From Crystallibacter degradans (GTDB lineage: Bacteria; Actinomycetota; Actinomycetes; Actinomycetales; Micrococcaceae): DNA of 64,000 bases. The stretch is taken from assembly GCF_012952295.1 (NCBI RefSeq), contig NZ_JABBCH010000008.1, positions 62,001-126,000 on the forward strand. The letters are read 5' to 3'. The notes beneath the pieces were generated by a model. It was given only the letters and a program-made list of their open reading frames with translations. It was not told the origin of the DNA and ran no database searches. Positions 1 through 64,000 of the stretch are shown in pieces (positions within the stretch are counted from its first letter, which is position 1; the number at the start of each line of letters is the position of its first letter). The translations under genes and the position numbers were made by a program.

Positions 1-718
1 TCAGCGAGCGCAGACCGTCGCCGCTGACTTGGTCGGTGAACAGGCCTTCGCCGATCACCCAGCTCGCGTTCTCTGCACTGTGTCCGAGCTTGTACTGCTC
101 CACCAGGGCAGCGAAGACGTCCGAGATGGACTCGTTCAGTGCGCCGGGCTGGCCCTGGTAAACCAGGTTGGTGGTATGTTGCGTGATGCCGTGGGTCAGC
201 TCATGCCCGATGACGGACAGCGATCTGGTGAAGCTCTGGAAGACCCGCCCGTCGCCGTCGCCGAAAACCATCCGCGTGCCGTTCCAGAAGGCGTTGTCAT
301 AGTCCTCGCCATAGTGAACGGTGGCGCGAAGGATTCCTCCCCGGCCATCCAATGCGTTGCGCTGGTAGACGTCCGCGAAAAGCTCGAAGGTGGATCCCAG
401 CCCGTCGTAAGCTTCGTTCACCGCGACGTCTTCAACCGGGCCGTCTCCCTCGCTGCGCACGCGGATGCCGGGCAGCCGTTCCATGTTCTGGGCGTCATTG
501 ATCTGCCGGGTGGGGTTCAGCCCTGTGGCTCGGATTCGCTGCGACGGCAGGAGGGTGGGCAGGGCCGGCATCTGCGCACGTTTGACGTTACGGTTCCGGC
601 GCATGGCTGCATCCCGGGTCAGGGCACGCTGGGCAGCCTCCGCCACCGGCAGCAGGGACCGGTCATCCAACTGGGCCAGCCGGCGGAGCAGGTACGGCGG
701 GACAATAGAACAGAACAT
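1..718 (-). CDS. M4 (thermolysin-like) metallopeptidase, protealysin type, 3' end cut by window edge
   Basis: Zinc endopeptidase of family M4. Reading the minus strand from ATG at 718 gives 239 residues before the window ends. The zinc motif HELTH lies at residues 172-176 and the third-ligand stretch NESISD at about 195-200, both in the order expected for M4. The N-terminus (MFCSIVPPYLLRRLA) resembles the short propeptide of protealysin-like proteases with its conserved PPYLL element, and there is no signal peptide. A strong ribosome binding site (AAGGAGGT) sits just upstream. The gene is divergent from the lipoprotein gene at 858. The C-terminal part, including the catalytic His region, lies outside the window, so completeness cannot be judged. 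Confidence 0.9.
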   Translation of the reverse strand, partial: MFCSIVPPYLLRRLAQLDDRSLLPVAEAAQRALTRDAAMRRNRNVKRAQMPALPTLLPSQRIRATGLNPTRQINDAQNMERLPGIRVRSEGDGPVEDVAVNEAYDGLGSTFELFADVYQRNALDGRGGILRATVHYGEDYDNAFWNGTRMVFGDGDGRVFQSFTRSLSVIGHELTHGITQHTTNLVYQGQPGALNESISDVFAALVEQYKLGHSAENASWVIGEGLFTDQVSGDGLRSL

Positions 719-857
719 GTGGACCTCCTTGCGTTGCCCCCAGCCTATGGTCCGGGTGTGACAACCTGTCGCAGCCACGGCATCCGAATATTCAGTGCTC
801 ATCACTGCCCGCTACGCTGGCTACATCCAGCCGAAACGATTAAGTGCGAGGCAACCG

Positions 858-1685
858 ATGAAATCGAGCACAATTGCCGCAGCCTCATTCCTGGCCCTGG
901 CGGCCCTGACCGGTTGCACGACTGCCGGCCCGTCCGGCGATGGCAGTTCCTCTTCGGGCTCAGCTTCGCAGTCCGACGGACCGTCACGTTTGGAGACCGT
1001 CGCCGACAGCGGCGTGCTCAAAGTGTGCACCACAGGCGACTACCGCCCGTTCACGTATCTGGATCCGGAGACGGGAGAATACACCGGAATCGACATCGAT
1101 ATGGTGGCGGACCTGGCCGAGCGACTGGAAGTGGAAGTAGAGTACGTCCCGACCACCTGGGCATCCTTGATGCCGGACTTTCTGCGCGAATGCGATATCG
1201 GCGTAGGCGGCATTTCCATCTCCTTGGAGCGGGCTGCCCAAGCGTTCTATACTGAGCCGACTCTGGACGAGGGCAAGACGCCGATCACGCTGTGCGAAAA
1301 CGTTGAGAAGTACGACACCGTGGAGGAGATCAACCAGCCTGGTGTCCGTTCGATCACGCCGATCGGCGGGACCAACGAGAAGTTCGCCGACGAACATTAC
1401 CCCGAAGGCGAGATCATCCGCTACGAAGACAACAACACCATTTTCGACGAAATCATCGCTGGCCGCGCGGACGTCATGACAACGGACGCATCGGAAACAA
1501 TGTGGGTGGCGAACGAGCATCCCGAGCTCTGCGCCGTCCACCCTGAGGATCCATTCAACTTCTCGCAGAAGGCCTACCTACTTCCGCAGGGCGACGTCGA
1601 ATTTCGCGAGTATGTGGACCAGTGGCTGAACATGGCCAAGAACGATGGTACCTACGACGCAGCCAAGGCGCCCTGGTTCGGCTAG
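858..1685 (+). CDS. Solute-binding lipoprotein, family 3, PheC-like
   Basis: Extracytoplasmic lipoprotein of the family-3 solute-binding fold, 275 residues. The ATG at 858 was chosen because it starts a clean lipoprotein signal peptide with lipobox LTGC (Cys20); a longer in-frame start at 795 would spoil it. A Ser/Gly-rich linker (about 27-42) is followed by the binding domain opening with 'VLKVCTTGDYRPFTYLD'. The C-terminal half (GGTNEKFADEHYPEGE, DVMTTDASETMW, ELCAVHPEDPFNFSQKAYLLP) looks more like the cyclohexadienyl/arogenate dehydratase PheC subgroup than like a simple amino-acid receptor. Whether it binds a ligand or dehydrates prephenate/arogenate cannot be decided. No ABC permease or ATPase is adjacent; the next gene is an MFS transporter 26 bp downstream. 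Confidence 0.8.
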   Translation: MKSSTIAAASFLALAALTGCTTAGPSGDGSSSSGSASQSDGPSRLETVADSGVLKVCTTGDYRPFTYLDPETGEYTGIDIDMVADLAERLEVEVEYVPTTWASLMPDFLRECDIGVGGISISLERAAQAFYTEPTLDEGKTPITLCENVEKYDTVEEINQPGVRSITPIGGTNEKFADEHYPEGEIIRYEDNNTIFDEIIAGRADVMTTDASETMWVANEHPELCAVHPEDPFNFSQKAYLLPQGDVEFREYVDQWLNMAKNDGTYDAAKAPWFG

Positions 1686-1711
1686 ATCTACCCGGCGGAT
1701 ACGCTAAAGAA

Positions 1712-3700
1712 ATGCCTGAGTCTGCAGCTGCGCGCAAAAGAATGCCAACTTGGGCGATCATCGCCGTCCTGTGCCTGTCCGGTACAACGGTCTCGCTGCA
1801 ACAGACGATGGTCATCCCGCTGCTACCCGAGTTCGCGCAACTGCTCAATGTCTCCATCGACGATGTGTCCTGGCTGGTCACCGCCACTTTGCTGACCTCT
1901 GCCGTCGCGACACCGATCGTGGCCAGGCTGGCGGATATGTTCGGCAAGCGGCTGATGATGCTGGTCTGCATCATCCTGATGACAGCCGGTTCCGTGGTGG
2001 CCGCGCTCGGCGGCGACTTCGCCACCATCATCGTCGGCCGCGCACTGCAGGGGTTCTCCTCGGCGTTGATCCCGGTAGGCATCAGCATCATGCGCGACGA
2101 GCTCCCGCCGGAGAAGGTTGGCAGCGCGATTGCCCTGATGAGCGCTACGCTCGGCATCGGCGGCGCCCTCGGCCTGCCCTTGGGCGGAACTCTTTACCAG
2201 CAGGCCGGCTGGGAATCGGTGTTCTGGCTTTCCGCCGTCGTGGGTGTGGCCATTCTCGCCGCGGTGTACCTGGTGGTCTCGGAATCCGAGGTGCGGACCC
2301 GCGGCCGGTTCGATTTCCTCGGCGCGATCATGCTCTCCATCGCGCTGACCTCGCTCCTGCTGGCCATTTCCAAGGGCGGCAGCTGGGGCTGGGGCGACGA
2401 GCTGACCATAGCGCTGTTCATCCTGACGATTGTGGTCCTGGCGGTCTGGGTTCCGTATTCGCTGAAGGTCAGCCAGCCGCTGGTCGACCTGCGCACCTCG
2501 TCCCGCCGGCCGGTGCTGCTGACCAACATCGCCTCCGTCCTGGTAGGTTTTGCCCTGTTCGCCAACATGTTGCTGAGCACCCAGCAACTGCAGCTGCCCG
2601 CTTCGGTGCCGCACGGTTTCGGGCTAGACCCCGTCACAGCCGGTTTGGCGATGGTCCCGTCCGGGCTGGCCATGGTCGCCTTCTCCCCCGTTTCCGGCGC
2701 CATGATCAACCGCTTCGGGGGCAAGACCACGCTGATTGCCGGTTCGGCGATCATGGCCGTGGGCTACGTGGGCCGCGTCTTCCTCAGCGATTCGGTGGCC
2801 GCGATCATTATTGGCTCCACCGTTGTCAGCGTCGGCTCCGCGGTGGCCTATGCCGCGATGCCGAGCCTGATCATGGCCAACGTGCCGATCACCGAGACGG
2901 CCTCCGCCAACGGCCTCAACGCGCTGCTGCGGGCCATCGGCACCTCGACGTCGAGCGCCGCCGTCGCAGCCGTCCTGGCGACGGTGACGGTCAGTGTCAA
3001 CGGCGGAGAACTGCCTGCCATGGAGGCTTTCCAGGATGTGTTCTGGATTGCGGCCGTGGCCTCGCTCGTGGCCTGTGCCGTGGTGTGGTTCGTGCCCAGG
3101 TTCGAGGCGGTGCCGGCAGCCGAAGGCGTTCCGGTCGAGACTGCTGCACTCGCCGTCACGCAGGCCGGCAACAGCGCGGAAACCGTGGTGCACGGGCGCG
3201 TACTGCACACCGACGACCAGCCCATTCCGCACGCCGTCGTCACGGTGATGAAGACCTCCGGCGAGCCCGTGGACTGGAGCCGGGCAGCGAACGACGGCGG
3301 GTTCTCCCTTGCGCTGCCGGGGCCCGGTGAATATCTGGTCGTGGCCAATGCGGACGGCTGGGTTCCCACCTCCAAGGTGGTCAGATTCACCGGCACCGAA
3401 CGCGATGAGCAGATCCGGCTGACGCAGCGGCTGACCATCACGGGCTGGGTGCTTCGGGGCGGGGCCGCGCTGCCCGGCGCGCTGGTCGCTCTCAGTGCGC
3501 ACACGGGCGAGTACATCGCCTCCACCAAAACCAACGACGCCGGCCGCTACGAGCTGAGGCTTCCTCCCACGGGCAGGTACGTCGTCACCGTTGTCGAACC
3601 CGACACGCAGTACACGCAGTCCCGCAAGCTGGTGATGACGGCCGAGTCCTCTGTGGCGAATTTCGATCTGGTCGGCAAGGCCAGGGAAACCACGCTCTAG
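1712..3700 (+). CDS. 14-TM MFS transporter (DHA2 type) with C-terminal carboxypeptidase-regulatory-like domains
   Basis: Proton-driven drug/metabolite exporter of the DHA2 branch, 662 residues. Fourteen hydrophobic segments span roughly residues 12-470, with motif-A-like ARLADMFGKR after TM2 and a Gly/Pro-rich TM5. The remaining ~170 residues are soluble and form two tandem beta-sandwich modules of the carboxypeptidase-regulatory type: 'VVHGRVLHTDDQPIPHAVV ... GGFSLALPGPGEYLVV' and 'ITGWVLRGGAALPGALVAL ... AGRYELRLPPTGRYVVTV'. DHA2 exporters usually end near 480-550 residues, so this is a fusion. With 14 membrane segments both ends should be cytoplasmic, which is unexpected for such a domain. 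The start is uncertain (1712 or 1742). It may be co-transcribed with the lipoprotein gene 26 bp upstream. Confidence 0.85.
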   Translation: MPESAAARKRMPTWAIIAVLCLSGTTVSLQQTMVIPLLPEFAQLLNVSIDDVSWLVTATLLTSAVATPIVARLADMFGKRLMMLVCIILMTAGSVVAALGGDFATIIVGRALQGFSSALIPVGISIMRDELPPEKVGSAIALMSATLGIGGALGLPLGGTLYQQAGWESVFWLSAVVGVAILAAVYLVVSESEVRTRGRFDFLGAIMLSIALTSLLLAISKGGSWGWGDELTIALFILTIVVLAVWVPYSLKVSQPLVDLRTSSRRPVLLTNIASVLVGFALFANMLLSTQQLQLPASVPHGFGLDPVTAGLAMVPSGLAMVAFSPVSGAMINRFGGKTTLIAGSAIMAVGYVGRVFLSDSVAAIIIGSTVVSVGSAVAYAAMPSLIMANVPITETASANGLNALLRAIGTSTSSAAVAAVLATVTVSVNGGELPAMEAFQDVFWIAAVASLVACAVVWFVPRFEAVPAAEGVPVETAALAVTQAGNSAETVVHGRVLHTDDQPIPHAVVTVMKTSGEPVDWSRAANDGGFSLALPGPGEYLVVANADGWVPTSKVVRFTGTERDEQIRLTQRLTITGWVLRGGAALPGALVALSAHTGEYIASTKTNDAGRYELRLPPTGRYVVTVVEPDTQYTQSRKLVMTAESSVANFDLVGKARETTL

Positions 3701-3730
3701 CCGGAAGTTACATCGCGCAGGCCTTCCGCC

Positions 3731-4375
3731 CTACATGTCCCCGGTCCGCAGCTCCTCGGTCAGAATCCAGAAGACCTGCCGCAGCCGCTGGACCGCCGTG
3801 TCCGGTTCCTGCCGGCGCAGCAGCGCAACTGCTTCCTTCCAGCCGTCCGTCCAGATGTAATACAGTTCCTCCCGCTGGTAGAGGAACAGCCGGCCCAGGG
3901 AACGGGCCAGCACATGCTCATTCACGGCGCGCAGCTCATCGTGGTCGGCGGCATCAAGGATGATTTCGATCAGCTCCAGGAGCGTGGTGTGGGCGGCGAG
4001 CATGTCGCGGGCTTCAAGCGCGCCTTCCAACCGCTCGGCGGCTGCCGCCATCGTCTCGACATCGTCCTGGCCCAGCCGCGCGGCCGAGCGTTCGAAGACC
4101 GCCACGAGGACAACTCCCAGCACATCCAGCAGCTGAACCGCATGAACCTCGTTGAGCACGGCCACCCGGCGCCGCTTGTTCGGCAGCGTTTCAATCAGGC
4201 CCTCGGTAATCAGCTCCGTCACCGCTTCCCGGACCGGCGTAATACTCACTCCCAGCCGCTCTGCCAGCTCCGCGTCCTTGATCGGCGCTCCCGGCGGAAG
4301 CTCACCGGCCAGGATTTCGTCTCGCAGTTGCCGGGAGATTGCCGCCCGTCGCGTCGCGGGAACGTCACTGCCCAT
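3731..4375 (-). CDS. GntR-family transcriptional regulator (FCD type)
   Basis: DNA-binding repressor/activator of about 214 residues. An N-terminal winged helix (ISRQLRDEILAGELPPGAPI ... LGVSITPVREAVTELITEGLIETLP) is followed by an all-helical C-terminal ligand domain like those of the FadR/FCD subgroup. Start chosen at the second of two adjacent ATGs (4378 and 4375) because GAGGAGG lies 5 nt before it. Its target is not evident; it is convergent with the MFS gene and its own upstream region holds a short inverted repeat GCAT-CA-ATGC at 4442-4451 that could be an operator. The effector is unknown. Confidence 0.85.
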   Translation of the reverse strand: MGSDVPATRRAAISRQLRDEILAGELPPGAPIKDAELAERLGVSITPVREAVTELITEGLIETLPNKRRRVAVLNEVHAVQLLDVLGVVLVAVFERSAARLGQDDVETMAAAAERLEGALEARDMLAAHTTLLELIEIILDAADHDELRAVNEHVLARSLGRLFLYQREELYYIWTDGWKEAVALLRRQEPDTAVQRLRQVFWILTEELRTGDM

Positions 4376-4583
4376 CATGGCCTCCTCGTCATCGCCGGCT
4401 GCCGGCAAACGTCACATTTGGGTAATATGGCGCTTTTGTTGGCATCAATGCATTCTTCATCCTAACCTTATGAGACCTGCATCACAGCGTCGTGGGGCAG
4501 GGTCAAACTTCATTTTCAGATGGGTGTTCGGCCCGGGGCGGGGTTGGATGGACTTCGCCCTTGACGATCCGGACGGGACCAGC

Positions 4584-4835
4584 ATGAACAAAAAGTACAC
4601 GGCATCGGCGGAAGCCAACAGCCGGCATCCCCAGGACTGGGGCCGGGCGATGGCCGCGGCCATGACGGACCTGATGGAACAACGCCGCGAAGACGGCGGG
4701 CAGGTGGACCACGAAGACCTGTACGGCGAAGACCTGCATCTGGTCATTGGTGCCGTTCCCGACGGCGTCGAAATCACGCTTACCTGGCAGCCGGAAGGCG
4801 ATCCGGAGGACGGCGAGCACCGCCGCAGCGGCTAG
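4584..4835 (+). CDS. Small acidic hypothetical protein
   Basis: An 83-residue protein I do not recognise. It opens MNKKYTASAEANSRHPQDWG and ends in an acidic stretch with a predicted strand pattern (DLHLVIGAVPDGVEITLTWQ). An upstream in-frame ATG at 4548 would add 12 residues; 4584 is preferred because a GACGGGA sequence precedes it. The stop codon overlaps the 3' end of the LacI-type gene on the other strand by four bases, so the two genes are convergent. No function is assigned. Confidence 0.6.
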   Translation: MNKKYTASAEANSRHPQDWGRAMAAAMTDLMEQRREDGGQVDHEDLYGEDLHLVIGAVPDGVEITLTWQPEGDPEDGEHRRSG

Positions 4836-5896
4836 CCGCCCTGCCGCCGCGGCACAGTCCTGCCGAGCGCATAGGGCTTCCGCACCACCAGGGAGGGCCT
4901 GAGCACCTGGTGCCGCTGCGGCCCCTCGCCCGCCGGCCGGCCGGCCAGCACATGGGACAGCACCGCGATGATGCGCCGGGCCGCATCGGCAACAGGCGGG
5001 GCCACACTGCTCAGACCCACGGCAGCAGCAACCGGGGTGTCATCAAAACCGACGACGGCGGGTTCCTCCTCCGGCGGCAACACCGCCCGCAACTGGGCGA
5101 AGGCACCCAAAGCCAGCGAATCGCTGGCACAGACCAGCGCAGTGACTCCCCTCGCCAGCAGGCCGTCAACCGCCGAAGCGCCAGCCGCTACGTCGTCATC
5201 GGTTGCTGCGCTCAGCTCGGTCAGGCTTCCGCCGATGCCGGCTGCTTCCATGGCACGGTGCCAGCCGGCCCGCCGGTCGTCCCCCAGACCTTCGTCCGGA
5301 CGCCAGCCCAGGAAGCCGATCCGCCGGTGCCCCTGCTCGAGCAGGAACCCGGTGGCACTCTCGGTGCCGGCAGCGCCGTCGATATCCACCCAGGGATGGG
5401 CCGACTCAAACGGATCCTCCGTTCGGCTCCAAGGCCGGCCGAAGGCGGCGAAAGGAACGGCATGCTCCTGCAACCAGGCCGTCCGCGGATCTCCGGCATG
5501 AGTGCCGGTCAGCACAAAGCCATCCAGATCCGCCACGTGCAGCAGTTCGTCAATGTGGCGGATTTCTTCCTCGTCATCACGCGCGCTGTAGAGGGTCAGG
5601 CGGTAGCCCGCGTCCTGGGCGGCTTCCGTCAGCGCGTGGAGAAAGCGGTCCTGAACCGCACCGTTGATGCCGTCGGTAACGGGTGTCAGCCGCAGGCCCA
5701 GATCCATCGACCGGCGCGTGCGCAGCTGGCGGGCAGCCGCACTGGGACGGTAGCCGCTCTCCTGGACGGCCTTGAGGACGCGTTCACGGGTTGCCGGCTT
5801 CACCCGCTGCGGTGCGTTGAGCACGTTGGACACTGTCTGGCGGGAGACCCCGATGGACTCGGCAAGACTGACCAGAGTGGGCTTCTTCTGTGTCAT
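4832..5896 (-). CDS. LacI-family transcriptional regulator
   Basis: Sugar-responsive repressor of 354 residues. The N-terminal LacI helix-turn-helix and hinge are clear (TLVSLAESIGVSRQTVSNVL, then YRPSAAARQLRTRRS), followed by a periplasmic-binding-like effector domain ending in the typical 'PAVVGFDDTPVAAAVGLSSV' segment. ATG at 5896 has AAAGGGA upstream; the longer open frame to 6145 overlaps the divergent gene and lacks family similarity. It is divergent from the glycogen-debranching-type gene at 6144, and the 247-bp gap holds a perfect LacI-type palindrome at 6020-6029, so this protein probably represses that gene and itself. Confidence 0.9.
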   Translation of the reverse strand: MTQKKPTLVSLAESIGVSRQTVSNVLNAPQRVKPATRERVLKAVQESGYRPSAAARQLRTRRSMDLGLRLTPVTDGINGAVQDRFLHALTEAAQDAGYRLTLYSARDDEEEIRHIDELLHVADLDGFVLTGTHAGDPRTAWLQEHAVPFAAFGRPWSRTEDPFESAHPWVDIDGAAGTESATGFLLEQGHRRIGFLGWRPDEGLGDDRRAGWHRAMEAAGIGGSLTELSAATDDDVAAGASAVDGLLARGVTALVCASDSLALGAFAQLRAVLPPEEEPAVVGFDDTPVAAAVGLSSVAPPVADAARRIIAVLSHVLAGRPAGEGPQRHQVLRPSLVVRKPYALGRTVPRRQGG

Positions 5897-6019
5897 CGGG
5901 TCCCTTTTCTGCGGACTTCCGCGCTGGCTGACGCCGGCGTCCGTGCTGGCCGCTACCCAACACCGAAGACGGGGTGTTGCATCGGAGGGGGTATCTGCCA
6001 AGATGTAAACACCACAGTA

Positions 6020-6029
6020 TGAACGTTCA
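6020..6029. promoter_or_regulatory. Candidate LacI-family operator (perfect palindrome)
   Basis: TGAACGTTCA is a perfect 10-bp palindrome with the central CG typical of LacI-family operators. It lies between the divergent LacI-type regulator (start 5896) and the debranching-enzyme gene (start 6144), about 115 bp from each start. Confidence 0.6.
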
Positions 6030-6143
6030 AATGGGGTGTCAATGACCATCGGGGACTGACCGGCAGCTCCCTTAGGGAGCCCTCCCGCCACCCAGCACCA
6101 CCGGCACGAGGCCGGCAAGTTCACGCTAATCCAAGGAGCAGCC

Positions 6144-8030
6144 ATGGCTTTCCAGCAGCCCTACCTGCACGATCTCACCGGCGTTTTCACCGCGCCCATC
6201 CAGGTCTGGAGCGACCCGCACGGCCAGATCCGCGGCGAGGGCGCCCAAGGTGCCTACTGCGGGGATGACAGGGTTCTGGCGCGGGCCGTCCTCACCGTCA
6301 ACGGCCACGAGCCGGAATGGGTCTCCACCCAGCTGAAGTCCACCGAGCATGTGGATTTCATCCATTTCATCCGCGTTCCCGCCAACTTTGCGGACCCCCT
6401 GGTCTCCGTCATCCGGAGCCGCTCGGTTGATACCGGCCGGCTCGCCGAGACCCTGACGTTCAAGTCCGTACTGGCCGAACCGGTGACGCTGGATGTGAAG
6501 ATGGAACTGGTCGCAGATGCCCTGCCGATGGACCAGATCAAAGCAGGCCTGGCCCTGGCCGCGGGTTCCGTTGCGCCGGAAGACCGCCGCTGGCGCTGGC
6601 GGGGCCAGGACACCAACGCGGAGCTGACCGCAGAAGGCGCCGAGCTGGCCTTCATGGGCAGCCAGGTTGCGCTCAGCTGGCGTATCACCCTCCAGCCAGG
6701 AGACGCCGTCGAGCTTGGCTGGTCGCTGGCCCTGTCCGACAAGGGCGCGCCGATGATTGCCGCCGGTGGTCAGCCGCTGCGCACCCCGTCGGTGGCAGGC
6801 GACCCGCGCCTCATGCGGCTGATGACGCGGTCGATCAGCGACCTGAACAGTCTGCGGATCGCTGACCGGCAGCGGCCGCAGCACGCCTTCCTGGCCGCGG
6901 GCGCGCCCTGGCACCTGACCATGTTCGGCCGGGACTCCCTGATGGCTGCGCGCATGCTGTTGCCGATCGACGCCGCGACCGCCGCCGGAACCCTTCGGGC
7001 TTTGGCTGGCCGGCAGGGTACGGACGTGGTGCAGGAAACGGGCGAGGAACCCGGCAAGATCCTGCGCGAAGTCCGCCGCAGCACCTTCATCTTGGGCCCC
7101 GGAGGCACGGTCATCGCGGTGCCGCCGGTCCACTACGGCAACATCGATGCCACCCCGCTGTGGATTATCCTGCTCCATGACGCGTGGCACTCGGGGATGC
7201 CGGAGGCCGACGTCCGGGCGCTGCTTCCGCACCTCGAGGACGCCTTGGCCTGGATGCAGCACTACGGCGATTCCGACGGCGATGGTTTCCTCGAGTATGC
7301 CGGTGCTCACGACAGCGAGCTGGCGGACCAGGGCTGGAAGGATACCGCTGGCTCGATCCGCTGGCAGGACGGTACGCCGGCGGTGGGCCCGTTCGCGCTG
7401 GCGGAGGTACAAGGCTATGCGCATGAAGCCGCTACCGTCGGGGCCGAGATGCTCGACCACTTCAGTCGGCCGGGCTCGGGCGAATGGCGGGCCTTTGCCT
7501 CCGATCTCGCCGATCGTTTCCGGGAGAAGTTCTGGTGCACCGACGACGCGGGTCCCTATCCCGCGATCGCCCTCGACGCTGATAAGAAACCAGTGGACTC
7601 CATCGCTTCCAACATGGGGCATCTGCTCGGCACCGGCCTGCTGAACGCGGAGGAAAAGGCCGCCGTCGTGACGCGTTTGATGGATCCGTCGATGTTCTCC
7701 GGCTACGGCATCCGGACCCTGTCCACCACTAATGGCGGCTACTGGCCCACCCGATACCACGCTGGCTCCGTGTGGACACACGACAGCGCCTGGATTCTGC
7801 TGGGCATGCTCAAAGACGGCTTCGAAGACGAGGCGGCAAAACTGGCCGGCGGCATGCTGGACGCGGCCGAAGGTTTTGACTGGCGGCTGCCGGAACTGTT
7901 TTCCGGCGATCCGGCCGACCGGAGGTGGCCGCCGGTGCCATATCCGGCGGCGTGCCGTCCCCAGGCCTGGGCCGCGGCATCAGCGGTGCCGATCGCGCGG
8001 GCACTGCGCGGCTTCAATGTCCTTGGCTAG
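6144..8030 (+). CDS. Glycogen-debranching / amylo-alpha-1,6-glucosidase-type protein
   Basis: Cytoplasmic glycoside hydrolase-like protein of 628 residues. The N-terminal ~200 residues match the glycogen-debranching N-terminal domain (YLHDLTGVFTAPIQVWSDPHGQI ... LARAVLTVNG). The rest is an (alpha/alpha) barrel of the amylo-alpha-1,6-glucosidase/GH63-like type with HLTMFGRDSLMAAR and ATPLWIILLHDAW. The acidic loop 'GDSDGDGFLEYAG' and the 'MGHLLGTGLL' and 'HAGSVWTHDSAWIL' segments are characteristic. AAGGAGC precedes ATG 6144. Likely substrates are branched or short alpha-glucans or a glucosylated metabolite; the exact linkage cannot be read. Control by the divergent LacI-type regulator is inferred from position and operator. 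Confidence 0.87.
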   Translation: MAFQQPYLHDLTGVFTAPIQVWSDPHGQIRGEGAQGAYCGDDRVLARAVLTVNGHEPEWVSTQLKSTEHVDFIHFIRVPANFADPLVSVIRSRSVDTGRLAETLTFKSVLAEPVTLDVKMELVADALPMDQIKAGLALAAGSVAPEDRRWRWRGQDTNAELTAEGAELAFMGSQVALSWRITLQPGDAVELGWSLALSDKGAPMIAAGGQPLRTPSVAGDPRLMRLMTRSISDLNSLRIADRQRPQHAFLAAGAPWHLTMFGRDSLMAARMLLPIDAATAAGTLRALAGRQGTDVVQETGEEPGKILREVRRSTFILGPGGTVIAVPPVHYGNIDATPLWIILLHDAWHSGMPEADVRALLPHLEDALAWMQHYGDSDGDGFLEYAGAHDSELADQGWKDTAGSIRWQDGTPAVGPFALAEVQGYAHEAATVGAEMLDHFSRPGSGEWRAFASDLADRFREKFWCTDDAGPYPAIALDADKKPVDSIASNMGHLLGTGLLNAEEKAAVVTRLMDPSMFSGYGIRTLSTTNGGYWPTRYHAGSVWTHDSAWILLGMLKDGFEDEAAKLAGGMLDAAEGFDWRLPELFSGDPADRRWPPVPYPAACRPQAWAAASAVPIARALRGFNVLG

Positions 8031-8078
8031 CTGGCTGACGCGTGTGCGACGTTCGCTGGTCTGCCGCGTAGTCCACGC

Positions 8079-8112
8079 TGAGGTGCCGGCGGACTCTGCC
8101 GCCGGCACCTCA
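8079..8112. terminator. Intrinsic, probably bidirectional terminator
   Basis: A 14-bp perfect inverted repeat (TGAGGTGCCGGCGG, six-base loop, and its complement) lies between the convergent ends of the debranching-type gene (8030) and the Rv2629-like gene (8130). T-tracts are poor on both sides. Confidence 0.7.
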
Positions 8113-8129
8113 GGTCATGGATTGGTTAG

Positions 8130-9260
8130 TCAGGACGCACTGGGTCCGGTAGGCCAGCGCAGCAGCGCGGCCACCTTGGTTCCTTCCGACAGCACGCCCG
8201 AGGGCACAAGGGACACCTTGGCGTCTGTCAGGGCTGCGGCCCGCACCATGGCTGCCGGCGCCGAAATGGTGCCCAGTACCTGGCCGTCCAGCGCGTTGGC
8301 CTTTTCCGTGGCAATCCACGGTTCCTTGTCCAGCGCCAACGCTTCATGGTCTACAAGCGCGGCGTCCTCGAGGATCAGCCGTTCCACCTGGGCCTGTTGC
8401 AGTGCCGTCACCACGTTGCCGTAGCCGGTTGTGGACTCCGGGTTGTCCTGGCCCTGCTGCATTTCCAGCCGGCTCAGAATTTCCTGCTGCTGCTGCGCCC
8501 AGACCTCTGCGACCAACCGGGAGACTTCCTCCTGGAATACCTTCTGGTCCGCGCCGCCGGTGCGGGTATGCGATTCCACTGTTGCTTCGATGGACCGGCT
8601 CGCTTCGGAGAGCTGGTTGACCACAAGCTCCCGCGCCCGGATATCCCCGGCGACGACAAGCAGCCGGGGCCGGCAAGTACTGACAACGCGGTCAATGGCA
8701 CCGGCGATCTCGTCGGCGTTCTTGCGCCAGATCTCTTCGGTCCGGTGCTGGCGCCTGCCTTGCTCCCAGCCGCCGGTGGGGACCTTCTTCAGGTTTTCCT
8801 TCGAGCCTTCAACGGCATGTTCCTCGGCCACCCCGTTGCGGCGGGCATACTGCAGCCGGATCTCGCCGCCGTCGCGCCCCACTTCGGCCACTACATAGGG
8901 AAAGTCATCGCCGCGCTGCTTCATCAGCGGAACCAAATCCGGCACGCTGTCCACGGAGATCTTCTCCGGTCCTGCCAGCGGCCCGGGCAGGATCTCATTG
9001 ACTTCAATGTTGCCGTCACGGACCAGCACAAAGCGGCTGACCGGGGAGGGCACTCCCGTTGCCGGGGATATCGCCTCCTCGACGGCCTTCAAGTCCTGCT
9101 TGGAAATGCCTTGGCCTGAGAGCACTTCGCCGACCCGGTCCGGCAGGATGTCACCGGCCCGCAAAGTGTCCACGGTGCCGGTACTGGCGTCAACGTAAAC
9201 GGTGGTCCACGGTCCGCTCTTTTTGAACAGTTCCGCGTAGGTATTGAGCTGCTCGGCCAT
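8130..9260 (-). CDS. Rv2629-like protein, baeRF2 (bacterial eRF1/Vms1-like) domain
   Basis: A 376-residue soluble protein resembling Mycobacterium tuberculosis Rv2629 and the bacterial eRF1-like (baeRF2) group related to the Vms1/ANKZF1 peptidyl-tRNA hydrolases. Visible landmarks are the opening 'TYAELFKKSGPWTTVYVDAS', the glycine/arginine loop TGGWEQGRRQHRTEE (about 166-180, where the catalytic GxxQ-type loop of the group sits) and 'RPRLLVVAGDIRARELVVNQL'. In actinobacteria this family is linked to stress and hypoxia; a ribosome-rescue role is inference. Its ATG overlaps the stop codon of the upstream 79-residue gene (TAATG), so the two are translationally coupled. Confidence 0.8.
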   Translation of the reverse strand: MAEQLNTYAELFKKSGPWTTVYVDASTGTVDTLRAGDILPDRVGEVLSGQGISKQDLKAVEEAISPATGVPSPVSRFVLVRDGNIEVNEILPGPLAGPEKISVDSVPDLVPLMKQRGDDFPYVVAEVGRDGGEIRLQYARRNGVAEEHAVEGSKENLKKVPTGGWEQGRRQHRTEEIWRKNADEIAGAIDRVVSTCRPRLLVVAGDIRARELVVNQLSEASRSIEATVESHTRTGGADQKVFQEEVSRLVAEVWAQQQQEILSRLEMQQGQDNPESTTGYGNVVTALQQAQVERLILEDAALVDHEALALDKEPWIATEKANALDGQVLGTISAPAAMVRAAALTDAKVSLVPSGVLSEGTKVAALLRWPTGPSAS

Positions 9261-9499
9261 TAGCGGTCTCCACCATCCTTTTCTGCCCTGTCAGCTTTGC
9301 CCTGCTGGGCATTCCTGATGGCTGAATCGTTCCGTATCGCATCGAGCACTTCGGGACTGTCCGTCTCCTCCGGGAAGGGTTCTGTCTCGCGGAATTCTTC
9401 TGCGTGTCCTGGTTTGCTGCCCTGGATCAGACCTTGGTCTTCATGCTTCATCTGGTCGTCCAGCTCGGAACCGTGCTTATTACTGCCCCGCTCTACCAT
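9260..9499 (-). CDS. Small acidic hydrophilic hypothetical protein
   Basis: A 79-residue, strongly hydrophilic protein (MVERGSNKHGSELDDQMKHE...; C-terminus KADRAEKDGGDR) that looks disordered. It has a near-perfect ribosome binding site (AAGGAGATCACC) before ATG 9499. It forms an operon with the Rv2629-like gene, its stop overlapping that gene's start by one base. I do not recognise a function; tight coupling suggests a shared stress role, which is inference. Confidence 0.75.
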   Translation of the reverse strand: MVERGSNKHGSELDDQMKHEDQGLIQGSKPGHAEEFRETEPFPEETDSPEVLDAIRNDSAIRNAQQGKADRAEKDGGDR

Positions 9500-9713
9500 G
9501 GTGATCTCCTTCCCACGCGGCGTACCGCGCGCTGTATCGATCGGTAATCCTCACCGTAGCACCGGCTCCAACCCCGTGGAAGGGCCCGTCCCACAACCGC
9601 AGGACCGTTGACAGAATCGGCAGAAAACGTCCACGATATGCCGCGTTCCCGGCGAAAATGTGCCCTGTGGAGGGACACTGCCGGGGTCGCCAGCGACTGT
9701 TCTGAGGCAGGAC

Positions 9714-9741
9714 AACGACGGCGGCAAGTTGCGCCGTCGTT
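9714..9741 (-). terminator. Intrinsic terminator after the LLM oxidoreductase gene
   Basis: A 10-bp perfect stem (AACGACGGCG / CGCCGTCGTT) with an 8-base loop lies 15 bases past the stop codon at 9757. The T-rich side (TTGTTT) is on the plus strand, so it may act in either direction. Confidence 0.5.
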
Positions 9742-9756
9742 GTTTGGCATGCGGTG

Positions 9757-10779
9757 TTAAGCGCCGCAGCCCCAGGCCTCGGCCAGCAGCCGGTAGGAGT
9801 TTTCGCGTACCTGCCGGTCGTAGGCGTAAGTGACGACCATCAACTCATTGACGCCGGTGGCCTCGATGAGTTCGCGGAGTTCAGCGCTGACCGTATCCGC
9901 GGTTCCGACCGCTCCGGCGGAGAGCCGGGCCTGCACCATCGCCGCCTCGCGCGGATCCCAGTCCGCCATGGCGTCCGTTCTTGGCGGCTGGACCGGGCGG
10001 CGTCCGCCGGTGATGATGTCCCGGACCACCTGCTGGTGCGAGGAGAATTGGAAGGCGGCTTCCTCTACGGAGTCTACGACCAGCACGTTGACACCGGCGA
10101 TCACGTACGGCTGGTCAAGCTGGGCGGTTCCGGCGTCGGGATCGAAGTACTGCTTGTACACGGCGATGGCCTCGTGCAGGGATTCCGGCGCGAAGTGCGA
10201 AGCCGCGGCAAAGGGCAGGCCGAGCTGACCGGCGACAGCCGCCCCGGAGGTCGAGGAGCCCAGCACGCACATCGGCACCTGCGTATCCCGTGCGGTGAGG
10301 GCGCGCACGGCCAGGCCCTCCTGCGAGCCGAAGAACGCCTGCAGGTCGATGATTTCGCCGGCGAAGGCCTGGCCGGAGGAGTCGCCGCGGCGGAGCATGG
10401 CGGCGGTGCGCTGATCGGTTCCCGGCGCCCGGCCGAGTCCCAGGTCGATCCGGTCCGGATACATCCTCGCGAGGGTGCCGAATTGTTCGGCGACTACCAG
10501 CGGCGCATGGTTGGGCAGCATGACGCCGCCTGAGCCGACGCGGATGCGGGACGTGCGGGAGGCAGCGTGGCTGATCAGCAGAGCGGTTGCGTTGCTGACC
10601 ACGCCTTCGTTGTTGTGGTGTTCGGCAAACCAGTAGCGCCGGTAGCCGGCGGCGTCGGCTACTTCGGCCAGGCGAGCGCTGGCCTCGATGGCCTCCGCCA
10701 CGCTCTGGCCTTGGGAAACAGGGGCCAGGTCCAGCACGGAAAGGGGAACATCGGGGCGGAGGGCAAAGGCGTCGGTCAC
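9757..10779 (-). CDS. LLM-class flavin-dependent oxidoreductase (luciferase-like)
   Basis: FMN/F420-type monooxygenase-like protein of about 340 residues. Typical features are '[15 protein letters not shown]', '[13 protein letters not shown]', '[26 protein letters not shown]' and '[17 protein letters not shown]', all found in the MsnO8-like group of LLM oxidoreductases. The GTG at 10779 is the likely start since family proteins begin just before PLSVLDL; an upstream GTG at 10824 is possible. Substrate unknown. It stands alone between a terminator-like hairpin and the terC gene. Confidence 0.88.
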
Positions 10780-10891
10780 CCGGCCGATCTTACCGGCGGA
10801 ACCAATCGGCAGGGTGCTGCCCACCGCTGCTGTTACTGCGGATTACCGGGCGTACCTTCAGCGGTTACCGGACGGACCATGCATACCGGGC

Positions 10892-12076
10892 TTACCGGGC
10901 CAGGTACTCCTTGTGCTGCTTGTGCGCCTCGGCCACCTGGGCACGGATCCGGTCCACGTCCTTCGCCTTGTTGCGGTACTTCGGCTCCATGTGTTCAATC
11001 TGCCGCTCTTCCTCGCGCAGCGCGTTGTAGATGCGCTCGCGCTCCGCCGGGTCCGCGGTGTAGCTGAGGTCCAGGTAGTTGACCGCATGGCGGCGGGCGT
11101 TGTTGATGGCGGTCTGCGCCTTGCCTGCCTTGCTGAGCAGCGACGCCACGATGGTCACGACCAGCACACCGATAATGACCGTCAGGGACAGGCCAGTGGA
11201 GATCTCGACGACCGGAACCGGCTGGCCGTCATTGACGAACGGCAGGTTGTTTTCGTGCAGGGCATGCAGGATGAGCTTGACCCCGATGAAGGCGAGGATC
11301 GCGGCCAGGCCGTAGGACAGGTAGATCAACCGGTCCAGCAGGCCGTCGATCAGGAAGTACAGCTGGCGCAGGCCCATCAGTGAGAAGGCGGTGGCAGTAA
11401 AGACAATGTAGACGTTCTGCGTCAGGCCGAAGATGGCCGGAATCGAGTCCAGCGCGAACAGGATATCCGTTCCGCCGATCGCCACCATGACCAGCAGCAT
11501 CGGGGTCAGGACCTTCTTGCCGTTCTCCATGGTGAACAGCTTGTCGCCGTCGTAATCCTCGGAAGTGTGGAAGAACTTGCGGGCCAGCCGGATCATGAAG
11601 TTGTCGGCTTGGCCGCCGCCGTGGTCAGGCTTGATCAGGTTGCCTGCGGTGATCAGCAGGATCAGGCCGAAGGCGTAAAAGACCCAGGCAAAGGAGTTGA
11701 TCAGCGCGGCGCCGAGGAAGATGAAGCCAGTGCGGGCAATAAGCGAAAAAACGATGCCGAACAGCAGCACCTTCTGCTGGTCCTCGCGCGGGACCCGGAA
11801 GCTTGCGATGATGATCAGGAAGACAAACAGGTTGTCCACGGAGAGCGCCTTCTCCGTGATGTACCCGGCGAAATACTCCGAGCCCATTGCGGTGCCGCCG
11901 TAGATCAGGACGAGAATGCCGAAGATGATGGCGATGCCCACGTAGATGGAGGACCAAATGGCCGCTTCCTTCAGCTGGGGAACGTGCGCTTTGCGGATGT
12001 GGAAGAAGTAGTCAAAGGCCAGCAGGGCCAGGATAACCACTATCGTGACGCCCCAGATCAGGGGGGAAACAGTCAA
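10892..12076 (-). CDS. TerC-family integral membrane protein (probable Mn2+ exporter)
   Basis: A 394-residue membrane protein of the TerC/Alx family, which in several bacteria exports manganese. Eight or nine hydrophobic segments are visible, including the family signature 'GYITEKALSVDNLFVFLIIIA' region (about 72-92) with its conserved acidic and asparagine residues, and 'ALDSIPAIFGLTQN' (about 210). A hydrophilic C-terminal tail (~70 residues, rich in Arg/Glu/Lys) follows. The start appears to be TTG at 12076; no strong ribosome binding site is seen. The leader upstream carries a yybP-ykoY riboswitch (12118-12212), which supports a role in Mn2+ homeostasis. Confidence 0.9.
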   Translation of the reverse strand: MTVSPLIWGVTIVVILALLAFDYFFHIRKAHVPQLKEAAIWSSIYVGIAIIFGILVLIYGGTAMGSEYFAGYITEKALSVDNLFVFLIIIASFRVPREDQQKVLLFGIVFSLIARTGFIFLGAALINSFAWVFYAFGLILLITAGNLIKPDHGGGQADNFMIRLARKFFHTSEDYDGDKLFTMENGKKVLTPMLLVMVAIGGTDILFALDSIPAIFGLTQNVYIVFTATAFSLMGLRQLYFLIDGLLDRLIYLSYGLAAILAFIGVKLILHALHENNLPFVNDGQPVPVVEISTGLSLTVIIGVLVVTIVASLLSKAGKAQTAINNARRHAVNYLDLSYTADPAERERIYNALREEERQIEHMEPKYRNKAKDVDRIRAQVAEAHKQHKEYLAR

Positions 12077-12117
12077 TGTATGCCTGCTTTCGTAAGGTGG
12101 GTAGCAGTGAGCTGAGC

Positions 12118-12212
12118 AAGTCTCTCCGCCCGCCGTCCGGCTGGCCGCTGCACCCGGCGAGGCATCGGTGCCTGACGTGTTGACGAGTGCAACGCTTGGA
12201 ATACTCCCTTAC
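12118..12212 (-). promoter_or_regulatory. yybP-ykoY (Mn2+) riboswitch upstream of terC
   Basis: Read on the minus strand the leader contains the family landmarks in order: AAGGGAGTA, then GTCAACACG, a small hairpin GGCACCGATGCC, GCCGGGTGCAGCGGCC, and GGAGAGACTT, whose CTT can pair with the 5' AAG to close the structure. In the yybP-ykoY class the 5' GGGGAGUA and 3' GAGACC boxes flank the Mn2+ pocket. It ends about 40 bases before the terC start, consistent with control of translation or transcription. No covariance search was run. Confidence 0.75.
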
Positions 12213-12457
12213 GCATTTTTCATTCTAACGTCGGTTTCAGCAAGAGACGAATCTTAGGTCGGCGCCGGCGCGTGGATTCTTGCTGAATGCCTCTGCCCCG
12301 CTCGGTCATTGTGCAGATCAGGGCCAGTTGGCTCGGGGCAATAGGCGCGCGGCCTGCACTATCGATTCGCAGGGAAACTAGTTGGGGAGATGGAAACCAG
12401 CTGGGTAGACGGAAAGTACTTGCGGCGGGTACAGGTGACTGCGCGTCTCCGGCGAAG
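12213..12457. other. Intergenic region; no gene recognised
   Basis: Between the terC leader and the small membrane-protein gene on the same strand. It should hold the terC promoter. Open frames here (for example 12220-12537 minus, 12287-12919 plus) show no family features and overlap better candidates. Confidence 0.4.
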
Positions 12458-12664
12458 TCAGATGCCGTCGCCATTGCGGCCGCGCTTCTTCTTGTCCGCG
12501 CTGAGTCTGCCGGCGCCGATGGCGGCACCGACGGCAACTCCGACGACGATCCACCACCACTGGCCAGCTATCGTCGACAGCACTACACCGAGCAAAATCC
12601 CGAAGATCAGCCCCATAATCAGCGGGTCGGTTCCGGGTTTGCGGCCTTTGGATCCCTCAGCCAC
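12458..12664 (-). CDS. Small two-TM membrane protein
   Basis: About 68 residues with two adjacent hydrophobic segments (LIMGLIFGILLGVVLSTIAG and WWWIVVGVAVGAAIGAGRL) and a basic C-terminal tail (DKKKRGRNGDG). It looks like the many glycine-zipper-type small membrane proteins of actinobacteria. The start is uncertain: GTG at 12664 or ATG at 12616 (52 residues). No function can be assigned. Confidence 0.6.
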   Translation of the reverse strand: MAEGSKGRKPGTDPLIMGLIFGILLGVVLSTIAGQWWWIVVGVAVGAAIGAGRLSADKKKRGRNGDGI

Positions 12665-12934
12665 TGTCCCAAGGTAGCAGTGCCGCAGGTTGCTGTCAGC
12701 AGGTCCGAGCCTTGTGCTCGGGAGCGTAGGCAACTGCTTGTGCAGACTTGTACCGATGCACGGGCGACTGCTTGTGTGACGCGCGGGCGACTATGCGGCA
12801 TCCCCTATGCACGCTGTGCCGCCTATGCAACGCTAGGGGCATGGATAGGGCCGACTTGGAACAAGCCGTGCGGCTTTCCACCAGCGCTGACCGGCCGTCA
12901 GCCGACCGACCGTTACTGACGAGGAAAGGCATCA

Positions 12935-13261
12935 ATGTCTTACTTTTTGGAATACGTAATCCCCGCGGACCAGGGCGGTGGGGACTACGAGTTCCCGGTC
13001 AGCGAAGAGCACCGCGGGTACACCGTCCCTCTGACCGAGGTTGACGCGGAGGTCGTTCACACCGACCGGTTGCCTGTCCGCACCGAGGTTTTCGGTGCAA
13101 GCCTGGACGAAGCCAAGACCGCCGCGGAAGAAATCCTGAGCAACAGCAAGGCCAGCCAGGCACGCCTCTATGACGATCCGACCGAATCAATGCAGGCCGG
13201 GGCCGGCACCCTGATCGCCAGCTATGCCCAGGGCAGCGGTTGGCAGGAGCAGTCCCGGTAG
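12935..13261 (+). CDS. Hypothetical protein
   Basis: A 108-residue soluble protein (MSYFLEYVIPADQGGGDYEF...) of unknown function. It has a good ribosome binding site (GAGGAAAGG) ahead of ATG 12935. The sequence alternates short strands with one amphipathic helix (DEAKTAAEEILSNSK). It is convergent with the glycosyltransferase gene that ends the heptose cluster. The upstream region carries direct repeats (12729-12742 and 12763-12776). Confidence 0.7.
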   Translation: MSYFLEYVIPADQGGGDYEFPVSEEHRGYTVPLTEVDAEVVHTDRLPVRTEVFGASLDEAKTAAEEILSNSKASQARLYDDPTESMQAGAGTLIASYAQGSGWQEQSR

Positions 13262-13276
13262 CAAGTAGGGCTACAG

Positions 13277-14137
13277 CTACTCGTCGAGGATGACCTCGGA
13301 TGCTTCGGTGGACCGGTCCGTCACGGTAGTCGGCGCCTCCAGATGCACGGCACCGGAGGGCAGGATCCCCGCTCCACCGTAGTGCTCCATGACCCGCAAC
13401 TGCGCGACAACGTCCTCACCGGCATGGGCGGCCGGCAGATCCTTCCAGAACTCGAACCCGCCGCACTCAATTAGCTTGTCGCGGTCGTAAAGCACGCAGC
13501 CGCCAACCCAAGCCACCTTGTATAACCGCCACTCTCCGTCGGGAATCTCTAAGGACCGCGCAATGTGTGTCAGATTCGCCGCGTTGTGCAGCGTCCAGCG
13601 GGCGAACTGTTCATCCGTCCGGCGCACGCGCTCCGGCTTGACGGTCCCCTCCCACAGTTCAAAGGGCTCCTGCTCCTGAGGCCGCTCGTCGTCCAGGTAG
13701 GAGAGCCCCTGGACGGCTGCCCCGATAAAACCGCAGCCGGCTTCGCGGATGGCTGCGTACATCCGCGCGAGCATGCCCGGCTCCAGCCAGATGTCATTGT
13801 CCAGGAACAGGATCAGCGGCGCGTCGGCGAGGCCCAGCAGGAAATCGCGCTGCTCCGCCATGCCTTGCCGGGGCAGATGCTGCTCCAGCCTGACCTTGCG
13901 GCCTTGCGCCCGGAGCACTCGGACCATTGCTGCGACCGCCGGATGTTCCCAGGTGGGATCACCGTCGGTCTGGTCGCTGATGGTCACCGAGAACGCGGGC
14001 CCGTCCTGGGCGGCGAGTCCGGCCAGTGTCACGGCCAGTTCCGCCTCGCGCCCGTAGGTGGGGATCAGTACGTCCACGTCGGCCCGCGGCTCCTCGGGCA
14101 CCGGGAGCGCCCACTGCCCCGAGTGCCTGCGCGTCAT
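13277..14137 (-). CDS. Glycosyltransferase family 2
   Basis: A 286-residue GT-A fold transferase. The N-terminal nucleotide-binding strand 'VDVLIPTYGREAELAVTLAGL' and the metal-binding segment 'LILFLDNDIWLEPGML' (DxD-like, DND) are clear, followed by an acceptor-side region (VAWVGGCVLYDRDKL, GEDVVAQLRVMEHYGG). It is the last gene of the ALDH-hldE-GT2 operon; its ATG overlaps the hldE stop by four bases. It probably adds a sugar to the same glycan that receives heptose; donor and acceptor are unknown. Confidence 0.88.
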   Translation of the reverse strand: MTRRHSGQWALPVPEEPRADVDVLIPTYGREAELAVTLAGLAAQDGPAFSVTISDQTDGDPTWEHPAVAAMVRVLRAQGRKVRLEQHLPRQGMAEQRDFLLGLADAPLILFLDNDIWLEPGMLARMYAAIREAGCGFIGAAVQGLSYLDDERPQEQEPFELWEGTVKPERVRRTDEQFARWTLHNAANLTHIARSLEIPDGEWRLYKVAWVGGCVLYDRDKLIECGGFEFWKDLPAAHAGEDVVAQLRVMEHYGGAGILPSGAVHLEAPTTVTDRSTEASEVILDE

Positions 14138-15741
14138 GCCCGTTCCGCCTCTTCAGCCACAGGTCCGGCCGCAGCGGTGCCTTTAGCCGCGTCCCTGATT
14201 GTGGCCTTGGCGGCGCCGGTCGCCGGGTCGGCACCCGCGTCCGCGACCGAGCCGGTGCCCGTGCCGGTGCCCGTGCCGCGGATGCGGCGCACTACCGCCG
14301 TCGTCGAATGTTCGGAGACGTAGTCCAGGATGCTCACCTGTCCCCCGTACGCTTCGACCGCGGGCGTTTCCTCGAGCATCTGCGGCGAATAGTCCCCGCC
14401 CTTGGCATAGATGTCCGGTTTGACGGCCTCGATCAGCGGGATGGGGGTGTCCGTATCGAACACGGTCACGTAGTCCACGCAGCTCAGCGCCGCGATGATG
14501 CCTGCGCGGTCCCCCACCGGATTAATCGGCCGGTCCGGGCCCTTGAGCCGGCGCGCGGATTCATCGCTGTTCAACGCGACCACGAGCACGTCGCCGAGCT
14601 GTTTGGCCTGGTTCAGGTAGCGCGTGTGCCCGCGGTGCAGCACGTCGAAACAGCCGTTGGTCAGCACGATCCGCCGTCCCGCGGCCCGCTCGTCCCCGAG
14701 CCGCCGGGCCAGTTCCGCCGCGTCCAGGGCTGTGTCGCCGAAGCTGCCCAGGTGTCCGGCCAGATCCGCCGTGGTGCACACCGAGGTGCCCGGGCGGTGG
14801 ACGACGACGTCGGCAGCGGCCTGCGCAAGATCCAGGCAGGTGGTCAGCTGCAGCCCGGCGGCCCGCGCGAGCGTCAGGCAAGCCACAAAGGTGTCCCCCG
14901 CGCCGGAAGCCTGCTTCTCGGTAACGGGACGGGCCCACGTGCGGTGCGTACCGCCGTCGTTGTTGAGCAAGATGGTGCCGTCCCGGTCCAAGGTAACGAC
15001 GGCGGAGCGGGCACCCGCCGCTTCGAGCAGCTGCCCGCCGCTCGCGGCAACCAGGCCCGCCCGGTCCGAGTCCGGTTCGAAGGCGATGCCCAGGAGCCCC
15101 GCGGCTTCACCGGCGTTGGGCGTGACCAGATCCGGCTGCACCTGCGCCCAAGGCCTCGGATCGTGCGCGTCCACCACCGTCAGCCGGTCGCCGCGGTGGG
15201 CCGCCAGGGTTTCGCGCACGGCGCCGCCGAGGGCTCCGGAGCCGTAGTCGCAGACCACCACGGCGGCACTGGCCAGCAGTGCCTGTGGCACCGCGGCGGC
15301 CAGCTGCTCCACCGCATCGGCAGGCACCCGCTGGGTCTGTTCGTCCATCCGCAGCATGATCTGGTCACCGCCGATCACGCGGTACTTGGTGGTGGTGACG
15401 ACCTCCGGATGTTCGATGAGGCCGGAGACCTCCACGCCGGCCCCCGCCAGCAGTTCCCGCAGCCGGCGTCCGGCCTCGTCGCTGCCGGTGAGCCCGACAA
15501 TCCGTACCTGCGCGCCGAGCGCAGCAAGGTTCATGGCGGTGTTGGCGGCGCCGCCGGGGGCGTACTCGCGTCGGGCCATGTCCACCACGGGCGCAGGAGC
15601 CTCGCGGCAGAAACGCTCGATCCGGCCGGTGAACCAGCCGTCAAGCATGACGTCGCCGAGCACGGTGATCTGCGGGGCGGCCTCGGCCAGGCGCTGCGGC
15701 AGCCAGTCCGCGAGCCCGGAAATGCCTTCCAGCGAGCTCAT
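14134..15741 (-). CDS. hldE: Bifunctional heptose-7-phosphate kinase / heptose-1-phosphate adenylyltransferase (HldE type)
   Basis: Two-domain enzyme of 535 residues. Residues ~20-330 form a PfkB-type kinase (ITVLGDVMLDGWFTGRIERF, GGAANTAMNLAALG, active-site GAGDTF) that would phosphorylate D-glycero-D-manno-heptose 7-phosphate at C1. Residues ~350-490 form a nucleotidyltransferase (TNGCFDVLHRGHTRYLNQA, with the HxGH motif) that makes ADP-heptose. The domain order and spacing equal Escherichia coli HldE (~477 aa). A ~45-residue Ala/Gly-rich tail starting with four Gly-Thr pairs (14248-14280, hexanucleotide repeats) is extra. ATGA overlaps join it to ALDH upstream and GT2 downstream. A second HldE-type gene lies at 19318-20697. 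Confidence 0.9.
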   Translation of the reverse strand: MSSLEGISGLADWLPQRLAEAAPQITVLGDVMLDGWFTGRIERFCREAPAPVVDMARREYAPGGAANTAMNLAALGAQVRIVGLTGSDEAGRRLRELLAGAGVEVSGLIEHPEVVTTTKYRVIGGDQIMLRMDEQTQRVPADAVEQLAAAVPQALLASAAVVVCDYGSGALGGAVRETLAAHRGDRLTVVDAHDPRPWAQVQPDLVTPNAGEAAGLLGIAFEPDSDRAGLVAASGGQLLEAAGARSAVVTLDRDGTILLNNDGGTHRTWARPVTEKQASGAGDTFVACLTLARAAGLQLTTCLDLAQAAADVVVHRPGTSVCTTADLAGHLGSFGDTALDAAELARRLGDERAAGRRIVLTNGCFDVLHRGHTRYLNQAKQLGDVLVVALNSDESARRLKGPDRPINPVGDRAGIIAALSCVDYVTVFDTDTPIPLIEAVKPDIYAKGGDYSPQMLEETPAVEAYGGQVSILDYVSEHSTTAVVRRIRGTGTGTGTGSVADAGADPATGAAKATIRDAAKGTAAAGPVAEEAERA

Positions 15742-17186
15742 CGCGTCACCCCGCCGGGCAGGCCGACATGGACCACCTTGACCTGGGTGAATTCGTCCAG
15801 CAGCTCCGGGCCGTAGCCGAAACCGTGGCCGCTGTCCTTGCGTGGCTGGGCCGAACCACCCGGCGCGCCGCCGAAGACGGCATTGATCTTGACCGTGCCG
15901 ACCGGCAGCGCTGCAACCGCGTGTTGGGCGTGCGCCATGTCGGCCGTCAGCACGGTGGCGGCCAGGCCGTACCTCCCGGCGGCCGCGCGCTGCAGCCCCT
16001 CGTCGAAGCTGTCCACCACGGACACCGGTGCCACCGGCCCGAAAGTCTCCTCGGTCATGACCGTCATGTCCTCAGTGCAGCCGAGCAGCACGGTGGCCGG
16101 ATAGCGTGCGCCCGGCCCTTCGGGCAGCGCGCCGCCTTCCGCGGCCTTCGCGCCGGCCGCGAGCGCCTGGGCAACCTGGGCGTGGACTTCATCGCGCAGC
16201 CTCGTATCCACCAGCGGCGCGAACTGGCCAGTGTTGCGCTTGCGGGCCTCCTCGGCGAGGGCGTTGCAGAAGGCGTCGGCCACGTCGCGGTGCACGTAGA
16301 TCCGTTCCACCGAGGTGCAGATCTGGCCGCTGTTGGCGAACGCCCCGATGGCTGCCTGCTCCGCGGCCCACACCGGGTCCACGCCGGCGTCCACCAGCAG
16401 CGGATCATTGCCGCCGTTTTCGCGGATTACGTGCGCACCGGTCAGCGCCGCCGCCTGCGCGATCCTCGTCCCGGTGGCACTGGAGCCAACGTGGGCGAAA
16501 ACATCGACGCCGGGATGACTGGTCAGCGCCGAGCCTACCTGCGGTCCGCCGTTGAGCGTGATCAGGACGTCCGGCGGCAGCACCGCGGCCAGCACCTCCC
16601 CGAGTATCGCGCCCAAGTGCGGGCAGCGCTCGCTCGGCTTGTGCACTACAGCGTTGCCGGTTACCAATGCGGCGCCCAGCAGGCCCGCGGCGACGGCGAC
16701 CGGATCGTTCCACGGGGTCAGCAGGACCGCGACGCCGCGCGGCTCGGCCACGGTGTAGTCGGCCGCCATTCTGGAACCGCGCAGGCTCAGCCCGCGGTGA
16801 ACCGGTGCCAGTTCCGCGTATTGCCGCAGGGTTGCCGCGCCAGCCTTGACGCCTTCCAGGGCCTCGGCTTCGGGGCGGCCGGTTTCGCGCGCGTTCATCA
16901 GCGCCAGCCGTTCGGCGTTGTCGCTCAGCGCAGCGGCCGCCGCGTGCAGCAGTTCGCCGCGGGCTGCCGGGGCAAGGGCCGCCCAGCCCGGCTGCGCGGC
17001 GCGGGCCGCGGCAACCGCCTGGTCCACTTCCTCTGGGCTGGCCTCCGGCACGCTGCCCACGAGGCTTCCGTCGCGCGGATTGTGAATGGTGATGGCGGCT
17101 TCGCCCGACGCGCCTGTCTTGCCGGACGTGGCGGAGTTGGCTGCTTCGTTTTCCTGCTGCAGGACTGTCTCGGAACCGGTTGTCAT
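15738..17186 (-). CDS. Aldehyde dehydrogenase family protein
   Basis: NAD(P)-dependent aldehyde dehydrogenase, about 482 residues. The catalytic glutamate region (VIRENGGNDPLLVDAGVD) and the nucleophilic cysteine segment (FANSGQICTSVERIYVH) are intact, as is the cofactor-binding 'HVGSSATGTRIAQAAA'. ATG 17186 is preceded by AAAAGGAGCG; the longer frame to 17276 lacks similarity. It is the first gene of the operon ALDH-hldE-GT2, which suggests it oxidises an aldehyde sugar or an intermediate linked to the heptose glycan, though no substrate can be read. It is divergent from the GT9 gene at 17390. Confidence 0.9.
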   Translation of the reverse strand: MTTGSETVLQQENEAANSATSGKTGASGEAAITIHNPRDGSLVGSVPEASPEEVDQAVAAARAAQPGWAALAPAARGELLHAAAAALSDNAERLALMNARETGRPEAEALEGVKAGAATLRQYAELAPVHRGLSLRGSRMAADYTVAEPRGVAVLLTPWNDPVAVAAGLLGAALVTGNAVVHKPSERCPHLGAILGEVLAAVLPPDVLITLNGGPQVGSALTSHPGVDVFAHVGSSATGTRIAQAAALTGAHVIRENGGNDPLLVDAGVDPVWAAEQAAIGAFANSGQICTSVERIYVHRDVADAFCNALAEEARKRNTGQFAPLVDTRLRDEVHAQVAQALAAGAKAAEGGALPEGPGARYPATVLLGCTEDMTVMTEETFGPVAPVSVVDSFDEGLQRAAAGRYGLAATVLTADMAHAQHAVAALPVGTVKINAVFGGAPGGSAQPRKDSGHGFGYGPELLDEFTQVKVVHVGLPGGVTR

Positions 17187-17389
17187 ATCGCTCCTTTTCC
17201 AGATCGGCCCGGCCGCGCACAAAAGTGCCGGCCGAACAAAGCGTTCTGCTGACTCCGTACCCCGTTGCCTGCCCATTCAGACACTGACGATCCAACCTCT
17301 TTGAAGCACTGGCCAGCGGTGCGGAAGCGCTTTAGGGTGAAGCTCAGAACAGATACTGCCGATGCGCGCCGGCGAAGATGGAGGTACAC

Positions 17390-18589
17390 GTGGAACAGGA
17401 AATCGACGTCGACAAGGTGGCCACCGGCGGAGCGGACTTCGGCGGCGAGCGGCTCGATGCAACGGCGGGGCAGGGCCTCGTCGGCCCGCTGCTGGGTCGG
17501 TTCGACGGCGTCAAGAAGATCGCAGTACTCCGTGGCGGTGGACTCGGCGACCTGATGTTTGCCGTGCCGGCCATGCAGTCGCTGGCCGCCGCATACCCGG
17601 AGGCAACCATCACCTTGCTCGGGGCACCGTTACATGCGGCGCTGCTGGACGGCCGGCCGGGTCCGGTGGACCGGGTCGAGGTGCTGCCCTTTGCGCACGG
17701 CGTGCGGCCGGGGCCCGAGGATCCCGTGGCGGTGGAGGAGTTCCTGGCTCGGATGCGCGAAGATCGCTTCGATCTGGCCGTCCAACTCCACGGCGGCGGG
17801 CGCTTTTCCAATCCGTTCCTGCTCGAGCTGCAGGCCCGGCACACCGTGGGCGCCCGGACCGAGGATGCTGCGGCCCTGGAACGCACCATCCCCTACCTCT
17901 ATTACCAGCACGAGGTGCTCCGCGCGCTGGAAGTGGTCGGCCTCGCCGGTGCCGCCCCAGTGGCGCTGCAGCCCCAGTTGACGGTGCTGCCAGAGGAAGA
18001 GACGGCAGCTGCCGGCCTGCTGGACGCCGGGCGGCCCTCGCTGGTGACCATCCACCCCGGCGCCTCGGACCAACGGAGGCAATGGCCGCCGTCGTACTTT
18101 GCGCAGGTCGCCGCGTGGGCGGCGCAGGATGGCTGCCAGGTCCTCCTCATCGGGGGTTCGGAGGATGCGGATTTGGCCGACGACGTGGTTTCCCAGGCGC
18201 AGGAATTAATGCACGACGCCGGGAGCATCCGTTCCGTGGCCGGGCAGCTGGGGCTCGGGGAACTGGCCGCGTTGCTGCGCGCGAGCGACGTCATGCTGGG
18301 AAATGACAGCGGGCCGCGGCACCTGGCCCAGGCCGTGGGCACGCCTACGGTCGGGATCTACTGGGCCGGGAACGTGATTATGGCCGGTGCGCTGGGACGG
18401 ACGGTGCACCGGGTCCACATGTCCTGGATGACGCACTGCCCGGTCTGCGGATCCGATCTGACGCAGGTCGGCTGGACCGCCGAGCGCTGCGAACACGAGT
18501 TTCCGCTGACCGAGCAGATACGCCCCGAAGACGTCTACTCGGACGTCCGCCAGCTTAGGGCCACGAGTCTTCTTCTTCGTGGCAAATAA
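17390..18589 (+). CDS. Glycosyltransferase family 9 (heptosyltransferase-like)
   Basis: A GT-B transferase of 399 residues. The N-terminal 'IAVLRGGGLGDLMFAVPAMQSLAAAYP' and the donor-site 'VTIHPGASDQRRQWPPSYFAQ' plus 'LGNDSGPRHLAQAVGTPTVGIY' are the hallmarks of GT9 heptosyltransferases. GTG 17390 is chosen because GGAGG lies exactly five bases before it; an ATG at 17378 would overlap that site. A cysteine cluster near the C-terminus (HCPVCGSDL ... ERCEHEF) may bind metal. It is the only plus-strand gene inside the cluster core, and its 3' end overlaps the convergent SDR gene by 35 bp. Confidence 0.88.
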   Translation: MEQEIDVDKVATGGADFGGERLDATAGQGLVGPLLGRFDGVKKIAVLRGGGLGDLMFAVPAMQSLAAAYPEATITLLGAPLHAALLDGRPGPVDRVEVLPFAHGVRPGPEDPVAVEEFLARMREDRFDLAVQLHGGGRFSNPFLLELQARHTVGARTEDAAALERTIPYLYYQHEVLRALEVVGLAGAAPVALQPQLTVLPEEETAAAGLLDAGRPSLVTIHPGASDQRRQWPPSYFAQVAAWAAQDGCQVLLIGGSEDADLADDVVSQAQELMHDAGSIRSVAGQLGLGELAALLRASDVMLGNDSGPRHLAQAVGTPTVGIYWAGNVIMAGALGRTVHRVHMSWMTHCPVCGSDLTQVGWTAERCEHEFPLTEQIRPEDVYSDVRQLRATSLLLRGK

Positions 18590-19283
18590 CCATCTCGCGT
18601 ACCTCGCAGCCCTTCGGCTGTGAGAGTGCGAAGAGGATGGCTTCGGCTACGCGCTCGGGATCGTTAAGCCGGGAGTCGTCCTGCGGCTTGTACTGCTCCG
18701 TGCGGTCGTCGAAGAACCGGGTCTTCATGCCGGCCGGAATCATTGTGGTGACGCCGACCTGTCCGCGGGTCTCCGCCGCCAGCGCACGGCTGAATCCGAC
18801 GACGCCGAACTTCGAGGCGCAGTAGGCGGTGGCGTCCGAGACTGCCTTGATGCCCAGCGACGAGGCCACTGTGATGACCCGGCCATGCGAAGCCATCAGG
18901 TGCGGCAGCGCGGCGCGGACCACGGAGACGGTGCCCATCAGGTTCACGCCGATCACCTTGTCCCACTCGTCCGCCGGGACGTCTTCCAGCCGACCGCAGC
19001 GGTCGATGCCTGCCGCGGTGACCACTGCATCCAGCCCGTCCAGCGTTTCCGCTGCCTGCTGCACTGCCGCGGTGACGGCCTCACGGTCGGAGACATCGAC
19101 TTCCAAGCACTTCACGCCGGAGACGCGGCTGACGTCGCGGTCCAGCACCACCGGGGTGCCGCCGGCCTCACGGACCGCTTCGACGACGGCGGCACCGAGG
19201 CCGGAACCGCCGCCGGTGACCAAGACTCGACCGGGATTGCCGGGATTGTGGGGATTGGTAGGCGTGGATCCTGCTGATTTCAT
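18555..19283 (-). CDS. Classical SDR-family oxidoreductase
   Basis: A 242-residue short-chain dehydrogenase. The cofactor motif TGGGSGLG (about 23-30), the YCASK active-site motif and 'VTAAGIDRCG' are intact. Its size fits classical SDRs, not the longer NDP-sugar epimerases such as HldD (~310 aa), so it is unlikely to be the missing heptose epimerase. It follows the second HldE-type gene with a 34-bp gap and probably belongs to that operon. Substrate unknown; oxidation or reduction of a sugar or lipid carbonyl is a guess from context. Confidence 0.88.
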   Translation of the reverse strand: MKSAGSTPTNPHNPGNPGRVLVTGGGSGLGAAVVEAVREAGGTPVVLDRDVSRVSGVKCLEVDVSDREAVTAAVQQAAETLDGLDAVVTAAGIDRCGRLEDVPADEWDKVIGVNLMGTVSVVRAALPHLMASHGRVITVASSLGIKAVSDATAYCASKFGVVGFSRALAAETRGQVGVTTMIPAGMKTRFFDDRTEQYKPQDDSRLNDPERVAEAILFALSQPKGCEVREMVICHEEEDSWP

Positions 19284-19317
19284 CTGTTCCTCCTAGTGGA
19301 CGTGATGGTCTTGTTGG

Positions 19318-20697
19318 CTAGCCGACCTTGGCCAGGGCCGCGGCCAGCCGGGTGGTGGAGCGCGCCGGATGGTAGGGAACCGTCACGGCGCGTCCGCCCC
19401 AGGTCTGCAGCAGCGCGGCTTCGGGCAGCTGGTCCGCCGTGTAGTCCCCGCCCTTGACCCAGAGGTCCGGCCGCAGCTGTTCCAGTGCGGCCTCCGGGGT
19501 CTGCTCGTCGAAGACCAGCACCGCGTCCACGCATTCCAGCGAGAGCAGCAGTTCGGCACGGTCCTGCTGGCCCATGATGGGACGGTCTTCGCCCTTGAGC
19601 CGCGTGACCGAGGCGTCCGAGTTGAGGCAGACGATCAGGCAGTCGCCCAACCCGCGGGCAGCCGCCAGGGTCCGGGCGTGGCCGGCGTGCAGCAGGTCGA
19701 AGCAGCCGCCGGTCGCCACCACGGTGCCGCCGGCTTCCCGCGTCTGCCGGGCCACCCGCAGCGCATCCACGCCGCCGCCGTGCAGCTGCTCCGGCGCGGC
19801 CTCTTCGCGCAGACTGGCCACCCCGCCGGCAGCAAGGAACGCGGCCGCCTGTTGCACGGCCCCCTCGGCCGCGGCCGGAAGCGGCTGCCCGCCCATCAGC
19901 CCGACGGCGAGCGCGCCGGCAAAGCGGTCACCGGCACCGCAGGGATCCCCCACCTGTACCTTGGGTGCGGGAATTACCTGCGGCAGGCCGTCGTCGGCCA
20001 GGACCAATGCGCCGGCGCCGCCGAGCGTAACGATTACCGACCCGCACTGCCAGGCACGGCGCAGTTCCTCCGCTGCCAGGGCAGCCTCGCGGGCACCGCC
20101 GTCCTGCTTTGTGGACAGCCCGGCTGCCCGGATCGCCTCCGGCAAGTTGGGCGTGACCGCGGTGACGCCGGGCACCGGAGTGCTTCCGGAAGGGTGCGGG
20201 TCCCAGACCACGGGTATCCTGCCGGCCAGTTGCTGTAGAAGTTCACGCAGCCGGGTATTCGCGGCCAGGCCCCGCCCGTAGTCCGCCACGACCACGGCGT
20301 CGGCCTGTTCGAGGGCGGCGAGCATTCCGTCAGTCACGTCAGGAATCTTCACCTCGCCGCAGCCCTCGTCGAACCGCACAACGCACTGCCCGGCGGCCCG
20401 GATCCGGGTCTTCACCGGTGTGGGTGCGCCGGATGGGCCGGCGATGACCTCTATCCCGTCAAGGGCGCCGCGCAGCTGTCCGGAAACGCCGTCGTCGGAC
20501 AGCACGGTGACCAGCCGGACGGCATGCCCGTCGCGCTCCAGCATCCGTGCCACCAGCCCGGCACCGCCGGCCCGGTAGTCCGTCTCCGCCACGTCCACCA
20601 CAGGCACCGGTGCATCCGGGGACAGCCTGCTGGCATCGCCGTGCACATCGGCGTCGAGCAGCACATCCCCCACCACCACAATGTTCTTAGGACTCAT
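19318..20697 (-). CDS. Second HldE-type PfkB kinase / nucleotidyltransferase fusion
   Basis: A 459-residue fusion like the gene at 14134 but clearly diverged. The kinase half has 'GDVLLDADVHGDASRLSPDAPVPVVD', 'RAGGAGLVARML' and active-site GAGDRF; the transferase half has 'ATGGCFDLLHAGHARTLAAA' and 'VCLNSDASVTRLKGEDRPI'. Both active sites look intact. Two such fusions in one cluster suggest different nucleotides, anomers or sugars, or a division of labour between kinase and transferase steps. The ATG overlaps the 3' end of the SIS-domain gene by 11 bp, so it is in the long minus-strand operon. Confidence 0.87.
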   Translation of the reverse strand: MSPKNIVVVGDVLLDADVHGDASRLSPDAPVPVVDVAETDYRAGGAGLVARMLERDGHAVRLVTVLSDDGVSGQLRGALDGIEVIAGPSGAPTPVKTRIRAAGQCVVRFDEGCGEVKIPDVTDGMLAALEQADAVVVADYGRGLAANTRLRELLQQLAGRIPVVWDPHPSGSTPVPGVTAVTPNLPEAIRAAGLSTKQDGGAREAALAAEELRRAWQCGSVIVTLGGAGALVLADDGLPQVIPAPKVQVGDPCGAGDRFAGALAVGLMGGQPLPAAAEGAVQQAAAFLAAGGVASLREEAAPEQLHGGGVDALRVARQTREAGGTVVATGGCFDLLHAGHARTLAAARGLGDCLIVCLNSDASVTRLKGEDRPIMGQQDRAELLLSLECVDAVLVFDEQTPEAALEQLRPDLWVKGGDYTADQLPEAALLQTWGGRAVTVPYHPARSTTRLAAALAKVG

Positions 20698-21553
20698 GAA
20701 TGCCCCTCCTATCCGTACCGCGCGAACCGGCCGTGCGGCCCGAGCCGGCCGACGGGGCTACGGCCGCCGTTTCTGTTGCCCGGCGCCGGGCCACCTCGGC
20801 GTCGAACGCCCGGCAGATGGCGTGCAGGGCCATCAGATGCCCCTCCTGCACATTGGCCGGCAGCGCATCGATGGCGACGTAGTCGTCGCAGATCCTGGTC
20901 AGCGGGTTCGGGGCGCTGCCGGTCAGCGCCCATGTGGTCACGCCCAGGCTGCGGGCGGCCTCCACCGCATTGAGCAGATTGGCGCTCTTGCCGCTGGTGG
21001 TCAGCAGCACCAGCACGTCCCCCTCGCGCCCGTGGCCGCGCACCTGCCGGGCGAACAGCTGATCAAAACCGTAGTCGTTGCCGATGGCGGTGACCGCGGA
21101 GGTTTCCGCATGCAGCGAGATGGCCGAGAACGCCTCCCGCTCGCCGTCGAACCGGCCCACCAGCTCGGCAGTCAGGTGCTGTGCCTCCGCGGCGGACCCG
21201 CCGTTGCCGGCGGCCAGCAGCCGTTGCCCGCCGAGCAGCCGGTCGGCCAGGTCGATGCCCCAGGCCGCCAGCTGCGGAGCCTGGCAGCGCAGCGAATCGA
21301 CGGCCGGAGCCACCTGCCGCAGATGCTCCAGCACTGCGTCCAGGCCCCCGGCCGTTTCCTCCCCGGCACCGTCCTGGTGCCCAGGGCCGGGTTCAGTAGA
21401 AGGCACGACGGCGGGACTCGGCACCGGGACGAGGGCCGGCCCCTGCGGCCGGGCGTAAGTTTCCGGATCCGCTTGCGTCCTACCGGCGGCCTGGTTGCGT
21501 GCGGTTGCTTGCCGGCCGCCCGTCTGGGTGGTGGTGATCGACACTGGTCTCAC
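20687..21553 (-). CDS. gmhA: Phosphoheptose isomerase (SIS domain), GmhA-like, with extended N-terminus
   Basis: Sedoheptulose-7-phosphate isomerase, the first step of heptose synthesis. The SIS domain shows GmhA-specific blocks: '[20 protein letters not shown]', the '[20 protein letters not shown]' region and '[18 protein letters not shown]'. GmhA proteins are usually ~190-200 residues; this frame gives 288 because of a ~70-residue Pro/Thr/Gly-rich N-terminal stretch and a ~30-residue C-terminal tail. GTG 21553 forms a GTGA overlap with the upstream glycosyltransferase stop, which argues for the long form, but an internal GTG start cannot be excluded. Confidence 0.87.
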
Positions 21554-22812
21554 AATGCTTCCCCTTCCAGCTGGCGCACTGCCCCGCTCATGGCACCGGA
21601 GTTCCGGGCCAGGTTGTAGGCCTTTTCGGTATCGGCGGCAACGCGGTCCCAGGAGTAACGGGTGCGGACCCGCTTCCGGCCGGCCCTGCCCAGCTCCTGC
21701 GCCAGCTGCGGATCCAGCAGCAGCTCCGCCAGTGCGCAGGCCACCGCATCGGGGTCCTTCGGCGGCACCTGCAGGCCGGTCTTGCGGTCCACCACCGTGT
21801 CGATCAAACCGCCCACGGACGCCGCGACCACGGGAACACCGCACGCCATGGCTTCCAGCGGCACAATGCCGAACGGCTCGTACCACGGCACGCAGACAAC
21901 GGCGTCGGCGCTGCGCAGCACGGTAGGAATCTTGTCCTGCGGAATCTGGCCGCGCAGCACCACCTGGTCCGCGACACCGAGCTCGCCGGCCAGCTCCATC
22001 AAACGCCGCGCTTCGGGATCCCCCGCCAGCCCATCCGGCCCCGAAGCTCCGCCGACAACCAGCAGTTCGACGTCGTCAATCCCTTGGTCTTTCAGCAGCC
22101 GCAGCGCGCGGACCACCAAGTCAACGCCCTTGCGCGGCACCAGCCGGCCTACGCTGATGATCCGGTGGCGGCGGCCGCGCGGCTCGACGTCGCCAGTGGC
22201 ACCGAACAGTTCCAGGTCCACGCCGCAGGGGGCAATGGAAATGTTGCTCCGCGGCACGCCCATGGCGGTCAACTCGAAGACCTCGTCGGAGCAGGTGGCG
22301 ATGATCCGGTCCACGTTGCGTCCCACAGACGGTTCGAGCCAGGCGCGCTGGGCGGGGCTGGTGTCCTGAACGCCCTGGTGCCTGCGCTTGACCGTGCCGA
22401 GGGCGTGGAACGTCTGCAGGACGGGCACCGGGTAACCGGAACCGTAGTTCCGCCGGGCCGCATCAAGGGCGGCGACGCCGGACATCCAGAAATGGCCGTG
22501 GACGATATCCGGCGGGTTGCAGTCCCAGTCCGCCGAGATTCCGTCCGCCAGCTGGCCCATGAACGGCAGCAGTTCGTCCTTGGACACCGGCTCGGGCGGT
22601 CCGGCATCGATGTGGACGACTTCCACGCCGTGCCGCATCCGCACGCGCGCGGGCAGGGCCGCGTTGTCCCGCCGGGTATAAACGGTGACGGAGTGCCCGC
22701 GCTTGGCCAGGGAGGCCGAAAGGGCGGCGACGTGCACGTTCTGGCCGCCGGCGTCCACTCCTCCCAGTACGGCCAGCGGGCTGGCGTGTTCGGAAACCAT
22801 GGAAATCCTCAC
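21550..22812 (-). CDS. Glycosyltransferase family 4
   Basis: A 420-residue GT-B transferase resembling the MshA/sucrose-synthase-like branch of GT4. The N-terminus holds '[19 protein letters not shown]' and the donor domain holds '[20 protein letters not shown]' and the EX7E motif region '[20 protein letters not shown]'. It is embedded in the minus-strand operon with ATGA/GTGA overlaps on both sides. It probably extends the glycan made by this cluster; donor and acceptor are unknown. Confidence 0.9.
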
Positions 22813-23813
22813 AGCTCTCTCCTCTCGTTCGCTGCAATAACCCTGCCGGCGTGTGTCCTTGTTTCGGCCAGCACCGCGTCCCAGTTGTCCAGGAAGGCCG
22901 CCAGTCCGTGGCGCTGCAGCACTGTTTCGCGTGCCACTGCACCGCGGGCGCGGGCCTCCTCGGGTTCCTGCACCAGCCGCGCCGCCTCCCGGCGCAGCTC
23001 GTCCACATTCGTGGAGATGGCGCCGGCCTCCGGCGGGACCGCCCGGGCAGCTTCTGTGGTGGCCAGCGCGATGACCGGCATGCCCAGATGCATGGCTTCC
23101 AGCAGGGCCAGTCCCAGCGAAGTCCAGCGCAGCGGATGCACGTACGCGCGGCAGCGGGCCAGTTCGGCATGCAGCAACTTGCCGGGCAGGTCGCCGCGGA
23201 CAGTCAGCTGGTCAGGCCCCAGCCCGGTGGCGGAGGCGAGCTCATCCGTGCCCATGCCGAAGACTTCCAGATGGCCGGCCAGCGCGAATTCGGGCAGCAG
23301 GTCCGTGCCGGTCACACGCCAGCGGCGGACGGGTTCGTTGACCACCACGGCCAGATGGTCCAGCTCACCGGTGTAGAGGTGGCCGGGGTCCACGACGCCG
23401 TGTTCGATCACCGTGGTGGGCGCGGTGCCGCAGTCCCAGAACAGCCGGTTGAAGTGGGTCACGTGCACCACCGGAATGGATTGCTGGTCCGCCAGCGGGT
23501 GCAGGGAATTGGGCACATCGCCCTTGGGCGTGTTGTGCTCCAGGAAGACCGCCGGAATGTCGCGGCCCGGGCGCCTTCCCAGCAGCCGCTCGCATTCGGC
23601 CAGTTCCTCCGGCCGCTGCAGCACTACAACGTCGATATCCGACTCGCGCAGGTCCTCCGGCGCGATGTCGCGGACATTTTCGGGCCAATCGCGCCCGGCC
23701 CGGCCCAGGCCCCAGGGTCCGCCGTCGGGCGTTGCGGGCAGCAGGTAATCGTGGCGGCCGCGCACAAACGCGTCGGTCCAGCCGCCGTGGACATGCCAGA
23801 GCAGTATCTTCAT
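22809..23813 (-). CDS. Glycosyltransferase (GT4-like, GT-B fold)
   Basis: A 334-residue protein with a shorter N-terminal domain that starts '[19 protein letters not shown]'. The acceptor side has '[16 protein letters not shown]' and '[15 protein letters not shown]', and the donor side has '[20 protein letters not shown]', the E-x7-E-like element of GT4. Four-base overlaps link it to its neighbours. Genes of this form occur with heptose genes in other actinobacteria as I recall, which I cannot verify here. Donor unknown. Confidence 0.83.
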
Positions 23814-24877
23814 GCGTTCCTCGTCTCTCTGCGGGTGGGCAAGGAAGTCACTCCGGTGGTCAGCCGCTGCACGGCCGCCACCACTTCTTCAGGTTCAACA
23901 CCGGACAGGCAGGGGTGGCCGGGCACGGGGCAGACGCGGGCGCGGCTGAGCCGGCACGGCGCGTTCTGGTCCCCCAGCAGCTCCAGCGGCACTTTGTACG
24001 GCGCCCAGCGCACGGCCGGAACCACCGGGGCGAAAAGGCTGACCACGGGAGTTCCCACGGCGGCGGCCAGGTGCGCGGGACCGGTATTACCGGTTACGAC
24101 GGCGGAAGCACCGGCCAGCACGCCGGCGAGGCTGTGAAGGTCCGTCCGGCCGCCCAGGTCCAAGGCATCGGGGCCTGCCACCGTCGCGGTCAGTTCCGCC
24201 TCCGCGGGACCGCCCGTGACCACCACTCGGTAGCCGGCGGCTATGAGCAGTTCCACCGCGGCCGCATGGTGCAGTGGCGGCCAGGCCCTTGCCGGGACAG
24301 CGGCACCGGGGTGGACGGCGATGTACGGTTCGGTTCCTACCAGCCAGGCGACATCCGGAATGTCGCGCACGCGCAGCCGTCCGTCGTCGTTAGCTGGCAG
24401 ACGGTAGCCCGCAGCCGCGGCGATCTGCAGGGCGCGCTCGGCCTCCGGCTGGTCTTCGGGAAAATCTTCGCCGGGCTTGAGCCGCACATCCAGCAGCGAA
24501 CCGGCATAGTCCGTGGACGCCGCGGTGATCCGTTCCACCCCGGCGAGCCGCAGCAGCATGGCCAGCGGCAGCGGGGACTGGTGGAACGACGTCAGGATTA
24601 CGGCTTCTTCTATCTGCCGGCCGCGCACCCAATCGCACAGCGCGGCGACGTGGTCCTCGGTGACCGGCGGGGCCGGATCCACGATCCAGGGGCTGGCCCA
24701 GGTGAACACGTCCGTCACGCCCGGCAACAGCTTGGCCGCCGCGGTCCCCTGCGGCCCGCACAGCATCAGGACCTCGTTGGGCCGCGCGCTCACACCGGCG
24801 GCAACGGCGCGGACGGCAGGGCCGGCAAGCAGCACGTCCCCCGCACTGTCCAGCCTGGCTACCAGCACCCGGCTCAT
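23810..24877 (-). CDS. Glycosyltransferase family 9 (heptosyltransferase-like)
   Basis: A 355-residue GT-B transferase. 'VLVARLDSAGDVLLAGPAVRAVA' at the N-terminus and 'YIAVHPGAAVPARAWPPLHH' plus 'VVTGNTGPAHLAAAVGTPVVSLF' in the donor domain are diagnostic for GT9. A C-terminal cysteine pair in 'CRLSRARVCPVPGHPCLSG' matches a feature common in this family. It directly follows gmhB, its ATG overlapping the gmhB stop by four bases, so it very likely uses the heptose the cluster makes. Confidence 0.9.
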   Translation of the reverse strand: MSRVLVARLDSAGDVLLAGPAVRAVAAGVSARPNEVLMLCGPQGTAAAKLLPGVTDVFTWASPWIVDPAPPVTEDHVAALCDWVRGRQIEEAVILTSFHQSPLPLAMLLRLAGVERITAASTDYAGSLLDVRLKPGEDFPEDQPEAERALQIAAAAGYRLPANDDGRLRVRDIPDVAWLVGTEPYIAVHPGAAVPARAWPPLHHAAAVELLIAAGYRVVVTGGPAEAELTATVAGPDALDLGGRTDLHSLAGVLAGASAVVTGNTGPAHLAAAVGTPVVSLFAPVVPAVRWAPYKVPLELLGDQNAPCRLSRARVCPVPGHPCLSGVEPEEVVAAVQRLTTGVTSLPTRRETRNA

Positions 24878-25464
24878 AGGCTGCCCCGCGCCACGTCGCC
24901 ATCCCGGACCAGGTCACCTTCGTGCAGGAAGCCGGTTCCCAGCAGCAGCTCAAGGGCCGCCGCCAGATCCGGCGCGACCAGCTCCGCCGCGTCGATCTCC
25001 TCGGCGCGGGTGACCGGGGTCGGCACCAGCACACCGGTTGCTCCGGCTGCAGCCGCCGCCTCGACGTCGGCGCCGATGTCCCCGATGAAAGCGACTTCAG
25101 ACGGCTGCAGGCCAAGCCGGCGGCAAGCACTTAGGATCATCCCCGGCGCCGGCTTCCGGCACTCGCAGCCGTCCGCCGGTCCGTGCGGGCAGACTTCCCA
25201 GAGGTCGAACGGTCCGAGCAGTTCCGCGACCCGGGCGTTGACCGCGTCGACCTGCGGGCGCTGCAGCAGTCCCCGGGCAATGCCGGACTGGTTGGTCAGG
25301 ACGCCGCAGCGCAGTCCGGCGCGGCGGACCGCGTCAAGGGCCTCGGCGGCGCCGGGCATCGGCCGGACCTGTTGCGGGTCCGCGTTGTATGGGACGTCCA
25401 CCACCAGCGTGCCGTCCCGGTCGAAGAGGACGGCCTGCGGCGGACCAAGAATGTGGCGACTCAT
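24874..25464 (-). CDS. gmhB: D,D-heptose 1,7-bisphosphate 7-phosphatase
   Basis: HAD-IIIA phosphatase of 196 residues, the usual GmhB length. The catalytic motif DRDGTLV (residues ~15-21), 'GVLTNQSGIARGL' and the zinc-binding loop 'CPHGPADGCECRKPAPGM' are all present, and the last is specific to GmhB-type enzymes. It removes the C7 phosphate from heptose 1,7-bisphosphate between the two HldE steps. It is the first gene of the minus-strand operon gmhB-GT9-GT4-GT4-gmhA-hldE2-SDR. A 150-bp divergent promoter region separates it from the GT9 gene at 25614. Confidence 0.92.
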   Translation of the reverse strand: MSRHILGPPQAVLFDRDGTLVVDVPYNADPQQVRPMPGAAEALDAVRRAGLRCGVLTNQSGIARGLLQRPQVDAVNARVAELLGPFDLWEVCPHGPADGCECRKPAPGMILSACRRLGLQPSEVAFIGDIGADVEAAAAAGATGVLVPTPVTRAEEIDAAELVAPDLAAALELLLGTGFLHEGDLVRDGDVARGSL

Positions 25465-25613
25465 ACCAGCACTGTTCCCGTAGAAGCAGCGGCCTAAACA
25501 CTTCCGCTGCGACTTCTTTTACTTCTTCTCCCCCAACTCTCACGTTCCCGCCGGTCCGGCCGCGGCATGTGGCACCATAAAACCAACACCGATGAAAGGG
25601 ACTTTCCACCACA

Positions 25614-26570
25614 ATGGAGCAATTGATGCGGGACGGGCTGGAGCCCGATGGCAGGCCGGAACTGCTGGTGCTGCGCGCCTTGAAGCTCGGCGATCTGCTG
25701 GTGGCGGTTCCCGCCCTGCACGCCCTGCGGCGGGCCTATCCGGACCACCGGATCATCTATGCCGCCCAGGGCTGGCTCCGTCCGATGATCGAACTGGTCG
25801 GCTCCGTGGACGATCTGCTCGATACCCACGGCCTGGATGTCCCGTTGGCGCTCTCCCCGGGTCGGGTCGATATTGCCGTGAACCTGCATGGCAGCGGGCC
25901 GGAGAGCCGCGGACGGATCGCGGCGCTGCAGGCCAAACGGATCATTGGCCACCTGTCCGAGGAGCGGGCCGGTCCGCGCTGGCAGGACGGCGTCCATGAG
26001 CGCGAGCGCTGGGCCCGGCTGGTCCATTGGCATGGCATTGACGCCGATCCGCTTGACTACCGGCTGCAGCCGCCGGCGGTTGCCAGCCCCCGGCCCGGTG
26101 CCGTGGTCATTCACGTAGGCGCCGCCTACGGCAGCCGGCTCTGGCCGGTGGAACGCTTTGCCGAAGTCTCGCGGGAACTGGTCGCTTCGGGGCACGAGGT
26201 GCTCTTTACCGGCAGCGGCGGCGAACGGCCTCGTGCCGAAAAGGTAGCCGCCCTCGCCAGCCTCCCCGCTGAAACCGTAGTAGCAGGCGAGCTGGGACTA
26301 GCTGACTTCGCGGCGGCCGTCGCAGACGCGGCACTGGTCATTTCGGCGGACACCGGAGCCGCCCATCTCGCCTCCGCGTACGGCCGTCCCTCCGTGGTCA
26401 TCTTCGGGCCGGCCCCGGTAGCCGAATGGGGGCCGCCGCCCGGACCGCACATCGTGCTGACAAACGAAGCACTCCGCGTCGGGGACACCTTTTCGGACCA
26501 GCCGGACCCGGCGCTCCTGGCCGTCAGCGTGCAAGACGTGCTGTCCGCGGTGTCCCAGCTAGGCCTCTGA
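25614..26570 (+). CDS. Glycosyltransferase family 9 (heptosyltransferase-like)
   Basis: Third GT9 gene of the cluster, 318 residues. It shows 'LLVLRALKLGDLLVAVPALHALRRAYP', 'VVIHVGAAYGSRLWPVERFAEV' and 'LVISADTGAAHLASAYGRPSVVIFGP'. Start at ATG 25614; an internal ATG at 25626 with GGAG six bases before it is also plausible. It is divergent from gmhB and convergent with the sigma-factor gene (24-bp gap). Its overall form is closest to ADP-heptose:LPS heptosyltransferases, although no lipopolysaccharide is expected in this organism. Confidence 0.9.
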   Translation: MEQLMRDGLEPDGRPELLVLRALKLGDLLVAVPALHALRRAYPDHRIIYAAQGWLRPMIELVGSVDDLLDTHGLDVPLALSPGRVDIAVNLHGSGPESRGRIAALQAKRIIGHLSEERAGPRWQDGVHERERWARLVHWHGIDADPLDYRLQPPAVASPRPGAVVIHVGAAYGSRLWPVERFAEVSRELVASGHEVLFTGSGGERPRAEKVAALASLPAETVVAGELGLADFAAAVADAALVISADTGAAHLASAYGRPSVVIFGPAPVAEWGPPPGPHIVLTNEALRVGDTFSDQPDPALLAVSVQDVLSAVSQLGL

Positions 26571-26594
26571 GGCGCCCACCCGGACAAGTGGGAA

Positions 26595-27371
26595 CTAGGC
26601 AGTGCGCACGCTAGCGCCGTTGTCGGCGTCGTGTTCTTCCAGCAACTGGCGCTGCAGCTTCACCAGGATCCGGGCCAGCGCACGGGAGACCTGCATCTGA
26701 GTCATCCCGACCCGTTCTCCGACCCGCTGCTGGGATTCCTCCTCGAAGTACCGGTAGTACAGCAACTGCTGCTCGCGCCGGCTGAGCTCGCGGATAGCGC
26801 CGCGCAGCATGAGCCGCTCCTCCGCCTTGTCCAGCCTGTTGTCCGTGCCGCCCAGCAAGTCGGCCAGGTTCCGGCCCTCGGCATCCGCTTCCAGCGATTC
26901 CGGCCGCAGGCTGTTCTGGCAGTTCAGGGCCTCGGCTACCGCATCCAGGCTCTCGCCCAGTTCTTCCGCCAGCTCCGCCAGAAAAGGGTCCCGCCCCAGC
27001 CGCTGAGCCAGGGCCGGCCCGGCTTTGGCCGCCGCCGTTCGCAGGTCCTGGATATGACGCGGAGGCCGGATCACCCAGCAGCTGTCCCGCAGATACCGTT
27101 TGAGTTCGCCGGTCACCGTGGGCATCGCATAAGCGGGAAAATCCGTTCCGCGTTCAGGGTCGAAACCACGTATCGCCTTGAGCAGCCCCATCCGGGCAAC
27201 CTGCTTCAAGTCATCAAGCTCGCGCCCGGTGCCCACGTAGCTCCGCGCAGCCGTCTCCGCAATGTCCAGGTGTCCCAGCACCAGTTCCTCTTCAAGCGCC
27301 CGGCGGAGCGAGCCCTTTGCGCGCCGCGCCTGGCGAAAGAGTATCTTGTTGTTGCTGGTGGCAAGCTGCAT
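26595..27371 (-). CDS. RNA polymerase sigma factor, SigB/SigF-like
   Basis: A 258-residue alternative sigma-70 factor. Region 2 ('YVGTGRELDDLKQVARMGLLKAIRGFDPERGTDFPAYA'), the region 2.4/3 junction ('MPTVTGELKRYLRDSCWVIRPPRH'), and region 4 with the helix-turn-helix 'RVGERVGMTQMQVSRALARI' are visible. It falls in the stress/sporulation group (SigB/F/G). No RsbW-type anti-sigma gene is adjacent, but a STAS-like gene lies 156 bp upstream. A SigB-type promoter candidate precedes it (27408-27433), suggesting autoregulation. Confidence 0.88.
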   Translation of the reverse strand: MQLATSNNKILFRQARRAKGSLRRALEEELVLGHLDIAETAARSYVGTGRELDDLKQVARMGLLKAIRGFDPERGTDFPAYAMPTVTGELKRYLRDSCWVIRPPRHIQDLRTAAAKAGPALAQRLGRDPFLAELAEELGESLDAVAEALNCQNSLRPESLEADAEGRNLADLLGGTDNRLDKAEERLMLRGAIRELSRREQQLLYYRYFEEESQQRVGERVGMTQMQVSRALARILVKLQRQLLEEHDADNGASVRTA

Positions 27372-27407
27372 AACCGTTGACTCTCCTGATCAGGGGAACC
27401 ACGCGGT

Positions 27408-27433
27408 GTATCCGCGTTCCACTTCAGGGAAAC
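27408..27433 (-). promoter_or_regulatory. Candidate SigB/SigF-type promoter of the sigma-factor gene
   Basis: On the minus strand GTTT (27433-27430), 16 bases, then GGATAC (27413-27408), close to the GTTT-N14-16-GGGTAT pattern of actinobacterial SigB/SigF promoters. It is 37 bp from the sigma-gene start at 27371. Confidence 0.45.
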
Positions 27434-27527
27434 ATAAGCATGCTTACATATCAACGGTACTTCGGAAAAAGGTTGCCGGAAAACTTCTCCTACCCGGGGA
27501 GAAGAAGGTATAAGCCGAAGCAGCAGT

Positions 27528-27917
27528 TCAGGCGCTGTGCAGGTGCAGGAGCCGCGCGACGTCGGAATAAGTATCCGCCGGCACCCTGTCCATGCGGCAG
27601 ACCGGGGAAAGCTTCGGCAGCAGCAAGACAACGACGCCGACACCCTCCAGCACACAGCGCACTTCGGAATATATGGCCGTCGCATTGGCGCTTGAGGGCG
27701 CGGGCAGGTAGCCAAGCATCTCAAGCGCCTCGGTCTCCAGGTGCCGCGCCTCGCGCAGATCCAGGGTAAGGGAGACGTCTGCAGCCAGGGAGTGCGCCCG
27801 CCGCAGAACGCACAGCAGCGCCTGGCAGCTGGCGGCGGTCAGGCAGCCCTGGACATCGATCCGCGCGGTTTTGAGATCGGCGTCGAGGCCGACGACGAGC
27901 TGCAGTTTGTGATCCAT
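27528..27917 (-). CDS. STAS-domain-like protein (possible anti-sigma factor antagonist)
   Basis: A 129-residue protein whose first ~75 residues resemble a STAS fold: 'ARIDVQGCLTAASCQALLCVLRRAH', then a central 'VSLTLDLREARHLETEALEML'. In anti-sigma antagonists the corresponding block reads D-L-x-x-x-x-x-D-S-S-G-L with a phosphorylated serine; here it is H-L-E-T-E-A-L, so the serine is replaced by threonine or lost. Position 156 bp upstream of a SigB-type sigma gene supports a regulatory role. The C-terminal half is not recognised. Confidence 0.6.
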   Translation of the reverse strand: MDHKLQLVVGLDADLKTARIDVQGCLTAASCQALLCVLRRAHSLAADVSLTLDLREARHLETEALEMLGYLPAPSSANATAIYSEVRCVLEGVGVVVLLLPKLSPVCRMDRVPADTYSDVARLLHLHSA

Positions 27918-28007
27918 TGATCAGTCCCCGAAAAATAAGGCAACGGGCTACGGCTTAACCCGGCCCCCCAGTAAACCAGACTGTGCGGTGCATCACAAAG
28001 CCGGCAC

Positions 28008-28367
28008 TCAATCTCCGGAGCGTCCTGCTGCCGCTTGGCTCTTCGGCTGCTTGGAATCGACAACCTTTAACCCGATCACACAGCCAATGATCCCGAGGAG
28101 GAAAAGAATCTTCAGCAGCCCCGCGGCCTCACCGGTGAATACCACCGCATAGGCGACGGTCAGCACCGCGCCCGCACCTGTCCAGACGGCGTAAGCCGTA
28201 CCGATCGGGATTCCCCGCATGGCATAGCCCAGACCCACCATGCTCAGGGACAGGGCGATAAAGAACAGCACTGTCGGTCCCGGCCGTGACAGCCCCTCCG
28301 ACGCGCCGAGGGCGGTTGCCCAGACGGCTTCCAGCACTGCACTGATAAGCAAGACAGTCCAATACAT
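28008..28367 (-). CDS. SMR-family transporter, guanidinium exporter (Gdx)-like subunit
   Basis: A 119-residue protein with four membrane helices and the SMR fold. The conserved glutamate lies in 'SAVLEAVWATALG', and the TM3 motif reads 'AYAVWTGAGAVLT', which matches the Gdx/SugE branch (GAVxT) rather than the EmrE/QacE branch. A short basic tail (SKQPKSQAAAGRSG) is added. It starts three bases after the stop of the other SMR gene, so the two probably form a heterodimer. A guanidine-III riboswitch heads the operon. Confidence 0.9.
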   Translation of the reverse strand: MYWTVLLISAVLEAVWATALGASEGLSRPGPTVLFFIALSLSMVGLGYAMRGIPIGTAYAVWTGAGAVLTVAYAVVFTGEAAGLLKILFLLGIIGCVIGLKVVDSKQPKSQAAAGRSGD

Positions 28368-28370
28368 GGC

Positions 28371-28685
28371 TCAACCCACCGCCTTCAGGCCTACCACGCA
28401 GCCGATTATGCCCAGCAACAGCAGCACCTTCGCCCACGAAACCGCCTCGCCGCCGAAGGCCATCGAGTAGGCGGCCGTGAGCACGGCACCCACCCCGACC
28501 CAGACTGCGTAGGCGGTGCCGACCGGGATCGCCGTCATCGCGTAAGCAAGGCCAGCCATACTCACTGTCATCGCCACGAAAAACGTGATTGTTGGCCACA
28601 GTCGCCGGAAGTTCTTGGAGAGCCCCAGCGCCGTCGCCCACACGGCTTCGAGCACACCGGACAGGATCAGTATTACCCATTCCAT
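28371..28685 (-). CDS. SMR-family transporter, guanidinium exporter (Gdx)-like subunit
   Basis: A 104-residue four-helix SMR protein with the active-site glutamate in 'SGVLEAVWATALGLS' and 'AYAVWVGVGAVLTAAYS' in TM3, the Gdx signature. It is the first gene of a two-gene operon. Its ribosome binding site (AAAGGA) lies immediately after the 3' end of the guanidine-III riboswitch at 28698-28738, so guanidine probably controls translation. Function: proton-coupled export of guanidinium, possibly as a heteromer with the 119-residue partner. Confidence 0.9.
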   Translation of the reverse strand: MEWVILILSGVLEAVWATALGLSKNFRRLWPTITFFVAMTVSMAGLAYAMTAIPVGTAYAVWVGVGAVLTAAYSMAFGGEAVSWAKVLLLLGIIGCVVGLKAVG

Positions 28686-28697
28686 CGGAAATCCTTT

Positions 28698-28738
28698 GGC
28701 CAGTCTTGTCGCTCACCGGGTACTGATCCGTCGTCCGG
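28698..28738 (-). promoter_or_regulatory. Guanidine-III (ykkC-III) riboswitch
   Basis: On the minus strand this 41-nt element reads CCGGACGA, a short stem arm, TACCCGGT, GAGCGACAAGACTGG, then CC. The conserved CCGGACGA, ACCCGGT and GACAAGAC blocks and the 41-nt length equal the known guanidine-III fold, in which CCGG pairs with CCGG to form the pseudoknot. It ends just before the AAAGGA ribosome binding site of the first SMR gene, the usual arrangement for this class. A covariance search would settle it. Confidence 0.82.
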
Positions 28739-28870
28739 AGACCTGCAGCTTCGAGGTCTTGTTAAGAAGATATCAACGTACGACGGCGGTGGGTGGGTTT
28801 GGTTGCCGATCTCACCACCAGAAGCGGCCAACCTTGTCCGAAGGAGCGGCACGCGTGGCACGATGGACAA

Positions 28871-29422
28871 ATGGAGAACCCGGAGCCGCCGGACAGCTAC
28901 CGGCTCAACGCCGGTGCGCCGACGGAAGCGGACATCGATCAATACCGCCTGCTCAGCGCCAATGCTGCCGCCGGCGTCGGCGTTGTCTCCACCAGTTGGC
29001 GCGGACGGGACTACGCCGCCACGGTCACCGGCCACCTGTCGGTCTCCTACCATCCGCCCACCATGCTGGTCAGTCTTTACGGTGAGTCCCGTATCGCCGA
29101 GGCAGTTGCCGGTAGCGGGATGTGGGCACTGAGCCTGCTCACTGGCAGCCAGCGTGGTATCGCGAATTGGCTGGCCAGCCCCGGAACACCGCTGGAGGGG
29201 CTGCTGACCCAGGTCCCGTACCGGCGCGGGGCCGTCTCGGGCGCCGTCATCGTCGATCACGCCCTGGCCCATTTCGAACTACGGACCATGCAGATCCACC
29301 CAGCCGCAACGCATCTGCTGGTCGTCGGCGAAGTGCTCACGATGGGCTCCGCCGCATCGGGTGCGGATGAACTCGACCCGCTTGTCCATTTCGGTTCCGC
29401 CTACTACCGGCTGGACCGCTGA
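28871..29422 (+). CDS. Flavin reductase family protein
   Basis: A 183-residue FMN-binding protein of the flavin-reductase-like fold. Typical segments are 'GVGVVSTSWRGRDYAATVTG', 'SVSYHPPTMLVSLYGESRIAEAV', 'WALSLLTGSQRGIANWLASPG' and 'HLLVVGEVL'. Such enzymes reduce FMN/FAD for two-component monooxygenases or act as NADH:FMN reductases. ATG 28871 (MENPEP) is preferred to the upstream in-frame start at 28793. It is divergent from the SMR operon and is followed 20 bp later by the YihY-type gene. Confidence 0.88.
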   Translation: MENPEPPDSYRLNAGAPTEADIDQYRLLSANAAAGVGVVSTSWRGRDYAATVTGHLSVSYHPPTMLVSLYGESRIAEAVAGSGMWALSLLTGSQRGIANWLASPGTPLEGLLTQVPYRRGAVSGAVIVDHALAHFELRTMQIHPAATHLLVVGEVLTMGSAASGADELDPLVHFGSAYYRLDR

Positions 29423-29442
29423 TAACAGAGGATCAGGTGATC

Positions 29443-30522
29443 ATGACCGCAGCGAGCAGCACAGGAAGTCCCCGGGACAGCCGCAAGTTCCCGCCGCCGG
29501 ACAGCGACCGCAAGCCCGATTCCCCCACCGACCTGACCAAGCCCGCCTGGGGCTACATCGTCAAGCGCACCATCCGTGAGTTCAGCTCGGACCGCTGCAC
29601 CGATCTGGCGGCAGCCATGACCTACTTTGCCGTCCTGTCGGTCTTCCCCGGGCTGCTCGCCGTCGTCTCGCTGCTCGGCGTCGTCGGTCAGGGGGAAGCC
29701 ACAACCCGGACCATCATTGAGATGCTGGAACGGCTCGGTGCACCGGAAAACGCCGTCGGCCTTATCGAAGGGCCAATTAATCAGCTCACCACGTCCACCG
29801 CGGCCGGGCTGACGCTGGCCGTTGGTGTCATCGGTGCTGTCTGGACGGCGTCCGGTTATGTGCGGTCCTTCGGCCGGGCCATGAACAACATTTATCAGGT
29901 GCCCGAGGGCCGGCCGATCTGGAAGCTCTACCCGATCATGCTGGGCATAACACTCTCGCTGGTCATCGCGGTGGTCCTGATGATGCTACTCTTCCTGCTC
30001 TCCGGCCAGGTGGCCGAAACCATTGGCAGCATGATCGGCCTCGGCGATACAGCACTCCTCACCTGGAACATCGCCAAGTGGCCGCTGATGGTGCTGTTGT
30101 TGGTAGTCATGATCGCCCTGTTGTACTACGCGACACCGAATGTGCAGCAACCCAAATTCCGGTGGATCAGTATCGGGGCTTTCGTCGCCATCCTCGTTAT
30201 GGCTGCGGCTACCGCAGGTTTCGGTTTCTACGTCTCAAACTTCGGTAACTACAACGCGACCTATGGCACCATCGGCGGCGTGATCGTGCTGCTGTTGTGG
30301 ATTTGGATCATGAATGTGGTCCTGCTCTTCGGCGCGGAGCTGGATGCGGAAATAGAACGCGGCCGCCAGTTGCAGGCGGGCATCGAAGCGGAGGAAAAAT
30401 TGCGTCTGCCCCCGCGGGATACACGCCAAACACTGAAGCTCCGTGATAAGGAACTCGAGCTGGTCAACGACGGCCGCGAACTACGGCATATCCATTCACA
30501 TACTAATTACCGGGAGGGCTGA
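29443..30522 (+). CDS. YihY/BrkB-family inner membrane protein
   Basis: A 359-residue protein with about six membrane helices. The family hallmark 'LAAAMTYFAVLSVFPGLLAVVSL' lies near residues 47-70, followed by 'VWTASGYVRSFGRAMNNIYQV' and 'GVIVLLLWIWIMNVVLLFGAELDAEIERGR'. Both ends are hydrophilic; the tail is rich in Arg/Glu. ATG 29443 is preferred to GTG 29437. Function of the family is not established (once annotated ribonuclease BN). It follows the flavin reductase by 20 bp and may be cotranscribed. Confidence 0.9.
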   Translation: MTAASSTGSPRDSRKFPPPDSDRKPDSPTDLTKPAWGYIVKRTIREFSSDRCTDLAAAMTYFAVLSVFPGLLAVVSLLGVVGQGEATTRTIIEMLERLGAPENAVGLIEGPINQLTTSTAAGLTLAVGVIGAVWTASGYVRSFGRAMNNIYQVPEGRPIWKLYPIMLGITLSLVIAVVLMMLLFLLSGQVAETIGSMIGLGDTALLTWNIAKWPLMVLLLVVMIALLYYATPNVQQPKFRWISIGAFVAILVMAAATAGFGFYVSNFGNYNATYGTIGGVIVLLLWIWIMNVVLLFGAELDAEIERGRQLQAGIEAEEKLRLPPRDTRQTLKLRDKELELVNDGRELRHIHSHTNYREG

Positions 30523-30743
30523 ACTTCTTCGGCTACCTCGTCCTTAGCGTCGCGGGCATCGAGCTCGACCCGTAGTTCTTCGCTTCGGAATTCGGTTTCC
30601 GGATCCGGTGATCCCAGTTGCAGGTATTCGCGTTCCACCTGGCGCAGAATTCGGCTGTTGAGAATTTCCAACTCCGTATCCGGCACTTTGCTGAGGTCCT
30701 GCGGAAAGCCTTCCTCTGGGGGAAGGAGGCGCTTCGGGGCCAT
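30507..30743 (-). CDS. Small hypothetical protein
   Basis: A 78-residue, charged, probably helical protein (MAPKRLLPPEEGFPQDLSKV...; a central stretch LEILNSRILRQVEREYLQLG). Its 3' end overlaps the end of the YihY-type gene by 16 bp on the opposite strand. I see no known domain. Confidence 0.65.
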   Translation of the reverse strand: MAPKRLLPPEEGFPQDLSKVPDTELEILNSRILRQVEREYLQLGSPDPETEFRSEELRVELDARDAKDEVAEEVQPSR

Positions 30744-31073
30744 GGTTCACTCCAATAATTTTCAAGAGAGCCACAGGCTGTTGCTTAACCTGAATTCTGA
30801 AAGTAGCAGAAGCAGAAGTACTCCACAATGATTCTGGGTTCGGGTTGACATACGTTTCAGAAACTTTTAAAGTCTGCTTCCGCACCGACCCGCTGAGTCG
30901 CGGGGTCCTGCTGTAGGCCGGAATTTCAGTGAAACCTTGCATTGAGACCTCCGGCGGGTTCCGGTGCGGGGCTCCTGGCCCATAACGGCGGAATAACAAT
31001 ATGACGGCCGATCAACCGCAGCCGGCGGCCGTCCTGGGTCCGTTTTACACCGGGCAGGAGAACGGCAACGGCC
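30744..31073. other. Intergenic region with a promoter-like sequence but no gene
   Basis: 330 bp between two minus-strand genes. On the plus strand TTGACA (30845-30850), 17 bases, TAAAGT (30868-30873) form a sigma-70-like promoter pointing towards the antisense side of the DUF222 gene. Open frames here (30544-30999 minus; 31001-31399 plus) show no protein features. Confidence 0.35.
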
Positions 31074-32729
31074 TCAGAAGGGCGGCGGGTGCGCTTCCTC
31101 GTGGGACAGCAGAGGGAGTTGCGCCAGCGCGGTCAGATTGGCCGGTTGAAACGGATCCTGAGGATCAGGTTGTGACGGCTCCTCCGACCCAAGGTGCCGA
31201 GGATCGTGCGCGCGACTCCCCTGCCCGGTTCCCGGTTGGAACGGATGGTCGTCCGGTTTGGCGCTTCTTCGCCTGCGTGCCGATGGATCCAGTGGGCCGA
31301 TTGGCTCCGGAACGTCGAGATATCGGTGCCCGGTTGGGGCTACCCATTCCAGCACTCCGCCGTCCAACTGCCGGCATTTCCAACCGGCCAAGTGCTTAAG
31401 GTCATGATGCAATTTGCAGAGAGAAGCGAGATTGAGCAGCCGCGACAAGCCCCCGTCTTCCCACGCCACCGTATGATCCGTTTCGCAGCTTGCGGCCGGG
31501 CGGTCACAGTTGGGGAATCGGCAGCGTTTGTCCCGGAACTGGACCCAGCGCTTGAGCGCCTTGGGTGGAACGCGTTTCTTCGCCGCAGCACGGACGAACG
31601 TGCCATCATCCGAGATGAGAACCGGCAACCAGCTTTTGGCGAGCCCGGCCAGTTCCCGGGCCAGCGACGGCGGGAGCGGGCCGAACCCGGCCAAGTCCCC
31701 TGGTGCCTCGGACAGACCGAGCAAGGTTTCCAGTGAAACTGTGACGCTCAGGCCTGTGATGTTGATGGTTCCGCATGATCCGGACTTGGTCGTTCCGGAG
31801 TCCCCGGTCGGTACCGACTCGTCGCTGGCCGACTGTTGGCCGCGGGCTTCCAGCGGCGCAGCGTCCGGGTTGAGCAGCATCTCGCAGAATACGTCCGCCC
31901 GCAGCTGGGGCAGCGTCCGGGATTCCTCCGGGCCCTGCAGAGCACGGGCGCCAGCCTCCACACGGTCCTGGATCATCGCTGCGGAATGTGCAGGAATCTT
32001 CGCGTAGCAGTCCGCCATGCCGTCAGGCTGCGGCAGGAAGACTACCTCGCGTTCGGCCGCAGCCCGGTGGAAGCGGATTTCCAGTGGCTCCGGGTGCAGC
32101 GCATCGCGGTGTTTTTCCGCGAACTTCGCCAGCCTGCCCCGTGTCAGCGACGGCGCTTTCGGCAGCACTGCTGCTTCAAAATCGCTCAGCACAGCGTCCG
32201 GCAGGCTGGTTGCAGCGCGCGCAATTACCGTGGCCCGCTGCTGATCCAGCCGGCCGGCCTCCATGGCGTCTGCCGTGCCGGGCAGGAAATCATGGATGAA
32301 CTTAGCCTCTTTGAGCGCTTTGCGGGCCGATTGGTTCGGCATCGCCAGAGCGGCTGCTATTTCCCCGGCTGCGAATTTTGAGATGCCTTCCTGCCCCGGA
32401 CCATCAAGCTGCGGTCTCAGTTTCGCGAAGCGGTTAAGGGCGGCCGACTGCAGGGAGTCCGTCCAGGCGCGGTGCCTCGCGGAAGCCTTGAGGAACTCGA
32501 TGGCATCATCGTCATCGAGTGAGTCCGGATCGATCGAAGCCAACAGTTCCCCCAGCTTGGCCGGCGGCAGAATCTCCCAGCTGCCGACGAGCCGTTCCAC
32601 CGCGGATTGGCTGTTGATCATGGCCTCCACGGCCGCTTCCGCGAGAGCCTTGTAGAGGCCGCGTTCCAGCATGGAACCTCGGGGTTTGTCCGAAGGCAAC
32701 TCGGTCCGCATCGCGTTGTCCGTGCTCAT
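31074..32729 (-). CDS. DUF222 / 13E12-type protein with C-terminal HNH endonuclease domain
   Basis: A 551-residue member of the multicopy actinobacterial REP13E12/DUF222 family. The long helical DUF222 part covers roughly residues 80-300 ('GEIAAALAMPNQSARKALKEA', 'KAPSLTRGRLAKFAEKH'). An HNH nuclease domain follows at ~400-470 ('CRFPNCDRPAASCETDHTVA', 'LASLCKLHHDLKHLAGW') with its paired cysteines and histidines. The last ~80 residues are Pro-rich and disordered. These genes are often found as dispersed repeats; the biological role is unknown. No mobile-element ends were seen around it. Confidence 0.9.
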   Translation of the reverse strand: MSTDNAMRTELPSDKPRGSMLERGLYKALAEAAVEAMINSQSAVERLVGSWEILPPAKLGELLASIDPDSLDDDDAIEFLKASARHRAWTDSLQSAALNRFAKLRPQLDGPGQEGISKFAAGEIAAALAMPNQSARKALKEAKFIHDFLPGTADAMEAGRLDQQRATVIARAATSLPDAVLSDFEAAVLPKAPSLTRGRLAKFAEKHRDALHPEPLEIRFHRAAAEREVVFLPQPDGMADCYAKIPAHSAAMIQDRVEAGARALQGPEESRTLPQLRADVFCEMLLNPDAAPLEARGQQSASDESVPTGDSGTTKSGSCGTINITGLSVTVSLETLLGLSEAPGDLAGFGPLPPSLARELAGLAKSWLPVLISDDGTFVRAAAKKRVPPKALKRWVQFRDKRCRFPNCDRPAASCETDHTVAWEDGGLSRLLNLASLCKLHHDLKHLAGWKCRQLDGGVLEWVAPTGHRYLDVPEPIGPLDPSARRRRSAKPDDHPFQPGTGQGSRAHDPRHLGSEEPSQPDPQDPFQPANLTALAQLPLLSHEEAHPPPF

Positions 32730-32833
32730 GGTCTTACGCTATCCGCTGCCACTGACACTATCTGGGCAAGGAATCCCCAGGAACAGCATCGGCGACGTTC
32801 AGCGGGAGCATCTGAACGCGGACGAATCCGGCG

Positions 32834-33634
32834 TCAGCCTTTCCGCCATTCTCCACTGGTGATATGGGACCCGGCCTGCGGCCCCATTTGGAGCATGCCG
32901 CCGTCCACAGCCCAGGAAGCCCCGGTGACGTAGCTGGCTTCCCGGGATGCGAGGAACGCAATCACAGCCGCTACTTCCCGGGCATCCCCGGGCCTGCCCA
33001 ACGGGATGCCCGGGCGGTCCTTCTCCCGGGGATCTTCGTCCGTCTGCCCCGTCATGGGCGTAGCGATCTCCCCGGGTGCAACGGCATTCGCCGTGATCCG
33101 GTGCTCGCCCAGCTCCAGGGCCATGGTTTTTATCAGCCCGCCCAAGCCGTGTTTTGCGGCGTCGTAGGCAGAGGACCCCACGCGAGGCTGGTGTTCATGC
33201 ACGCTGGTCACGGCAATGATCCGCCCGCCATTACCCGCCGAAACCATCCTCCGGGCCGCCCGCTGCATGCAGACGAACGCGCCGTCGAGGTCGGTGGCCA
33301 CTACCTTGCGCCAGGTCTCGTAGCCGGTGTCCAGGAACGGTTCGCTGGCTCCGGTGCCCGCGTTGTTGACGAAGACGTCAAGCCCGCCCAGCTCCTCCGC
33401 GAGACTATCGACGACGTCGCCGCAATCAGGCAACTCGGTGGCATCCAGCCGGGCAACGACGGCCCGCCGTCCCAAAGCGCGGACCTCCGCAGCGGTGTCC
33501 TCCGCGCCGGCTTCGTCCCGGTGCCAGGTCACGCCGATGTCCAGGCCGGCTTCCGCGAGGGCGACGGCGGTGGCCCGCCCGATGCCTGAATCCGAGCCGG
33601 TCACGATAACCGTTCTGGGTTTGAACTCGCTCAT
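32834..33634 (-). CDS. SDR-family oxidoreductase
   Basis: A 266-residue classical short-chain dehydrogenase of the glucose-1-dehydrogenase/FabG-like type. The cofactor motif TGSDSGIG, 'VNNAGTGASEPFLDTGYE', the active-site YDAAKHGLG (Tyr-x-x-x-Lys) and 'VAPGEIATPMTGQTDEDPRE' are all present, ending with the usual 'SYVTGASWAVDGGMLQM'. The segment 'WHRDEAGAEDTAAEVR' suggests NADP preference, which is inference. It stands alone, divergent from alaA by about 105 bp. Confidence 0.9.
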   Translation of the reverse strand: MSEFKPRTVIVTGSDSGIGRATAVALAEAGLDIGVTWHRDEAGAEDTAAEVRALGRRAVVARLDATELPDCGDVVDSLAEELGGLDVFVNNAGTGASEPFLDTGYETWRKVVATDLDGAFVCMQRAARRMVSAGNGGRIIAVTSVHEHQPRVGSSAYDAAKHGLGGLIKTMALELGEHRITANAVAPGEIATPMTGQTDEDPREKDRPGIPLGRPGDAREVAAVIAFLASREASYVTGASWAVDGGMLQMGPQAGSHITSGEWRKG

Positions 33635-33738
33635 ACGCCCATTGTTCCCAAGCCCTCAGCAACGGACTACCCCTTGCCGGGAAATGGCCGGGTGGCGCAG
33701 ATCATAGGACGTTTGCGCGCGATATGAAAGCATGGACT

Positions 33739-35061
33739 ATGCGTCCTATGCAACACTCCAGCAAGCTCCAGAACGTCCGGTATGAACTGCGCGGGCCTAT
33801 CCTGCATGCGGCCAAGAAGATGGAAGCCGAAGGGCAGCGTATTCTGCGCATGAACCTTGGTGACCCTGCGCCGTTCGGGCTGGAAGCGCCGGAGTCGATT
33901 GTCGTGGACATGATCCACCATTTGCGCGAGGCCCAGGGCTACAGCGATTCCAAGGGCATTTTTTCCGCCCGCACGGCCATTTCGCAGTACTACCAGACCA
34001 AAGGCCTGATGCAGATCGGCGTCGAGGATATCTTCATCGGTAACGGCGTCAGCGAGCTGATCTCCATGACGCTGCAGGCTTTCCTGGAAAACGGGGACGA
34101 GATCCTCATCCCGGCGCCGGACTATCCGCTCTGGACTGCATCGGTCACCCTCAGCGGCGGCGGGGCCGTCCACTACCTCTGCGATGAGGACAACAACTGG
34201 TGGCCGGACATGGCGGATCTGGAAGCGAAGATCACGGAGCGCACCCGCGGCATCGTCATCATCAATCCGAACAACCCTACGGGTGCCGTCTATCCGCGGC
34301 ACATCATGGAGCAGTTCGTCGAGCTGGCACGGAAGTACGACCTGGTGCTTTTCTCGGACGAGATCTACGAAAAGATCACCTACGAAGACGCGGTCCACAT
34401 CCATACCGCTTCCATTGCGGACGACGTTGCCGTCCTGACCTTCAGCGGTCTGTCCAAGGCGTACCGGATGCCCGGCTATCGTGCCGGCTGGGTCGCCGTC
34501 ACCGGGCCGCGCGCCGCGACTGCCGCATACCGCGAGTCGCTGGAACTGCTGGCGTCGTTGCGGCTGTGTGCCAATGTTCCCGCCCAGCACGCCATCCAGA
34601 CCTCACTTGGCGGCTACCAAAGCATTAATGATCTGGTGCGGACCGGCGGGCGGCTGCGTGAGCAGCGGGATCGGGCCTGCGAACTGCTCAACGCGATTCC
34701 GGGCGTTAGCTGCGTTCCCGCCGCCGGTGCGATGTATCTCTTCCCGAAGCTGGATCCGGAGATCTACCCCTTCAGTAATGACGAGCAGTTCGTGCTGGAC
34801 CTGCTGCAGGAGCAAAAGATCCTGGTCTCGCACGGCACTGCCTTCCACTGGCCCACCCCGGACCATTTCCGGTTCGTCATCCTGCCCTCGGTGAATGAAA
34901 TCGAAGAAGCGGTACGCCGCATTTCCTCGTTCCTGGCCCTCTACCGCAAGAAGGCGGCAGCCGCTGCACAGACCGCTACGGCACAGCTGTCGCTGACGGC
35001 CATGGCTCAGGCTCAGGCGCAGGTCCAGGAAAGGGCGGCCGCCAGTAAACACCTGGCATAG
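33739..35061 (+). CDS. alaA: Glutamate-pyruvate aminotransferase AlaA-type
   Basis: PLP-dependent class I aminotransferase of about 440 residues, strongly like E. coli AlaA: 'SSKLQNVRYELRGPILHAAK', 'NLGDPAPFGLEAPESI', 'AQGYSDSKGIFSARTAI', 'IIINPNNPTGAVYPRHI', 'FSGLSKAYRMPGYRAGW' (PLP lysine in SKAYR) and 'LCANVPAQHAIQTSLGGYQS'. It makes alanine from pyruvate and glutamate. Start is chosen among ATGs 33724, 33739 and 33748 because MRPMQHSSKL aligns with the AlaA N-terminus. The last ~35 residues are an Ala/Gln-rich tail (AAAAAQTATAQLSL...) not found in E. coli AlaA. Confidence 0.92.
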   Translation: MRPMQHSSKLQNVRYELRGPILHAAKKMEAEGQRILRMNLGDPAPFGLEAPESIVVDMIHHLREAQGYSDSKGIFSARTAISQYYQTKGLMQIGVEDIFIGNGVSELISMTLQAFLENGDEILIPAPDYPLWTASVTLSGGGAVHYLCDEDNNWWPDMADLEAKITERTRGIVIINPNNPTGAVYPRHIMEQFVELARKYDLVLFSDEIYEKITYEDAVHIHTASIADDVAVLTFSGLSKAYRMPGYRAGWVAVTGPRAATAAYRESLELLASLRLCANVPAQHAIQTSLGGYQSINDLVRTGGRLREQRDRACELLNAIPGVSCVPAAGAMYLFPKLDPEIYPFSNDEQFVLDLLQEQKILVSHGTAFHWPTPDHFRFVILPSVNEIEEAVRRISSFLALYRKKAAAAAQTATAQLSLTAMAQAQAQVQERAAASKHLA

Positions 35062-35225
35062 CGCCTGGACGCGGTTAGTCCGTAAGGGGCAACTGGGCGC
35101 CCCACGCTTCCCCACACTTCCCCCAAGATGCAACTGGTAGGCTTCGGCTCACTACCAAATGTGCCTTGGGGGAAATGTGCGCAGAAGTTTTGTACTGGCC
35201 CCAACCTCTACTCACGGAGGCAATG

Positions 35226-35552
35226 ATGCCCGTTGTCCGTCATAATCCCGCCGCGTCGCAGTTCGACATCTATGACAACGGCGTGGTGGCCGGCTACCTC
35301 AGGTACCGCATGGAGGGCAGCGAGATCTGGTTCCTGACGACAACAATCATGCCGCGCTACCAGGGCAAGGACTTCGAGACCGAACTCATCCGCAGCGTGC
35401 TCGACGACGCGCACCATCGCCGGTTGGGCGTACTCCCGTTCTGTCCCGAAGTGCGAAAGTTCATCGCCGGCAATCCGCAGTACCTCCAGCTGGTTCCGCC
35501 GGCCCAGTTAGGCAGCTTCAAGCTCGGTCCCGCCGGCGCGCCAACAACGTAG
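35226..35552 (+). CDS. GNAT-like N-acetyltransferase (short, YjdJ type)
   Basis: A 108-residue protein of the small GNAT-type family: 'FDIYDNGVVAGYLRYRMEGSEI', 'TIMPRYQGKDFETELIRSVL' (acetyl-CoA-binding region, here without the full RGxG motif) and 'GVLPFCPEVRKFIAGNPQY'. Of two adjacent ATGs (35223, 35226) the second has better spacing from CGGAGG. It follows alaA by ~165 bp. Substrate unknown. Confidence 0.8.
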   Translation: MPVVRHNPAASQFDIYDNGVVAGYLRYRMEGSEIWFLTTTIMPRYQGKDFETELIRSVLDDAHHRRLGVLPFCPEVRKFIAGNPQYLQLVPPAQLGSFKLGPAGAPTT

Positions 35553-35597
35553 CTGGCCAGAGACGGCTTGCCGGTGCACCTATAGGTTCAGGGCAGC

Positions 35598-36614
35598 TCA
35601 GAGCCACTTCAAACGCTTGAACACGATATAAAGCCCGACGCCGATGCCCACCATGAGCGCCAGAGCGAACGGATAGCCGAAGGCCCATGCCAGTTCGGGC
35701 ATGTACTCGAAGTTCATGCCGTAGACGGCACCCACCAGGGTCGGGGCGAAAAGGATAGCGGCCCAGGACGAGATCCGCTTGACCTCCTCGTTCTGCGCGA
35801 GGCTGGTCTCGGTCAGGCGGGTCATCTCCTCGTTCTGCCGCTGCGCCACGAGCGTGGAATGAACGCTCAGGGCATTCTGGAGCAGGGCACGGAAGGCGTT
35901 GACGCGGTCCACCACGCGGATGACATGGTCATGGACGTCACGCAGACGCTGCTGCAGTTCGAGTTCCACGTCGTATTTGTCGGATCCGCGCTCCAGCGAC
36001 CCGAGCATCTGGTCCAGCGGCTGGGTGGCCCGCTGGAATTCGATGACTTCGCGGTGCAGTTCATAGATCCGCCGTGAAACATCCGGGTTTCCGCCGAAGA
36101 GGTCGTCTTCGATTTCGTCAATGTCGTTTTCCAGGCCGGCCACCACCGGCGCGTATTCATCCACAACCTGGTCCAGGATCGCGTACAAAACTGCCTGCGT
36201 CCCCTTGGCGAGAAGTTTCGGGCTGGCTTCCATCCGCCGTCGTACTTTGGCCAGTCCCGGTGATTCGGCATGGCGGACGGTGACGACAAAGTCAGGGCCC
36301 ACAAAGATGTGCAGCTCGCCGAACTCCACTTTCTCCACGTCGTCCAGGTAGCGGGCCGGGCGGAGCACCATAAAGAGGGTGGTCCCGTAGCGTTCCAGCT
36401 TCGCGCGCTGATGCCCGGACAGCGCGTCCTCCACAGATAGCTCGTGCAGATCGAACTCGCGGGCAACGGTGCGGACATCTTCGGCGTTGGGCCGGTACAG
36501 GCCGATCCAGGCCATGCCCTGGTGCTCGCGCAGCAGCTCGAATGTCTCGTCCAGGCCTTCCGGACTCGCCGTGCGGTGGCCGTCCACATAAACCGCGTTG
36601 TCCACCAATGACAT
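35598..36614 (-). CDS. corA: CorA-type Mg2+/Co2+ transporter
   Basis: Divalent-cation channel of 338 residues. A large cytoplasmic N-terminal domain with a long helix (about 160-260) precedes two membrane helices at the C-terminus; the pore signature YGMNFEYMPEL (GMN) ends TM1, and the tail KRLKWL is typical. ATG 36614 is chosen; the frame is open to 36809 without similarity. The gene is divergent from the 81-residue protein at 36809. No M-box riboswitch could be recognised in the 190-bp leader. Confidence 0.93.
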   Translation of the reverse strand: MSLVDNAVYVDGHRTASPEGLDETFELLREHQGMAWIGLYRPNAEDVRTVAREFDLHELSVEDALSGHQRAKLERYGTTLFMVLRPARYLDDVEKVEFGELHIFVGPDFVVTVRHAESPGLAKVRRRMEASPKLLAKGTQAVLYAILDQVVDEYAPVVAGLENDIDEIEDDLFGGNPDVSRRIYELHREVIEFQRATQPLDQMLGSLERGSDKYDVELELQQRLRDVHDHVIRVVDRVNAFRALLQNALSVHSTLVAQRQNEEMTRLTETSLAQNEEVKRISSWAAILFAPTLVGAVYGMNFEYMPELAWAFGYPFALALMVGIGVGLYIVFKRLKWL

Positions 36615-36808
36615 CCGCTGTCCCTTCTCCCGGAGCCTTGTCGCCGCATGGCGGCTGGAACCATGCCAATCTACCGCGTCGGCGTCCGGGCCAAGACATT
36701 TGGCATCAGGTAAACACCGGATGAATTCCTGCTCCTGCCCATGGCGCCGCGCCGGTGCGCTCAGCGAAGGTGGGAACGGCAACACGTCCAACCGGCACGG
36801 AGGCAACA

Positions 36809-37054
36809 ATGGATTCGACCCGCATTGAAGATTGGGACCTGCTCCCGGGAACCCTGGTGGAAGTCCGCCTGCGCGGCTCCATTGTGCGTACGGGCAGGGT
36901 GGACGCGGTCTCGCTCAAGGCCGAAGTCCTCTGGCTGGCCAATGACGGGGCGCATCCCCGGCAGCTCTTCGAGAAGGCCGAAGGGTACGAAGTTTGGCTT
37001 TGCGGCGCGGATGAAGACAGCCCCGGTCTTCCGGAGAGCGAGCTGGCGGTCTAG
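36809..37054 (+). CDS. Small hypothetical protein, probable beta-barrel (SH3-like) fold
   Basis: An 81-residue protein with a GGAGGCAAC ribosome binding site before ATG 36809. The pattern 'LLPGTLVEVRLRGSIVRTGRVDAV ... EVLWLANDG ... YEVWLCG' suggests a small all-beta domain. It appears distantly related to the 76-residue protein at 38203 (shared VExR...GRV...W...Y.+W spacing). The VOC gene begins 9 bp after its stop, so the two are probably an operon. Function unknown. Confidence 0.72.
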   Translation: MDSTRIEDWDLLPGTLVEVRLRGSIVRTGRVDAVSLKAEVLWLANDGAHPRQLFEKAEGYEVWLCGADEDSPGLPESELAV

Positions 37055-37063
37055 CGTTGTCCC

Positions 37064-37441
37064 ATGGACTGGAAACTTGAGCTAGTTGCCGTACCCGTCA
37101 GCGACGTTGACCGGGCGAAGAAGTTCTACGTTGACCAGGTCGGTTTCAACGCCGACCACGACCACCGGGTCAGTGATGACCTGCGTTTCGTCCAGCTCAC
37201 GCCGAAGGGCTCGGCCTGCTCCATCGTGATGGGAACCGGCATCACGGATATGGCCCCGGGCTCGCAGAAGGGGTTGCAGATCGTGGTCGATGACGCCGCA
37301 GCCGCCCGGGATGAACTGCGCGGACGCGGGGTCGAGACGAGCGATGTGGACGTGCAGCCGTGGGGCCACTTCGTCTACTTCAGCGATCCGGACGGCAACA
37401 CCTGGGCGCTACAGCAGATGCCGCCGCGGGACAGGGCGTAA
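37064..37441 (+). CDS. VOC (glyoxalase/bleomycin-resistance) family protein
   Basis: A 125-residue member of the vicinal-oxygen-chelate superfamily with two beta-alpha-beta-beta-beta modules: 'LELVAVPVSDVDRAKKFYVDQVGF' and 'VDDAAAARDELRGRGVETSDV ... WGHFVYFSDPDGNTWALQQMP'. The DPDGN...Q ending is typical of single-substrate VOC proteins. It could be a lyase, dioxygenase or resistance protein; the substrate is unknown. Confidence 0.9.
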   Translation: MDWKLELVAVPVSDVDRAKKFYVDQVGFNADHDHRVSDDLRFVQLTPKGSACSIVMGTGITDMAPGSQKGLQIVVDDAAAARDELRGRGVETSDVDVQPWGHFVYFSDPDGNTWALQQMPPRDRA

Positions 37442-37463
37442 AAGTACGACGGCGGGGCCTGAG

Positions 37464-37814
37464 CTAGGATTCTTGTTCCAGCTCCCGCGCCTGCCGAAGC
37501 CAGTCCGCGAACAACTGCTCGTCTACATATTGTTCGGAGGCGAGCTTCACGGACGCCATCTGCCGCGATCCCGCCTCGAGCTTGCCTGACGGGTCCGTGA
37601 GCTGCTGTCCCTTCCAGAGCCCGAAGGTCACGTACTTCGAATAGGCTTTAAGCAGCGCAACCGGTTCACCGTCCATGAACCACACCGGGTGGCCATGCCA
37701 CATCCGGGACTCCGCCTCCGGCAGGCCCGCCTCGATGACCTTCCGGGCCTTGGCCGCAGCTTCTTGCAGGCCCTCGTCCAAGGCGCCGATGTACTCGTCG
37801 ATGGTGTCCGCCAC
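37464..37814 (-). CDS. DUF1801 (YdhG-like) protein
   Basis: A 116-residue soluble protein of the DUF1801 family: 'IDEYIGALDEGLQEAAAKARKVIEAGLPEAESRMWHGHPVWF' and 'YSKYVTFGLWKGQQLTD'. The family has an iron-chaperone/frataxin-like fold in some members; its role here is unknown. It is convergent with the VOC gene. Confidence 0.87.
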   Translation of the reverse strand: MADTIDEYIGALDEGLQEAAAKARKVIEAGLPEAESRMWHGHPVWFMDGEPVALLKAYSKYVTFGLWKGQQLTDPSGKLEAGSRQMASVKLASEQYVDEQLFADWLRQARELEQES

Positions 37815-38202
37815 GTTTGGGTCCCCGCTGTTCTGTGCCCGGAGCGATCCGGCCCCTGCCGGCTGTTCGGATACAGACTCTTACCCGTGCCGTCAGCTGT
37901 CAAGGACACGGGCATCCAGCCCGAGGAAGACAAGGAAAAGAAAAAGCGCAGCAGCGGGAATAACACCCGCCCGGTCCTCGTTGTCAAATATTGAGACTGC
38001 AAATCGGTCCCGTGAGTACAGCCTTGTACTGGCAGAGTTTCTGCGGTGAATGTCATTCCCGCACTCTGCCGCGGCTTTCCTCGAGACCGGCCGGTTTGCC
38101 AGCTTGCTGCGCTACCCCCACTTAACCGGGGCCCGGTGTCCTTTGTGACGCCGCTGGTTTCCGGTGCTGCTGCCCTATTTACCGATCGATACAGGAGGTC
38201 TT
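37815..38202. other. Intergenic region; no gene recognised
   Basis: About 390 bp between divergent genes. A short frame beginning GTG 37887 and ending 37994 encodes a Lys-rich peptide but lacks a ribosome binding site. The region must contain promoters for both flanking genes; no repeat or RNA structure stands out. Confidence 0.4.
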
Positions 38203-38433
38203 ATGACACTACCGACAATCACTGCTACCCCCACCCGGATCCGGAATCTCGGAGCGCTGCGCCGCGGCGACGCCGTTGAAGCGAGGATCGAGAACGACGT
38301 TCAGTACCGCGGCCGAGTTGTCCGCACCGCACCCGGCGTCGGCCTGGTGTGGATCCGTGAGGACGACGGCGGCGACCGCCGCACGGTCAGCCAGTCCGAT
38401 TATTCAATTTGGCGGGTTCCCGAGGTCGCATAG
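38203..38433 (+). CDS. Small hypothetical protein, probable beta-barrel fold
   Basis: A 76-residue protein preceded by a strong AGGAGG site six bases before ATG 38203. 'LGALRRGDAVEARIENDVQYRGRV ... GLVWIREDDGG ... YSIWRVPEV' suggests a small beta domain and a distant relationship to the protein at 36809. It is followed by a strong terminator. Function unknown. Confidence 0.72.
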   Translation: MTLPTITATPTRIRNLGALRRGDAVEARIENDVQYRGRVVRTAPGVGLVWIREDDGGDRRTVSQSDYSIWRVPEVA

Positions 38434-38455
38434 GCGCGGCTTCTTCCCATAGAAG

Positions 38456-38505
38456 AAGGTCCCGGTGGCCGGCTGTTGAAGCAGCCGGCTACCGGGACCT
38501 TTGTT
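38456..38505. terminator. Strong intrinsic terminator, probably bidirectional
   Basis: Stem AAGGTCCCGGT.GCCGGCTG with its near-perfect complement around loop TTGAAG, followed by TTTGTTG. It lies between the convergent 76-residue gene and the MHS permease gene. Confidence 0.85.
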
Positions 38506-38570
38506 GTATCAGCAGTTGTATCGGCGGCAACGGGCAGACAGCCGGCTTGGCGGCGGACTGCCCAAACCCG

Positions 38571-39917
38571 TTAGTGTGCAGGAACCGCTACCGGCTCCTC
38601 GCGCAGGTCCTTGCCCTTGGTCTCCGGGATGGTGAAGATGAACGCGACGCTGACCAGCAGCAGGGTCACCGTGTAGAACGCGAAGGCGTTGGGGCCGGCG
38701 TTCGCGGTCAGCCAGCTGTTCAGGTACGGGGCGGTACCGCCGAACAACGCCACGCAGATGGAGTACGGGACACCGACGCCGATGGTGCGGATGCTGGTGG
38801 GGAACAGTTCGGCGTAGACGGCCGGGACAATGGCCGCGCTGGCCGCAATGAAGATCAGCATGACGGACATGGACACCACGAGCTGCCACGGTGAGTCCTG
38901 CAGCAGCCAGGTCATCGGGAAATGCATCGTGGCCGCTCCGATGGAGCTGATCCACAGCACCGGCTTCCGGCCGATCTTGTCCGAGACCTTGCCCCAGATG
39001 GGCAGCGCGATCAGGAACACAATGTTGGCGATGACACCGGACCACAAGGCCGCGCCGCGGTCCATGCCCAGGCTGGTCGAGGCGTAGGTCGGGGCGACGA
39101 TGCCCCAGGTGTAGTAGACAACGGTGAGGCCCACGGTCAGGCCGATGACCTGCAGCGCCTGCTTGCGGTAGCGGATGATCTGCGGCCACATCGGCTCGCG
39201 CTTTTCCTGCGTGGTCTCCTGCTCGAAGAGGTCGGTTTCCTTCATCCGGGTCCGCATGACCAGGCCGTAGAGACCGAGCGCTGCGCCCAGCAGGAACGGG
39301 ATGCGCCAGCCCCAGGCGAGCATCTGCTCGCTGCTGAGGACAAGGGTCAGCACCGCACCGAGCAGGATGCCGAAGAGAGTGCCCACCGTGCCGGAGGTGT
39401 AGATCAGGGTGGCCCAGAAGCCGCGCTTTTCCTTAGGCGCCATCTCCGAGAGATAGGTCTGCGAGGACGGCAGCTCGCCGCCATGCGCCAGGCCCTGGAT
39501 CAGCCTCGCGATCAGCAGCGTCACGGACGCGAGGGCACCCATCGCCGCATACGTCGGAGCGATGCCGATCAGCAGGCTGCCCACCGATGCCAAGGCCACT
39601 GCCAGCGTCATCGAGTACTTGCGGCCGATGCGGTCTCCCAACCAGCCGAAGACGAACCCGCCCAGCGGCCGGGCGAGGAAGCCCACGGCGAAGATCGCCA
39701 GGGTCGCCAGTACGGCGGAGGCCGGATCCTCGTTGTTGAAGAGCTGGCCGGCGAAGAACGGGGCGAAGGTCGCGTAGACGGCCCAGTCGTACCATTCGAT
39801 GGCATTGCCGACGCCGGTGCCGAGGATGGTCCGGCGTGCACTGACCACCGGCTGCGGCGGCAGGTGCTTGGCCGGGTGCCCGGGATGGGCCGGGTTGGTT
39901 TCAGCGTTCGTTGTCAT
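38571..39917 (-). CDS. MFS transporter, metabolite:H+ symporter (MHS) family
   Basis: A 448-residue, 12-helix proton symporter of the MHS branch (shikimate, alpha-ketoglutarate, proline/betaine permeases). The N-terminal 'GVGNAIEWYDWAVYATFAPFF' and motif 'RPLGGFVFGWLGDRIGRKYSMT' are diagnostic, as is 'IQGLAHGGELPSSQTYLSEMA'. It follows the M20 amidohydrolase gene by 46 bp on the same strand, so it probably imports the amide substrate or exports/imports its product. The Lrp-type regulator is divergent from this operon. Confidence 0.92.
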   Translation of the reverse strand: MTTNAETNPAHPGHPAKHLPPQPVVSARRTILGTGVGNAIEWYDWAVYATFAPFFAGQLFNNEDPASAVLATLAIFAVGFLARPLGGFVFGWLGDRIGRKYSMTLAVALASVGSLLIGIAPTYAAMGALASVTLLIARLIQGLAHGGELPSSQTYLSEMAPKEKRGFWATLIYTSGTVGTLFGILLGAVLTLVLSSEQMLAWGWRIPFLLGAALGLYGLVMRTRMKETDLFEQETTQEKREPMWPQIIRYRKQALQVIGLTVGLTVVYYTWGIVAPTYASTSLGMDRGAALWSGVIANIVFLIALPIWGKVSDKIGRKPVLWISSIGAATMHFPMTWLLQDSPWQLVVSMSVMLIFIAASAAIVPAVYAELFPTSIRTIGVGVPYSICVALFGGTAPYLNSWLTANAGPNAFAFYTVTLLLVSVAFIFTIPETKGKDLREEPVAVPAH

Positions 39918-39962
39918 GGGTGGCTCCTGGGGAAGGACGTTCGGGAAGGGGTTCTTGGTTTG

Positions 39963-41246
39963 TCAGCGGGTCCGGCCGGCGGCGAGCTCGGCGATCCGGG
40001 TCAGCGCCAGCTCGGCGTAGAGGGCGGTCCCGTCTGCCAGTACGTTGTCGTCGAAGGTGGCGAACGGCGAGTGGTTGAAGGGGGCCGTGCGGTGGTCTTC
40101 GCCGGGGGCGGCAGCCGAGAGGCAGATGAAGCTGCCCGGCACCTCGGCCAGCACCCGGGAGAAGTCCTCGGAACCGCCCAGCGGCTGGGCCATCCGCGAG
40201 TACCGCTCGTCGCCGAAGAGCGAGGTGATGATCCGTTCGGCGTTGTGCGTCTCGTCCACATCCGTGACGGTCAGCGGATATTCGGGCTGGTAGTCCACGG
40301 TGACGGTTAGTCCGTGCGCTGCGGCAATGCCCTCCAGCAGCTGCGGAACCGCCGTCATCATTTTCTCCCGCGAGGCCTCCGAGAAGGTCCGCACCGTGGC
40401 CTCGAAACGGGCGCTTTCCGGGATGACATTGCGCTTGGTGCCGGCCTGCAGCAACCCGACGGTGAGCACTACCGGGTCGAACATGTTGAACTGGCGGGTG
40501 ATCATGACCTGCAGGGCGGTAACCATTTCGGAGACCGCGGTGACCGGGTCCTTCGCGCTGTGCGGGGCGGAGCCATGTCCGCCTGCGCCGTGCACCGTCA
40601 CGAAGAGCCCGTCCGAGGCCGACATCAGGATGTCCGGCTTGGTGAAGAACCGGGCGTTGGGCTCCAGTCCAGCCATCACATGCATGCCGAAAGCTGCGTC
40701 GGGATGTTTGCCGGCTGCATCCAGCACGCCTTCGCGGATCATGACTCCGGCGCCGTCGCAGCCCTCCTCCCCCGGCTGGAACATGAGTACGACGTCGCCG
40801 GCCAGCTGGTGCCGGCGCTCGGCGAGGAGGGTGGCGGCACCGGCGAGCATCGCGGTGTGCAGGTCGTGGCCGCAGGCATGCATGGCGCCGTCGATGCGGG
40901 AGCTGTAGTCCACGCGGGTGGCTTCCTGGAGGGGGAGGCCATCCATGTCGCCGCGCAGCAGCACCACCGGACGGTCAGCAGCTGCAGAACTTCCGGCAGA
41001 GGCGGCCGCTGCGGCGTCGTCGTTCCCTGCGGTGTACTGGCCCAGACCCGCGGTGCCGCGAAGAACCGCGGTCACGGACGTGGTGTCCTGACCGAGCGTG
41101 ATTTCAAACGGCAGGCCATCGAGGGCTTCCAGCACCTTCTCCTGCGTCCGGGGCAGGTCCAGGCCGATCTCCGGCTCCTGGTGCAGCCGGTGACGCAGCC
41201 GGACAATTTCATCCTGCAGCTCACGGGCATCCGCTGTGACGGTCAT
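39963..41246 (-). CDS. M20-family amidohydrolase (hippurate/indole-acetyl-amino-acid hydrolase type)
   Basis: A 427-residue zinc amidohydrolase of the M20D type. Metal-site segments 'LRGDMDGLPLQE', 'DGAMHACGHDLHTAMLAGAA', 'FQPGEEGCDGAGVMI' and 'FGMHVMAGLEPN' are intact, along with the dimerisation domain 'VTVHGAGGHGSAPHSAKDPV'. It hydrolyses N-acyl amino acids such as hippurate. An inserted Ala/Asp-rich stretch (DDAAAAASAGSSAAAD, ~80-95) is unusual. ATG 41246 has CAGGAG upstream. It is the first gene of an operon with the MHS permease and divergent from an Lrp-type regulator. Confidence 0.92.
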   Translation of the reverse strand: MTVTADARELQDEIVRLRHRLHQEPEIGLDLPRTQEKVLEALDGLPFEITLGQDTTSVTAVLRGTAGLGQYTAGNDDAAAAASAGSSAAADRPVVLLRGDMDGLPLQEATRVDYSSRIDGAMHACGHDLHTAMLAGAATLLAERRHQLAGDVVLMFQPGEEGCDGAGVMIREGVLDAAGKHPDAAFGMHVMAGLEPNARFFTKPDILMSASDGLFVTVHGAGGHGSAPHSAKDPVTAVSEMVTALQVMITRQFNMFDPVVLTVGLLQAGTKRNVIPESARFEATVRTFSEASREKMMTAVPQLLEGIAAAHGLTVTVDYQPEYPLTVTDVDETHNAERIITSLFGDERYSRMAQPLGGSEDFSRVLAEVPGSFICLSAAAPGEDHRTAPFNHSPFATFDDNVLADGTALYAELALTRIAELAAGRTR

Positions 41247-41370
41247 GGGTTCCAACTCCTGACAAAAAGACGTTTCAACCATTATTCAGTGACCGGACTC
41301 ACAATGGGCTAAAATCCAAGAAAACAACATCAAAGCTTTCCGATTCCGAAGAAACGATCACTCTCGCCCC

Positions 41371-42378
41371 ATGGATCTCAGCGACGACGACAGAGCGCTC
41401 ATCAATCTCCTGCAATTGGCGCCTCGGATCAGCTGGACCGACGCCGCAGCGGTCCTGGACCGGCACCCCGGAACGCTGGCGGCACATTGGCAGCGGTTGC
41501 GGGCAGGCGGGCTGGCCTGGATCACCGCGCACCTGCTGGGCGATCCGGATGAAATGACGCTCAGTTTTGTGGACGCCGACTGCGAGTTGAGCCGGCGGCA
41601 GGAAGTCGAGGATGCGCTGTGCGCCATCCCGGAAGTTGTCTCGCTGGAAGAATCCGCCCGGAACCGGGATCTTGTCCTGACCGTGGTGACGCAAAGTTGG
41701 GCGGCGTTCACGCGTACCGTGCTGCCCGAACTGGCACAGATACCCGGCCTGGTCCGCTACCAAAGCGGAGTCTGCACCGCCCTGCACACCGGCGCCGACG
41801 CCTGGGAGCTGGACGCGCTCAGCCCGCAGCAGCGCGCCCGCTTCCGGAAAATCCAGCGGCCTCCGGCGGGCACCTCCGCGGGTCCGCCGCCGTCGTCGTA
41901 CTGGCCTATTGTCCAGGAGCTGAGCCGCAACGGCCGCGCCACCGCAACCGAGATCGCGCAGGCTACCGGGCTGCACCCGGTCACCGCGCGCCGCCAGCTC
42001 AACCGGGTGCTTGAATCCGGCACGCTGGCCTTCCGCTGCGAGGTGGCGCAGGATTACTCCGGCTTCCCGGTCAGCTGCCAATGGTTTGTGGACGTACCGC
42101 CGGACCAGCGGCTCCATGCCGCGGCCGTGCTGCGGCAGATCGGGCAACTGCGCCTGTGCGCCTCCACCACCGGAACCAGCAACTTCACGTTCATTATGTG
42201 GCTGCGCTCGGCCTCCAACGTCACCGACATCGAGGCGGATTTCCTCGCAGCCGTGCCGGGAGCGCGCATCGTGGAGAGTTCGCTGACGGTCAAATTCGTC
42301 AAGCGGGTGGGCTGGATACTCAACACCGACACCACGGCGACGGGCGAAGTGGTGGTGCCGCGCCCGCCGGCTGTCTGA
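41371..42378 (+). CDS. Lrp/AsnC-family transcriptional regulator (double-HTH form)
   Basis: A 335-residue regulator, about twice the usual Lrp length. Two AsnC-type winged-helix segments are visible ('DDDRALINLLQLAPRISWTDAA' at ~5-50 and 'IVQELSRNGRATATEIAQATGLHPVTARRQLNRVL' at ~178-212), each followed by a RAM-like effector region. Such tandem forms occur in actinobacteria next to amidohydrolase genes. It is divergent from the M20-MHS operon (125 bp between starts), which it probably controls in response to an amino acid. Confidence 0.87.
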   Translation: MDLSDDDRALINLLQLAPRISWTDAAAVLDRHPGTLAAHWQRLRAGGLAWITAHLLGDPDEMTLSFVDADCELSRRQEVEDALCAIPEVVSLEESARNRDLVLTVVTQSWAAFTRTVLPELAQIPGLVRYQSGVCTALHTGADAWELDALSPQQRARFRKIQRPPAGTSAGPPPSSYWPIVQELSRNGRATATEIAQATGLHPVTARRQLNRVLESGTLAFRCEVAQDYSGFPVSCQWFVDVPPDQRLHAAAVLRQIGQLRLCASTTGTSNFTFIMWLRSASNVTDIEADFLAAVPGARIVESSLTVKFVKRVGWILNTDTTATGEVVVPRPPAV

Positions 42379-42407
42379 GTTGGGGGCTGGCTGGGACGCC
42401 GGCTGGC

Positions 42408-43436
42408 TCAGGCCACCCGGCCGATCCGCCGCGCCACGTCCGCGGCCGGTTCCGCCGTCGCGTCCGGAAAGCCGACGCCGGCCCACAGGGACATCAGTTG
42501 CGGATCCTGCGCCTCGGCGGCCGCAGCCCGGACGGCACGCGTGAGCTGGTTGACCTGCGGGTAGACTGCCGGGGCGTACTTGCCGAACCCGCGGATGAAG
42601 TCATTCTCCAGCCCGCGGGCCAGCCGCCCGGAGAAGGCCCGGGTGAGTGCGGTTGAGCTGAAACGGGCGTCGATCAGGGCGTCCTTGTAGAACTTGGCAG
42701 CGCCGGATTCGGGCGTGCGCAGGAACGCGGTGCCGGCCTGCGCCGCCACGGCCCCGAGCTCCAGCGCCCGTCCCACATGGGCCGGGGAGCTGATTCCGCC
42801 GGCCGCCACCAGGGGAAGGCCGACGGCGGCCCGCACCTCGGGCAGCAAAGTTTCCAGCGTCTGGTCATTGGGTTCGGTCCGCACGGTGAACGTCGAGCGG
42901 TGTCCGCCCGCTTCCGCGGACTGCACTACCAGTACGTCGCAGCCGCGTGCCTCGGCGGCGCGGGCGTCCTGCGCGTCGGTCACCATGGCCCACACGGAAA
43001 TGTTGGCCCGGTGCAGTTTGTCGACCGTCTCTTCATCCGGCAGTCCGAAAGTGAAGGAGACGACTGCCGGCCGCGCTTCAACCATCAGCTCCAGTTTGCT
43101 GGCGTAGTCGTCGGTGTCCTGCCAGTCCGGCTCCGGTACCGCGGCCTCCAGGAACTCGGTGAGCCGGCGCCGGTAGGCTTCGACAGCGTCGATGTCTTCG
43201 GCGGCCGGTGCCCCCGCAGTGCTCGCGGGCACGAAGAGGTTCACCCCGAATGGCTTGTCTGACAGCGCGCGCAAGTGCGCGATCTCCTCGGTTACCTTGC
43301 CCCGCGCTTTCAGGGCACCGGCCAGAAAACCCAGCCCGCCGGCGTCGTTCACTGCCGCGGCCAATGCAGGGGTGGACGGACCTCCCGCCATCGGGGCGGC
43401 GACGACGGGCAGTTTAAGATCGGCTGGAGTCCACAT
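42408..43436 (-). CDS. Nitronate monooxygenase (NMO/2-nitropropane dioxygenase family)
   Basis: FMN-dependent TIM-barrel enzyme of 342 residues. '[21 protein letters not shown]', '[11 protein letters not shown]', 'VVSFTFGLP', '[18 protein letters not shown]' (catalytic His within AGGH) and '[32 protein letters not shown]' are diagnostic. It oxidises alkyl nitronates such as propionate 3-nitronate. Convergent with the Lrp-type gene; upstream is the broken thioredoxin-reductase-like gene. Confidence 0.92.
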
Positions 43437-43449
43437 ATCCGAAGACTAC

Positions 43450-44367
43450 CTAACCGCCGGCTGCCGCCACATCTTCGCGTACCAGTTCGGCGTTGACGGA
43501 GACGGCCACCCGGTAGGCGTCTCCGGCGGCGGCGATGAGCTGGGCGGAAGGATCATTGGCGTTGCCTACAGCCTAGACCCCCTCGATATCCGTCTTGCCG
43601 ATTCCGTCGGTGGTGATGCAGCCGTCCTCGGCCCGGCCGCATCCCAGCGACGACACAACCGGCGAATCGACCGCGGCTTCAGGTTCAACGAACAGGGCCT
43701 GGCAATCAACCCGTTGCCCGTCCGCCAGTTCAAGCGCGGCCAGGGCATCGCCTTCAACGACCAGCCGCTTCACCTGCCCCGGCACAATCGCCACATCCCG
43801 GGCAGCGAGCCGCCGGCGCTGGATATCATCCGGCTCCCCGGAGGTATGCGTGAACAGCGTGACCTGCGGAGACCATTGGCGGACGAGCAGGGCCTGCTCG
43901 AAGGAAGTATCGCCGGTGGCGAGTACCCCGAGCTTGCGGTCCCGGACCTCCCACCCGTGGCAGTAGGGGCACTGCAGCAGGTCCTTGCCCCAGCGCTCGT
44001 CGGCGCCGGCCAGCTCCGGGAGTACGTCGCGCAGCCCCGTGGCCAGGATGAGATGCCGCCCGCGCACCTGGCTGCCGTCATCGAGGACCGCGGCACGAGC
44101 ATCCGTAATGTCCACCACGGTCCCTTCGATCAGGTCAACGCCATAGCCGCGGACCTCCTCCCGCGCCAGTCGGAGCAGTTCCGCCGGGGTGGCCCCGTCC
44201 CGGGTGAGAAAGCCGTGCGCGTGCGAGGCCAGCTGATTGCGCGGAGTGCCGGCATCCACCACGGCTACTCTGCGTCGCGCCCGGCCGAGCACCAGCGCTG
44301 CACTGAGGCCGGCGACACCGCCGCCGACGATGACGACGTCGTACTCCTGTTTCTGCGTGGTGGTCAT
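43450..44367 (-). pseudogene. NAD(P)/FAD-dependent oxidoreductase (thioredoxin-reductase-like) interrupted by an amber codon
   Basis: Flavoprotein of the thioredoxin-reductase-like group. The FAD motif 'VVIVGGGVAGLSAALVLGRARR', redox-type CPYC in 'LLQCPYCHGWEVRD' and 'LILATGLRD' are intact. After 264 codons an in-frame TAG (43573-43575) follows 'GKTDIEGV'. Beyond it the same frame continues with the expected family ending: AVGNANDPSAQLIAAAGD, then YRVAVSVNAELVRED, and a stop at 43450. A TGG (Trp) to TAG change is the simplest explanation, since relatives have an aromatic residue there. The product, if made, lacks the last FAD-binding part. A sequencing error is possible. Confidence 0.85.
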
Positions 44368-44441
44368 GAACCAGTCTTACCGTTCCGGCCTTCTTCGGGC
44401 CAGCCCTCGACCATCCGGCTCCGGCTGGCTACGTTGGAAGC

Positions 44442-44741
44442 ATGGCTATTGATGACGAGGCACAACAGGACCGAACCCGGCTTCTGGCCATTGTGAGCGG
44501 GCAGGTCCAGGGGGTCGGCTTCCGCTACTGGACGCGGGAACAGGCCGAGCAGCTTGACCTGCACGGTGCCGCCATGAACCAGCCCGACGGCTCCGTCAAG
44601 ATCGTCGCTGAGGGCCTGAAGGCAGCGGTCGAGGATTTCCTGGCCCGGCTGGATTCGGGCAACAGCCCCGGGCAGGTTCAAAATATCGATGCCACGTATT
44701 CACGGGCCACCGGAGAGTTCACGCGCTTCGGGGTCGGTTAG
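44442..44741 (+). CDS. acyP: Acylphosphatase
   Basis: A 99-residue acylphosphatase. The active-site loop VSGQVQGVGFRYWTREQA carries the phosphate-binding Arg, and the catalytic Asn lies in 'GAAMNQPDGSVKIVAEG'. It hydrolyses carboxyl-phosphate bonds such as acetyl phosphate. Single gene, divergent from the oxidoreductase pseudogene and 87 bp before the SodC-like gene. Confidence 0.94.
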   Translation: MAIDDEAQQDRTRLLAIVSGQVQGVGFRYWTREQAEQLDLHGAAMNQPDGSVKIVAEGLKAAVEDFLARLDSGNSPGQVQNIDATYSRATGEFTRFGVG

Positions 44742-44828
44742 CCGGATGCTCTGGCACTTCGGTTGGGCCCGTGGCACGCTGAATGTGCGGAAGCACTTGG
44801 AGCACAACTAGCTACGGAGACTTGCATC

Positions 44829-45470
44829 GTGAAATCTACATCCAATCTTCTGACCATCGGGCTTGCTGCCGTGGCCCTCGGTTTGAGTGCGTGCGGCGCT
44901 CCCGAGGGCGCCGGAGAAGGGCCGGGAGTCGGGCCGGCGACGGAAACCTTTTCGCCGGAGGCATCCGAAAGTGCCGGAAGCGCCTCGGCGATGCCCACGG
45001 GAGAGCTTGGCTCGGGAACGTTTGCCGAGTATTCCGAAGGGGCGGTCGCGGTGACCTACAACCCGTCCAGGGTGCCCGAAGGTTCCTCGGCACAGGTCGA
45101 TCTGGAGGAGGCCGAGGGCAGCACCACCGTGTCCCTGTCCGTCGAAGGACTGGAGCCGGACATGATGTACGGCGCCCATGTCCATGTAGGCGCCTGCGGC
45201 GAGGATCCGGACGATGCCGGCCCCCACTACCAGAACGAGCAGGACCCCGAGACCCCGTCCACGAATCCGCAGTACGCCAATCCGGAGAACGAAATCTGGC
45301 TGGACTTCAGCACGGATCCCGAAGGCAATGCCGAAGCTCAAAGCAGTGTTGACTGGCAGCTGAGGGAGGGCGAGGGCCGTTCCGTGGTCATCCACGCCAT
45401 GCACACCAAAACGGAAGAAGGCGAAGCCGGCACCGCAGGCGACCGTCTGGCCTGCATCACCATCCGCTGA
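44829..45470 (+). CDS. sodC: Cu/Zn-superoxide-dismutase-like lipoprotein
   Basis: A 213-residue extracytoplasmic lipoprotein. GTG 44829 gives a clean lipoprotein signal with lipobox LSAC (Cys22). The SOD domain has the copper ligands HVH (117, 119), His133 in GPHYQ and His189 in VVIHAMH, and a likely disulfide (Cys123-Cys209). The two zinc histidines normally between GPHxQ and the WLDF segment are absent (the stretch reads QNEQDPETPSTNPQYANPEN), so it may be a copper-only or zinc-poor enzyme, as in mycobacterial SodC. A Glu/Ser-rich linker tethers the domain to the membrane. Confidence 0.88.
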   Translation: MKSTSNLLTIGLAAVALGLSACGAPEGAGEGPGVGPATETFSPEASESAGSASAMPTGELGSGTFAEYSEGAVAVTYNPSRVPEGSSAQVDLEEAEGSTTVSLSVEGLEPDMMYGAHVHVGACGEDPDDAGPHYQNEQDPETPSTNPQYANPENEIWLDFSTDPEGNAEAQSSVDWQLREGEGRSVVIHAMHTKTEEGEAGTAGDRLACITIR

Positions 45471-45485
45471 CGCTAACGCCTACCC

Positions 45486-46619
45486 CTACGGCAGGCTCAC
45501 GCAGGCCAACAGGTCGCCGTCGGCGTCCAACCCGCCGATGTCCCCCATCGTCGGGTGGTAGTACTCGAACCACGTTTGGGCTTCGGCATGGGTGCCGAAG
45601 GTCGAACAGTTCACGTTGCGTGCAGGCGCCGGCAGCGGGCCGGCACCGCCCGGTGCTGCGTTGCCCGCTTCCGGCGCGGGCGTCCGTGCCGGTGCACTGG
45701 CGGCGGGTGCCTTGGCCGCCGGAGCCCCCGCCTGGGCGAGGGGTTCCTCCACGAGGGCTGAACCGGCAGCAGCTTCATCCGGGCAGTCGGCCAGGATCCG
45801 TTCCATCGCGTCGTGCTCTGCCATCGTCACCCAGAGCGAGTAGGCGGCCTTGACCGAGATCTGCCGGGAGACGTACGCGCACCGGAAGGACTTGTTCTGA
45901 GGCAGCCAGGTGGCGGCGTCGCCGTCGGACTTCTGGCTGTTCATCCGCTGAGTGGTCGCCAACAGGTTCAGCGGATCGTTCGCCAGCAAGGTGCGCTGTT
46001 CAAGGGTCAGCTGCTGCGCGCCCTTCTGCCAGGCATCGCTGAGAGCCACCACGTGGTCCACGGGGACCAACCCGCTGGTCTCCTGGCCGCGGGTGAATTC
46101 CACCGTCCGTCCCGAGTACGGATCCTGCAGCACGCCGCTGATCACCCGGCAGGATTCGTTGCTGCGGAAGCTGGGCGAGCCCAGGTCACGCGCGAGGATG
46201 TCGTTCCGGGTGTCGCAGCCGTTGCGGTCCACATCCGCCCAGGCCTGCCCGAATTCGTCGCGGTCATACCCGGTCTTCGGCGCGCGGCCCTTGATCGGCA
46301 GGGTTTCCAGCAGCGCGAGCGCTGCAACATCGGGCTCCTGCCGGTCCTGCGGCTCGACCGGTTCCGGTTCGCGGCTTCGCTCCGCTGGAGCAGGTACCTT
46401 CGCCGGCGGGCTCCCCGGGCCTGTTGGTGACCCAGCCGACGTCGGCGGCGGCACCGCCGCTGCCGACGTTTGGCTGGGCGCCGGGCTGCTTTGGCCCCTG
46501 CTTTCCTCCGCGTCCGCCGACGTTCCGGCGATCAGCCAGAGAACCAGCAGCACAACGATCAGAAATCCGGCCGCAATGAACCGCCGACGTGGCCTCACGG
46601 CCGCTTGTTTCTCCCCCAA
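45486..46619 (-). CDS. Membrane-anchored HNH nuclease (DUF1524/GmrSD-like) with C-terminal excalibur domain
   Basis: A 377-residue surface protein. One N-terminal membrane segment (about 14-32) is followed by a Pro/Ser-rich linker, then the HNH-type nuclease module ('GCDTRNDILARDLG', 'VEFTRGQETSGLVPVDHVVALSDAW', 'LANDPLNLLATTQRMNSQKSDGDAATWLP'), a second Ala/Pro-rich linker, and an excalibur calcium-binding module at the end ('NCSTFGTHAEAQTWFEYY ... GGLDADGDLLACVSLP', DADGD loop). Extracellular DNA degradation is the likely role. It is divergent from the lipid-kinase gene. Confidence 0.88.
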   Translation of the reverse strand: MGEKQAAVRPRRRFIAAGFLIVVLLVLWLIAGTSADAEESRGQSSPAPSQTSAAAVPPPTSAGSPTGPGSPPAKVPAPAERSREPEPVEPQDRQEPDVAALALLETLPIKGRAPKTGYDRDEFGQAWADVDRNGCDTRNDILARDLGSPSFRSNESCRVISGVLQDPYSGRTVEFTRGQETSGLVPVDHVVALSDAWQKGAQQLTLEQRTLLANDPLNLLATTQRMNSQKSDGDAATWLPQNKSFRCAYVSRQISVKAAYSLWVTMAEHDAMERILADCPDEAAAGSALVEEPLAQAGAPAAKAPAASAPARTPAPEAGNAAPGGAGPLPAPARNVNCSTFGTHAEAQTWFEYYHPTMGDIGGLDADGDLLACVSLP

Positions 46620-46796
46620 AGGAACTCTTCCCCCAACTTAAACCGTCTTCACCTACACAGTACCGCGCGGTTCCGACAGTCTTCGGGGACTCAAGCGCCA
46701 CTCCTTCGGGTTCAATCACCCGCCGCGCGCCCCGGCGTGGCGGGCGCGCGGTTAGACTCGTGTCAAACACTGTCAGCACAAAACCTGAGGACGCAC

Positions 46797-47756
46797 ATGA
46801 CCGAGCCATCGCACACGTCCCAGCGCGCCGCCGTCGTGCTTAATCCCATCAAGCCGACAACCGTGGACATCCGGGATCTGGTGTCAAAAATCAGCGCAGA
46901 CGAGGGGTGGGACGAGCCGCTCTGGCTGGAAACCACCAAGGAAGACCCGGGCCACGGCATGGCTCAGCAGGCTCTGGACGAGGGCGTGGATCTGGTGATC
47001 GCCGCCGGTGGCGACGGAACAGTTCGCTGCGTCGCCGAAGAACTTGCCGGCACGGACACGCCGCTGGGGCTGCTGCCCTTGGGAACCGGAAACCTGCTGG
47101 CGCGCAACCTCGATCTTGACGTCGATGATCCCGAGGGCTCCATCCGGGTCGCCATCACCGGTACCGAACGCCGTCTTGACGTCGTCCACGTGACAGTCGA
47201 CCGCGCCATCGAGGCGCACGTTTTCCTAGTCATGGCCGGCCTGGGCTTCGATGCGGCGATGATGGGCGATACCCGCGACGATCTCAAGGACAAGGTCGGC
47301 TGGCTGGCCTATGTAGACGCCGGAATCCGCAATCTGCCCGGCAAGCCGCAGCGGACCAAGATCACCATCGACGGCGGAAAGCCCATCGGCCGCCGGCTAC
47401 GCAGTGTCATGGGCGGCAATTGCGGCAAGATCATGGGCGGGCTGGAAATCTTCCCCGGTGCCAAGATCGACGACGGGCTGCTGGAAATCATGACCGTGGC
47501 ACCGCACGGGACGTTCGGCTGGCTGGGGGTGGCCGCCAAGTTGCTCCGCCGCGGCAAGGGCAAGGACCCTTCGATCGAGTATTTCCAGTGCAAGTCTGCC
47601 GTGATTGAAACGCAGGAGCCGCAGGACATCGAGATCGACGGCGACTATCTGGGCAAGGGCACGCATATCGCCATGCGCGTTGAACCCAACTCCCTGCGTG
47701 TGCGGATGCCTTATGGCAAGAAGGATCCGGCCATCCTGACCAGCCCGGAACCCTAA
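46797..47756 (+). CDS. Diacylglycerol/lipid kinase family protein
   Basis: A 319-residue DAGK-catalytic-domain protein (YegS/BmrU/Rv2252-like). It opens 'RAAVVLNPIKPTTVDIRDLV', has the nucleotide loop 'VIAAGGDGTVRCVAEELAG', 'LGLLPLGTGNLLARNLDLD' and the C-terminal beta domain 'LEIFPGAKIDDGLLEIMTVAPHG'. It phosphorylates diacylglycerol or a related lipid, or a sphingoid-type substrate. ATG 46797 was chosen by the family start; the frame is open further upstream. Convergent with the TetR-type gene (2-bp gap). Confidence 0.92.
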   Translation: MTEPSHTSQRAAVVLNPIKPTTVDIRDLVSKISADEGWDEPLWLETTKEDPGHGMAQQALDEGVDLVIAAGGDGTVRCVAEELAGTDTPLGLLPLGTGNLLARNLDLDVDDPEGSIRVAITGTERRLDVVHVTVDRAIEAHVFLVMAGLGFDAAMMGDTRDDLKDKVGWLAYVDAGIRNLPGKPQRTKITIDGGKPIGRRLRSVMGGNCGKIMGGLEIFPGAKIDDGLLEIMTVAPHGTFGWLGVAAKLLRRGKGKDPSIEYFQCKSAVIETQEPQDIEIDGDYLGKGTHIAMRVEPNSLRVRMPYGKKDPAILTSPEP

Positions 47757-47758
47757 GC

Positions 47759-48391
47759 CTACCCAGCGGCCTCTGGACGCGGCCGGTGCGCTTCAAGCAG
47801 CCAACCGGCCATCGTCCGGGCCCGGCTGGCCGCCTGCCGGTCCCCTTCCGCGGCCAGAATGATGGCGCCCTTCATCAGCAGGTGCCAGGAGTTGGCGAAC
47901 GCTTCAGTATCGGCCAGACCTGCCTCATCGCCCCACCGCCGCAACTGGTTACGGATCCTGCCCAGATAGTCAACGCAGGCCTGGCCCAGCGGATGGCCTG
48001 CACCCATCTCCAAGAGCACGTTGACGAAGGAACAGGCTTCAAAATCCTCGCGCTGGAACCACTCATCGAAGACGTCGAAAACGGCCAGCAGCCGCTGCTC
48101 CGCGGTGTCGGCTCTACGCATTGCTTCGGCAACCACGTAGCCCGTGGTCCACACATGGTCCCTGCGTTCCAGGAAGGCCAGCGCCAGATCATCCTTGGAG
48201 GGGAAATGACGGTAGAAGGTCGCCTTGGCGACGCCGGACTCGCGGATCAGCTCGTCAACGCCGACGTCCCGGATGCCCCGCCGCGAAAACAGCGCGTACG
48301 CAGCGGTGAGGATCCGCTCCCTCGGATCAAGGCGAACGACGGCGGGTGCTCCGGTTGCGGCACGACCATCAGCTTCGATCCGTAGTGTCAT
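47759..48391 (-). CDS. TetR-family transcriptional regulator
   Basis: A 210-residue repressor. The N-terminal TetR helix-turn-helix ('ERILTAAYALFSRRGIRDVGVDELIRESGVAKATFYRHFPSK') is complete, followed by a helical ligand domain. Start at ATG 48391 (MTLRIE); an ATG at 48400 is also possible. An inverted repeat AGACAG-AC-CTGTCT lies 20 bp upstream of the start at 48411-48424 and is a good autoregulatory operator candidate. Target genes are unknown: the neighbours are a 6C RNA and the lipid kinase. Confidence 0.9.
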   Translation of the reverse strand: MTLRIEADGRAATGAPAVVRLDPRERILTAAYALFSRRGIRDVGVDELIRESGVAKATFYRHFPSKDDLALAFLERRDHVWTTGYVVAEAMRRADTAEQRLLAVFDVFDEWFQREDFEACSFVNVLLEMGAGHPLGQACVDYLGRIRNQLRRWGDEAGLADTEAFANSWHLLMKGAIILAAEGDRQAASRARTMAGWLLEAHRPRPEAAG

Positions 48392-48410
48392 GGAACACAT
48401 TGTAGCGGGT

Positions 48411-48424
48411 AGACAGACCTGTCT
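48411..48424. promoter_or_regulatory. Candidate TetR operator
   Basis: Inverted repeat AGACAG-AC-CTGTCT directly upstream of the TetR-type gene and upstream of the 6C RNA on the other strand. Six-base arms with a two-base spacer fit short TetR-family operators. Confidence 0.6.
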
Positions 48425-48460
48425 TTCTTTCCAGCACCCAATATGAAAGACTGATCCTGC

Positions 48461-48553
48461 AGCGCGCGGCTTGCCGCCCGAACCCCCAACCGGGCGCCCC
48501 CGCGCGTAAGCCCTCGGCAGAGACCCCCAACTTCTGCCGAGGGCTCTTTGCTT
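48461..48553 (+). ncRNA. 6C-type small RNA
   Basis: Two consecutive stem-loops with C-rich loops. The first has an outer stem CGCGCGG/CCGCGCG (48463-48469 with 48500-48506), an inner stem CGCCCG/CGGGCG and loop AACCCCCAAC. The second is a 13-bp stem AGCCCTCGGCAGA/TCTGCCGAGGGCT (48509-48521 with 48533-48545) with loop GACCCCCAACT, followed by CTTTGCTTT, so it is also the terminator. Two C-rich hairpins, the second terminating, define the actinobacterial 6C RNA (B11 in mycobacteria), which pairs with G-rich ribosome binding sites. The 5' end is estimated. Confidence 0.72.
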
Positions 48554-48753
48554 TAACCGGATGCTTGTCTTGCCATGGGCGGTAAGAGGACCATGTAAGT
48601 AGGGCTTCCGAAGAGAGTCCTTGCCGCGATCCGTTTCAATAGACGCTGATGTATGGGCACAAATCCCCTGGTCCATCAGCGGCCACTTGGAATGACCGGG
48701 CGCCACCCGCCCATAGTAATTTTGCTCAACGTCACCAGAAAAGGAAAGTTGTC

Positions 48754-49002
48754 ATGCCCGAGTTCATGGATGTGCACCACAACATGGTTGGCATCACCGC
48801 AGAGGCTCTCAAGGAGGCCCATAATGCGGACCTTGCCATTCAGGATGAAGAAAAGGTGGAATTCAAAAAGGCATGGGCCGATCCGGAGAGCGGGGTTGTC
48901 TACTGCCTCTCCGAAGCACCGTCTGCCGAGGCCGTCCAGCGTATCCACGAGCGCGCGGGCCATCGCGCCGACGAAGTGCACCCGGTACCGCTCGTCGTCT
49001 GA
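48754..49002 (+). CDS. DUF4242 protein (SCO4226-like, nickel-binding)
   Basis: An 82-residue ferredoxin-like-fold protein: 'PEFMDVHHNMVGITAEALKEAH', 'WADPESGVVYCLSEAPSAEAVQRIHERAGHRADEVHPV'. The HxH near the N-terminus, the cysteine and the HERAGH segment are typical of DUF4242, whose Streptomyces member SCO4226 binds nickel. AAAGGAAAG precedes ATG 48754. Followed by a strong terminator. Confidence 0.87.
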   Translation: MPEFMDVHHNMVGITAEALKEAHNADLAIQDEEKVEFKKAWADPESGVVYCLSEAPSAEAVQRIHERAGHRADEVHPVPLVV

Positions 49003-49024
49003 GGCCCTTGCCAGCGCATTAAAC

Positions 49025-49059
49025 AGAGGAACCGCTCCCACCGGGGGAACGGTTCCTCT
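49025..49059. terminator. Intrinsic terminator between convergent genes
   Basis: Stem AGAGGAACCG / CGGTTCCTCT with additional CCC/GGG pairs around a small loop, followed by ACATTTAGCTCTTTT on the plus strand. It lies between the DUF4242 and universal-stress genes. Confidence 0.8.
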
Positions 49060-49089
49060 ACATTTAGCTCTTTTCCAGTGACCCGCGGA

Positions 49090-49479
49090 CTACGCCTTGA
49101 CCGCGAGAACCGGGCACTCTGCCTGCAGCAGGATCCGTTGCGCGGTGCTGCCCATGATCAGCTTGCCCACCGGAGTCCGCTTGCGCAGCCCGATCACGAT
49201 CAAGTCCGCCCGGTGGGTTTCCGCCGCATCGAGCACCTCATCGGCGGCATCGTTCCCGCCCATGGGCTGAAGCAGGATGTGTTCCACCCCGGAGGCCGCC
49301 AGCCGGCTGTCCAGCGCTTGGGCAGCATCGGACTGGACAAACCGCTGGTCCACGAAGACGTCCCCGCGGGTCGAGTTCACCACGACCAGCGGCGCTTTGG
49401 CGCTGGCCGCTTCGCTGATGGCCCGTTCCAGGGCGGCTTCGCCTTCCGGCGTGGGGATGTAGCCCACCACTATGCTCAT
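49090..49479 (-). CDS. Universal stress protein (UspA family)
   Basis: A 129-residue single-domain Usp. It starts '[21 protein letters not shown]' and ends with the ATP-binding motif '[33 protein letters not shown]' (G-x2-G-x9-G-S type). Its ATG overlaps the stop of tctA by four bases, so it is the last gene of the tctCBA operon, an association seen in other actinobacteria with transporter genes. Confidence 0.92.
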
Positions 49480-51206
49480 GATCGCTCCCGTTCATTTTGG
49501 ATTTCGTCCGAGCGGTGGCGCCCTGCGGGTTCCGCGGGACCGCCGCCGCTGCTGCCGGCATGCTCCGGCAGGACACTGCCCGTGTCCTTGTCATGGTCCT
49601 TGTCATTGTCATTGTCACTGTCATTGTCGCCGTTGGCATCACCATTGGCCACGCTGCCGTCGTCGTCGGTTGCAGCGGTTTCACCCGGTGCCTGCGGGAT
49701 GTTGCCGAGCAGGACTGACTCCGGCCGGCGCCTGTGGATGACCTTCAGCGCCAGCGGTGCGAGCAGTACCAGTGCCACGATGATGTAAACAACGACGGCG
49801 ACCGGCTCACTCCACAAGCCGGAGATGTTTCCGGCGCTCAGCTGCAGCGAGGTGCGCAGCGACTCCTCGGCGCGCGGGCCGAGGATGAGCCCGATGACCA
49901 GAGGCAGCACCGGCAGACCATAGCGGCGCATGGCGAAGCCCAGCAGGCCGAGCAGCAGCAGGATCACCAGGTCGAACGTCTGCAGGTTGACTGCGTAGGC
50001 GCCCAGGGTGGCAAAGAACAGGATGCCGGCGTAGAGGTAGGGGCGCGGCAGCTGCAGGAGTTTGGCCCAGACCGGCGCCAGCGGCAGGTTGATCAGCAGC
50101 AGCAGGGTGTTGCCGATGAACAGGCTGGCGATCAGCGCCCAGACCAGCTGTGGCTCGCTGTCAAAGAGCAGCGGTCCGGGCTGGATGCCGAACTGGATGA
50201 AGGCAGCCAGCATGACGGCGGCGGTGGCGTTGGTCGGCAGGCCCAGGGCCAGCATGGGGGTCAGGGTACCGGCGGCCGAGGCATTGTTGGCTGCCTCGGG
50301 GCCGGCAACACCCTCGATCGCGCCGTGGCCGAATTCCTCCGGGTGCTTGGAGAGCTTCTTCTCGGTCACATAAGAGAGGAACGTGGGAATCTCGGCGCCG
50401 CCGGCAGGCAGGGCACCGAACGGGAAACCGTACGCCGTTCCGCGCAGCCAGGGCTTCCAGGACCGCTTCCAGTCCTGTTTGCCCATCCAGGGCCGGCCCA
50501 CCGGAATGGTTTGCATCGGCTTGCGGCGCAGATGCGCGGCAATCCAGAGGGCTTCGCCCACCGCGAAGATGGCGACGGCGACAACCACGATGTCCAGCCC
50601 GTCCACCAGCAGCGGCTGGCCGAAGATGAGGCGCTGCTGCCCGGTGACCGGGTCGGCGCCGACCAGGCCGATGGCCAGGCCGATGCCGAGGGCGGAAAAA
50701 CCACGCAGCTTGGAGCCGCCGAGCACGGCAGTCACAGCGATGAGGGCCAGGACGATGATGGCCAGGTAGCTGGGGTCGCCAAGGCTGACGGCGAAGTCCA
50801 CTACAACCGGGGCGAAGGCCACGAGCAACGCGGTGCCGATCGTGCCGGCGACGAAGGAGCCGATGGCTGCTGTCGCCAGCGCCTGGGCCGCACGGCCGGA
50901 CTTGGCCATCTTGTGGCCTTCGATCGCGGTGATGACCGTGGACGATTCGCCCGGGGTGTTCAGCAGAATGGAGGTGGTAGAGCCGCCGTACATGCCGCCG
51001 TAGTAGATGCCGGCGAACATGATGAACGCACTGGTCGGTTCCAGCGAGTAGGTGACCGGCAGCAGCAGGGCCACGGCCATGGCGGGGCCGATACCCGGCA
51101 GCACGCCGACGGCGGTACCCAGCAGCACGCCGATGAAGGCGTACAGCAGGTTGATCGGCGTTGCCGCCGTCGAGAATCCCTGCATCAGCAGGTCGAATGT
51201 CTCCAT
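49476..51206 (-). CDS. tctA: Tripartite tricarboxylate transporter large permease TctA, with Asp-repeat tail
   Basis: A 576-residue, ~12-helix membrane protein of the TTT family. The family hallmarks '[20 protein letters not shown]' (about 35-55), '[23 protein letters not shown]' and '[24 protein letters not shown]'-type segments are present. It forms the channel for citrate or another carboxylate captured by TctC. The cytoplasmic tail after residue ~515 contains an unusual low-complexity run of alternating Asp-X pairs ([17 protein letters not shown]) encoded by hexanucleotide-like repeats, then a Gly/Pro-rich end. Confidence 0.93.
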
Positions 51207-51710
51207 TTAGAGCACTCCTTCCAGGAGTCCGGCCGGCAGTTTGATGCCCAGACCGAGGTAGAACCCGTAGAAGGTGCCCAGGGCCATGACCACGGAGATG
51301 ATGCCGTCACGGATATAGCGGCGGCTGCCCAGCGCCCAGACACTGCCCCAGAAGAGGAGGGTTCCGGAGATGACCCAGCCGACGGTATCGATCAGGGCAA
51401 TGTTGAGCACGAATGCGCCCAGCAGCGGCACGACGGTACGCCAGTCGGTGGGATGCGTCAGGTCCACGTCTTCGCCGCCCTCGGCTTCGCCGTGGCCGCC
51501 ACGCAGCACGTTGATGGCCAGCAGCACGGCACAGACCAGCAGCAGTGCCCCGACGATGTACGGCAGGGTCTTCGGGCCGACCGGGTCGGCCTGGGAATAC
51601 GGGACGTTCAGGGACAGCGCGTCGAGGATGACGATCACGCCGAACGCCCCGAGCAGGGCCGCGAGGCCCAGCTCGGAGCGGCCTTTCAGCCGGGAAACCA
51701 GCTGTTTCAT
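51207..51710 (-). CDS. tctB: Tripartite tricarboxylate transporter small subunit TctB
   Basis: A 167-residue protein with four predicted membrane helices ('LAALLGAFGVIVILDALSL', 'LPYIVGALLLVCAVLLAINVL', 'VVPLLGAFVLNIALIDTVGWVISGTLLF', 'GIISVVMALGTFYGFYLGLGI'), matching TctB. It sits directly upstream of tctA with no gap and its ATG overlaps the tctC stop by four bases. An acidic loop (GEAEGGEDVD) separates helices 2 and 3. Confidence 0.9.
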   Translation of the reverse strand: MKQLVSRLKGRSELGLAALLGAFGVIVILDALSLNVPYSQADPVGPKTLPYIVGALLLVCAVLLAINVLRGGHGEAEGGEDVDLTHPTDWRTVVPLLGAFVLNIALIDTVGWVISGTLLFWGSVWALGSRRYIRDGIISVVMALGTFYGFYLGLGIKLPAGLLEGVL

Positions 51711-52720
51711 GCAAGACCCAGTTCGGTCAGGACGTTGGCCACGCGCTCATCCTGTTCCTTCAGGAACGTGGAGAACTCCTCGCCGGTGGCGAAAGCGTCG
51801 GTCCAGCCATTGGTTTCGAGGGCCTGCTGCCACTCGGGGGTGCCGTGCATCTTCTCCAGTGCGCCGATCCACTTCTGCTTGTCTTCTTCGCTGACGCCCG
51901 GAGGGGCAACGATGCCGCGCCAGTTGCTGAACACCAGGTCGATGCCGGATTCCTGCAGGGTGGGGGCGTCGACGCCCTCGAGGCGCTCTTCGCCGCTGGT
52001 AGCCAGGACGCGGATCTCGCCGCTCTTGATCTGGTCGATGTACTCGCCGGCGCCGGAAGCGGCGAAGCCGAGCTTGTTGCCCAGGATGGCCGGCAGCAGG
52101 TCGCCGCCGCCGTCGTAGGACACGAAGTTCACGTCCTTCGGGTCGATGCCGACGGTCTGGGCCAGCTGCATCGGCAGGAGGTGGTCCGGGCCGCCCGGCG
52201 AGGAGCCGCCGCCGACGCTGACCTTGGACGGATCTTCCTTCCAGGCCTTCACCAGGTCGTCGATGGTCTTGTAGGGCGAGTCCTTGGAGACCATGATGGC
52301 GCCCGGCTCCTGGATCAGGCGGGCCAGCGGAGTGGTCTCGGTCAGTTTAGACTCGGAGTCGTTGGTGTAGCTGGCGCCCACCACGCCCAGGCCCATCAGC
52401 ATGGCCAGGTCGCCGTTGCCTTCTTCGTTGACGGTACGGGCCAGGCCTACGGTGCCGCCGGCGCCGGCCAGGTTGAAGACCTCGATGTTGGAGGCAATGT
52501 CGGTTTCCTCCATCACCTTCGCGGCAACGCGGGCGGTGGTGTCGTAGCCGCCGCCGGGCGAGTTCGGGACCATGATGCGCAGGTCGGTGACCGGGCCTTC
52601 TGCGGCCGCCGAGGTGCCGCCGGCTTCGCTGCTGCTGGAACCGGTGACACCGCAGCCGGACGCTGCCAGGGCAATGCCTGCCGCCACGGCGGCCAGGCGG
52701 AATGCGTTGAATCGACGCAT
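51707..52720 (-). CDS. tctC: Tripartite tricarboxylate transporter binding lipoprotein TctC (Bug family)
   Basis: Extracytoplasmic receptor of 337 residues. It begins with a lipoprotein signal (lipobox ASGC, Cys23) and a Ser-rich linker, then the Bug fold: 'DLRIMVPNSPGGGYDTTARVAAK', 'IEVFNLAGAGGTVGLARTV', 'GGGSSPGGPDHLLPMQLAQ' and 'SNWRGIVAPPGVSEEDKQ'. First gene of tctCBA-usp. The divergent CitA/CitB-type two-component system at 52913 probably induces it when its carboxylate is available. Confidence 0.93.
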   Translation of the reverse strand: MRRFNAFRLAAVAAGIALAASGCGVTGSSSSEAGGTSAAAEGPVTDLRIMVPNSPGGGYDTTARVAAKVMEETDIASNIEVFNLAGAGGTVGLARTVNEEGNGDLAMLMGLGVVGASYTNDSESKLTETTPLARLIQEPGAIMVSKDSPYKTIDDLVKAWKEDPSKVSVGGGSSPGGPDHLLPMQLAQTVGIDPKDVNFVSYDGGGDLLPAILGNKLGFAASGAGEYIDQIKSGEIRVLATSGEERLEGVDAPTLQESGIDLVFSNWRGIVAPPGVSEEDKQKWIGALEKMHGTPEWQQALETNGWTDAFATGEEFSTFLKEQDERVANVLTELGLA

Positions 52721-52787
52721 GGGAATCCTCTTCTCATCAGGAGTACGAATAAGACCACGGTATGGGTAGCCGTGATGCCCGTCACGC

Positions 52788-52822
52788 TTGTGTTCTCAAA
52801 GAAAGTTGTGTTCATTGTGGTC
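52788..52822. promoter_or_regulatory. Repeated TTGTGnTC motifs in the tctC / sensor-kinase divergent promoter region
   Basis: TTGTGTTC at 52788-52795 and 52806-52813 and TTGTGGTC at 52815-52822, with GTCACGCT also repeated at 52781 and 52820. The cluster lies midway between the two divergent starts (52720 and 52913) and could be the response-regulator binding site. Confidence 0.4.
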
Positions 52823-52912
52823 ACGCTCACATGCCCGGAATGGGCGGGATAATGGGTATAGTTCACCCGATCAACCGGGGACATGGACCGGTTCCGAGGT
52901 GGAAGGACTTCA

Positions 52913-54532
52913 GTGCTCAAGCACGCCGGCAGGCTAACAAGACGACGCCGACGCATCACCCTGGCAGGTCAGTATCTGGTCCTGCAGTTGCTGATAGTGC
53001 TGGCAGTGCTCCTCGGCGTCATCGCCATCTCGCTGGCTCAATCCGCGCAGGCTTTTGAACGCGTCGAAGGACGCCGGGCCCTCTCCGCCGCCGAAACCCT
53101 CGCGGCGATGCCTGCCGTGCGCTCACTGCTCCCCGTCGCCGAGCCGCGGCTGGGCTCCGCGCTGCCGGCGGTGGCCGAATCCGTCCGGACTGTCTCCGGT
53201 TCCACTTTCGCCATCCTGGCCAGGCCGGACCGCACCATCATCACCTCGCCCGATCCATCCCAGTTGGGCGAACTCCTGCCGCTGGGCGAGAGCAGCGTCC
53301 TCTCCGGTCGGTCCTGGACCGGAGCGGTCAACATGGACGGCACCACCTCGCTGGTGGCACATGTTCCGGTGATCGACGATGACGGGCAAACGGTGGGAAT
53401 TGCCGCCGTCGGGCGTGAATACCCCTCCACCTGGGAGCGCCTGGGCCAGGCTGTCCCCAACCTGCTCACCTATCTGGGCGTCTCGCTTGCCCTCGGCACC
53501 GCCGGTTCCCTGCTGCTGGCACGGCGCGTCAAACGCCAGACACTGGGCCTGGAGCCGGAGGAGATCGCCGGGCTGGTGGAGCACCGCGAGGCCATGCTGC
53601 ACGGGGTGAAGGAGGGCGTCATCGCGCTGGACCCGCAGCTGCGGATTACGCTGACCAATGACAGCGCGCGCCAGCTGCTAGGCCTGCCGCTGGACTGCGT
53701 TGGCCGCAACCTCGACGAGCTGGACCTGATGCCGCAGCTTCGCGAGGTGCTGACCCGCGATCAGGCGGACGCGGACCGGCTGGTCCTGGTCGGCGAGCGG
53801 GTGGTGGTCTTCAACCGCATGCCGATGCGCTCCCGCGGTAGGGTGATCGGTTCCGTCACCACTCTGCGCGACCGCACCGAACTCTCCTCGCTGGAAAAGG
53901 AACTGGGCGCCACCCGCACCACCACGGACACCCTGCGCGCGCAGACCCACGAGTTCGCCAACCAACTGCACACCATCTCCGGCCTGATCCAGCTCGGCGA
54001 GTATGACGAAGTGGTCAACTTTGTCGACGGCGTCAGCCTCAGCCGCACCCGGCTCTACGATGACGTCACCAGCCGCATCCAGGATCCGGCCGTGGCAGCC
54101 CTCCTGATCGCCAAGGCCAGCCTCGCTGCCGAACGCAATGTTGCGCTGGAACTGGCCGAAGGGTCCGTCCTGGGCCGGGCGGATGATGAACTGTCCCGGG
54201 ACCTAACTACCGTCGTCGGCAATTTGGTGGACAACGCCCTCGATGCCGTCACGGGCATTCCCGCCGCAACCGTCCGGATCCGCCTCGAGGACGAGGCCGA
54301 CGAGGTTCTGGTCATGGTGAAGGACTCAGGCTCGGGGGTGGCCGTGCAGTCCTTGGAAGACATCTTCACGCAGGGTTTCACCACCAAAACGTCACAGAAC
54401 GACGGCGGACGCGGCTTCGGTCTCGCGCTCACCCGGTTAGTATGTCTGAGGCGGAACGGCGAAGTGAGCGTCCACAACGACGGCGGCGCCGTGTTCACCG
54501 CCCGCCTCGGAAAGCGGAGCGTACAGTCATGA
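52913..54532 (+). CDS. Sensor histidine kinase, CitA/DcuS (DpiB) family
   Basis: A 539-residue membrane sensor. TM1 (~22-43), an extracytoplasmic PAS-like ligand domain (~44-180; 'VSGSTFAILARPDRTIITSPDPSQLG'), TM2 (~183-203), a cytoplasmic PAS domain, and the kinase core with phospho-acceptor His346 in 'RAQTHEFANQLHTISGLIQLG' and ATPase boxes 'VVGNLVDNALDAV', 'VKDSGSGVAV' and 'GRGFGLALTRLV'. GTG 52913 has GAAGGA five to six bases upstream; an ATG at 52883 is less well placed. It senses extracellular di/tricarboxylates and is divergent from tctCBA. Confidence 0.92.
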   Translation: MLKHAGRLTRRRRRITLAGQYLVLQLLIVLAVLLGVIAISLAQSAQAFERVEGRRALSAAETLAAMPAVRSLLPVAEPRLGSALPAVAESVRTVSGSTFAILARPDRTIITSPDPSQLGELLPLGESSVLSGRSWTGAVNMDGTTSLVAHVPVIDDDGQTVGIAAVGREYPSTWERLGQAVPNLLTYLGVSLALGTAGSLLLARRVKRQTLGLEPEEIAGLVEHREAMLHGVKEGVIALDPQLRITLTNDSARQLLGLPLDCVGRNLDELDLMPQLREVLTRDQADADRLVLVGERVVVFNRMPMRSRGRVIGSVTTLRDRTELSSLEKELGATRTTTDTLRAQTHEFANQLHTISGLIQLGEYDEVVNFVDGVSLSRTRLYDDVTSRIQDPAVAALLIAKASLAAERNVALELAEGSVLGRADDELSRDLTTVVGNLVDNALDAVTGIPAATVRIRLEDEADEVLVMVKDSGSGVAVQSLEDIFTQGFTTKTSQNDGGRGFGLALTRLVCLRRNGEVSVHNDGGAVFTARLGKRSVQS

Positions 54533-55197
54533 TCAAGGTACTTATTGTCGACGACGACTTCATGGTCGCGAAGGTCCACGCCGGCTTTGTCCGGCAGACG
54601 CCCGGATTCGCCGTCGTCGGCGTTGCCCACACCGGTGCCCAAGCGCTCGTGGAGGCCAAACGTCTCCAGCCGGATCTGGTCCTGCTGGACATCCACCTGC
54701 CCGACATCAGCGGGCTGGACCTGCTGCAGCAGCTTCGCGAAGAGGTGCCCGAGCTGGACGTGCTGGTGATCAGCGCCGCCCGCGAGGTAGACACCGTGCG
54801 CCGGGCGCTTCGCGGCGGAATTGTGCACTACCTGATGAAGCCGTTCTCCAACGAGGACCTGCGCGAGCGGCTCGAACACTACCAGCAGGCCTACCGCCCG
54901 CTCGCCTCGTCCAAGAGCACCGCCGAGCAGTCGGACGTGAACCGGGTCTTCGGGATGAGCAGATCCGAGCGGCCGCTGCCCAAGGGGTGCAGCGTCGAGA
55001 CCCTGCGTCTGGTCGAGCAGCTGCTCCGGGACACCGGAACCGATCTCTCGGCCAGCGAAGCCGCGGACCGGCTGGGCACGTCCCGGGTCAGCGCCCGGCG
55101 TTACCTCGAGTACCTCAGCGACGACGGGCGCGTGGAGGTCCAACTCCGCTACGGCGGGGTCGGCCGCCCCGAGCGCCGCTACGCCTGGCGCTCCTGA
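54529..55197 (+). CDS. Response regulator, CitB/DcuR (DpiA) family
   Basis: A 222-residue regulator. The receiver domain starts 'MIKVLIVDDDFMVAKVH', has phospho-acceptor Asp54 in 'LVLLDIHLP' and the conserved Lys in 'HYLMKPF'. The C-terminal winged helix ('SASEAADRLGTSRVSARRYLEYLSDDG') is the CitB type. Its ATG overlaps the kinase stop (ATGA). It should activate the divergent tctCBA-usp operon, by analogy with CitAB/TctDE systems. Confidence 0.93.
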   Translation: MIKVLIVDDDFMVAKVHAGFVRQTPGFAVVGVAHTGAQALVEAKRLQPDLVLLDIHLPDISGLDLLQQLREEVPELDVLVISAAREVDTVRRALRGGIVHYLMKPFSNEDLRERLEHYQQAYRPLASSKSTAEQSDVNRVFGMSRSERPLPKGCSVETLRLVEQLLRDTGTDLSASEAADRLGTSRVSARRYLEYLSDDGRVEVQLRYGGVGRPERRYAWRS

Positions 55198-55214
55198 GGA
55201 GTACGCTTTCGGCC

Positions 55215-55508
55215 ATGACGAGTACCAACACGGTGTTCGGCTGGGCTTTCGGGGACGGTGCCCGTGCCGACGACAAGGATTATTTGGCCAGCCTCCGTCA
55301 GGATTCCCTCGCGAACGCGCGGCAGGAAGCAGCTCGGAAGGGAGTGGACGTTGTCCCGGATTCGGCTGACTTCACGCTGGTCTCGGACAAGGATTCACTG
55401 ATCGACCTGGGTGAAGCCGGGCAGAACCGGATTGTCATGCGCTGCACGGTCGACGTGGCGGGCCCGGGTGCCGGACAGCTGCGGGCCGAGGGGCCGATGA
55501 ACGGCTGA
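55215..55508 (+). CDS. Hypothetical protein
   Basis: A 97-residue soluble protein beginning 'MTSTNTVFGWAFGDGARADD' that I do not recognise. It begins 17 bp after the response-regulator stop. The last 114 bp overlap, on the opposite strand, the 3' end of the membrane-protein gene 55395-56318; codon usage looks good in both, so one of the two C-termini may be a read-through artefact. Confidence 0.6.
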   Translation: MTSTNTVFGWAFGDGARADDKDYLASLRQDSLANARQEAARKGVDVVPDSADFTLVSDKDSLIDLGEAGQNRIVMRCTVDVAGPGAGQLRAEGPMNG

Positions 55509-56318
55509 GACGCCGGCTGCCGGAGGATCCGGACGCGTATGTCCCAGATAACGGCAGAAGAAGACAGCCGTTCCCCACGCCACCGCGAGGATGGACAGCC
55601 CGACGCTGTTCACTGAACCCGCGCTGGCGGGATAAAGAAGCCAGGTGGCTCCCAGCACCACCGAACTGATCCAGCAGCTAGCGCCAAGCAGGGTGCGGCC
55701 CGGAGCCCAGAAGGTCATGACCAGAACGGCCAGCGAGAGGTACAGGCCGAGCGCGGCCTGCACAGGCCAGTGGGTCAGCCCCCAGGTGATGTCGTCTTCG
55801 ATGCCCGGCGTTTGCGAGAGCTCCACCGCCGTTGCCGCATACGCCCACCAGAACGGAACCCCCACCAGGGCGAGCAGGAGCAGCGGGCCGCTGGGATCCA
55901 GCGCCGCTTCCGTGCGCCGGCGCTGAGGCTGGCCGCTGGTATCCTCGGGGCTGCCACCCGAGCTGCCGCTTCTGTCGTGCCGCCCGGCCACGGAACTGAG
56001 CACGGTCATGGGGATGAGGATGGCCGCCACTACCAGCGGTGACGTGTCATGCGTGAAGATCCAGGCCAGCAGCAGTGCCGCCGCGGTGGTCCACAGCTGG
56101 ACCAGGGCCGGGGCCGGTTCCTGTGGCCGGGCGGCTATGGCCAGGAAGGCGCCGCTGATGACGAAGGTGAAGAGCACGCCCCAGCTGGCTTCCAGCCCCA
56201 TGACAGCGGCGAAGCCTTCGTTGGCACTGAAGACCGTGAGCAGATCGACGACCCCGAAGAACGCCACCGCCCAGAACAGCACTGCCAACCCCGCCCAGAT
56301 ACGGGCACCGGCGACCAT
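55395..56318 (-). CDS. Hypothetical multi-pass membrane protein
   Basis: A 307-residue protein with about eight hydrophobic helices (for example 'WAGLAVLFWAVAFFGVVDLLTV', 'WGVLFTFVISGAFLAIAARP', 'LLLLALVGVPFWWAYAATAVEL') and a hydrophilic loop at ~112-140. The last ~45 residues are polar and lie antisense to the gene at 55215. The start ATG sits inside a short perfect hairpin ATAGAC-ttct-GTCTAT, which could limit translation or mean the true start is elsewhere. Family not recognised. Confidence 0.65.
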   Translation of the reverse strand: MVAGARIWAGLAVLFWAVAFFGVVDLLTVFSANEGFAAVMGLEASWGVLFTFVISGAFLAIAARPQEPAPALVQLWTTAAALLLAWIFTHDTSPLVVAAILIPMTVLSSVAGRHDRSGSSGGSPEDTSGQPQRRRTEAALDPSGPLLLLALVGVPFWWAYAATAVELSQTPGIEDDITWGLTHWPVQAALGLYLSLAVLVMTFWAPGRTLLGASCWISSVVLGATWLLYPASAGSVNSVGLSILAVAWGTAVFFCRYLGHTRPDPPAAGVSAVHRPLGPQLSGTRARHVDRAAHDNPVLPGFTQVDQ

Positions 56319-56357
56319 AGACAGAAGTCTATCGCCGCCGGTGCGCCCAGTGGAGGG

Positions 56358-57056
56358 CTACTTGACGTTGGCCTTCAGGCAGGACACCGAGCGCTCCCAG
56401 GCCAGCTTCGCTTCCTCGGGGCGGTAGTTGCCCTGCGGGTTTTCGTCATTATGGAAGGCATGCGGGGCGTTGTAGTAGAAGAACTCGACCTTGGCCCCGG
56501 ACTCGCGGCGGATCTGCTCTTCCTGTGCCTGCGCCTTCTCAACCGGGTAGGACGAGTCCTGCTCCCCGTAGTGCCCCTGCACAAAGGCCCGCACTCCGGT
56601 GTAGGAGTCGGGCACAGCCTGTCCCACCCCGTAGAACGGCACGGCCGCGCCGATCCGCTCGCCCTGCTGTGCGGCGAGCGCCAGGACAAATCCGCCGCCC
56701 ATGCAGAAGCCGATGGCGCCCACGGTGGAACTGGTCACGGCGTCGCTGGCGAGCAGGTAATCCACCGCGCCGGCAAGCAGGCGTGCGCCCTCTTCCTCCG
56801 GCAGCTGGGACATCATCTTGCCTGCCTCCTTACCATCGTGCGTGATCCAGCCGCCGTAGAGATCCGGGGCCAGCGCGACAAAGCCTTCGGCGGCGAGCCG
56901 GTCCGCCACATCGCGGATGTGGTCCGTCAGGCCCCACCACTCCTGGATGACGATGACGCCCGGCCCCTTGCCGGACGCGGGCAGGGCCAGATAGCCATGG
57001 GCTTCTCCGCCTGCCGATGCAAAGCTGATGTTCTGGTGCGGGGTCTTCTCAGCCAA
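56358..57056 (-). CDS. Dienelactone hydrolase family protein
   Basis: An alpha/beta hydrolase of about 232 residues. The catalytic nucleophile is Cys in 'VGAIGFCMGGGFVLALAA', Asp is in 'QGHYGEQDSSYPVEK' and His in 'APHAFHNDENPQGNYRPEEA', matching DLH; 'GPGVIVIQEWWGLTDHIRDVADRLA' is the usual N-terminal block. TTG 57056 follows GGAGG closely and is the likely start; ATG 57080 is an alternative. Physiological substrate unknown. It is downstream of the PBP gene on the same strand. Confidence 0.9.
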   Translation of the reverse strand: MAEKTPHQNISFASAGGEAHGYLALPASGKGPGVIVIQEWWGLTDHIRDVADRLAAEGFVALAPDLYGGWITHDGKEAGKMMSQLPEEEGARLLAGAVDYLLASDAVTSSTVGAIGFCMGGGFVLALAAQQGERIGAAVPFYGVGQAVPDSYTGVRAFVQGHYGEQDSSYPVEKAQAQEEQIRRESGAKVEFFYYNAPHAFHNDENPQGNYRPEEAKLAWERSVSCLKANVK

Positions 57057-57142
57057 ACTTCCTCCTGATGTCGGATTCATCGAAATGTCGGTTAGTCGAT
57101 CCACGGTCCAGTGTAGGTGCCGCCGGTTTGGGTTCCACGGGC

Positions 57143-59080
57143 TTAGTTTCCGGCAACAGCCTCAAGGAAGTCTTCCACCATGGGCGCTCCGGTGACGGCC
57201 CCGAGATCTCCGTCCTCCACGAAAACCGCCAGCGCCAGGTCGCCCTGCCCGGCAATTACCCACGAGTGCGTCTGCAGCGGGTCCTCGCTGCCGTATTCGG
57301 CCGTGCCGGTCTTGCCGATCACCGGTTCCCCCGGCAGGTCGGCAAGATTGGCCAGATAACCATCGACGACGGCGGAGCGCATCATGCCGGTCAGCTGTTC
57401 CGCTTCCTCTTTGGTGAGTTTCGGGACGTCCGGCAGCTCCGCCTCGGCGTCGTGCCCCTTGACCAGTTGTGGGACGACAACCTCCCCCTTGACCACGGAC
57501 GCCATCATGGTAGTCAGTGCCAGCGGCGAAGTCTGGACACGACTCTGGCCGATCATCGATGCGGCATGGGCCGTCCCCTCTGTGTCCTCGCGGGGAACGT
57601 TGCCCATGAATGCTTCCAGACCAAGGTTGGCGTTCATTCCGATGCCGAGCGCCCCTGCGGCGTCCGCCAACTCATCCTGGGGCAGGTTCTCATACTGGGA
57701 GACGAAGGCTGTGTTGCAGGAATGGGCAATGGCTTCGGTCAGTGTGATCTCGCCCAGGAAGGCCGCCGGGTAGCCGTCGGCATTTTCGAAGGTGCGCCCG
57801 TCGGCGACAAATTTCGCCTCGCACGTCACGGAGGACTCCGGCGTCATGCCCTGGCGCAGCAGCCCCAGGGCCGTGGCGATCTTGAATGTGGAGCCGGGCG
57901 CGTACTGGCCCAGGAAGGCAGTGTTGTAACCGTTGCTGTCCGGGCCGTTGGCCGCGGCGAGGACCTCCCCGGTGGACGGGCGCATGGCCACGATGGAACT
58001 GGGCGATTCGATGTCAGCCAGCACTTCCTCCGCGGCCCGCTGCATGTCCGGCTCCAGGCTGATCTGGACGTCCTGGCCGTTCTCGGGATCAATGCTGAAC
58101 AGCTCCCGCGGCGGCGCGGCTTCCGCTTCGGCGGCACCTTCGGCGTCGTTCTCTGTGTCTTCAGCGGCTGCGACGGCGGAAATGGTCAGGCCCGGCGTGC
58201 CGGACAGGTCATCGTTATAGGCGGCCTGCAGGCCGGATGCTCCCACCAGCTCCCCCGGGACGATTTTGCCTTCGGACTTTTCGATGTCCTCGGCCGATGC
58301 CTCGCGCACAGTTCCCAGCACTGCCGCTGCGAAGTCGCGCGAGGGCGCCAGCGGCAGTTCGTCTTCGAGGGCAGCCGAACCGTCAATGGATTCCAGCCGG
58401 TTTTGGTCCAAATCCTCGAAGGCGGGCTCGCGCAGCGTGATGGCGTCCACGAAGGCTTCCGGCCCGTAGGCCTCGACCTTCGACTGGTAGTCGCCGGCGT
58501 CGATGTCCACCAGTTTAGCCAACTGCTGCGCGGAGGCCTTGGCTTCGGCCGCGCTCAGCCCGGACTTGTCGATGCCGACCACCCGGACCGGCCGCTCGGT
58601 CACCAAGGGTTCGCCGTCGGCGTCGAGGATGTCGCCACGCTCAGGTTCGGCGGTGGTCTTGGCCAGCCGCTCGCCTTCCGATAGGGACGGTTCCACGATG
58701 GCCGGTGACCACACGACCTGCCAGCTATCCTCCGCGTGGGCGAGCTCCGCCGTCGTTGTATAGCTCCATTTCTGTTCGGAGTCCGGGATAGTCCATTGGT
58801 AGGACAGCGTGGCGGTAGTGCGATTGTCCTGGACCTCGCCCACTTCGGCCACGGACACCTCCGGCACGAGCGGATCCATGCCTTCCAGAACACCGGCCAA
58901 TTCCGCCTGGACATCCGCTCCGGTGGCGCCGGAGAAGGCGACGCTCTCCACGTTCTTTCCGCTCAGGCCCTCCGCGAGCGCGGCGGCGGTACTCTGCGCC
59001 TCGTCCTTGCTCGGGGCGCAGGCGACCGCCGTGCCGACCAGCAATAATGCCAAAACTGTTCCGAGTGCGCGCCGCAGCAT
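57143..59080 (-). CDS. Class B penicillin-binding protein with MecA_N (NTF2-like) domain
   Basis: Lipoprotein transpeptidase of 645 residues. Lipobox AVAC (Cys21), an NTF2-like MecA_N domain (~28-140), a PBP dimerisation domain (~147-300) starting 'AEPERGDILDADGEPLVTERP', then the transpeptidase domain with active-site STFK (397-400), SCN (454-456) and KTG (590-592). It cross-links peptidoglycan at the cell surface. An Asp/Glu/Ala-rich insert at ~305-325 is unusual. Similar low-copy PBPs of actinobacteria (PbpA2/PBPlipo type) are beta-lactam targets. It stands alone. Confidence 0.93.
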   Translation of the reverse strand: MLRRALGTVLALLLVGTAVACAPSKDEAQSTAAALAEGLSGKNVESVAFSGATGADVQAELAGVLEGMDPLVPEVSVAEVGEVQDNRTTATLSYQWTIPDSEQKWSYTTTAELAHAEDSWQVVWSPAIVEPSLSEGERLAKTTAEPERGDILDADGEPLVTERPVRVVGIDKSGLSAAEAKASAQQLAKLVDIDAGDYQSKVEAYGPEAFVDAITLREPAFEDLDQNRLESIDGSAALEDELPLAPSRDFAAAVLGTVREASAEDIEKSEGKIVPGELVGASGLQAAYNDDLSGTPGLTISAVAAAEDTENDAEGAAEAEAAPPRELFSIDPENGQDVQISLEPDMQRAAEEVLADIESPSSIVAMRPSTGEVLAAANGPDSNGYNTAFLGQYAPGSTFKIATALGLLRQGMTPESSVTCEAKFVADGRTFENADGYPAAFLGEITLTEAIAHSCNTAFVSQYENLPQDELADAAGALGIGMNANLGLEAFMGNVPREDTEGTAHAASMIGQSRVQTSPLALTTMMASVVKGEVVVPQLVKGHDAEAELPDVPKLTKEEAEQLTGMMRSAVVDGYLANLADLPGEPVIGKTGTAEYGSEDPLQTHSWVIAGQGDLALAVFVEDGDLGAVTGAPMVEDFLEAVAGN

Positions 59081-59274
59081 GTTCCCCCTGTTGTCCAGTG
59101 ACCTTTAGCGAACTTATAAGCGCGCGGCGGATATGTCGAGTGCAGTGGAAAGTTATGGGGATCCGGTTGGTTATTGGCGCAGGTTGGGGCTTGGTGCTGA
59201 CCTTTGGGCCTGGAGTTACTAAGCTGGCTGAGTAATGCCACCGGATGTGGCCATCCGACCGAAGGGAAGCAGCC

Positions 59275-59508
59275 ATGACTGAACAGAATCTCCCCGACCC
59301 CGACCTCAGCGTCCAGGGCGAAGACCCTGTGATCCCCGACGAGGGCGTGGATGCCGTCCCGCCGGAACTGGTGGAAGGCGGTATCGACACCGAGGAAGAG
59401 GGCACGGTGGATGAAACCGTGTCGGACGAAATGGACAGCTACGACCGGACCGGCGGCGACAAGGGCGCACCCTTGAGTGAATCCGATCCCGGAAATTCCG
59501 GGCAGTAG
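59275..59508 (+). CDS. Small acidic hypothetical protein
   Basis: A 77-residue, very acidic, probably disordered protein (MTEQNLPDPDLSVQGEDPVI...). GAAGGGAAGC precedes ATG 59275. It starts 23 bp before the cyclodeaminase-like gene ends up in the same direction, so they are likely cotranscribed. Proteins of this composition are common hypothetical proteins in Micrococcaceae. Function unknown. Confidence 0.68.
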   Translation: MTEQNLPDPDLSVQGEDPVIPDEGVDAVPPELVEGGIDTEEEGTVDETVSDEMDSYDRTGGDKGAPLSESDPGNSGQ

Positions 59509-59531
59509 CCGCGATCAGGAAAGTCCAGCCA

Positions 59532-60167
59532 ATGATCCGTGACGAGAAGATCGGCGGATTCCTCGACCGCCTTGCCTCCGGCGAACCCACGCCGGGAGGC
59601 GGCGCGGCCGGGGCACTGCAGGCTGCGCAAGGAGCGGCTTTGCTGTCCATGGCGGCGAACTTCACCACCGGGCCCGAGTACGCCGAGCATGCTGAACGCA
59701 CCGCCCGTATCCTGGCTGCTGCCCGGGACCTGATACCGACGGCATTGGAACTGGCGGATGCGGACGAACAGTCCTTCCACACGGTGGCCGATGCCTACGC
59801 ACTTCCGGACGGAACCGACGAGGAGTCACAGGCCCGGACACGAACAGTGCAGGAATCGCTGGCCCGGGCCGCCGAGCCGCCACGCAAACTGGTCGAGCTC
59901 GCCGGGGAGATCCTTCGCTTGGGGCAGGAGCTGGCCGGCTTTTCCAATCCCAATGTGCTCAGCGACATCGGCGCCGCCGCCGAGGCCGCGCGCGCCGCTG
60001 CTTCCTCCGGCCGCGTGACGCTCGAGATCAACATCGCGGACATCAAAGACCAGCAGGCCTTGGCGGCACTGGAGCCCGCGGTTGCCGAAGCCGGGCGGAT
60101 CATCAACGGTTGCGAGGAACTCTCGGCCCGCATCCGCCGCCTGATCAACGGCCGCGGCGGGCCCTGA
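59532..60167 (+). CDS. Cyclodeaminase/cyclohydrolase family protein
   Basis: A 211-residue all-helical protein of the formiminotransferase-cyclodeaminase C-terminal family. '[38 protein letters not shown]' holds the glycine loop, and 'LAGFSNPNVLSDIGAAAEAARAA' is the other family block. Full enzymes convert 5-formimino-THF to methenyl-THF; a stand-alone domain may act alone in folate-linked metabolism. Convergent with the CEO-synthase-like gene. Confidence 0.9.
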   Translation: MIRDEKIGGFLDRLASGEPTPGGGAAGALQAAQGAALLSMAANFTTGPEYAEHAERTARILAAARDLIPTALELADADEQSFHTVADAYALPDGTDEESQARTRTVQESLARAAEPPRKLVELAGEILRLGQELAGFSNPNVLSDIGAAAEAARAAASSGRVTLEINIADIKDQQALAALEPAVAEAGRIINGCEELSARIRRLINGRGGP

Positions 60168-60178
60168 CCACTTCCAGC

Positions 60179-61315
60179 CTAAAGGTGCGGGTACTCCGGC
60201 GACCGGCCCTGGAAGGCAAGAATGGCAGGATTGCGGATTTCGCCGTTGCGAATCTCGATGGCGCGGCGGATGACCGGGTCCTCATCCCAACTCGACGGGC
60301 CCGCCATGACGGTGCCGAGGAACGGCAGGACCGCCTGGCTGATCTCCCACGTGGCCGAATTCCACAGATAGGACGGGCTGTGGTCCACGCCGTAGTAGTT
60401 GATGTGGTCCCCGACCTCGAACATCGGCGAGGCGAACGTCGTCGGACGCGCCCAGCTGAACCCCATGCCCTCGTCGCAGGAGACGTCCACGATCAAGCTC
60501 CCCGGCGTGAAGGCGTCCAGGTCCTCGGTCTGCAGGTAGATCAGCGGCGCGTTGGGATCCTGCAGAGTGCAGTTGACCACTATGTCGTTCTCGGCGAGGA
60601 ACGGTGCCAGCGGCATCCGGCCCCGCGGCGTGATCACGTGGCTCAGGAACGGCGCATCCTGATCATGGTCGAACTGGACAATATCAACCGAGTGGATCGG
60701 CGAGCCGACGGCGGCAACACTTCGGCTCGTAAGCACCTGAACGCCGTGCACGCCATGGGCGTTGAGTGCCGTGACAGCGCCGCGGGCCGTGGCGCCGAAT
60801 CCAATAACGACGGCGCGCAGCCGGCGCCCGTAGTCGCCGGTCGTCCCGATCAGCTGCAGTGCATGCAGCACTGAGCTGTAGCCGGCCAACTCGTTGTTCT
60901 TATGGAAAACGTGCAGGCCGAACCCGCCGTCGCTGGTCCAGTGGTTCATCGCTTCGTAGGCGATGAGCGTCAGGCGTTTGTCGATGGCAAGCTGCGTGAC
61001 GGCCCGGTCCTGGACACAGTGCGGCCAGCCCCACAGGACCTGGCCATCGCGCAATGCGGCGAGATCTTCGGGCTGGGGCTTCGGCAGCAGGACCACATCG
61101 GATGACTCAATGAGCTCCGGGCGCGAGGTGATGCGGCCTACCAGCGGCTCAAGCTGCGCATCGGAGAGTCCGAACCGCTCGCCGTAGCCGTGCTCCAAGG
61201 TGATCCGGCTCCGGAGCGCAGGGTCAATCTGCTCAAAGTGGCGCGGGTGGATGGGCAGGCGCCGCTCGTCGGGCTTGCGGGTGGTGGACGGAATTCCCAG
61301 GCTCAGCTGGCTCAC
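60179..61315 (-). CDS. N5-(carboxyethyl)ornithine synthase-like / alanine-dehydrogenase-like protein
   Basis: NAD(P)-dependent dehydrogenase of 378 residues with the alanine dehydrogenase/PNT fold. 'LGIPSTTRKPDERRLPIHPRHF' and the Rossmann segment 'RAVVIGFGATARGAVTALNAHG' are clear, and 'LIVDVSCDEGMGFSWARPTTF ... YGVDHSPSYLWNSATWEIS' resembles carboxyethylornithine synthase more than alanine dehydrogenase. It would reductively couple pyruvate to ornithine. GTG 61315 start; six bases upstream ends a 44-residue gene, so the two are an operon. Confidence 0.85.
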   Translation of the reverse strand: MSQLSLGIPSTTRKPDERRLPIHPRHFEQIDPALRSRITLEHGYGERFGLSDAQLEPLVGRITSRPELIESSDVVLLPKPQPEDLAALRDGQVLWGWPHCVQDRAVTQLAIDKRLTLIAYEAMNHWTSDGGFGLHVFHKNNELAGYSSVLHALQLIGTTGDYGRRLRAVVIGFGATARGAVTALNAHGVHGVQVLTSRSVAAVGSPIHSVDIVQFDHDQDAPFLSHVITPRGRMPLAPFLAENDIVVNCTLQDPNAPLIYLQTEDLDAFTPGSLIVDVSCDEGMGFSWARPTTFASPMFEVGDHINYYGVDHSPSYLWNSATWEISQAVLPFLGTVMAGPSSWDEDPVIRRAIEIRNGEIRNPAILAFQGRSPEYPHL

Positions 61316-61320
61316 GGGGC

Positions 61321-61455
61321 TCAGTTTTTCTTGGCCTTCGTGAGCTTTTCCATTTCGGAGGCCGCGGCGGCGCCGGCCTTCTTATCGGTGCGCTTCTGCT
61401 TGATCGATTTGCCGGGCTTTTTGGACATGGACTGTCGCGGGGACTTGTCTGCCAT
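61321..61455 (-). CDS. 44-residue basic protein
   Basis: ATG 61455 to TGA 61321, 44 residues, very Lys/Arg-rich (N-terminal half MADKSPRQSMSKKPGKSIKQ, then KRTDKKAGAAAASEMEKLTK). Although too short for standard ORF filters, its composition, AAGGAAA ribosome binding site and position five bases before the CEO-synthase-like gene argue for a real gene. Small basic proteins of this type with an SMSKKxGKSIKxKR core are conserved across actinobacteria; function unknown. Confidence 0.75.
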   Translation of the reverse strand: MADKSPRQSMSKKPGKSIKQKRTDKKAGAAAASEMEKLTKAKKN

Positions 61456-61810
61456 TAGGGGGTTTCCTTAATTGGAGCCGCAATGGCTCCGAGGTTCTGA
61501 GTTTACACGATGCCTAAAATCCGGAGCATGCATCGATTCACTTCGGAGCAGAAAACGCCTGCGATTCGATGACGGTCCTGAACTCCTCCGTAGAGCCCGA
61601 TTTCCTTCGTAATCCACCGTGACCGGCCGTTGCGAAACGGCTACAACAAAGCCCTCGCGGGAGGCTCCAACCGGGCTTGCGTGCCCAATTTGAAGCACTT
61701 CTGAAATATCCCGTGACGGTTCGGAATCAGTATTGAAAGACAGGGATTAAACGGCTGGATCGCGTCATATTCTGGGAGCATCATTCGTGCAATTTGAAAG
61801 GCTTTCAGCC
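61456..61810. other. Intergenic region between divergent genes; no gene recognised
   Basis: About 355 bp of somewhat lower GC than its surroundings. Open frames such as 61468-61698 (minus) show no protein features. It should contain promoters for the small basic-protein operon and for the secreted AMIN-like gene. No conserved RNA was recognised. Confidence 0.4.
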
Positions 61811-62347
61811 ATGAAAAAACTGCATGCGTGGCTCGCGGTCATCATGTTGATCGTTGGACTGGGACTTGTCGCACCCAGCGCAGCCACTGCAGCACCTTAC
61901 TGCGGCATCTATTGGGGATCACTCGCTAAAACGTCTTCGGCCACGACCTACGGGCACCTGGCCAACGTCCGGTCAGGCCAGCACGCCTGCTTCGACCGCC
62001 TAGTGTTCGACATCAAGGGCAAGCGCGCCGGATACGACGTCCGCTACGCCTCTGTCTACACCGAAGGCAAGGGCGACCGTGTTCCGCTCCGGGGGACCGA
62101 CCTGCGCATCATTGTCAAAGCCCCGGCATACGCCAACGGCAAGGCAACCTACCTTCCGCGCAACAAGTCCAACATCGTCAACGTAAAGGACTTCCGGACC
62201 TTCCGCCAGGTAGCGTGGGCCGGCAGCTTCGAGGGCCAGACGACCATCGGACTCGGCGTCCGGGCACGGTTGCCGTTCCGAACCTTCACTCTCAATGGCC
62301 CGGGCTCGCAGACAAGGCTGGTGATCGATGTCGCCCACCGCTGGTAG
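61811..62347 (+). CDS. Secreted AMIN-like domain protein
   Basis: A 178-residue exported protein. ATG 61811 gives a signal peptide (MKKLHAWLAVIMLIVGLGLV) with a cleavage region ATAAP near residue 28. The mature part ('CGIYWGSLAKTSS', 'ACFDRLVFDIKGKRAGYDVRY', 'VAWAGSFEGQTTIGLGVRARLPFRTFTL', 'TRLVIDVAHRW') matches the AMIN-like family of actinobacteria, all-beta and thought to bind cell-wall or surface polymers. A larger in-frame start at 61787 would add eight residues before the signal peptide. Confidence 0.88.
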   Translation: MKKLHAWLAVIMLIVGLGLVAPSAATAAPYCGIYWGSLAKTSSATTYGHLANVRSGQHACFDRLVFDIKGKRAGYDVRYASVYTEGKGDRVPLRGTDLRIIVKAPAYANGKATYLPRNKSNIVNVKDFRTFRQVAWAGSFEGQTTIGLGVRARLPFRTFTLNGPGSQTRLVIDVAHRW

Positions 62348-62381
62348 GCACTAAAGAAACTAATCCATCCTGCTATAACGG

Positions 62382-62442
62382 CGGCGGTGTCCCCGCAGGT
62401 GGCTATGCAAGACGCATAATCCACCTGACGGGGACACCGTCG
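62382..62442. repeat. Long inverted repeat (possible bidirectional terminator)
   Basis: An 18-bp arm (CGGTGTCCCCGCAGGTGG, 62385-62402) pairs with 62421-62439, with one bulged A; outer pairs extend it to about 20 bp. The loop itself can form ATGC/GCAT. It lies between the convergent AMIN-like and AbiEi-like genes but has no T-tract on either side. Confidence 0.75.
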
Positions 62443-62567
62443 TTCCTGCTGTTATGACCGGATCGCCCGTCACGATTTGGGCTTTTATCCGGTCCGGTCC
62501 GCGCCGTTTGGTGTTCCATTTGCCTGCAGGTCCCCGCGATCTCCAGAAGCCGGCCAGTCCTGCAAGC

Positions 62568-63404
62568 CTAGAAAAGTCCATTCCGTGACCGGGGCCCCAG
62601 AACCAACACCTCCTGGATGGTCGCCAGCATCCTGTCTGCGTCAAACACAACGTCCTCATAGTTGAACCGGAGGGTGGCCGCCCCTTTGGTCAGCGAAAGA
62701 TTTCCGCGCCGATTATCCTTCTTGTACTGTCGGGGTTCACCGTGCTGGCTCCCGTCGAATTCGACAATCAGCCAGCCGTCGATGAGGAAGTCGACCCAGC
62801 CGATCCCATCCAGGTGCACCTGGCACCTCACATCGAATCCGGCCCGGCGGAAAAGGACCCGCCCGATGGTCTCCAGCAAGGAATCAGCTCCAGGCTCAAT
62901 CAGCTCAACGACAGCTCGGGCCTTGCCATTCCGGCGTCCTTGCGTTTGGTCCATCAGGTATCCCAGTTCCAGCCCGTGGTGGAACACCGCTGACTCGGCA
63001 ATAACCAGCGCTTCCAGATCCGGCAGACAACGAAGCGCCTGCACCACCGCGTCCTTCAACTCGGCAACCCTCGGACCAGCGCAGCGGTCAGCACCGCGGA
63101 AATAGTGGTTGATATGGATTCCGACGTTGCCTGTCCTGGTAACCACATGAAGCCGGGAGGGACGCCGGAGGAGCCAAAGGCCGTAGTGTTCCGCGGCGCT
63201 GGCGCACGTCAGGATTGCCCGTTCCCGCGCCAGCCAGACGGCGGTTGCGGAGGCCTCCGGCAACGCGAGGACGCCCCTGCTGTGCCGGGCGAGAACCCCG
63301 GATGCGACGGCCCTGTCGATCTCGCGTCGTGCAGCTCCGACCGCCTTTAGCTCGCTCCACCGCACCACTCCGCCTTGATCGGCTACGAACCGCTGGAAGT
63401 CCAT
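62568..63404 (-). CDS. AbiEi-type antitoxin-like N-terminal domain with C-terminal DUF559 (Vsr-like) nuclease domain
   Basis: A 278-residue protein. The first ~65 residues form a winged helix like those of AbiEi_4/type IV antitoxins ('DQGGVVRWSELKAVGAARREIDRAVASGVLARHSRGVLALPE'). The last ~110 residues match DUF559-type endonucleases: 'VDFLIDGWLIVEFDGSQHG' with the D-x-E metal residues and 'YKKDNRRGNLSLTKGAATLRFNYEDV'. No AbiEii toxin gene is adjacent. Such orphan fusions are frequent in actinobacteria; function unproven. Start at ATG 63404 with GGGGGA upstream. Confidence 0.87.
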   Translation of the reverse strand: MDFQRFVADQGGVVRWSELKAVGAARREIDRAVASGVLARHSRGVLALPEASATAVWLARERAILTCASAAEHYGLWLLRRPSRLHVVTRTGNVGIHINHYFRGADRCAGPRVAELKDAVVQALRCLPDLEALVIAESAVFHHGLELGYLMDQTQGRRNGKARAVVELIEPGADSLLETIGRVLFRRAGFDVRCQVHLDGIGWVDFLIDGWLIVEFDGSQHGEPRQYKKDNRRGNLSLTKGAATLRFNYEDVVFDADRMLATIQEVLVLGPRSRNGLF

Positions 63405-63752
63405 TCCCCCAGCGTTGCTCCCACTTCGCGCCTGTGCACCGGGCCAACTGCGATATGTGGAAAACCGACGGCGCCAATTGGACTTTTTCAACCTTTGCAG
63501 TCCTGCTTCTGGCAGCCCCGAGCTTGATTACCGCCATCCCGGGACGAACCAGCACGCCGCCCCTCAACCAAAAAGTCCAGAGTGTGCCGTTGGATGCCGA
63601 AGCACAGGCCCGGGAGCAGCTGATTCCGGCACAGCCCTGTCCCCATGACACATTTCGGAATATTGGCTCTGCCCGCCGGCGTTGTACGTGCTACCGTTCA
63701 GCGTTCCAGCCGTCAGCCGGCAGCACCACCGACATCTTCTAAGGGGTCCACC
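63405..63752. other. Intergenic region between divergent genes; no gene recognised
   Basis: About 350 bp. It should hold the promoter of the amino-acid-binding lipoprotein gene at 63753. No repeats or RNA elements stand out. Confidence 0.4.
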
Positions 63753-64000
63753 ATGATTCGTCGCCGCCTCTCCCTCCTTGGCGCCTCCGCCGCGATCGCC
63801 CTCGCCGTTGTCGGTTGCGGATCTTCCACACCAGCGGAACCCGGTGCAACGTCTGCAGATGCCGGCCCCACCACCCTGCAGGAAATCCAGGATGCCGGCG
63901 TCATCACGGTCGGCACCGAGGGAACCTACAAACCGTTCTCCTTCCACGAGGGCGGCGCCGGGGAGCTTACCGGTTTCGACGTCGAAATCATCACCGCCGT
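63753..64000 (+). CDS. Amino-acid ABC transporter substrate-binding lipoprotein, truncated by window end
   Basis: The first 82 residues of a family-3 solute-binding lipoprotein. After MIRRRLSLLGASAAIALAVV comes the lipobox region VVGC (Cys22), a Pro/Ala-rich linker and the fold start 'TLQEIQDAGVITVGTEGTYKPFSFHEG ... LTGFDVEIITAV', typical of cystine/polar-amino-acid receptors such as TcyA. AAGGGGT precedes ATG 63753. Permease and ATPase genes are expected just beyond the window. Confidence 0.88.
   Translation, partial: MIRRRLSLLGASAAIALAVVGCGSSTPAEPGATSADAGPTTLQEIQDAGVITVGTEGTYKPFSFHEGGAGELTGFDVEIITA

Follow-up and report, generated by a model that had tools for sequence, protein, structure and literature searches.

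A conserved actinobacterial gene cluster predicted to activate heptose and build a heptose oligosaccharide, with an associated sigma factor gene

The gene cluster lies at positions 13277 to 26570 of the window, the whole stretch of 64,000 nucleotides that was analyzed, in the genome of an Arthrobacter-like member of the Micrococcaceae. It encodes GmhA, GmhB, two HldE-type kinase/nucleotidyltransferases, three glycosyltransferases of family GT9, two of GT4 and one of GT2. All of these genes had been named in a first-pass annotation of this DNA, and each was found where that annotation had placed it, with family profile matches far above chance. An aldehyde dehydrogenase and a short-chain dehydrogenase (SDR) in the cluster, as well as a neighboring sigma factor gene, had been absent from it.

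The four activities of NDP-heptose biosynthesis (GmhA/HldE/GmhB) are encoded together, as judged from family and PDB matches. The GmhB-like HAD-IIIA heptose-1,7-bisphosphate 7-phosphatase (24874..25464, minus strand), whose gene opens the long operon, scored 119.2 bits with NF006506 (NCBIfam cut-off, 178) and matched PDB 4pnh (E 5.3e-22). The GmhA-like sedoheptulose-7-P isomerase, a SIS protein (20687..21544, minus strand), scored 153.8 bits with NF010546 (cut-off, 276) and matched PDB 5i01 (E 1.1e-37); the open reading frame called at 20687 was too long, and translation probably starts at a GTG near 21544. HldE1 (14134..15741, minus strand), a fusion of a PfkB kinase and a heptose-1-P nucleotidyltransferase, and HldE2 (19318..20697, minus strand), a second, divergent fusion of the HldE type, reached 363.5 and 265.1 bits with the full-length HldE model NF008454, whose cut-off is 521. 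With the nucleotidyltransferase-domain model (cut-off, 181.5 bits), HldE1 passed at 192.5 and HldE2 narrowly missed at 178.7, this domain of HldE1 being the sole one to exceed a curated NCBIfam cut-off for GmhA, HldE or GmhB. We therefore regard the four proteins as divergent members of their families, and we claim a likely function for them, not strict equivalog membership.

Alignments showed catalytic and metal-binding residues in all pathway enzymes, at positions given by the PDB alignments or that we take to be functionally important, except that HldE2 lacks the Asn of GGAAN. Catalytic residues were conserved in nearly all relatives of the cluster enzymes (up to 86 rows): the His and Glu of QHLTAE in 70/70 GmhA rows and a late His in 68/70, and DRD as well as the Cys of CPH and CxC in 60/60 GmhB rows. 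HldE1, whose PDB matches were the heptose kinase 4e84 and the cytidylyltransferase-like 5x9q, had both GAGD and HxGH in 86/86 rows. GAGD was likewise found in 64/64 HldE2 rows, but GGAGL replaced GGAAN in all 64, so the substrate of the HldE2 kinase could differ. The two HldE lineages fall to either side of a fully supported tree branch.

All three GT9 proteins, GT9a (17378..18589, plus strand), GT9b (23810..24877, minus strand; PF01075, E 6.3e-25) and GT9c (25614..26570, plus strand, divergent from gmhB; PF01075, E 3.4e-21), are heptosyltransferase-like. They exceed the PF01075 cut-off, carry the GD and GxxHLA residues, and are exactly the three GT9 matches of the whole genome. The catalytic Asp and His were each present in 58/58 GT9b rows and 30/32 GT9c rows. 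A predicted structure of GT9a, the GT9 protein covered by fold comparison, was confident and had GT9 enzymes including WaaF as its nearest neighbors, with WaaC also matched. The cluster GT9s share the GT9 fold, as modelled for GT9a, and the catalytic Asp/His with WaaC, WaaF and the Veillonella parvula GT9 enzyme (3tov), but they fall short of the subfamily cut-offs. The host also lacks a lipid A pathway marker, and Kdo-lipid A is therefore not the acceptor that one would expect. The sugar that they move would be heptose.

The other glycosyltransferases are GT4a (21550..22812, minus strand; PF00534, E 2e-41), the divergent GT4b (22809..23813, minus strand) and the GT2 protein (13277..14137, minus strand; PF00535, E 2.7e-12), the final gene of the HldE1 module. 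The best solved relatives of GT4a were a sucrose-phosphate synthase (6kih, E 1.2e-56) and MshA (3c4q, E 7.2e-51), with a weaker match to PimA; it scored 242.1 bits with the MshA model TIGR03449, below the cut-off of 462.5. Both Asp of DxD were found in 50/50 GT2 rows, and GT2 weakly matched GlfT2 in the PDB (E 3e-4). The aldehyde dehydrogenase family protein (15738..17276, minus strand; PF00171, E 1.5e-109) has its catalytic Cys and Glu in 50/50 rows; its annotated start may lie too far upstream. The SDR (18555..19283, minus strand; PF00106, E 1.2e-39) is of the classical type, not HldD, with the Y and K of YxxxK in 68/68 rows.

Comparative genomics confirmed that the gene order is conserved. 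Six core genes and HldE1 occurred together in 43 of 80 kept loci, and a single order was found in 40 of these 43; among the loci scored as carrying the cluster, some, such as L025 and L066, have genes matched in two pieces. The HldE1 module stands alone in 27 of the 80. We considered that HldE1 might act without the core in such genomes (Rathayibacter, Clavibacter and similar), and we searched 13 genomes chosen from these 27 loci. GmhA was matched in 13/13, 12 of the matches at E < 1e-50, and HldE2 adjoined GmhA at all six of the 13 GmhA places that were fetched; action of HldE1 without the core is therefore not supported.

A promoter-like element, GTTT-N16-GGGAA, is located about 35 nt upstream of gmhB (25475..25499, minus strand) and is the sole GTTT-N14-18-GGGWA site in the window. 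This pattern was present in 43 of 54 distinct gmhB upstream stretches, against 0.3 expected, and the spacer was 16 nucleotides in 41 of 49 loci. Upstream of HldE1 and GT9a it was found in 4/80 (0.3 expected) and 7/67 (0.4 expected), respectively. No site was found upstream of GT9c (0/33), the SDR gene (0/67), HldE2 (0/64), the sigma gene (0/22), TerC (0/3) or the aldehyde dehydrogenase gene (0/52, a count weakened by the possibly over-long start). Genome-wide, neither version of the pattern was enriched: GTTT-N15-17-GGGAAC gave 21 sites and its reverse 21, and the GGGTAT version gave 9 sites and its reverse 9. A broad regulon was thus not seen. The -10 element of SigB/SigF promoters is GGGTAT, from which the -10-like half of the element, GGGAA, departs; a canonical SigF-type promoter (GTTT..GGGTA) preceded gmhB in just 2/54 stretches. 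An inverted repeat across the promoter was striking in a few sequences, but its arms scored at least 7 in 9/45 sequences and in 4/45 shuffled ones, and we discarded it.

The sigma gene (26595..27371, minus strand) encodes a candidate regulator whose best family was TIGR02980, at 215.2 bits against a cut-off of 234.35, and we therefore call it SigB/F/G-like. It was present in 15/15 sampled family genomes with the cluster and 1/42 without it (Fisher p 7e-13, related genomes not being independent); the neighboring TerC gene, as a control, was present in 61/61. One further match to it in the genome was 27% identical. The sigma gene was not a strict neighbor of the cluster: of 21 loci in which 2.8 kb or more of flanking sequence was available, only 11 had it there. 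The two could travel as one accessory set. The sigma gene resembles SigB, SigF and SigG in its best family match and in the GTTT-type -35-like element near the cluster, but differs in its score, the -10-like half and the lack of a visible broad regulon. Co-occurrence and motif together suggest that a sigma factor may bind the gmhB element. The sigma association and the promoter-like element are what this analysis adds to the first-pass annotation.

We give a probability of roughly 0.6 to the reading that the cluster, as a whole, directs the sigma-controlled, cytosolic assembly of a heptose oligosaccharide from activated D-glycero-D-manno-heptose, through a two-module pathway made of a core and an HldE1 extension with two HldE lineages. 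GmhA would convert sedoheptulose 7-phosphate to heptose 7-phosphate, HldE2 in the core and HldE1 in the extension would phosphorylate C1, and GmhB would take off the C7 phosphate. The nucleotidyltransferase domains would load ADP, HldE2 perhaps using CTP or UTP too. GT9a, GT9b and GT9c may then transfer heptose, with GT4a, GT4b and GT2 priming the chain or adding other sugars; modification of a sugar or of the acceptor is the probable task of the SDR and the aldehyde dehydrogenase. The product would be made on demand if the gmhB promoter is read by a sigma factor of the SigB/F/G-like type, its gene being located next to the cluster or at another site in the same genomes. A wider proposal, taken as a whole, is less likely than not: that many actinobacteria make a heptose-containing glycan with no relation to LPS, to teichoic acid or to natural products already known, that a dedicated SigB/F-like sigma has the cluster as its main or only target, and that two old HldE lineages supply different donors, ADP-heptose and possibly CDP- or UDP-heptose, to core and extension.

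The first-pass annotation had proposed that a Gram-positive converts sedoheptulose-7-P into NDP-D,D-heptose, which would serve a heptosylated surface glycan or glycolipid. The heptose route, together with the GT9s, is well supported by families, residues, conservation and the confident GT9 model. It resembles NDP-heptose biosynthesis (GmhA/HldE/GmhB) in its four activities, by family and residues, and in the GT9 enzymes downstream; it differs in its two divergent HldE lineages, its actinobacterial host and the lack of both markers of LPS inner-core assembly, as the genome had no LpxC match (the search control matched in 4/14 genomes) and no HldD over the cut-off (best, 130.2 against 274.6 bits). 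The kinase/nucleotidyltransferases might instead use another sugar phosphate, no heptose being made, as the scores under the family cut-offs and the GGAGL motif of HldE2 would allow; this is improbable given GmhA, GmhB, HldE and GT9 together, with heptose families as their best or near-best matches. The surface part did not find such support. In that view, a lipid at the inner face would carry the growing heptose oligosaccharide, an unlinked transporter would flip it, and it would be displayed on the wall or membrane. In its favor, GT9s of known function build LPS core, the GT9a model matches WaaF and WaaC, and some GT4 relatives act on lipids (PimA, PimB'). However, no cluster protein appears polytopic, LpxC has no match in the genome, and families of flippases, polymerases or ligases were not recurrent in the flanks of the loci. 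There, with genes called by a simple custom script and 20 representatives scanned with Pfam, no family beyond cluster genes and antisense ORFs occurred in more than 13/98 loci, and the clearly polytopic ones among those checked were amino-acid permeases, DUF4383 and an aromatic-acid-exporter type. A surface glycan is hence possible but unsupported, at somewhat less than even odds.

We consider a small soluble acceptor about as likely as a lipid or surface one. GT4a resembles enzymes with such acceptors, a further point that does not favor the earlier surface reading, and could, like MshA and sucrose-phosphate synthase, its nearest solved relatives, prime a small, perhaps phosphorylated acceptor for a soluble intracellular or excreted glycoside made under stress. 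It has an acceptor-side Lys and Arg in 64/64 rows, to which we assign the role that they have in MshA, but two positions that we take to be phosphate-binding differ, with Phe for Tyr and Ala for Thr in 64/64 rows. For a small solute, however, a set of six glycosyltransferases would be large, and the weaker match PimA acts on lipids. The sigma factor resembles a family that includes stress sigmas, and a Frankia gene named heptosyltransferase, linked to the cluster by name alone, is described in an excerpt of PMC5563000 as rising under salt stress. A sugar pathway for a natural product, like those for septacidin or bleomycin, is unlikely. Septacidin, which a commentary on Tang et al. names from Streptomyces fimbriatus, is said in its excerpt to use a heptose nucleotide metabolite (PMC11461863), and HldE2-like core modules accompany a carbamoyltransferase in locus L027 and on a Streptomyces plasmid, an enzyme reported in part of PMC7017467 to take part in bleomycin glycosylation. 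The cluster shares with the septacidin pathway a heptose nucleotide route in an actinobacterium, but it has three GT9s and neither aglycone genes, none of which recurs in the scanned flank families, nor a carbamoyltransferase, and its conservation is wide and ordered. Protein heptosylation by GT9a, in the manner of TibC, seems the most remote of these readings.

The sugar pathway itself is known. The first-pass annotation held that ADP-heptose, an immune signal, would be important if it came from a Gram-positive; this point is largely pre-empted by published accounts of NDP-heptose beyond LPS bacteria, judging from excerpts of two commentaries that discuss Tang et al. (Science 2024), including PMC11461863, in which the word "Gram-positive" occurs 0 times. 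No description of the product of the cluster was found among the titles and abstract beginnings listed from the open-license PMC literature. If the heptose oligosaccharide reading is correct, heptose nucleotides and a heptose glycan are products of a common group of bacteria with a single membrane, which controls them by a sigma switch of its own; actinobacterial heptose enzymes gain a testable role, and the sigma gene or gmhA offers a simple genetic handle on the glycan. It would also hint at what CDP- or UDP-heptose does in physiology, a use called elusive in an excerpt of PMC11573728. Like the cross-kingdom enzymes of Tang et al., as outlined in excerpts of PMC11573728 and PMC11461863, the HldE proteins are didomain kinase/nucleotidyltransferases, and the STTR5 position is Arg in 61/64 HldE2 rows; in HldE1 it is His in 41, Arg in 32 and Gln in 7 of 86. 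The window HldE2 motif reads YHPARSTT, not strictly (F/L)XXGRSTT. Relatives of HldE2 at E 1e-40 occurred on 7 of 72,556 plasmid records.

The genes that the first-pass annotation had named between positions 13277 and 26570, comprising an ADP-heptose pathway and six glycosyltransferases, were recovered in place with Pfam and NCBIfam, and an aldehyde dehydrogenase, an SDR and a SigB/SigF/SigG-like sigma factor gene (26595-27371, minus strand) were added to the list. The source genome amounts to 4.96 Mb in 124 contigs, the window being stretch 62001-126000 of one of them, and a search of the whole genome returned three GT9 matches, all inside the cluster. Adjacent genes on the same strand share 4 bases at five junctions and 11 bases at one, which suggests translational coupling, and there are two divergent gaps, at 17277-17377 and 25465-25613. 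The C-terminal part of GT9a (17378-18589, plus strand) carries a CxxC..CxH motif, possibly a metal knuckle, that was kept in 66 of 67 aligned rows. In GT9b the conserved Cys set is another one, which ends in GHPCL, with Cys in 58/58 rows.

The sugar pathway is genuine and conserved, and its host group is one in which it was not expected. Searching 84,980 species genomes with HldE1 (14134-15741) yielded at least 565 stretches encoding a relative, 80 of which were kept for comparison. Among the matches listed for these loci, the nearest named relative of the window's HldE1 was that from Arthrobacter sp. VKM Ac-2550 (94%), both HldE-type fusions were present in 53 loci, and 43 held the six core genes together with HldE1. 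The conservation of gene order, for which a check had been proposed, was borne out, as GmhB-GT9b-GT4b-GT4a-GmhA-HldE2 was kept in 40 of these 43 listed loci. Of 296 genomes sampled evenly across the phylum, 33 matched HldE with an E of 1e-45 or better, and HldE2 relatives, at E 1e-40, were scarce on plasmids, turning up in 7 of 72,556 records. A carbamoyltransferase lies within an HldE2-only version of the cluster (L027:4567-6204), and a plasmid of Streptomyces fungicidicus (L137) bears a similar set plus an epimerase; these carbamoyltransferase-bearing modules hint at reuse of the core for other sugars. In 13 loci, the gene nearest to HldE1 belongs to a soluble-looking family without a Pfam match (for example L051:11538-12476, plus strand), which occupies the position of GT2 in the window and possibly replaces it. 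The listed titles and abstract openings of open-licence PMC articles gave no account of this cluster or its product. PMC2543016 (2008) confines L-glycero-D-manno-heptose to Gram-negative bacteria among the structures analysed there, and PMC12113805 places GT9 in one Cryobacterium strain.

A quick tree built from 93 of the 150 available rows placed HldE1 and HldE2 (19318-20697) on opposite sides of a fully supported branch (58 and 35 rows, labelled by best match to either window gene). They are firmly two old lineages, the order of their origin being left unfixed by a tree without an outgroup. The Asn of the kinase motif GGAAN was found in 85 of 86 HldE1 rows, and HldE2 has GGAGL instead, with Leu in 64/64. 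At the fifth position of the STTR5 motif, HldE2 has Arg in 61 of 64 rows, and HldE1 has His (41), Arg (32) or Gln (7) among 86. According to PMC11573728, STTR5 is a hallmark of nucleotidyltransferases able to accept CTP and UTP as well, so that of the two enzymes HldE2 may be the more promiscuous; the window HldE2 motif, YHPARSTT, departs from the strict pattern. HldE2 can stand alone, the core module occurring without HldE1 in three genomes (G045, G060 and G015). Conversely, in 27 of the 80 kept loci, some of them near contig ends, HldE1 was not accompanied by HldE2 among the matches listed. All 13 searched genomes with such a locus had a GmhA match (12 at E below 1e-50), and HldE2 adjoined GmhA in the six GmhA loci fetched from them.

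A testable link between the cluster and one sigma factor is new here. A promoter-like element, GTTT-N16-GGGAA, precedes gmhB at 25475-25499. After removal of duplicates and short sequences, 61 orthologues left 54 distinct upstream stretches, 43 of which contained GTTT-N14-18-GGGWA, against 0.3 expected by order-1 resampling; the spacer was 16 bases in 41 of 49 loci. The motif was missing from, among others, the three HldE2-only clusters and the loci of Nocardia and Pseudonocardiaceae, and some stretches had a variant, GGGCA for example. Across 98 loci, GTTT-N15-17-GGGAAC occurred 55 times (36 before gmhB, 4 before GT9a and 1 before GT4a) and its reversed pattern twice. Over the whole genome the element was not enriched, indicating either a very small regulon or another reader.

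Co-occurrence was assessed in 61 family genomes, with a sigma match threshold of E 1e-20 or better. The sigma gene was present in all 15 genomes with a two-HldE cluster, counting G028 and G031, in which HldE1 matched in two pieces. At the same threshold it was not found in the three HldE2-only genomes, and it occurred in one (G052) of the 42 remaining genomes. It was also present in G006, whose cluster (L030), with HldE2 in two pieces, GT4a and GT9c, seems a broken remnant. Ignoring the relatedness of the genomes, Fisher's p was 7e-13, or 2e-12 with HldE2-only and broken-cluster genomes counted as cluster-less. Close linkage alone does not suffice to explain this, since the distance between sigma gene and cluster amounts to kilobases in some genomes, and in others they are on separate contigs. 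As a control, the TerC gene on the opposite flank was found in 61/61 genomes. The sigma factor has one other match in the source genome, 27% identical. Adjoining its gene is a 129-residue open reading frame (27528-27917, minus strand) without a Pfam or NCBIfam match, which could encode a regulator or not be a gene.

The cluster had been proposed to build a heptosylated surface glycan or glycolipid, a reading that we do not take to be established for the surface glycan. When hydropathy was scanned by a simple method, one or two segments over 1.6 were seen in 7 of the 12 cluster proteins (highest, 1.99), compared with eight segments for TerC (highest, 2.73). The families of the cluster proteins are soluble or peripheral, and on both counts none looks polytopic. 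In addition, no glycan flippase, polymerase or ligase was found among the 20 representatives of flanking gene families that were scanned, and the best solved relatives of GT4a act on small soluble acceptors. For GT4b, which has a GT4 fold, many matches tied. Other sense-strand gene families recurred in 13 of the 98 loci at most.

The TerC-family membrane protein gene (10892-12076, minus strand) is present twice in the genome, the other copy being 94% identical and on a different contig. On the other side, a Guanidine-III riboswitch (28695-28762, minus strand; Rfam RF01763, 51.8 bits, gathering threshold 36) is followed by a small open reading frame (28371-28685) and then by one for a small multidrug resistance protein (28008-28367), an arrangement that is usual for guanidine export.
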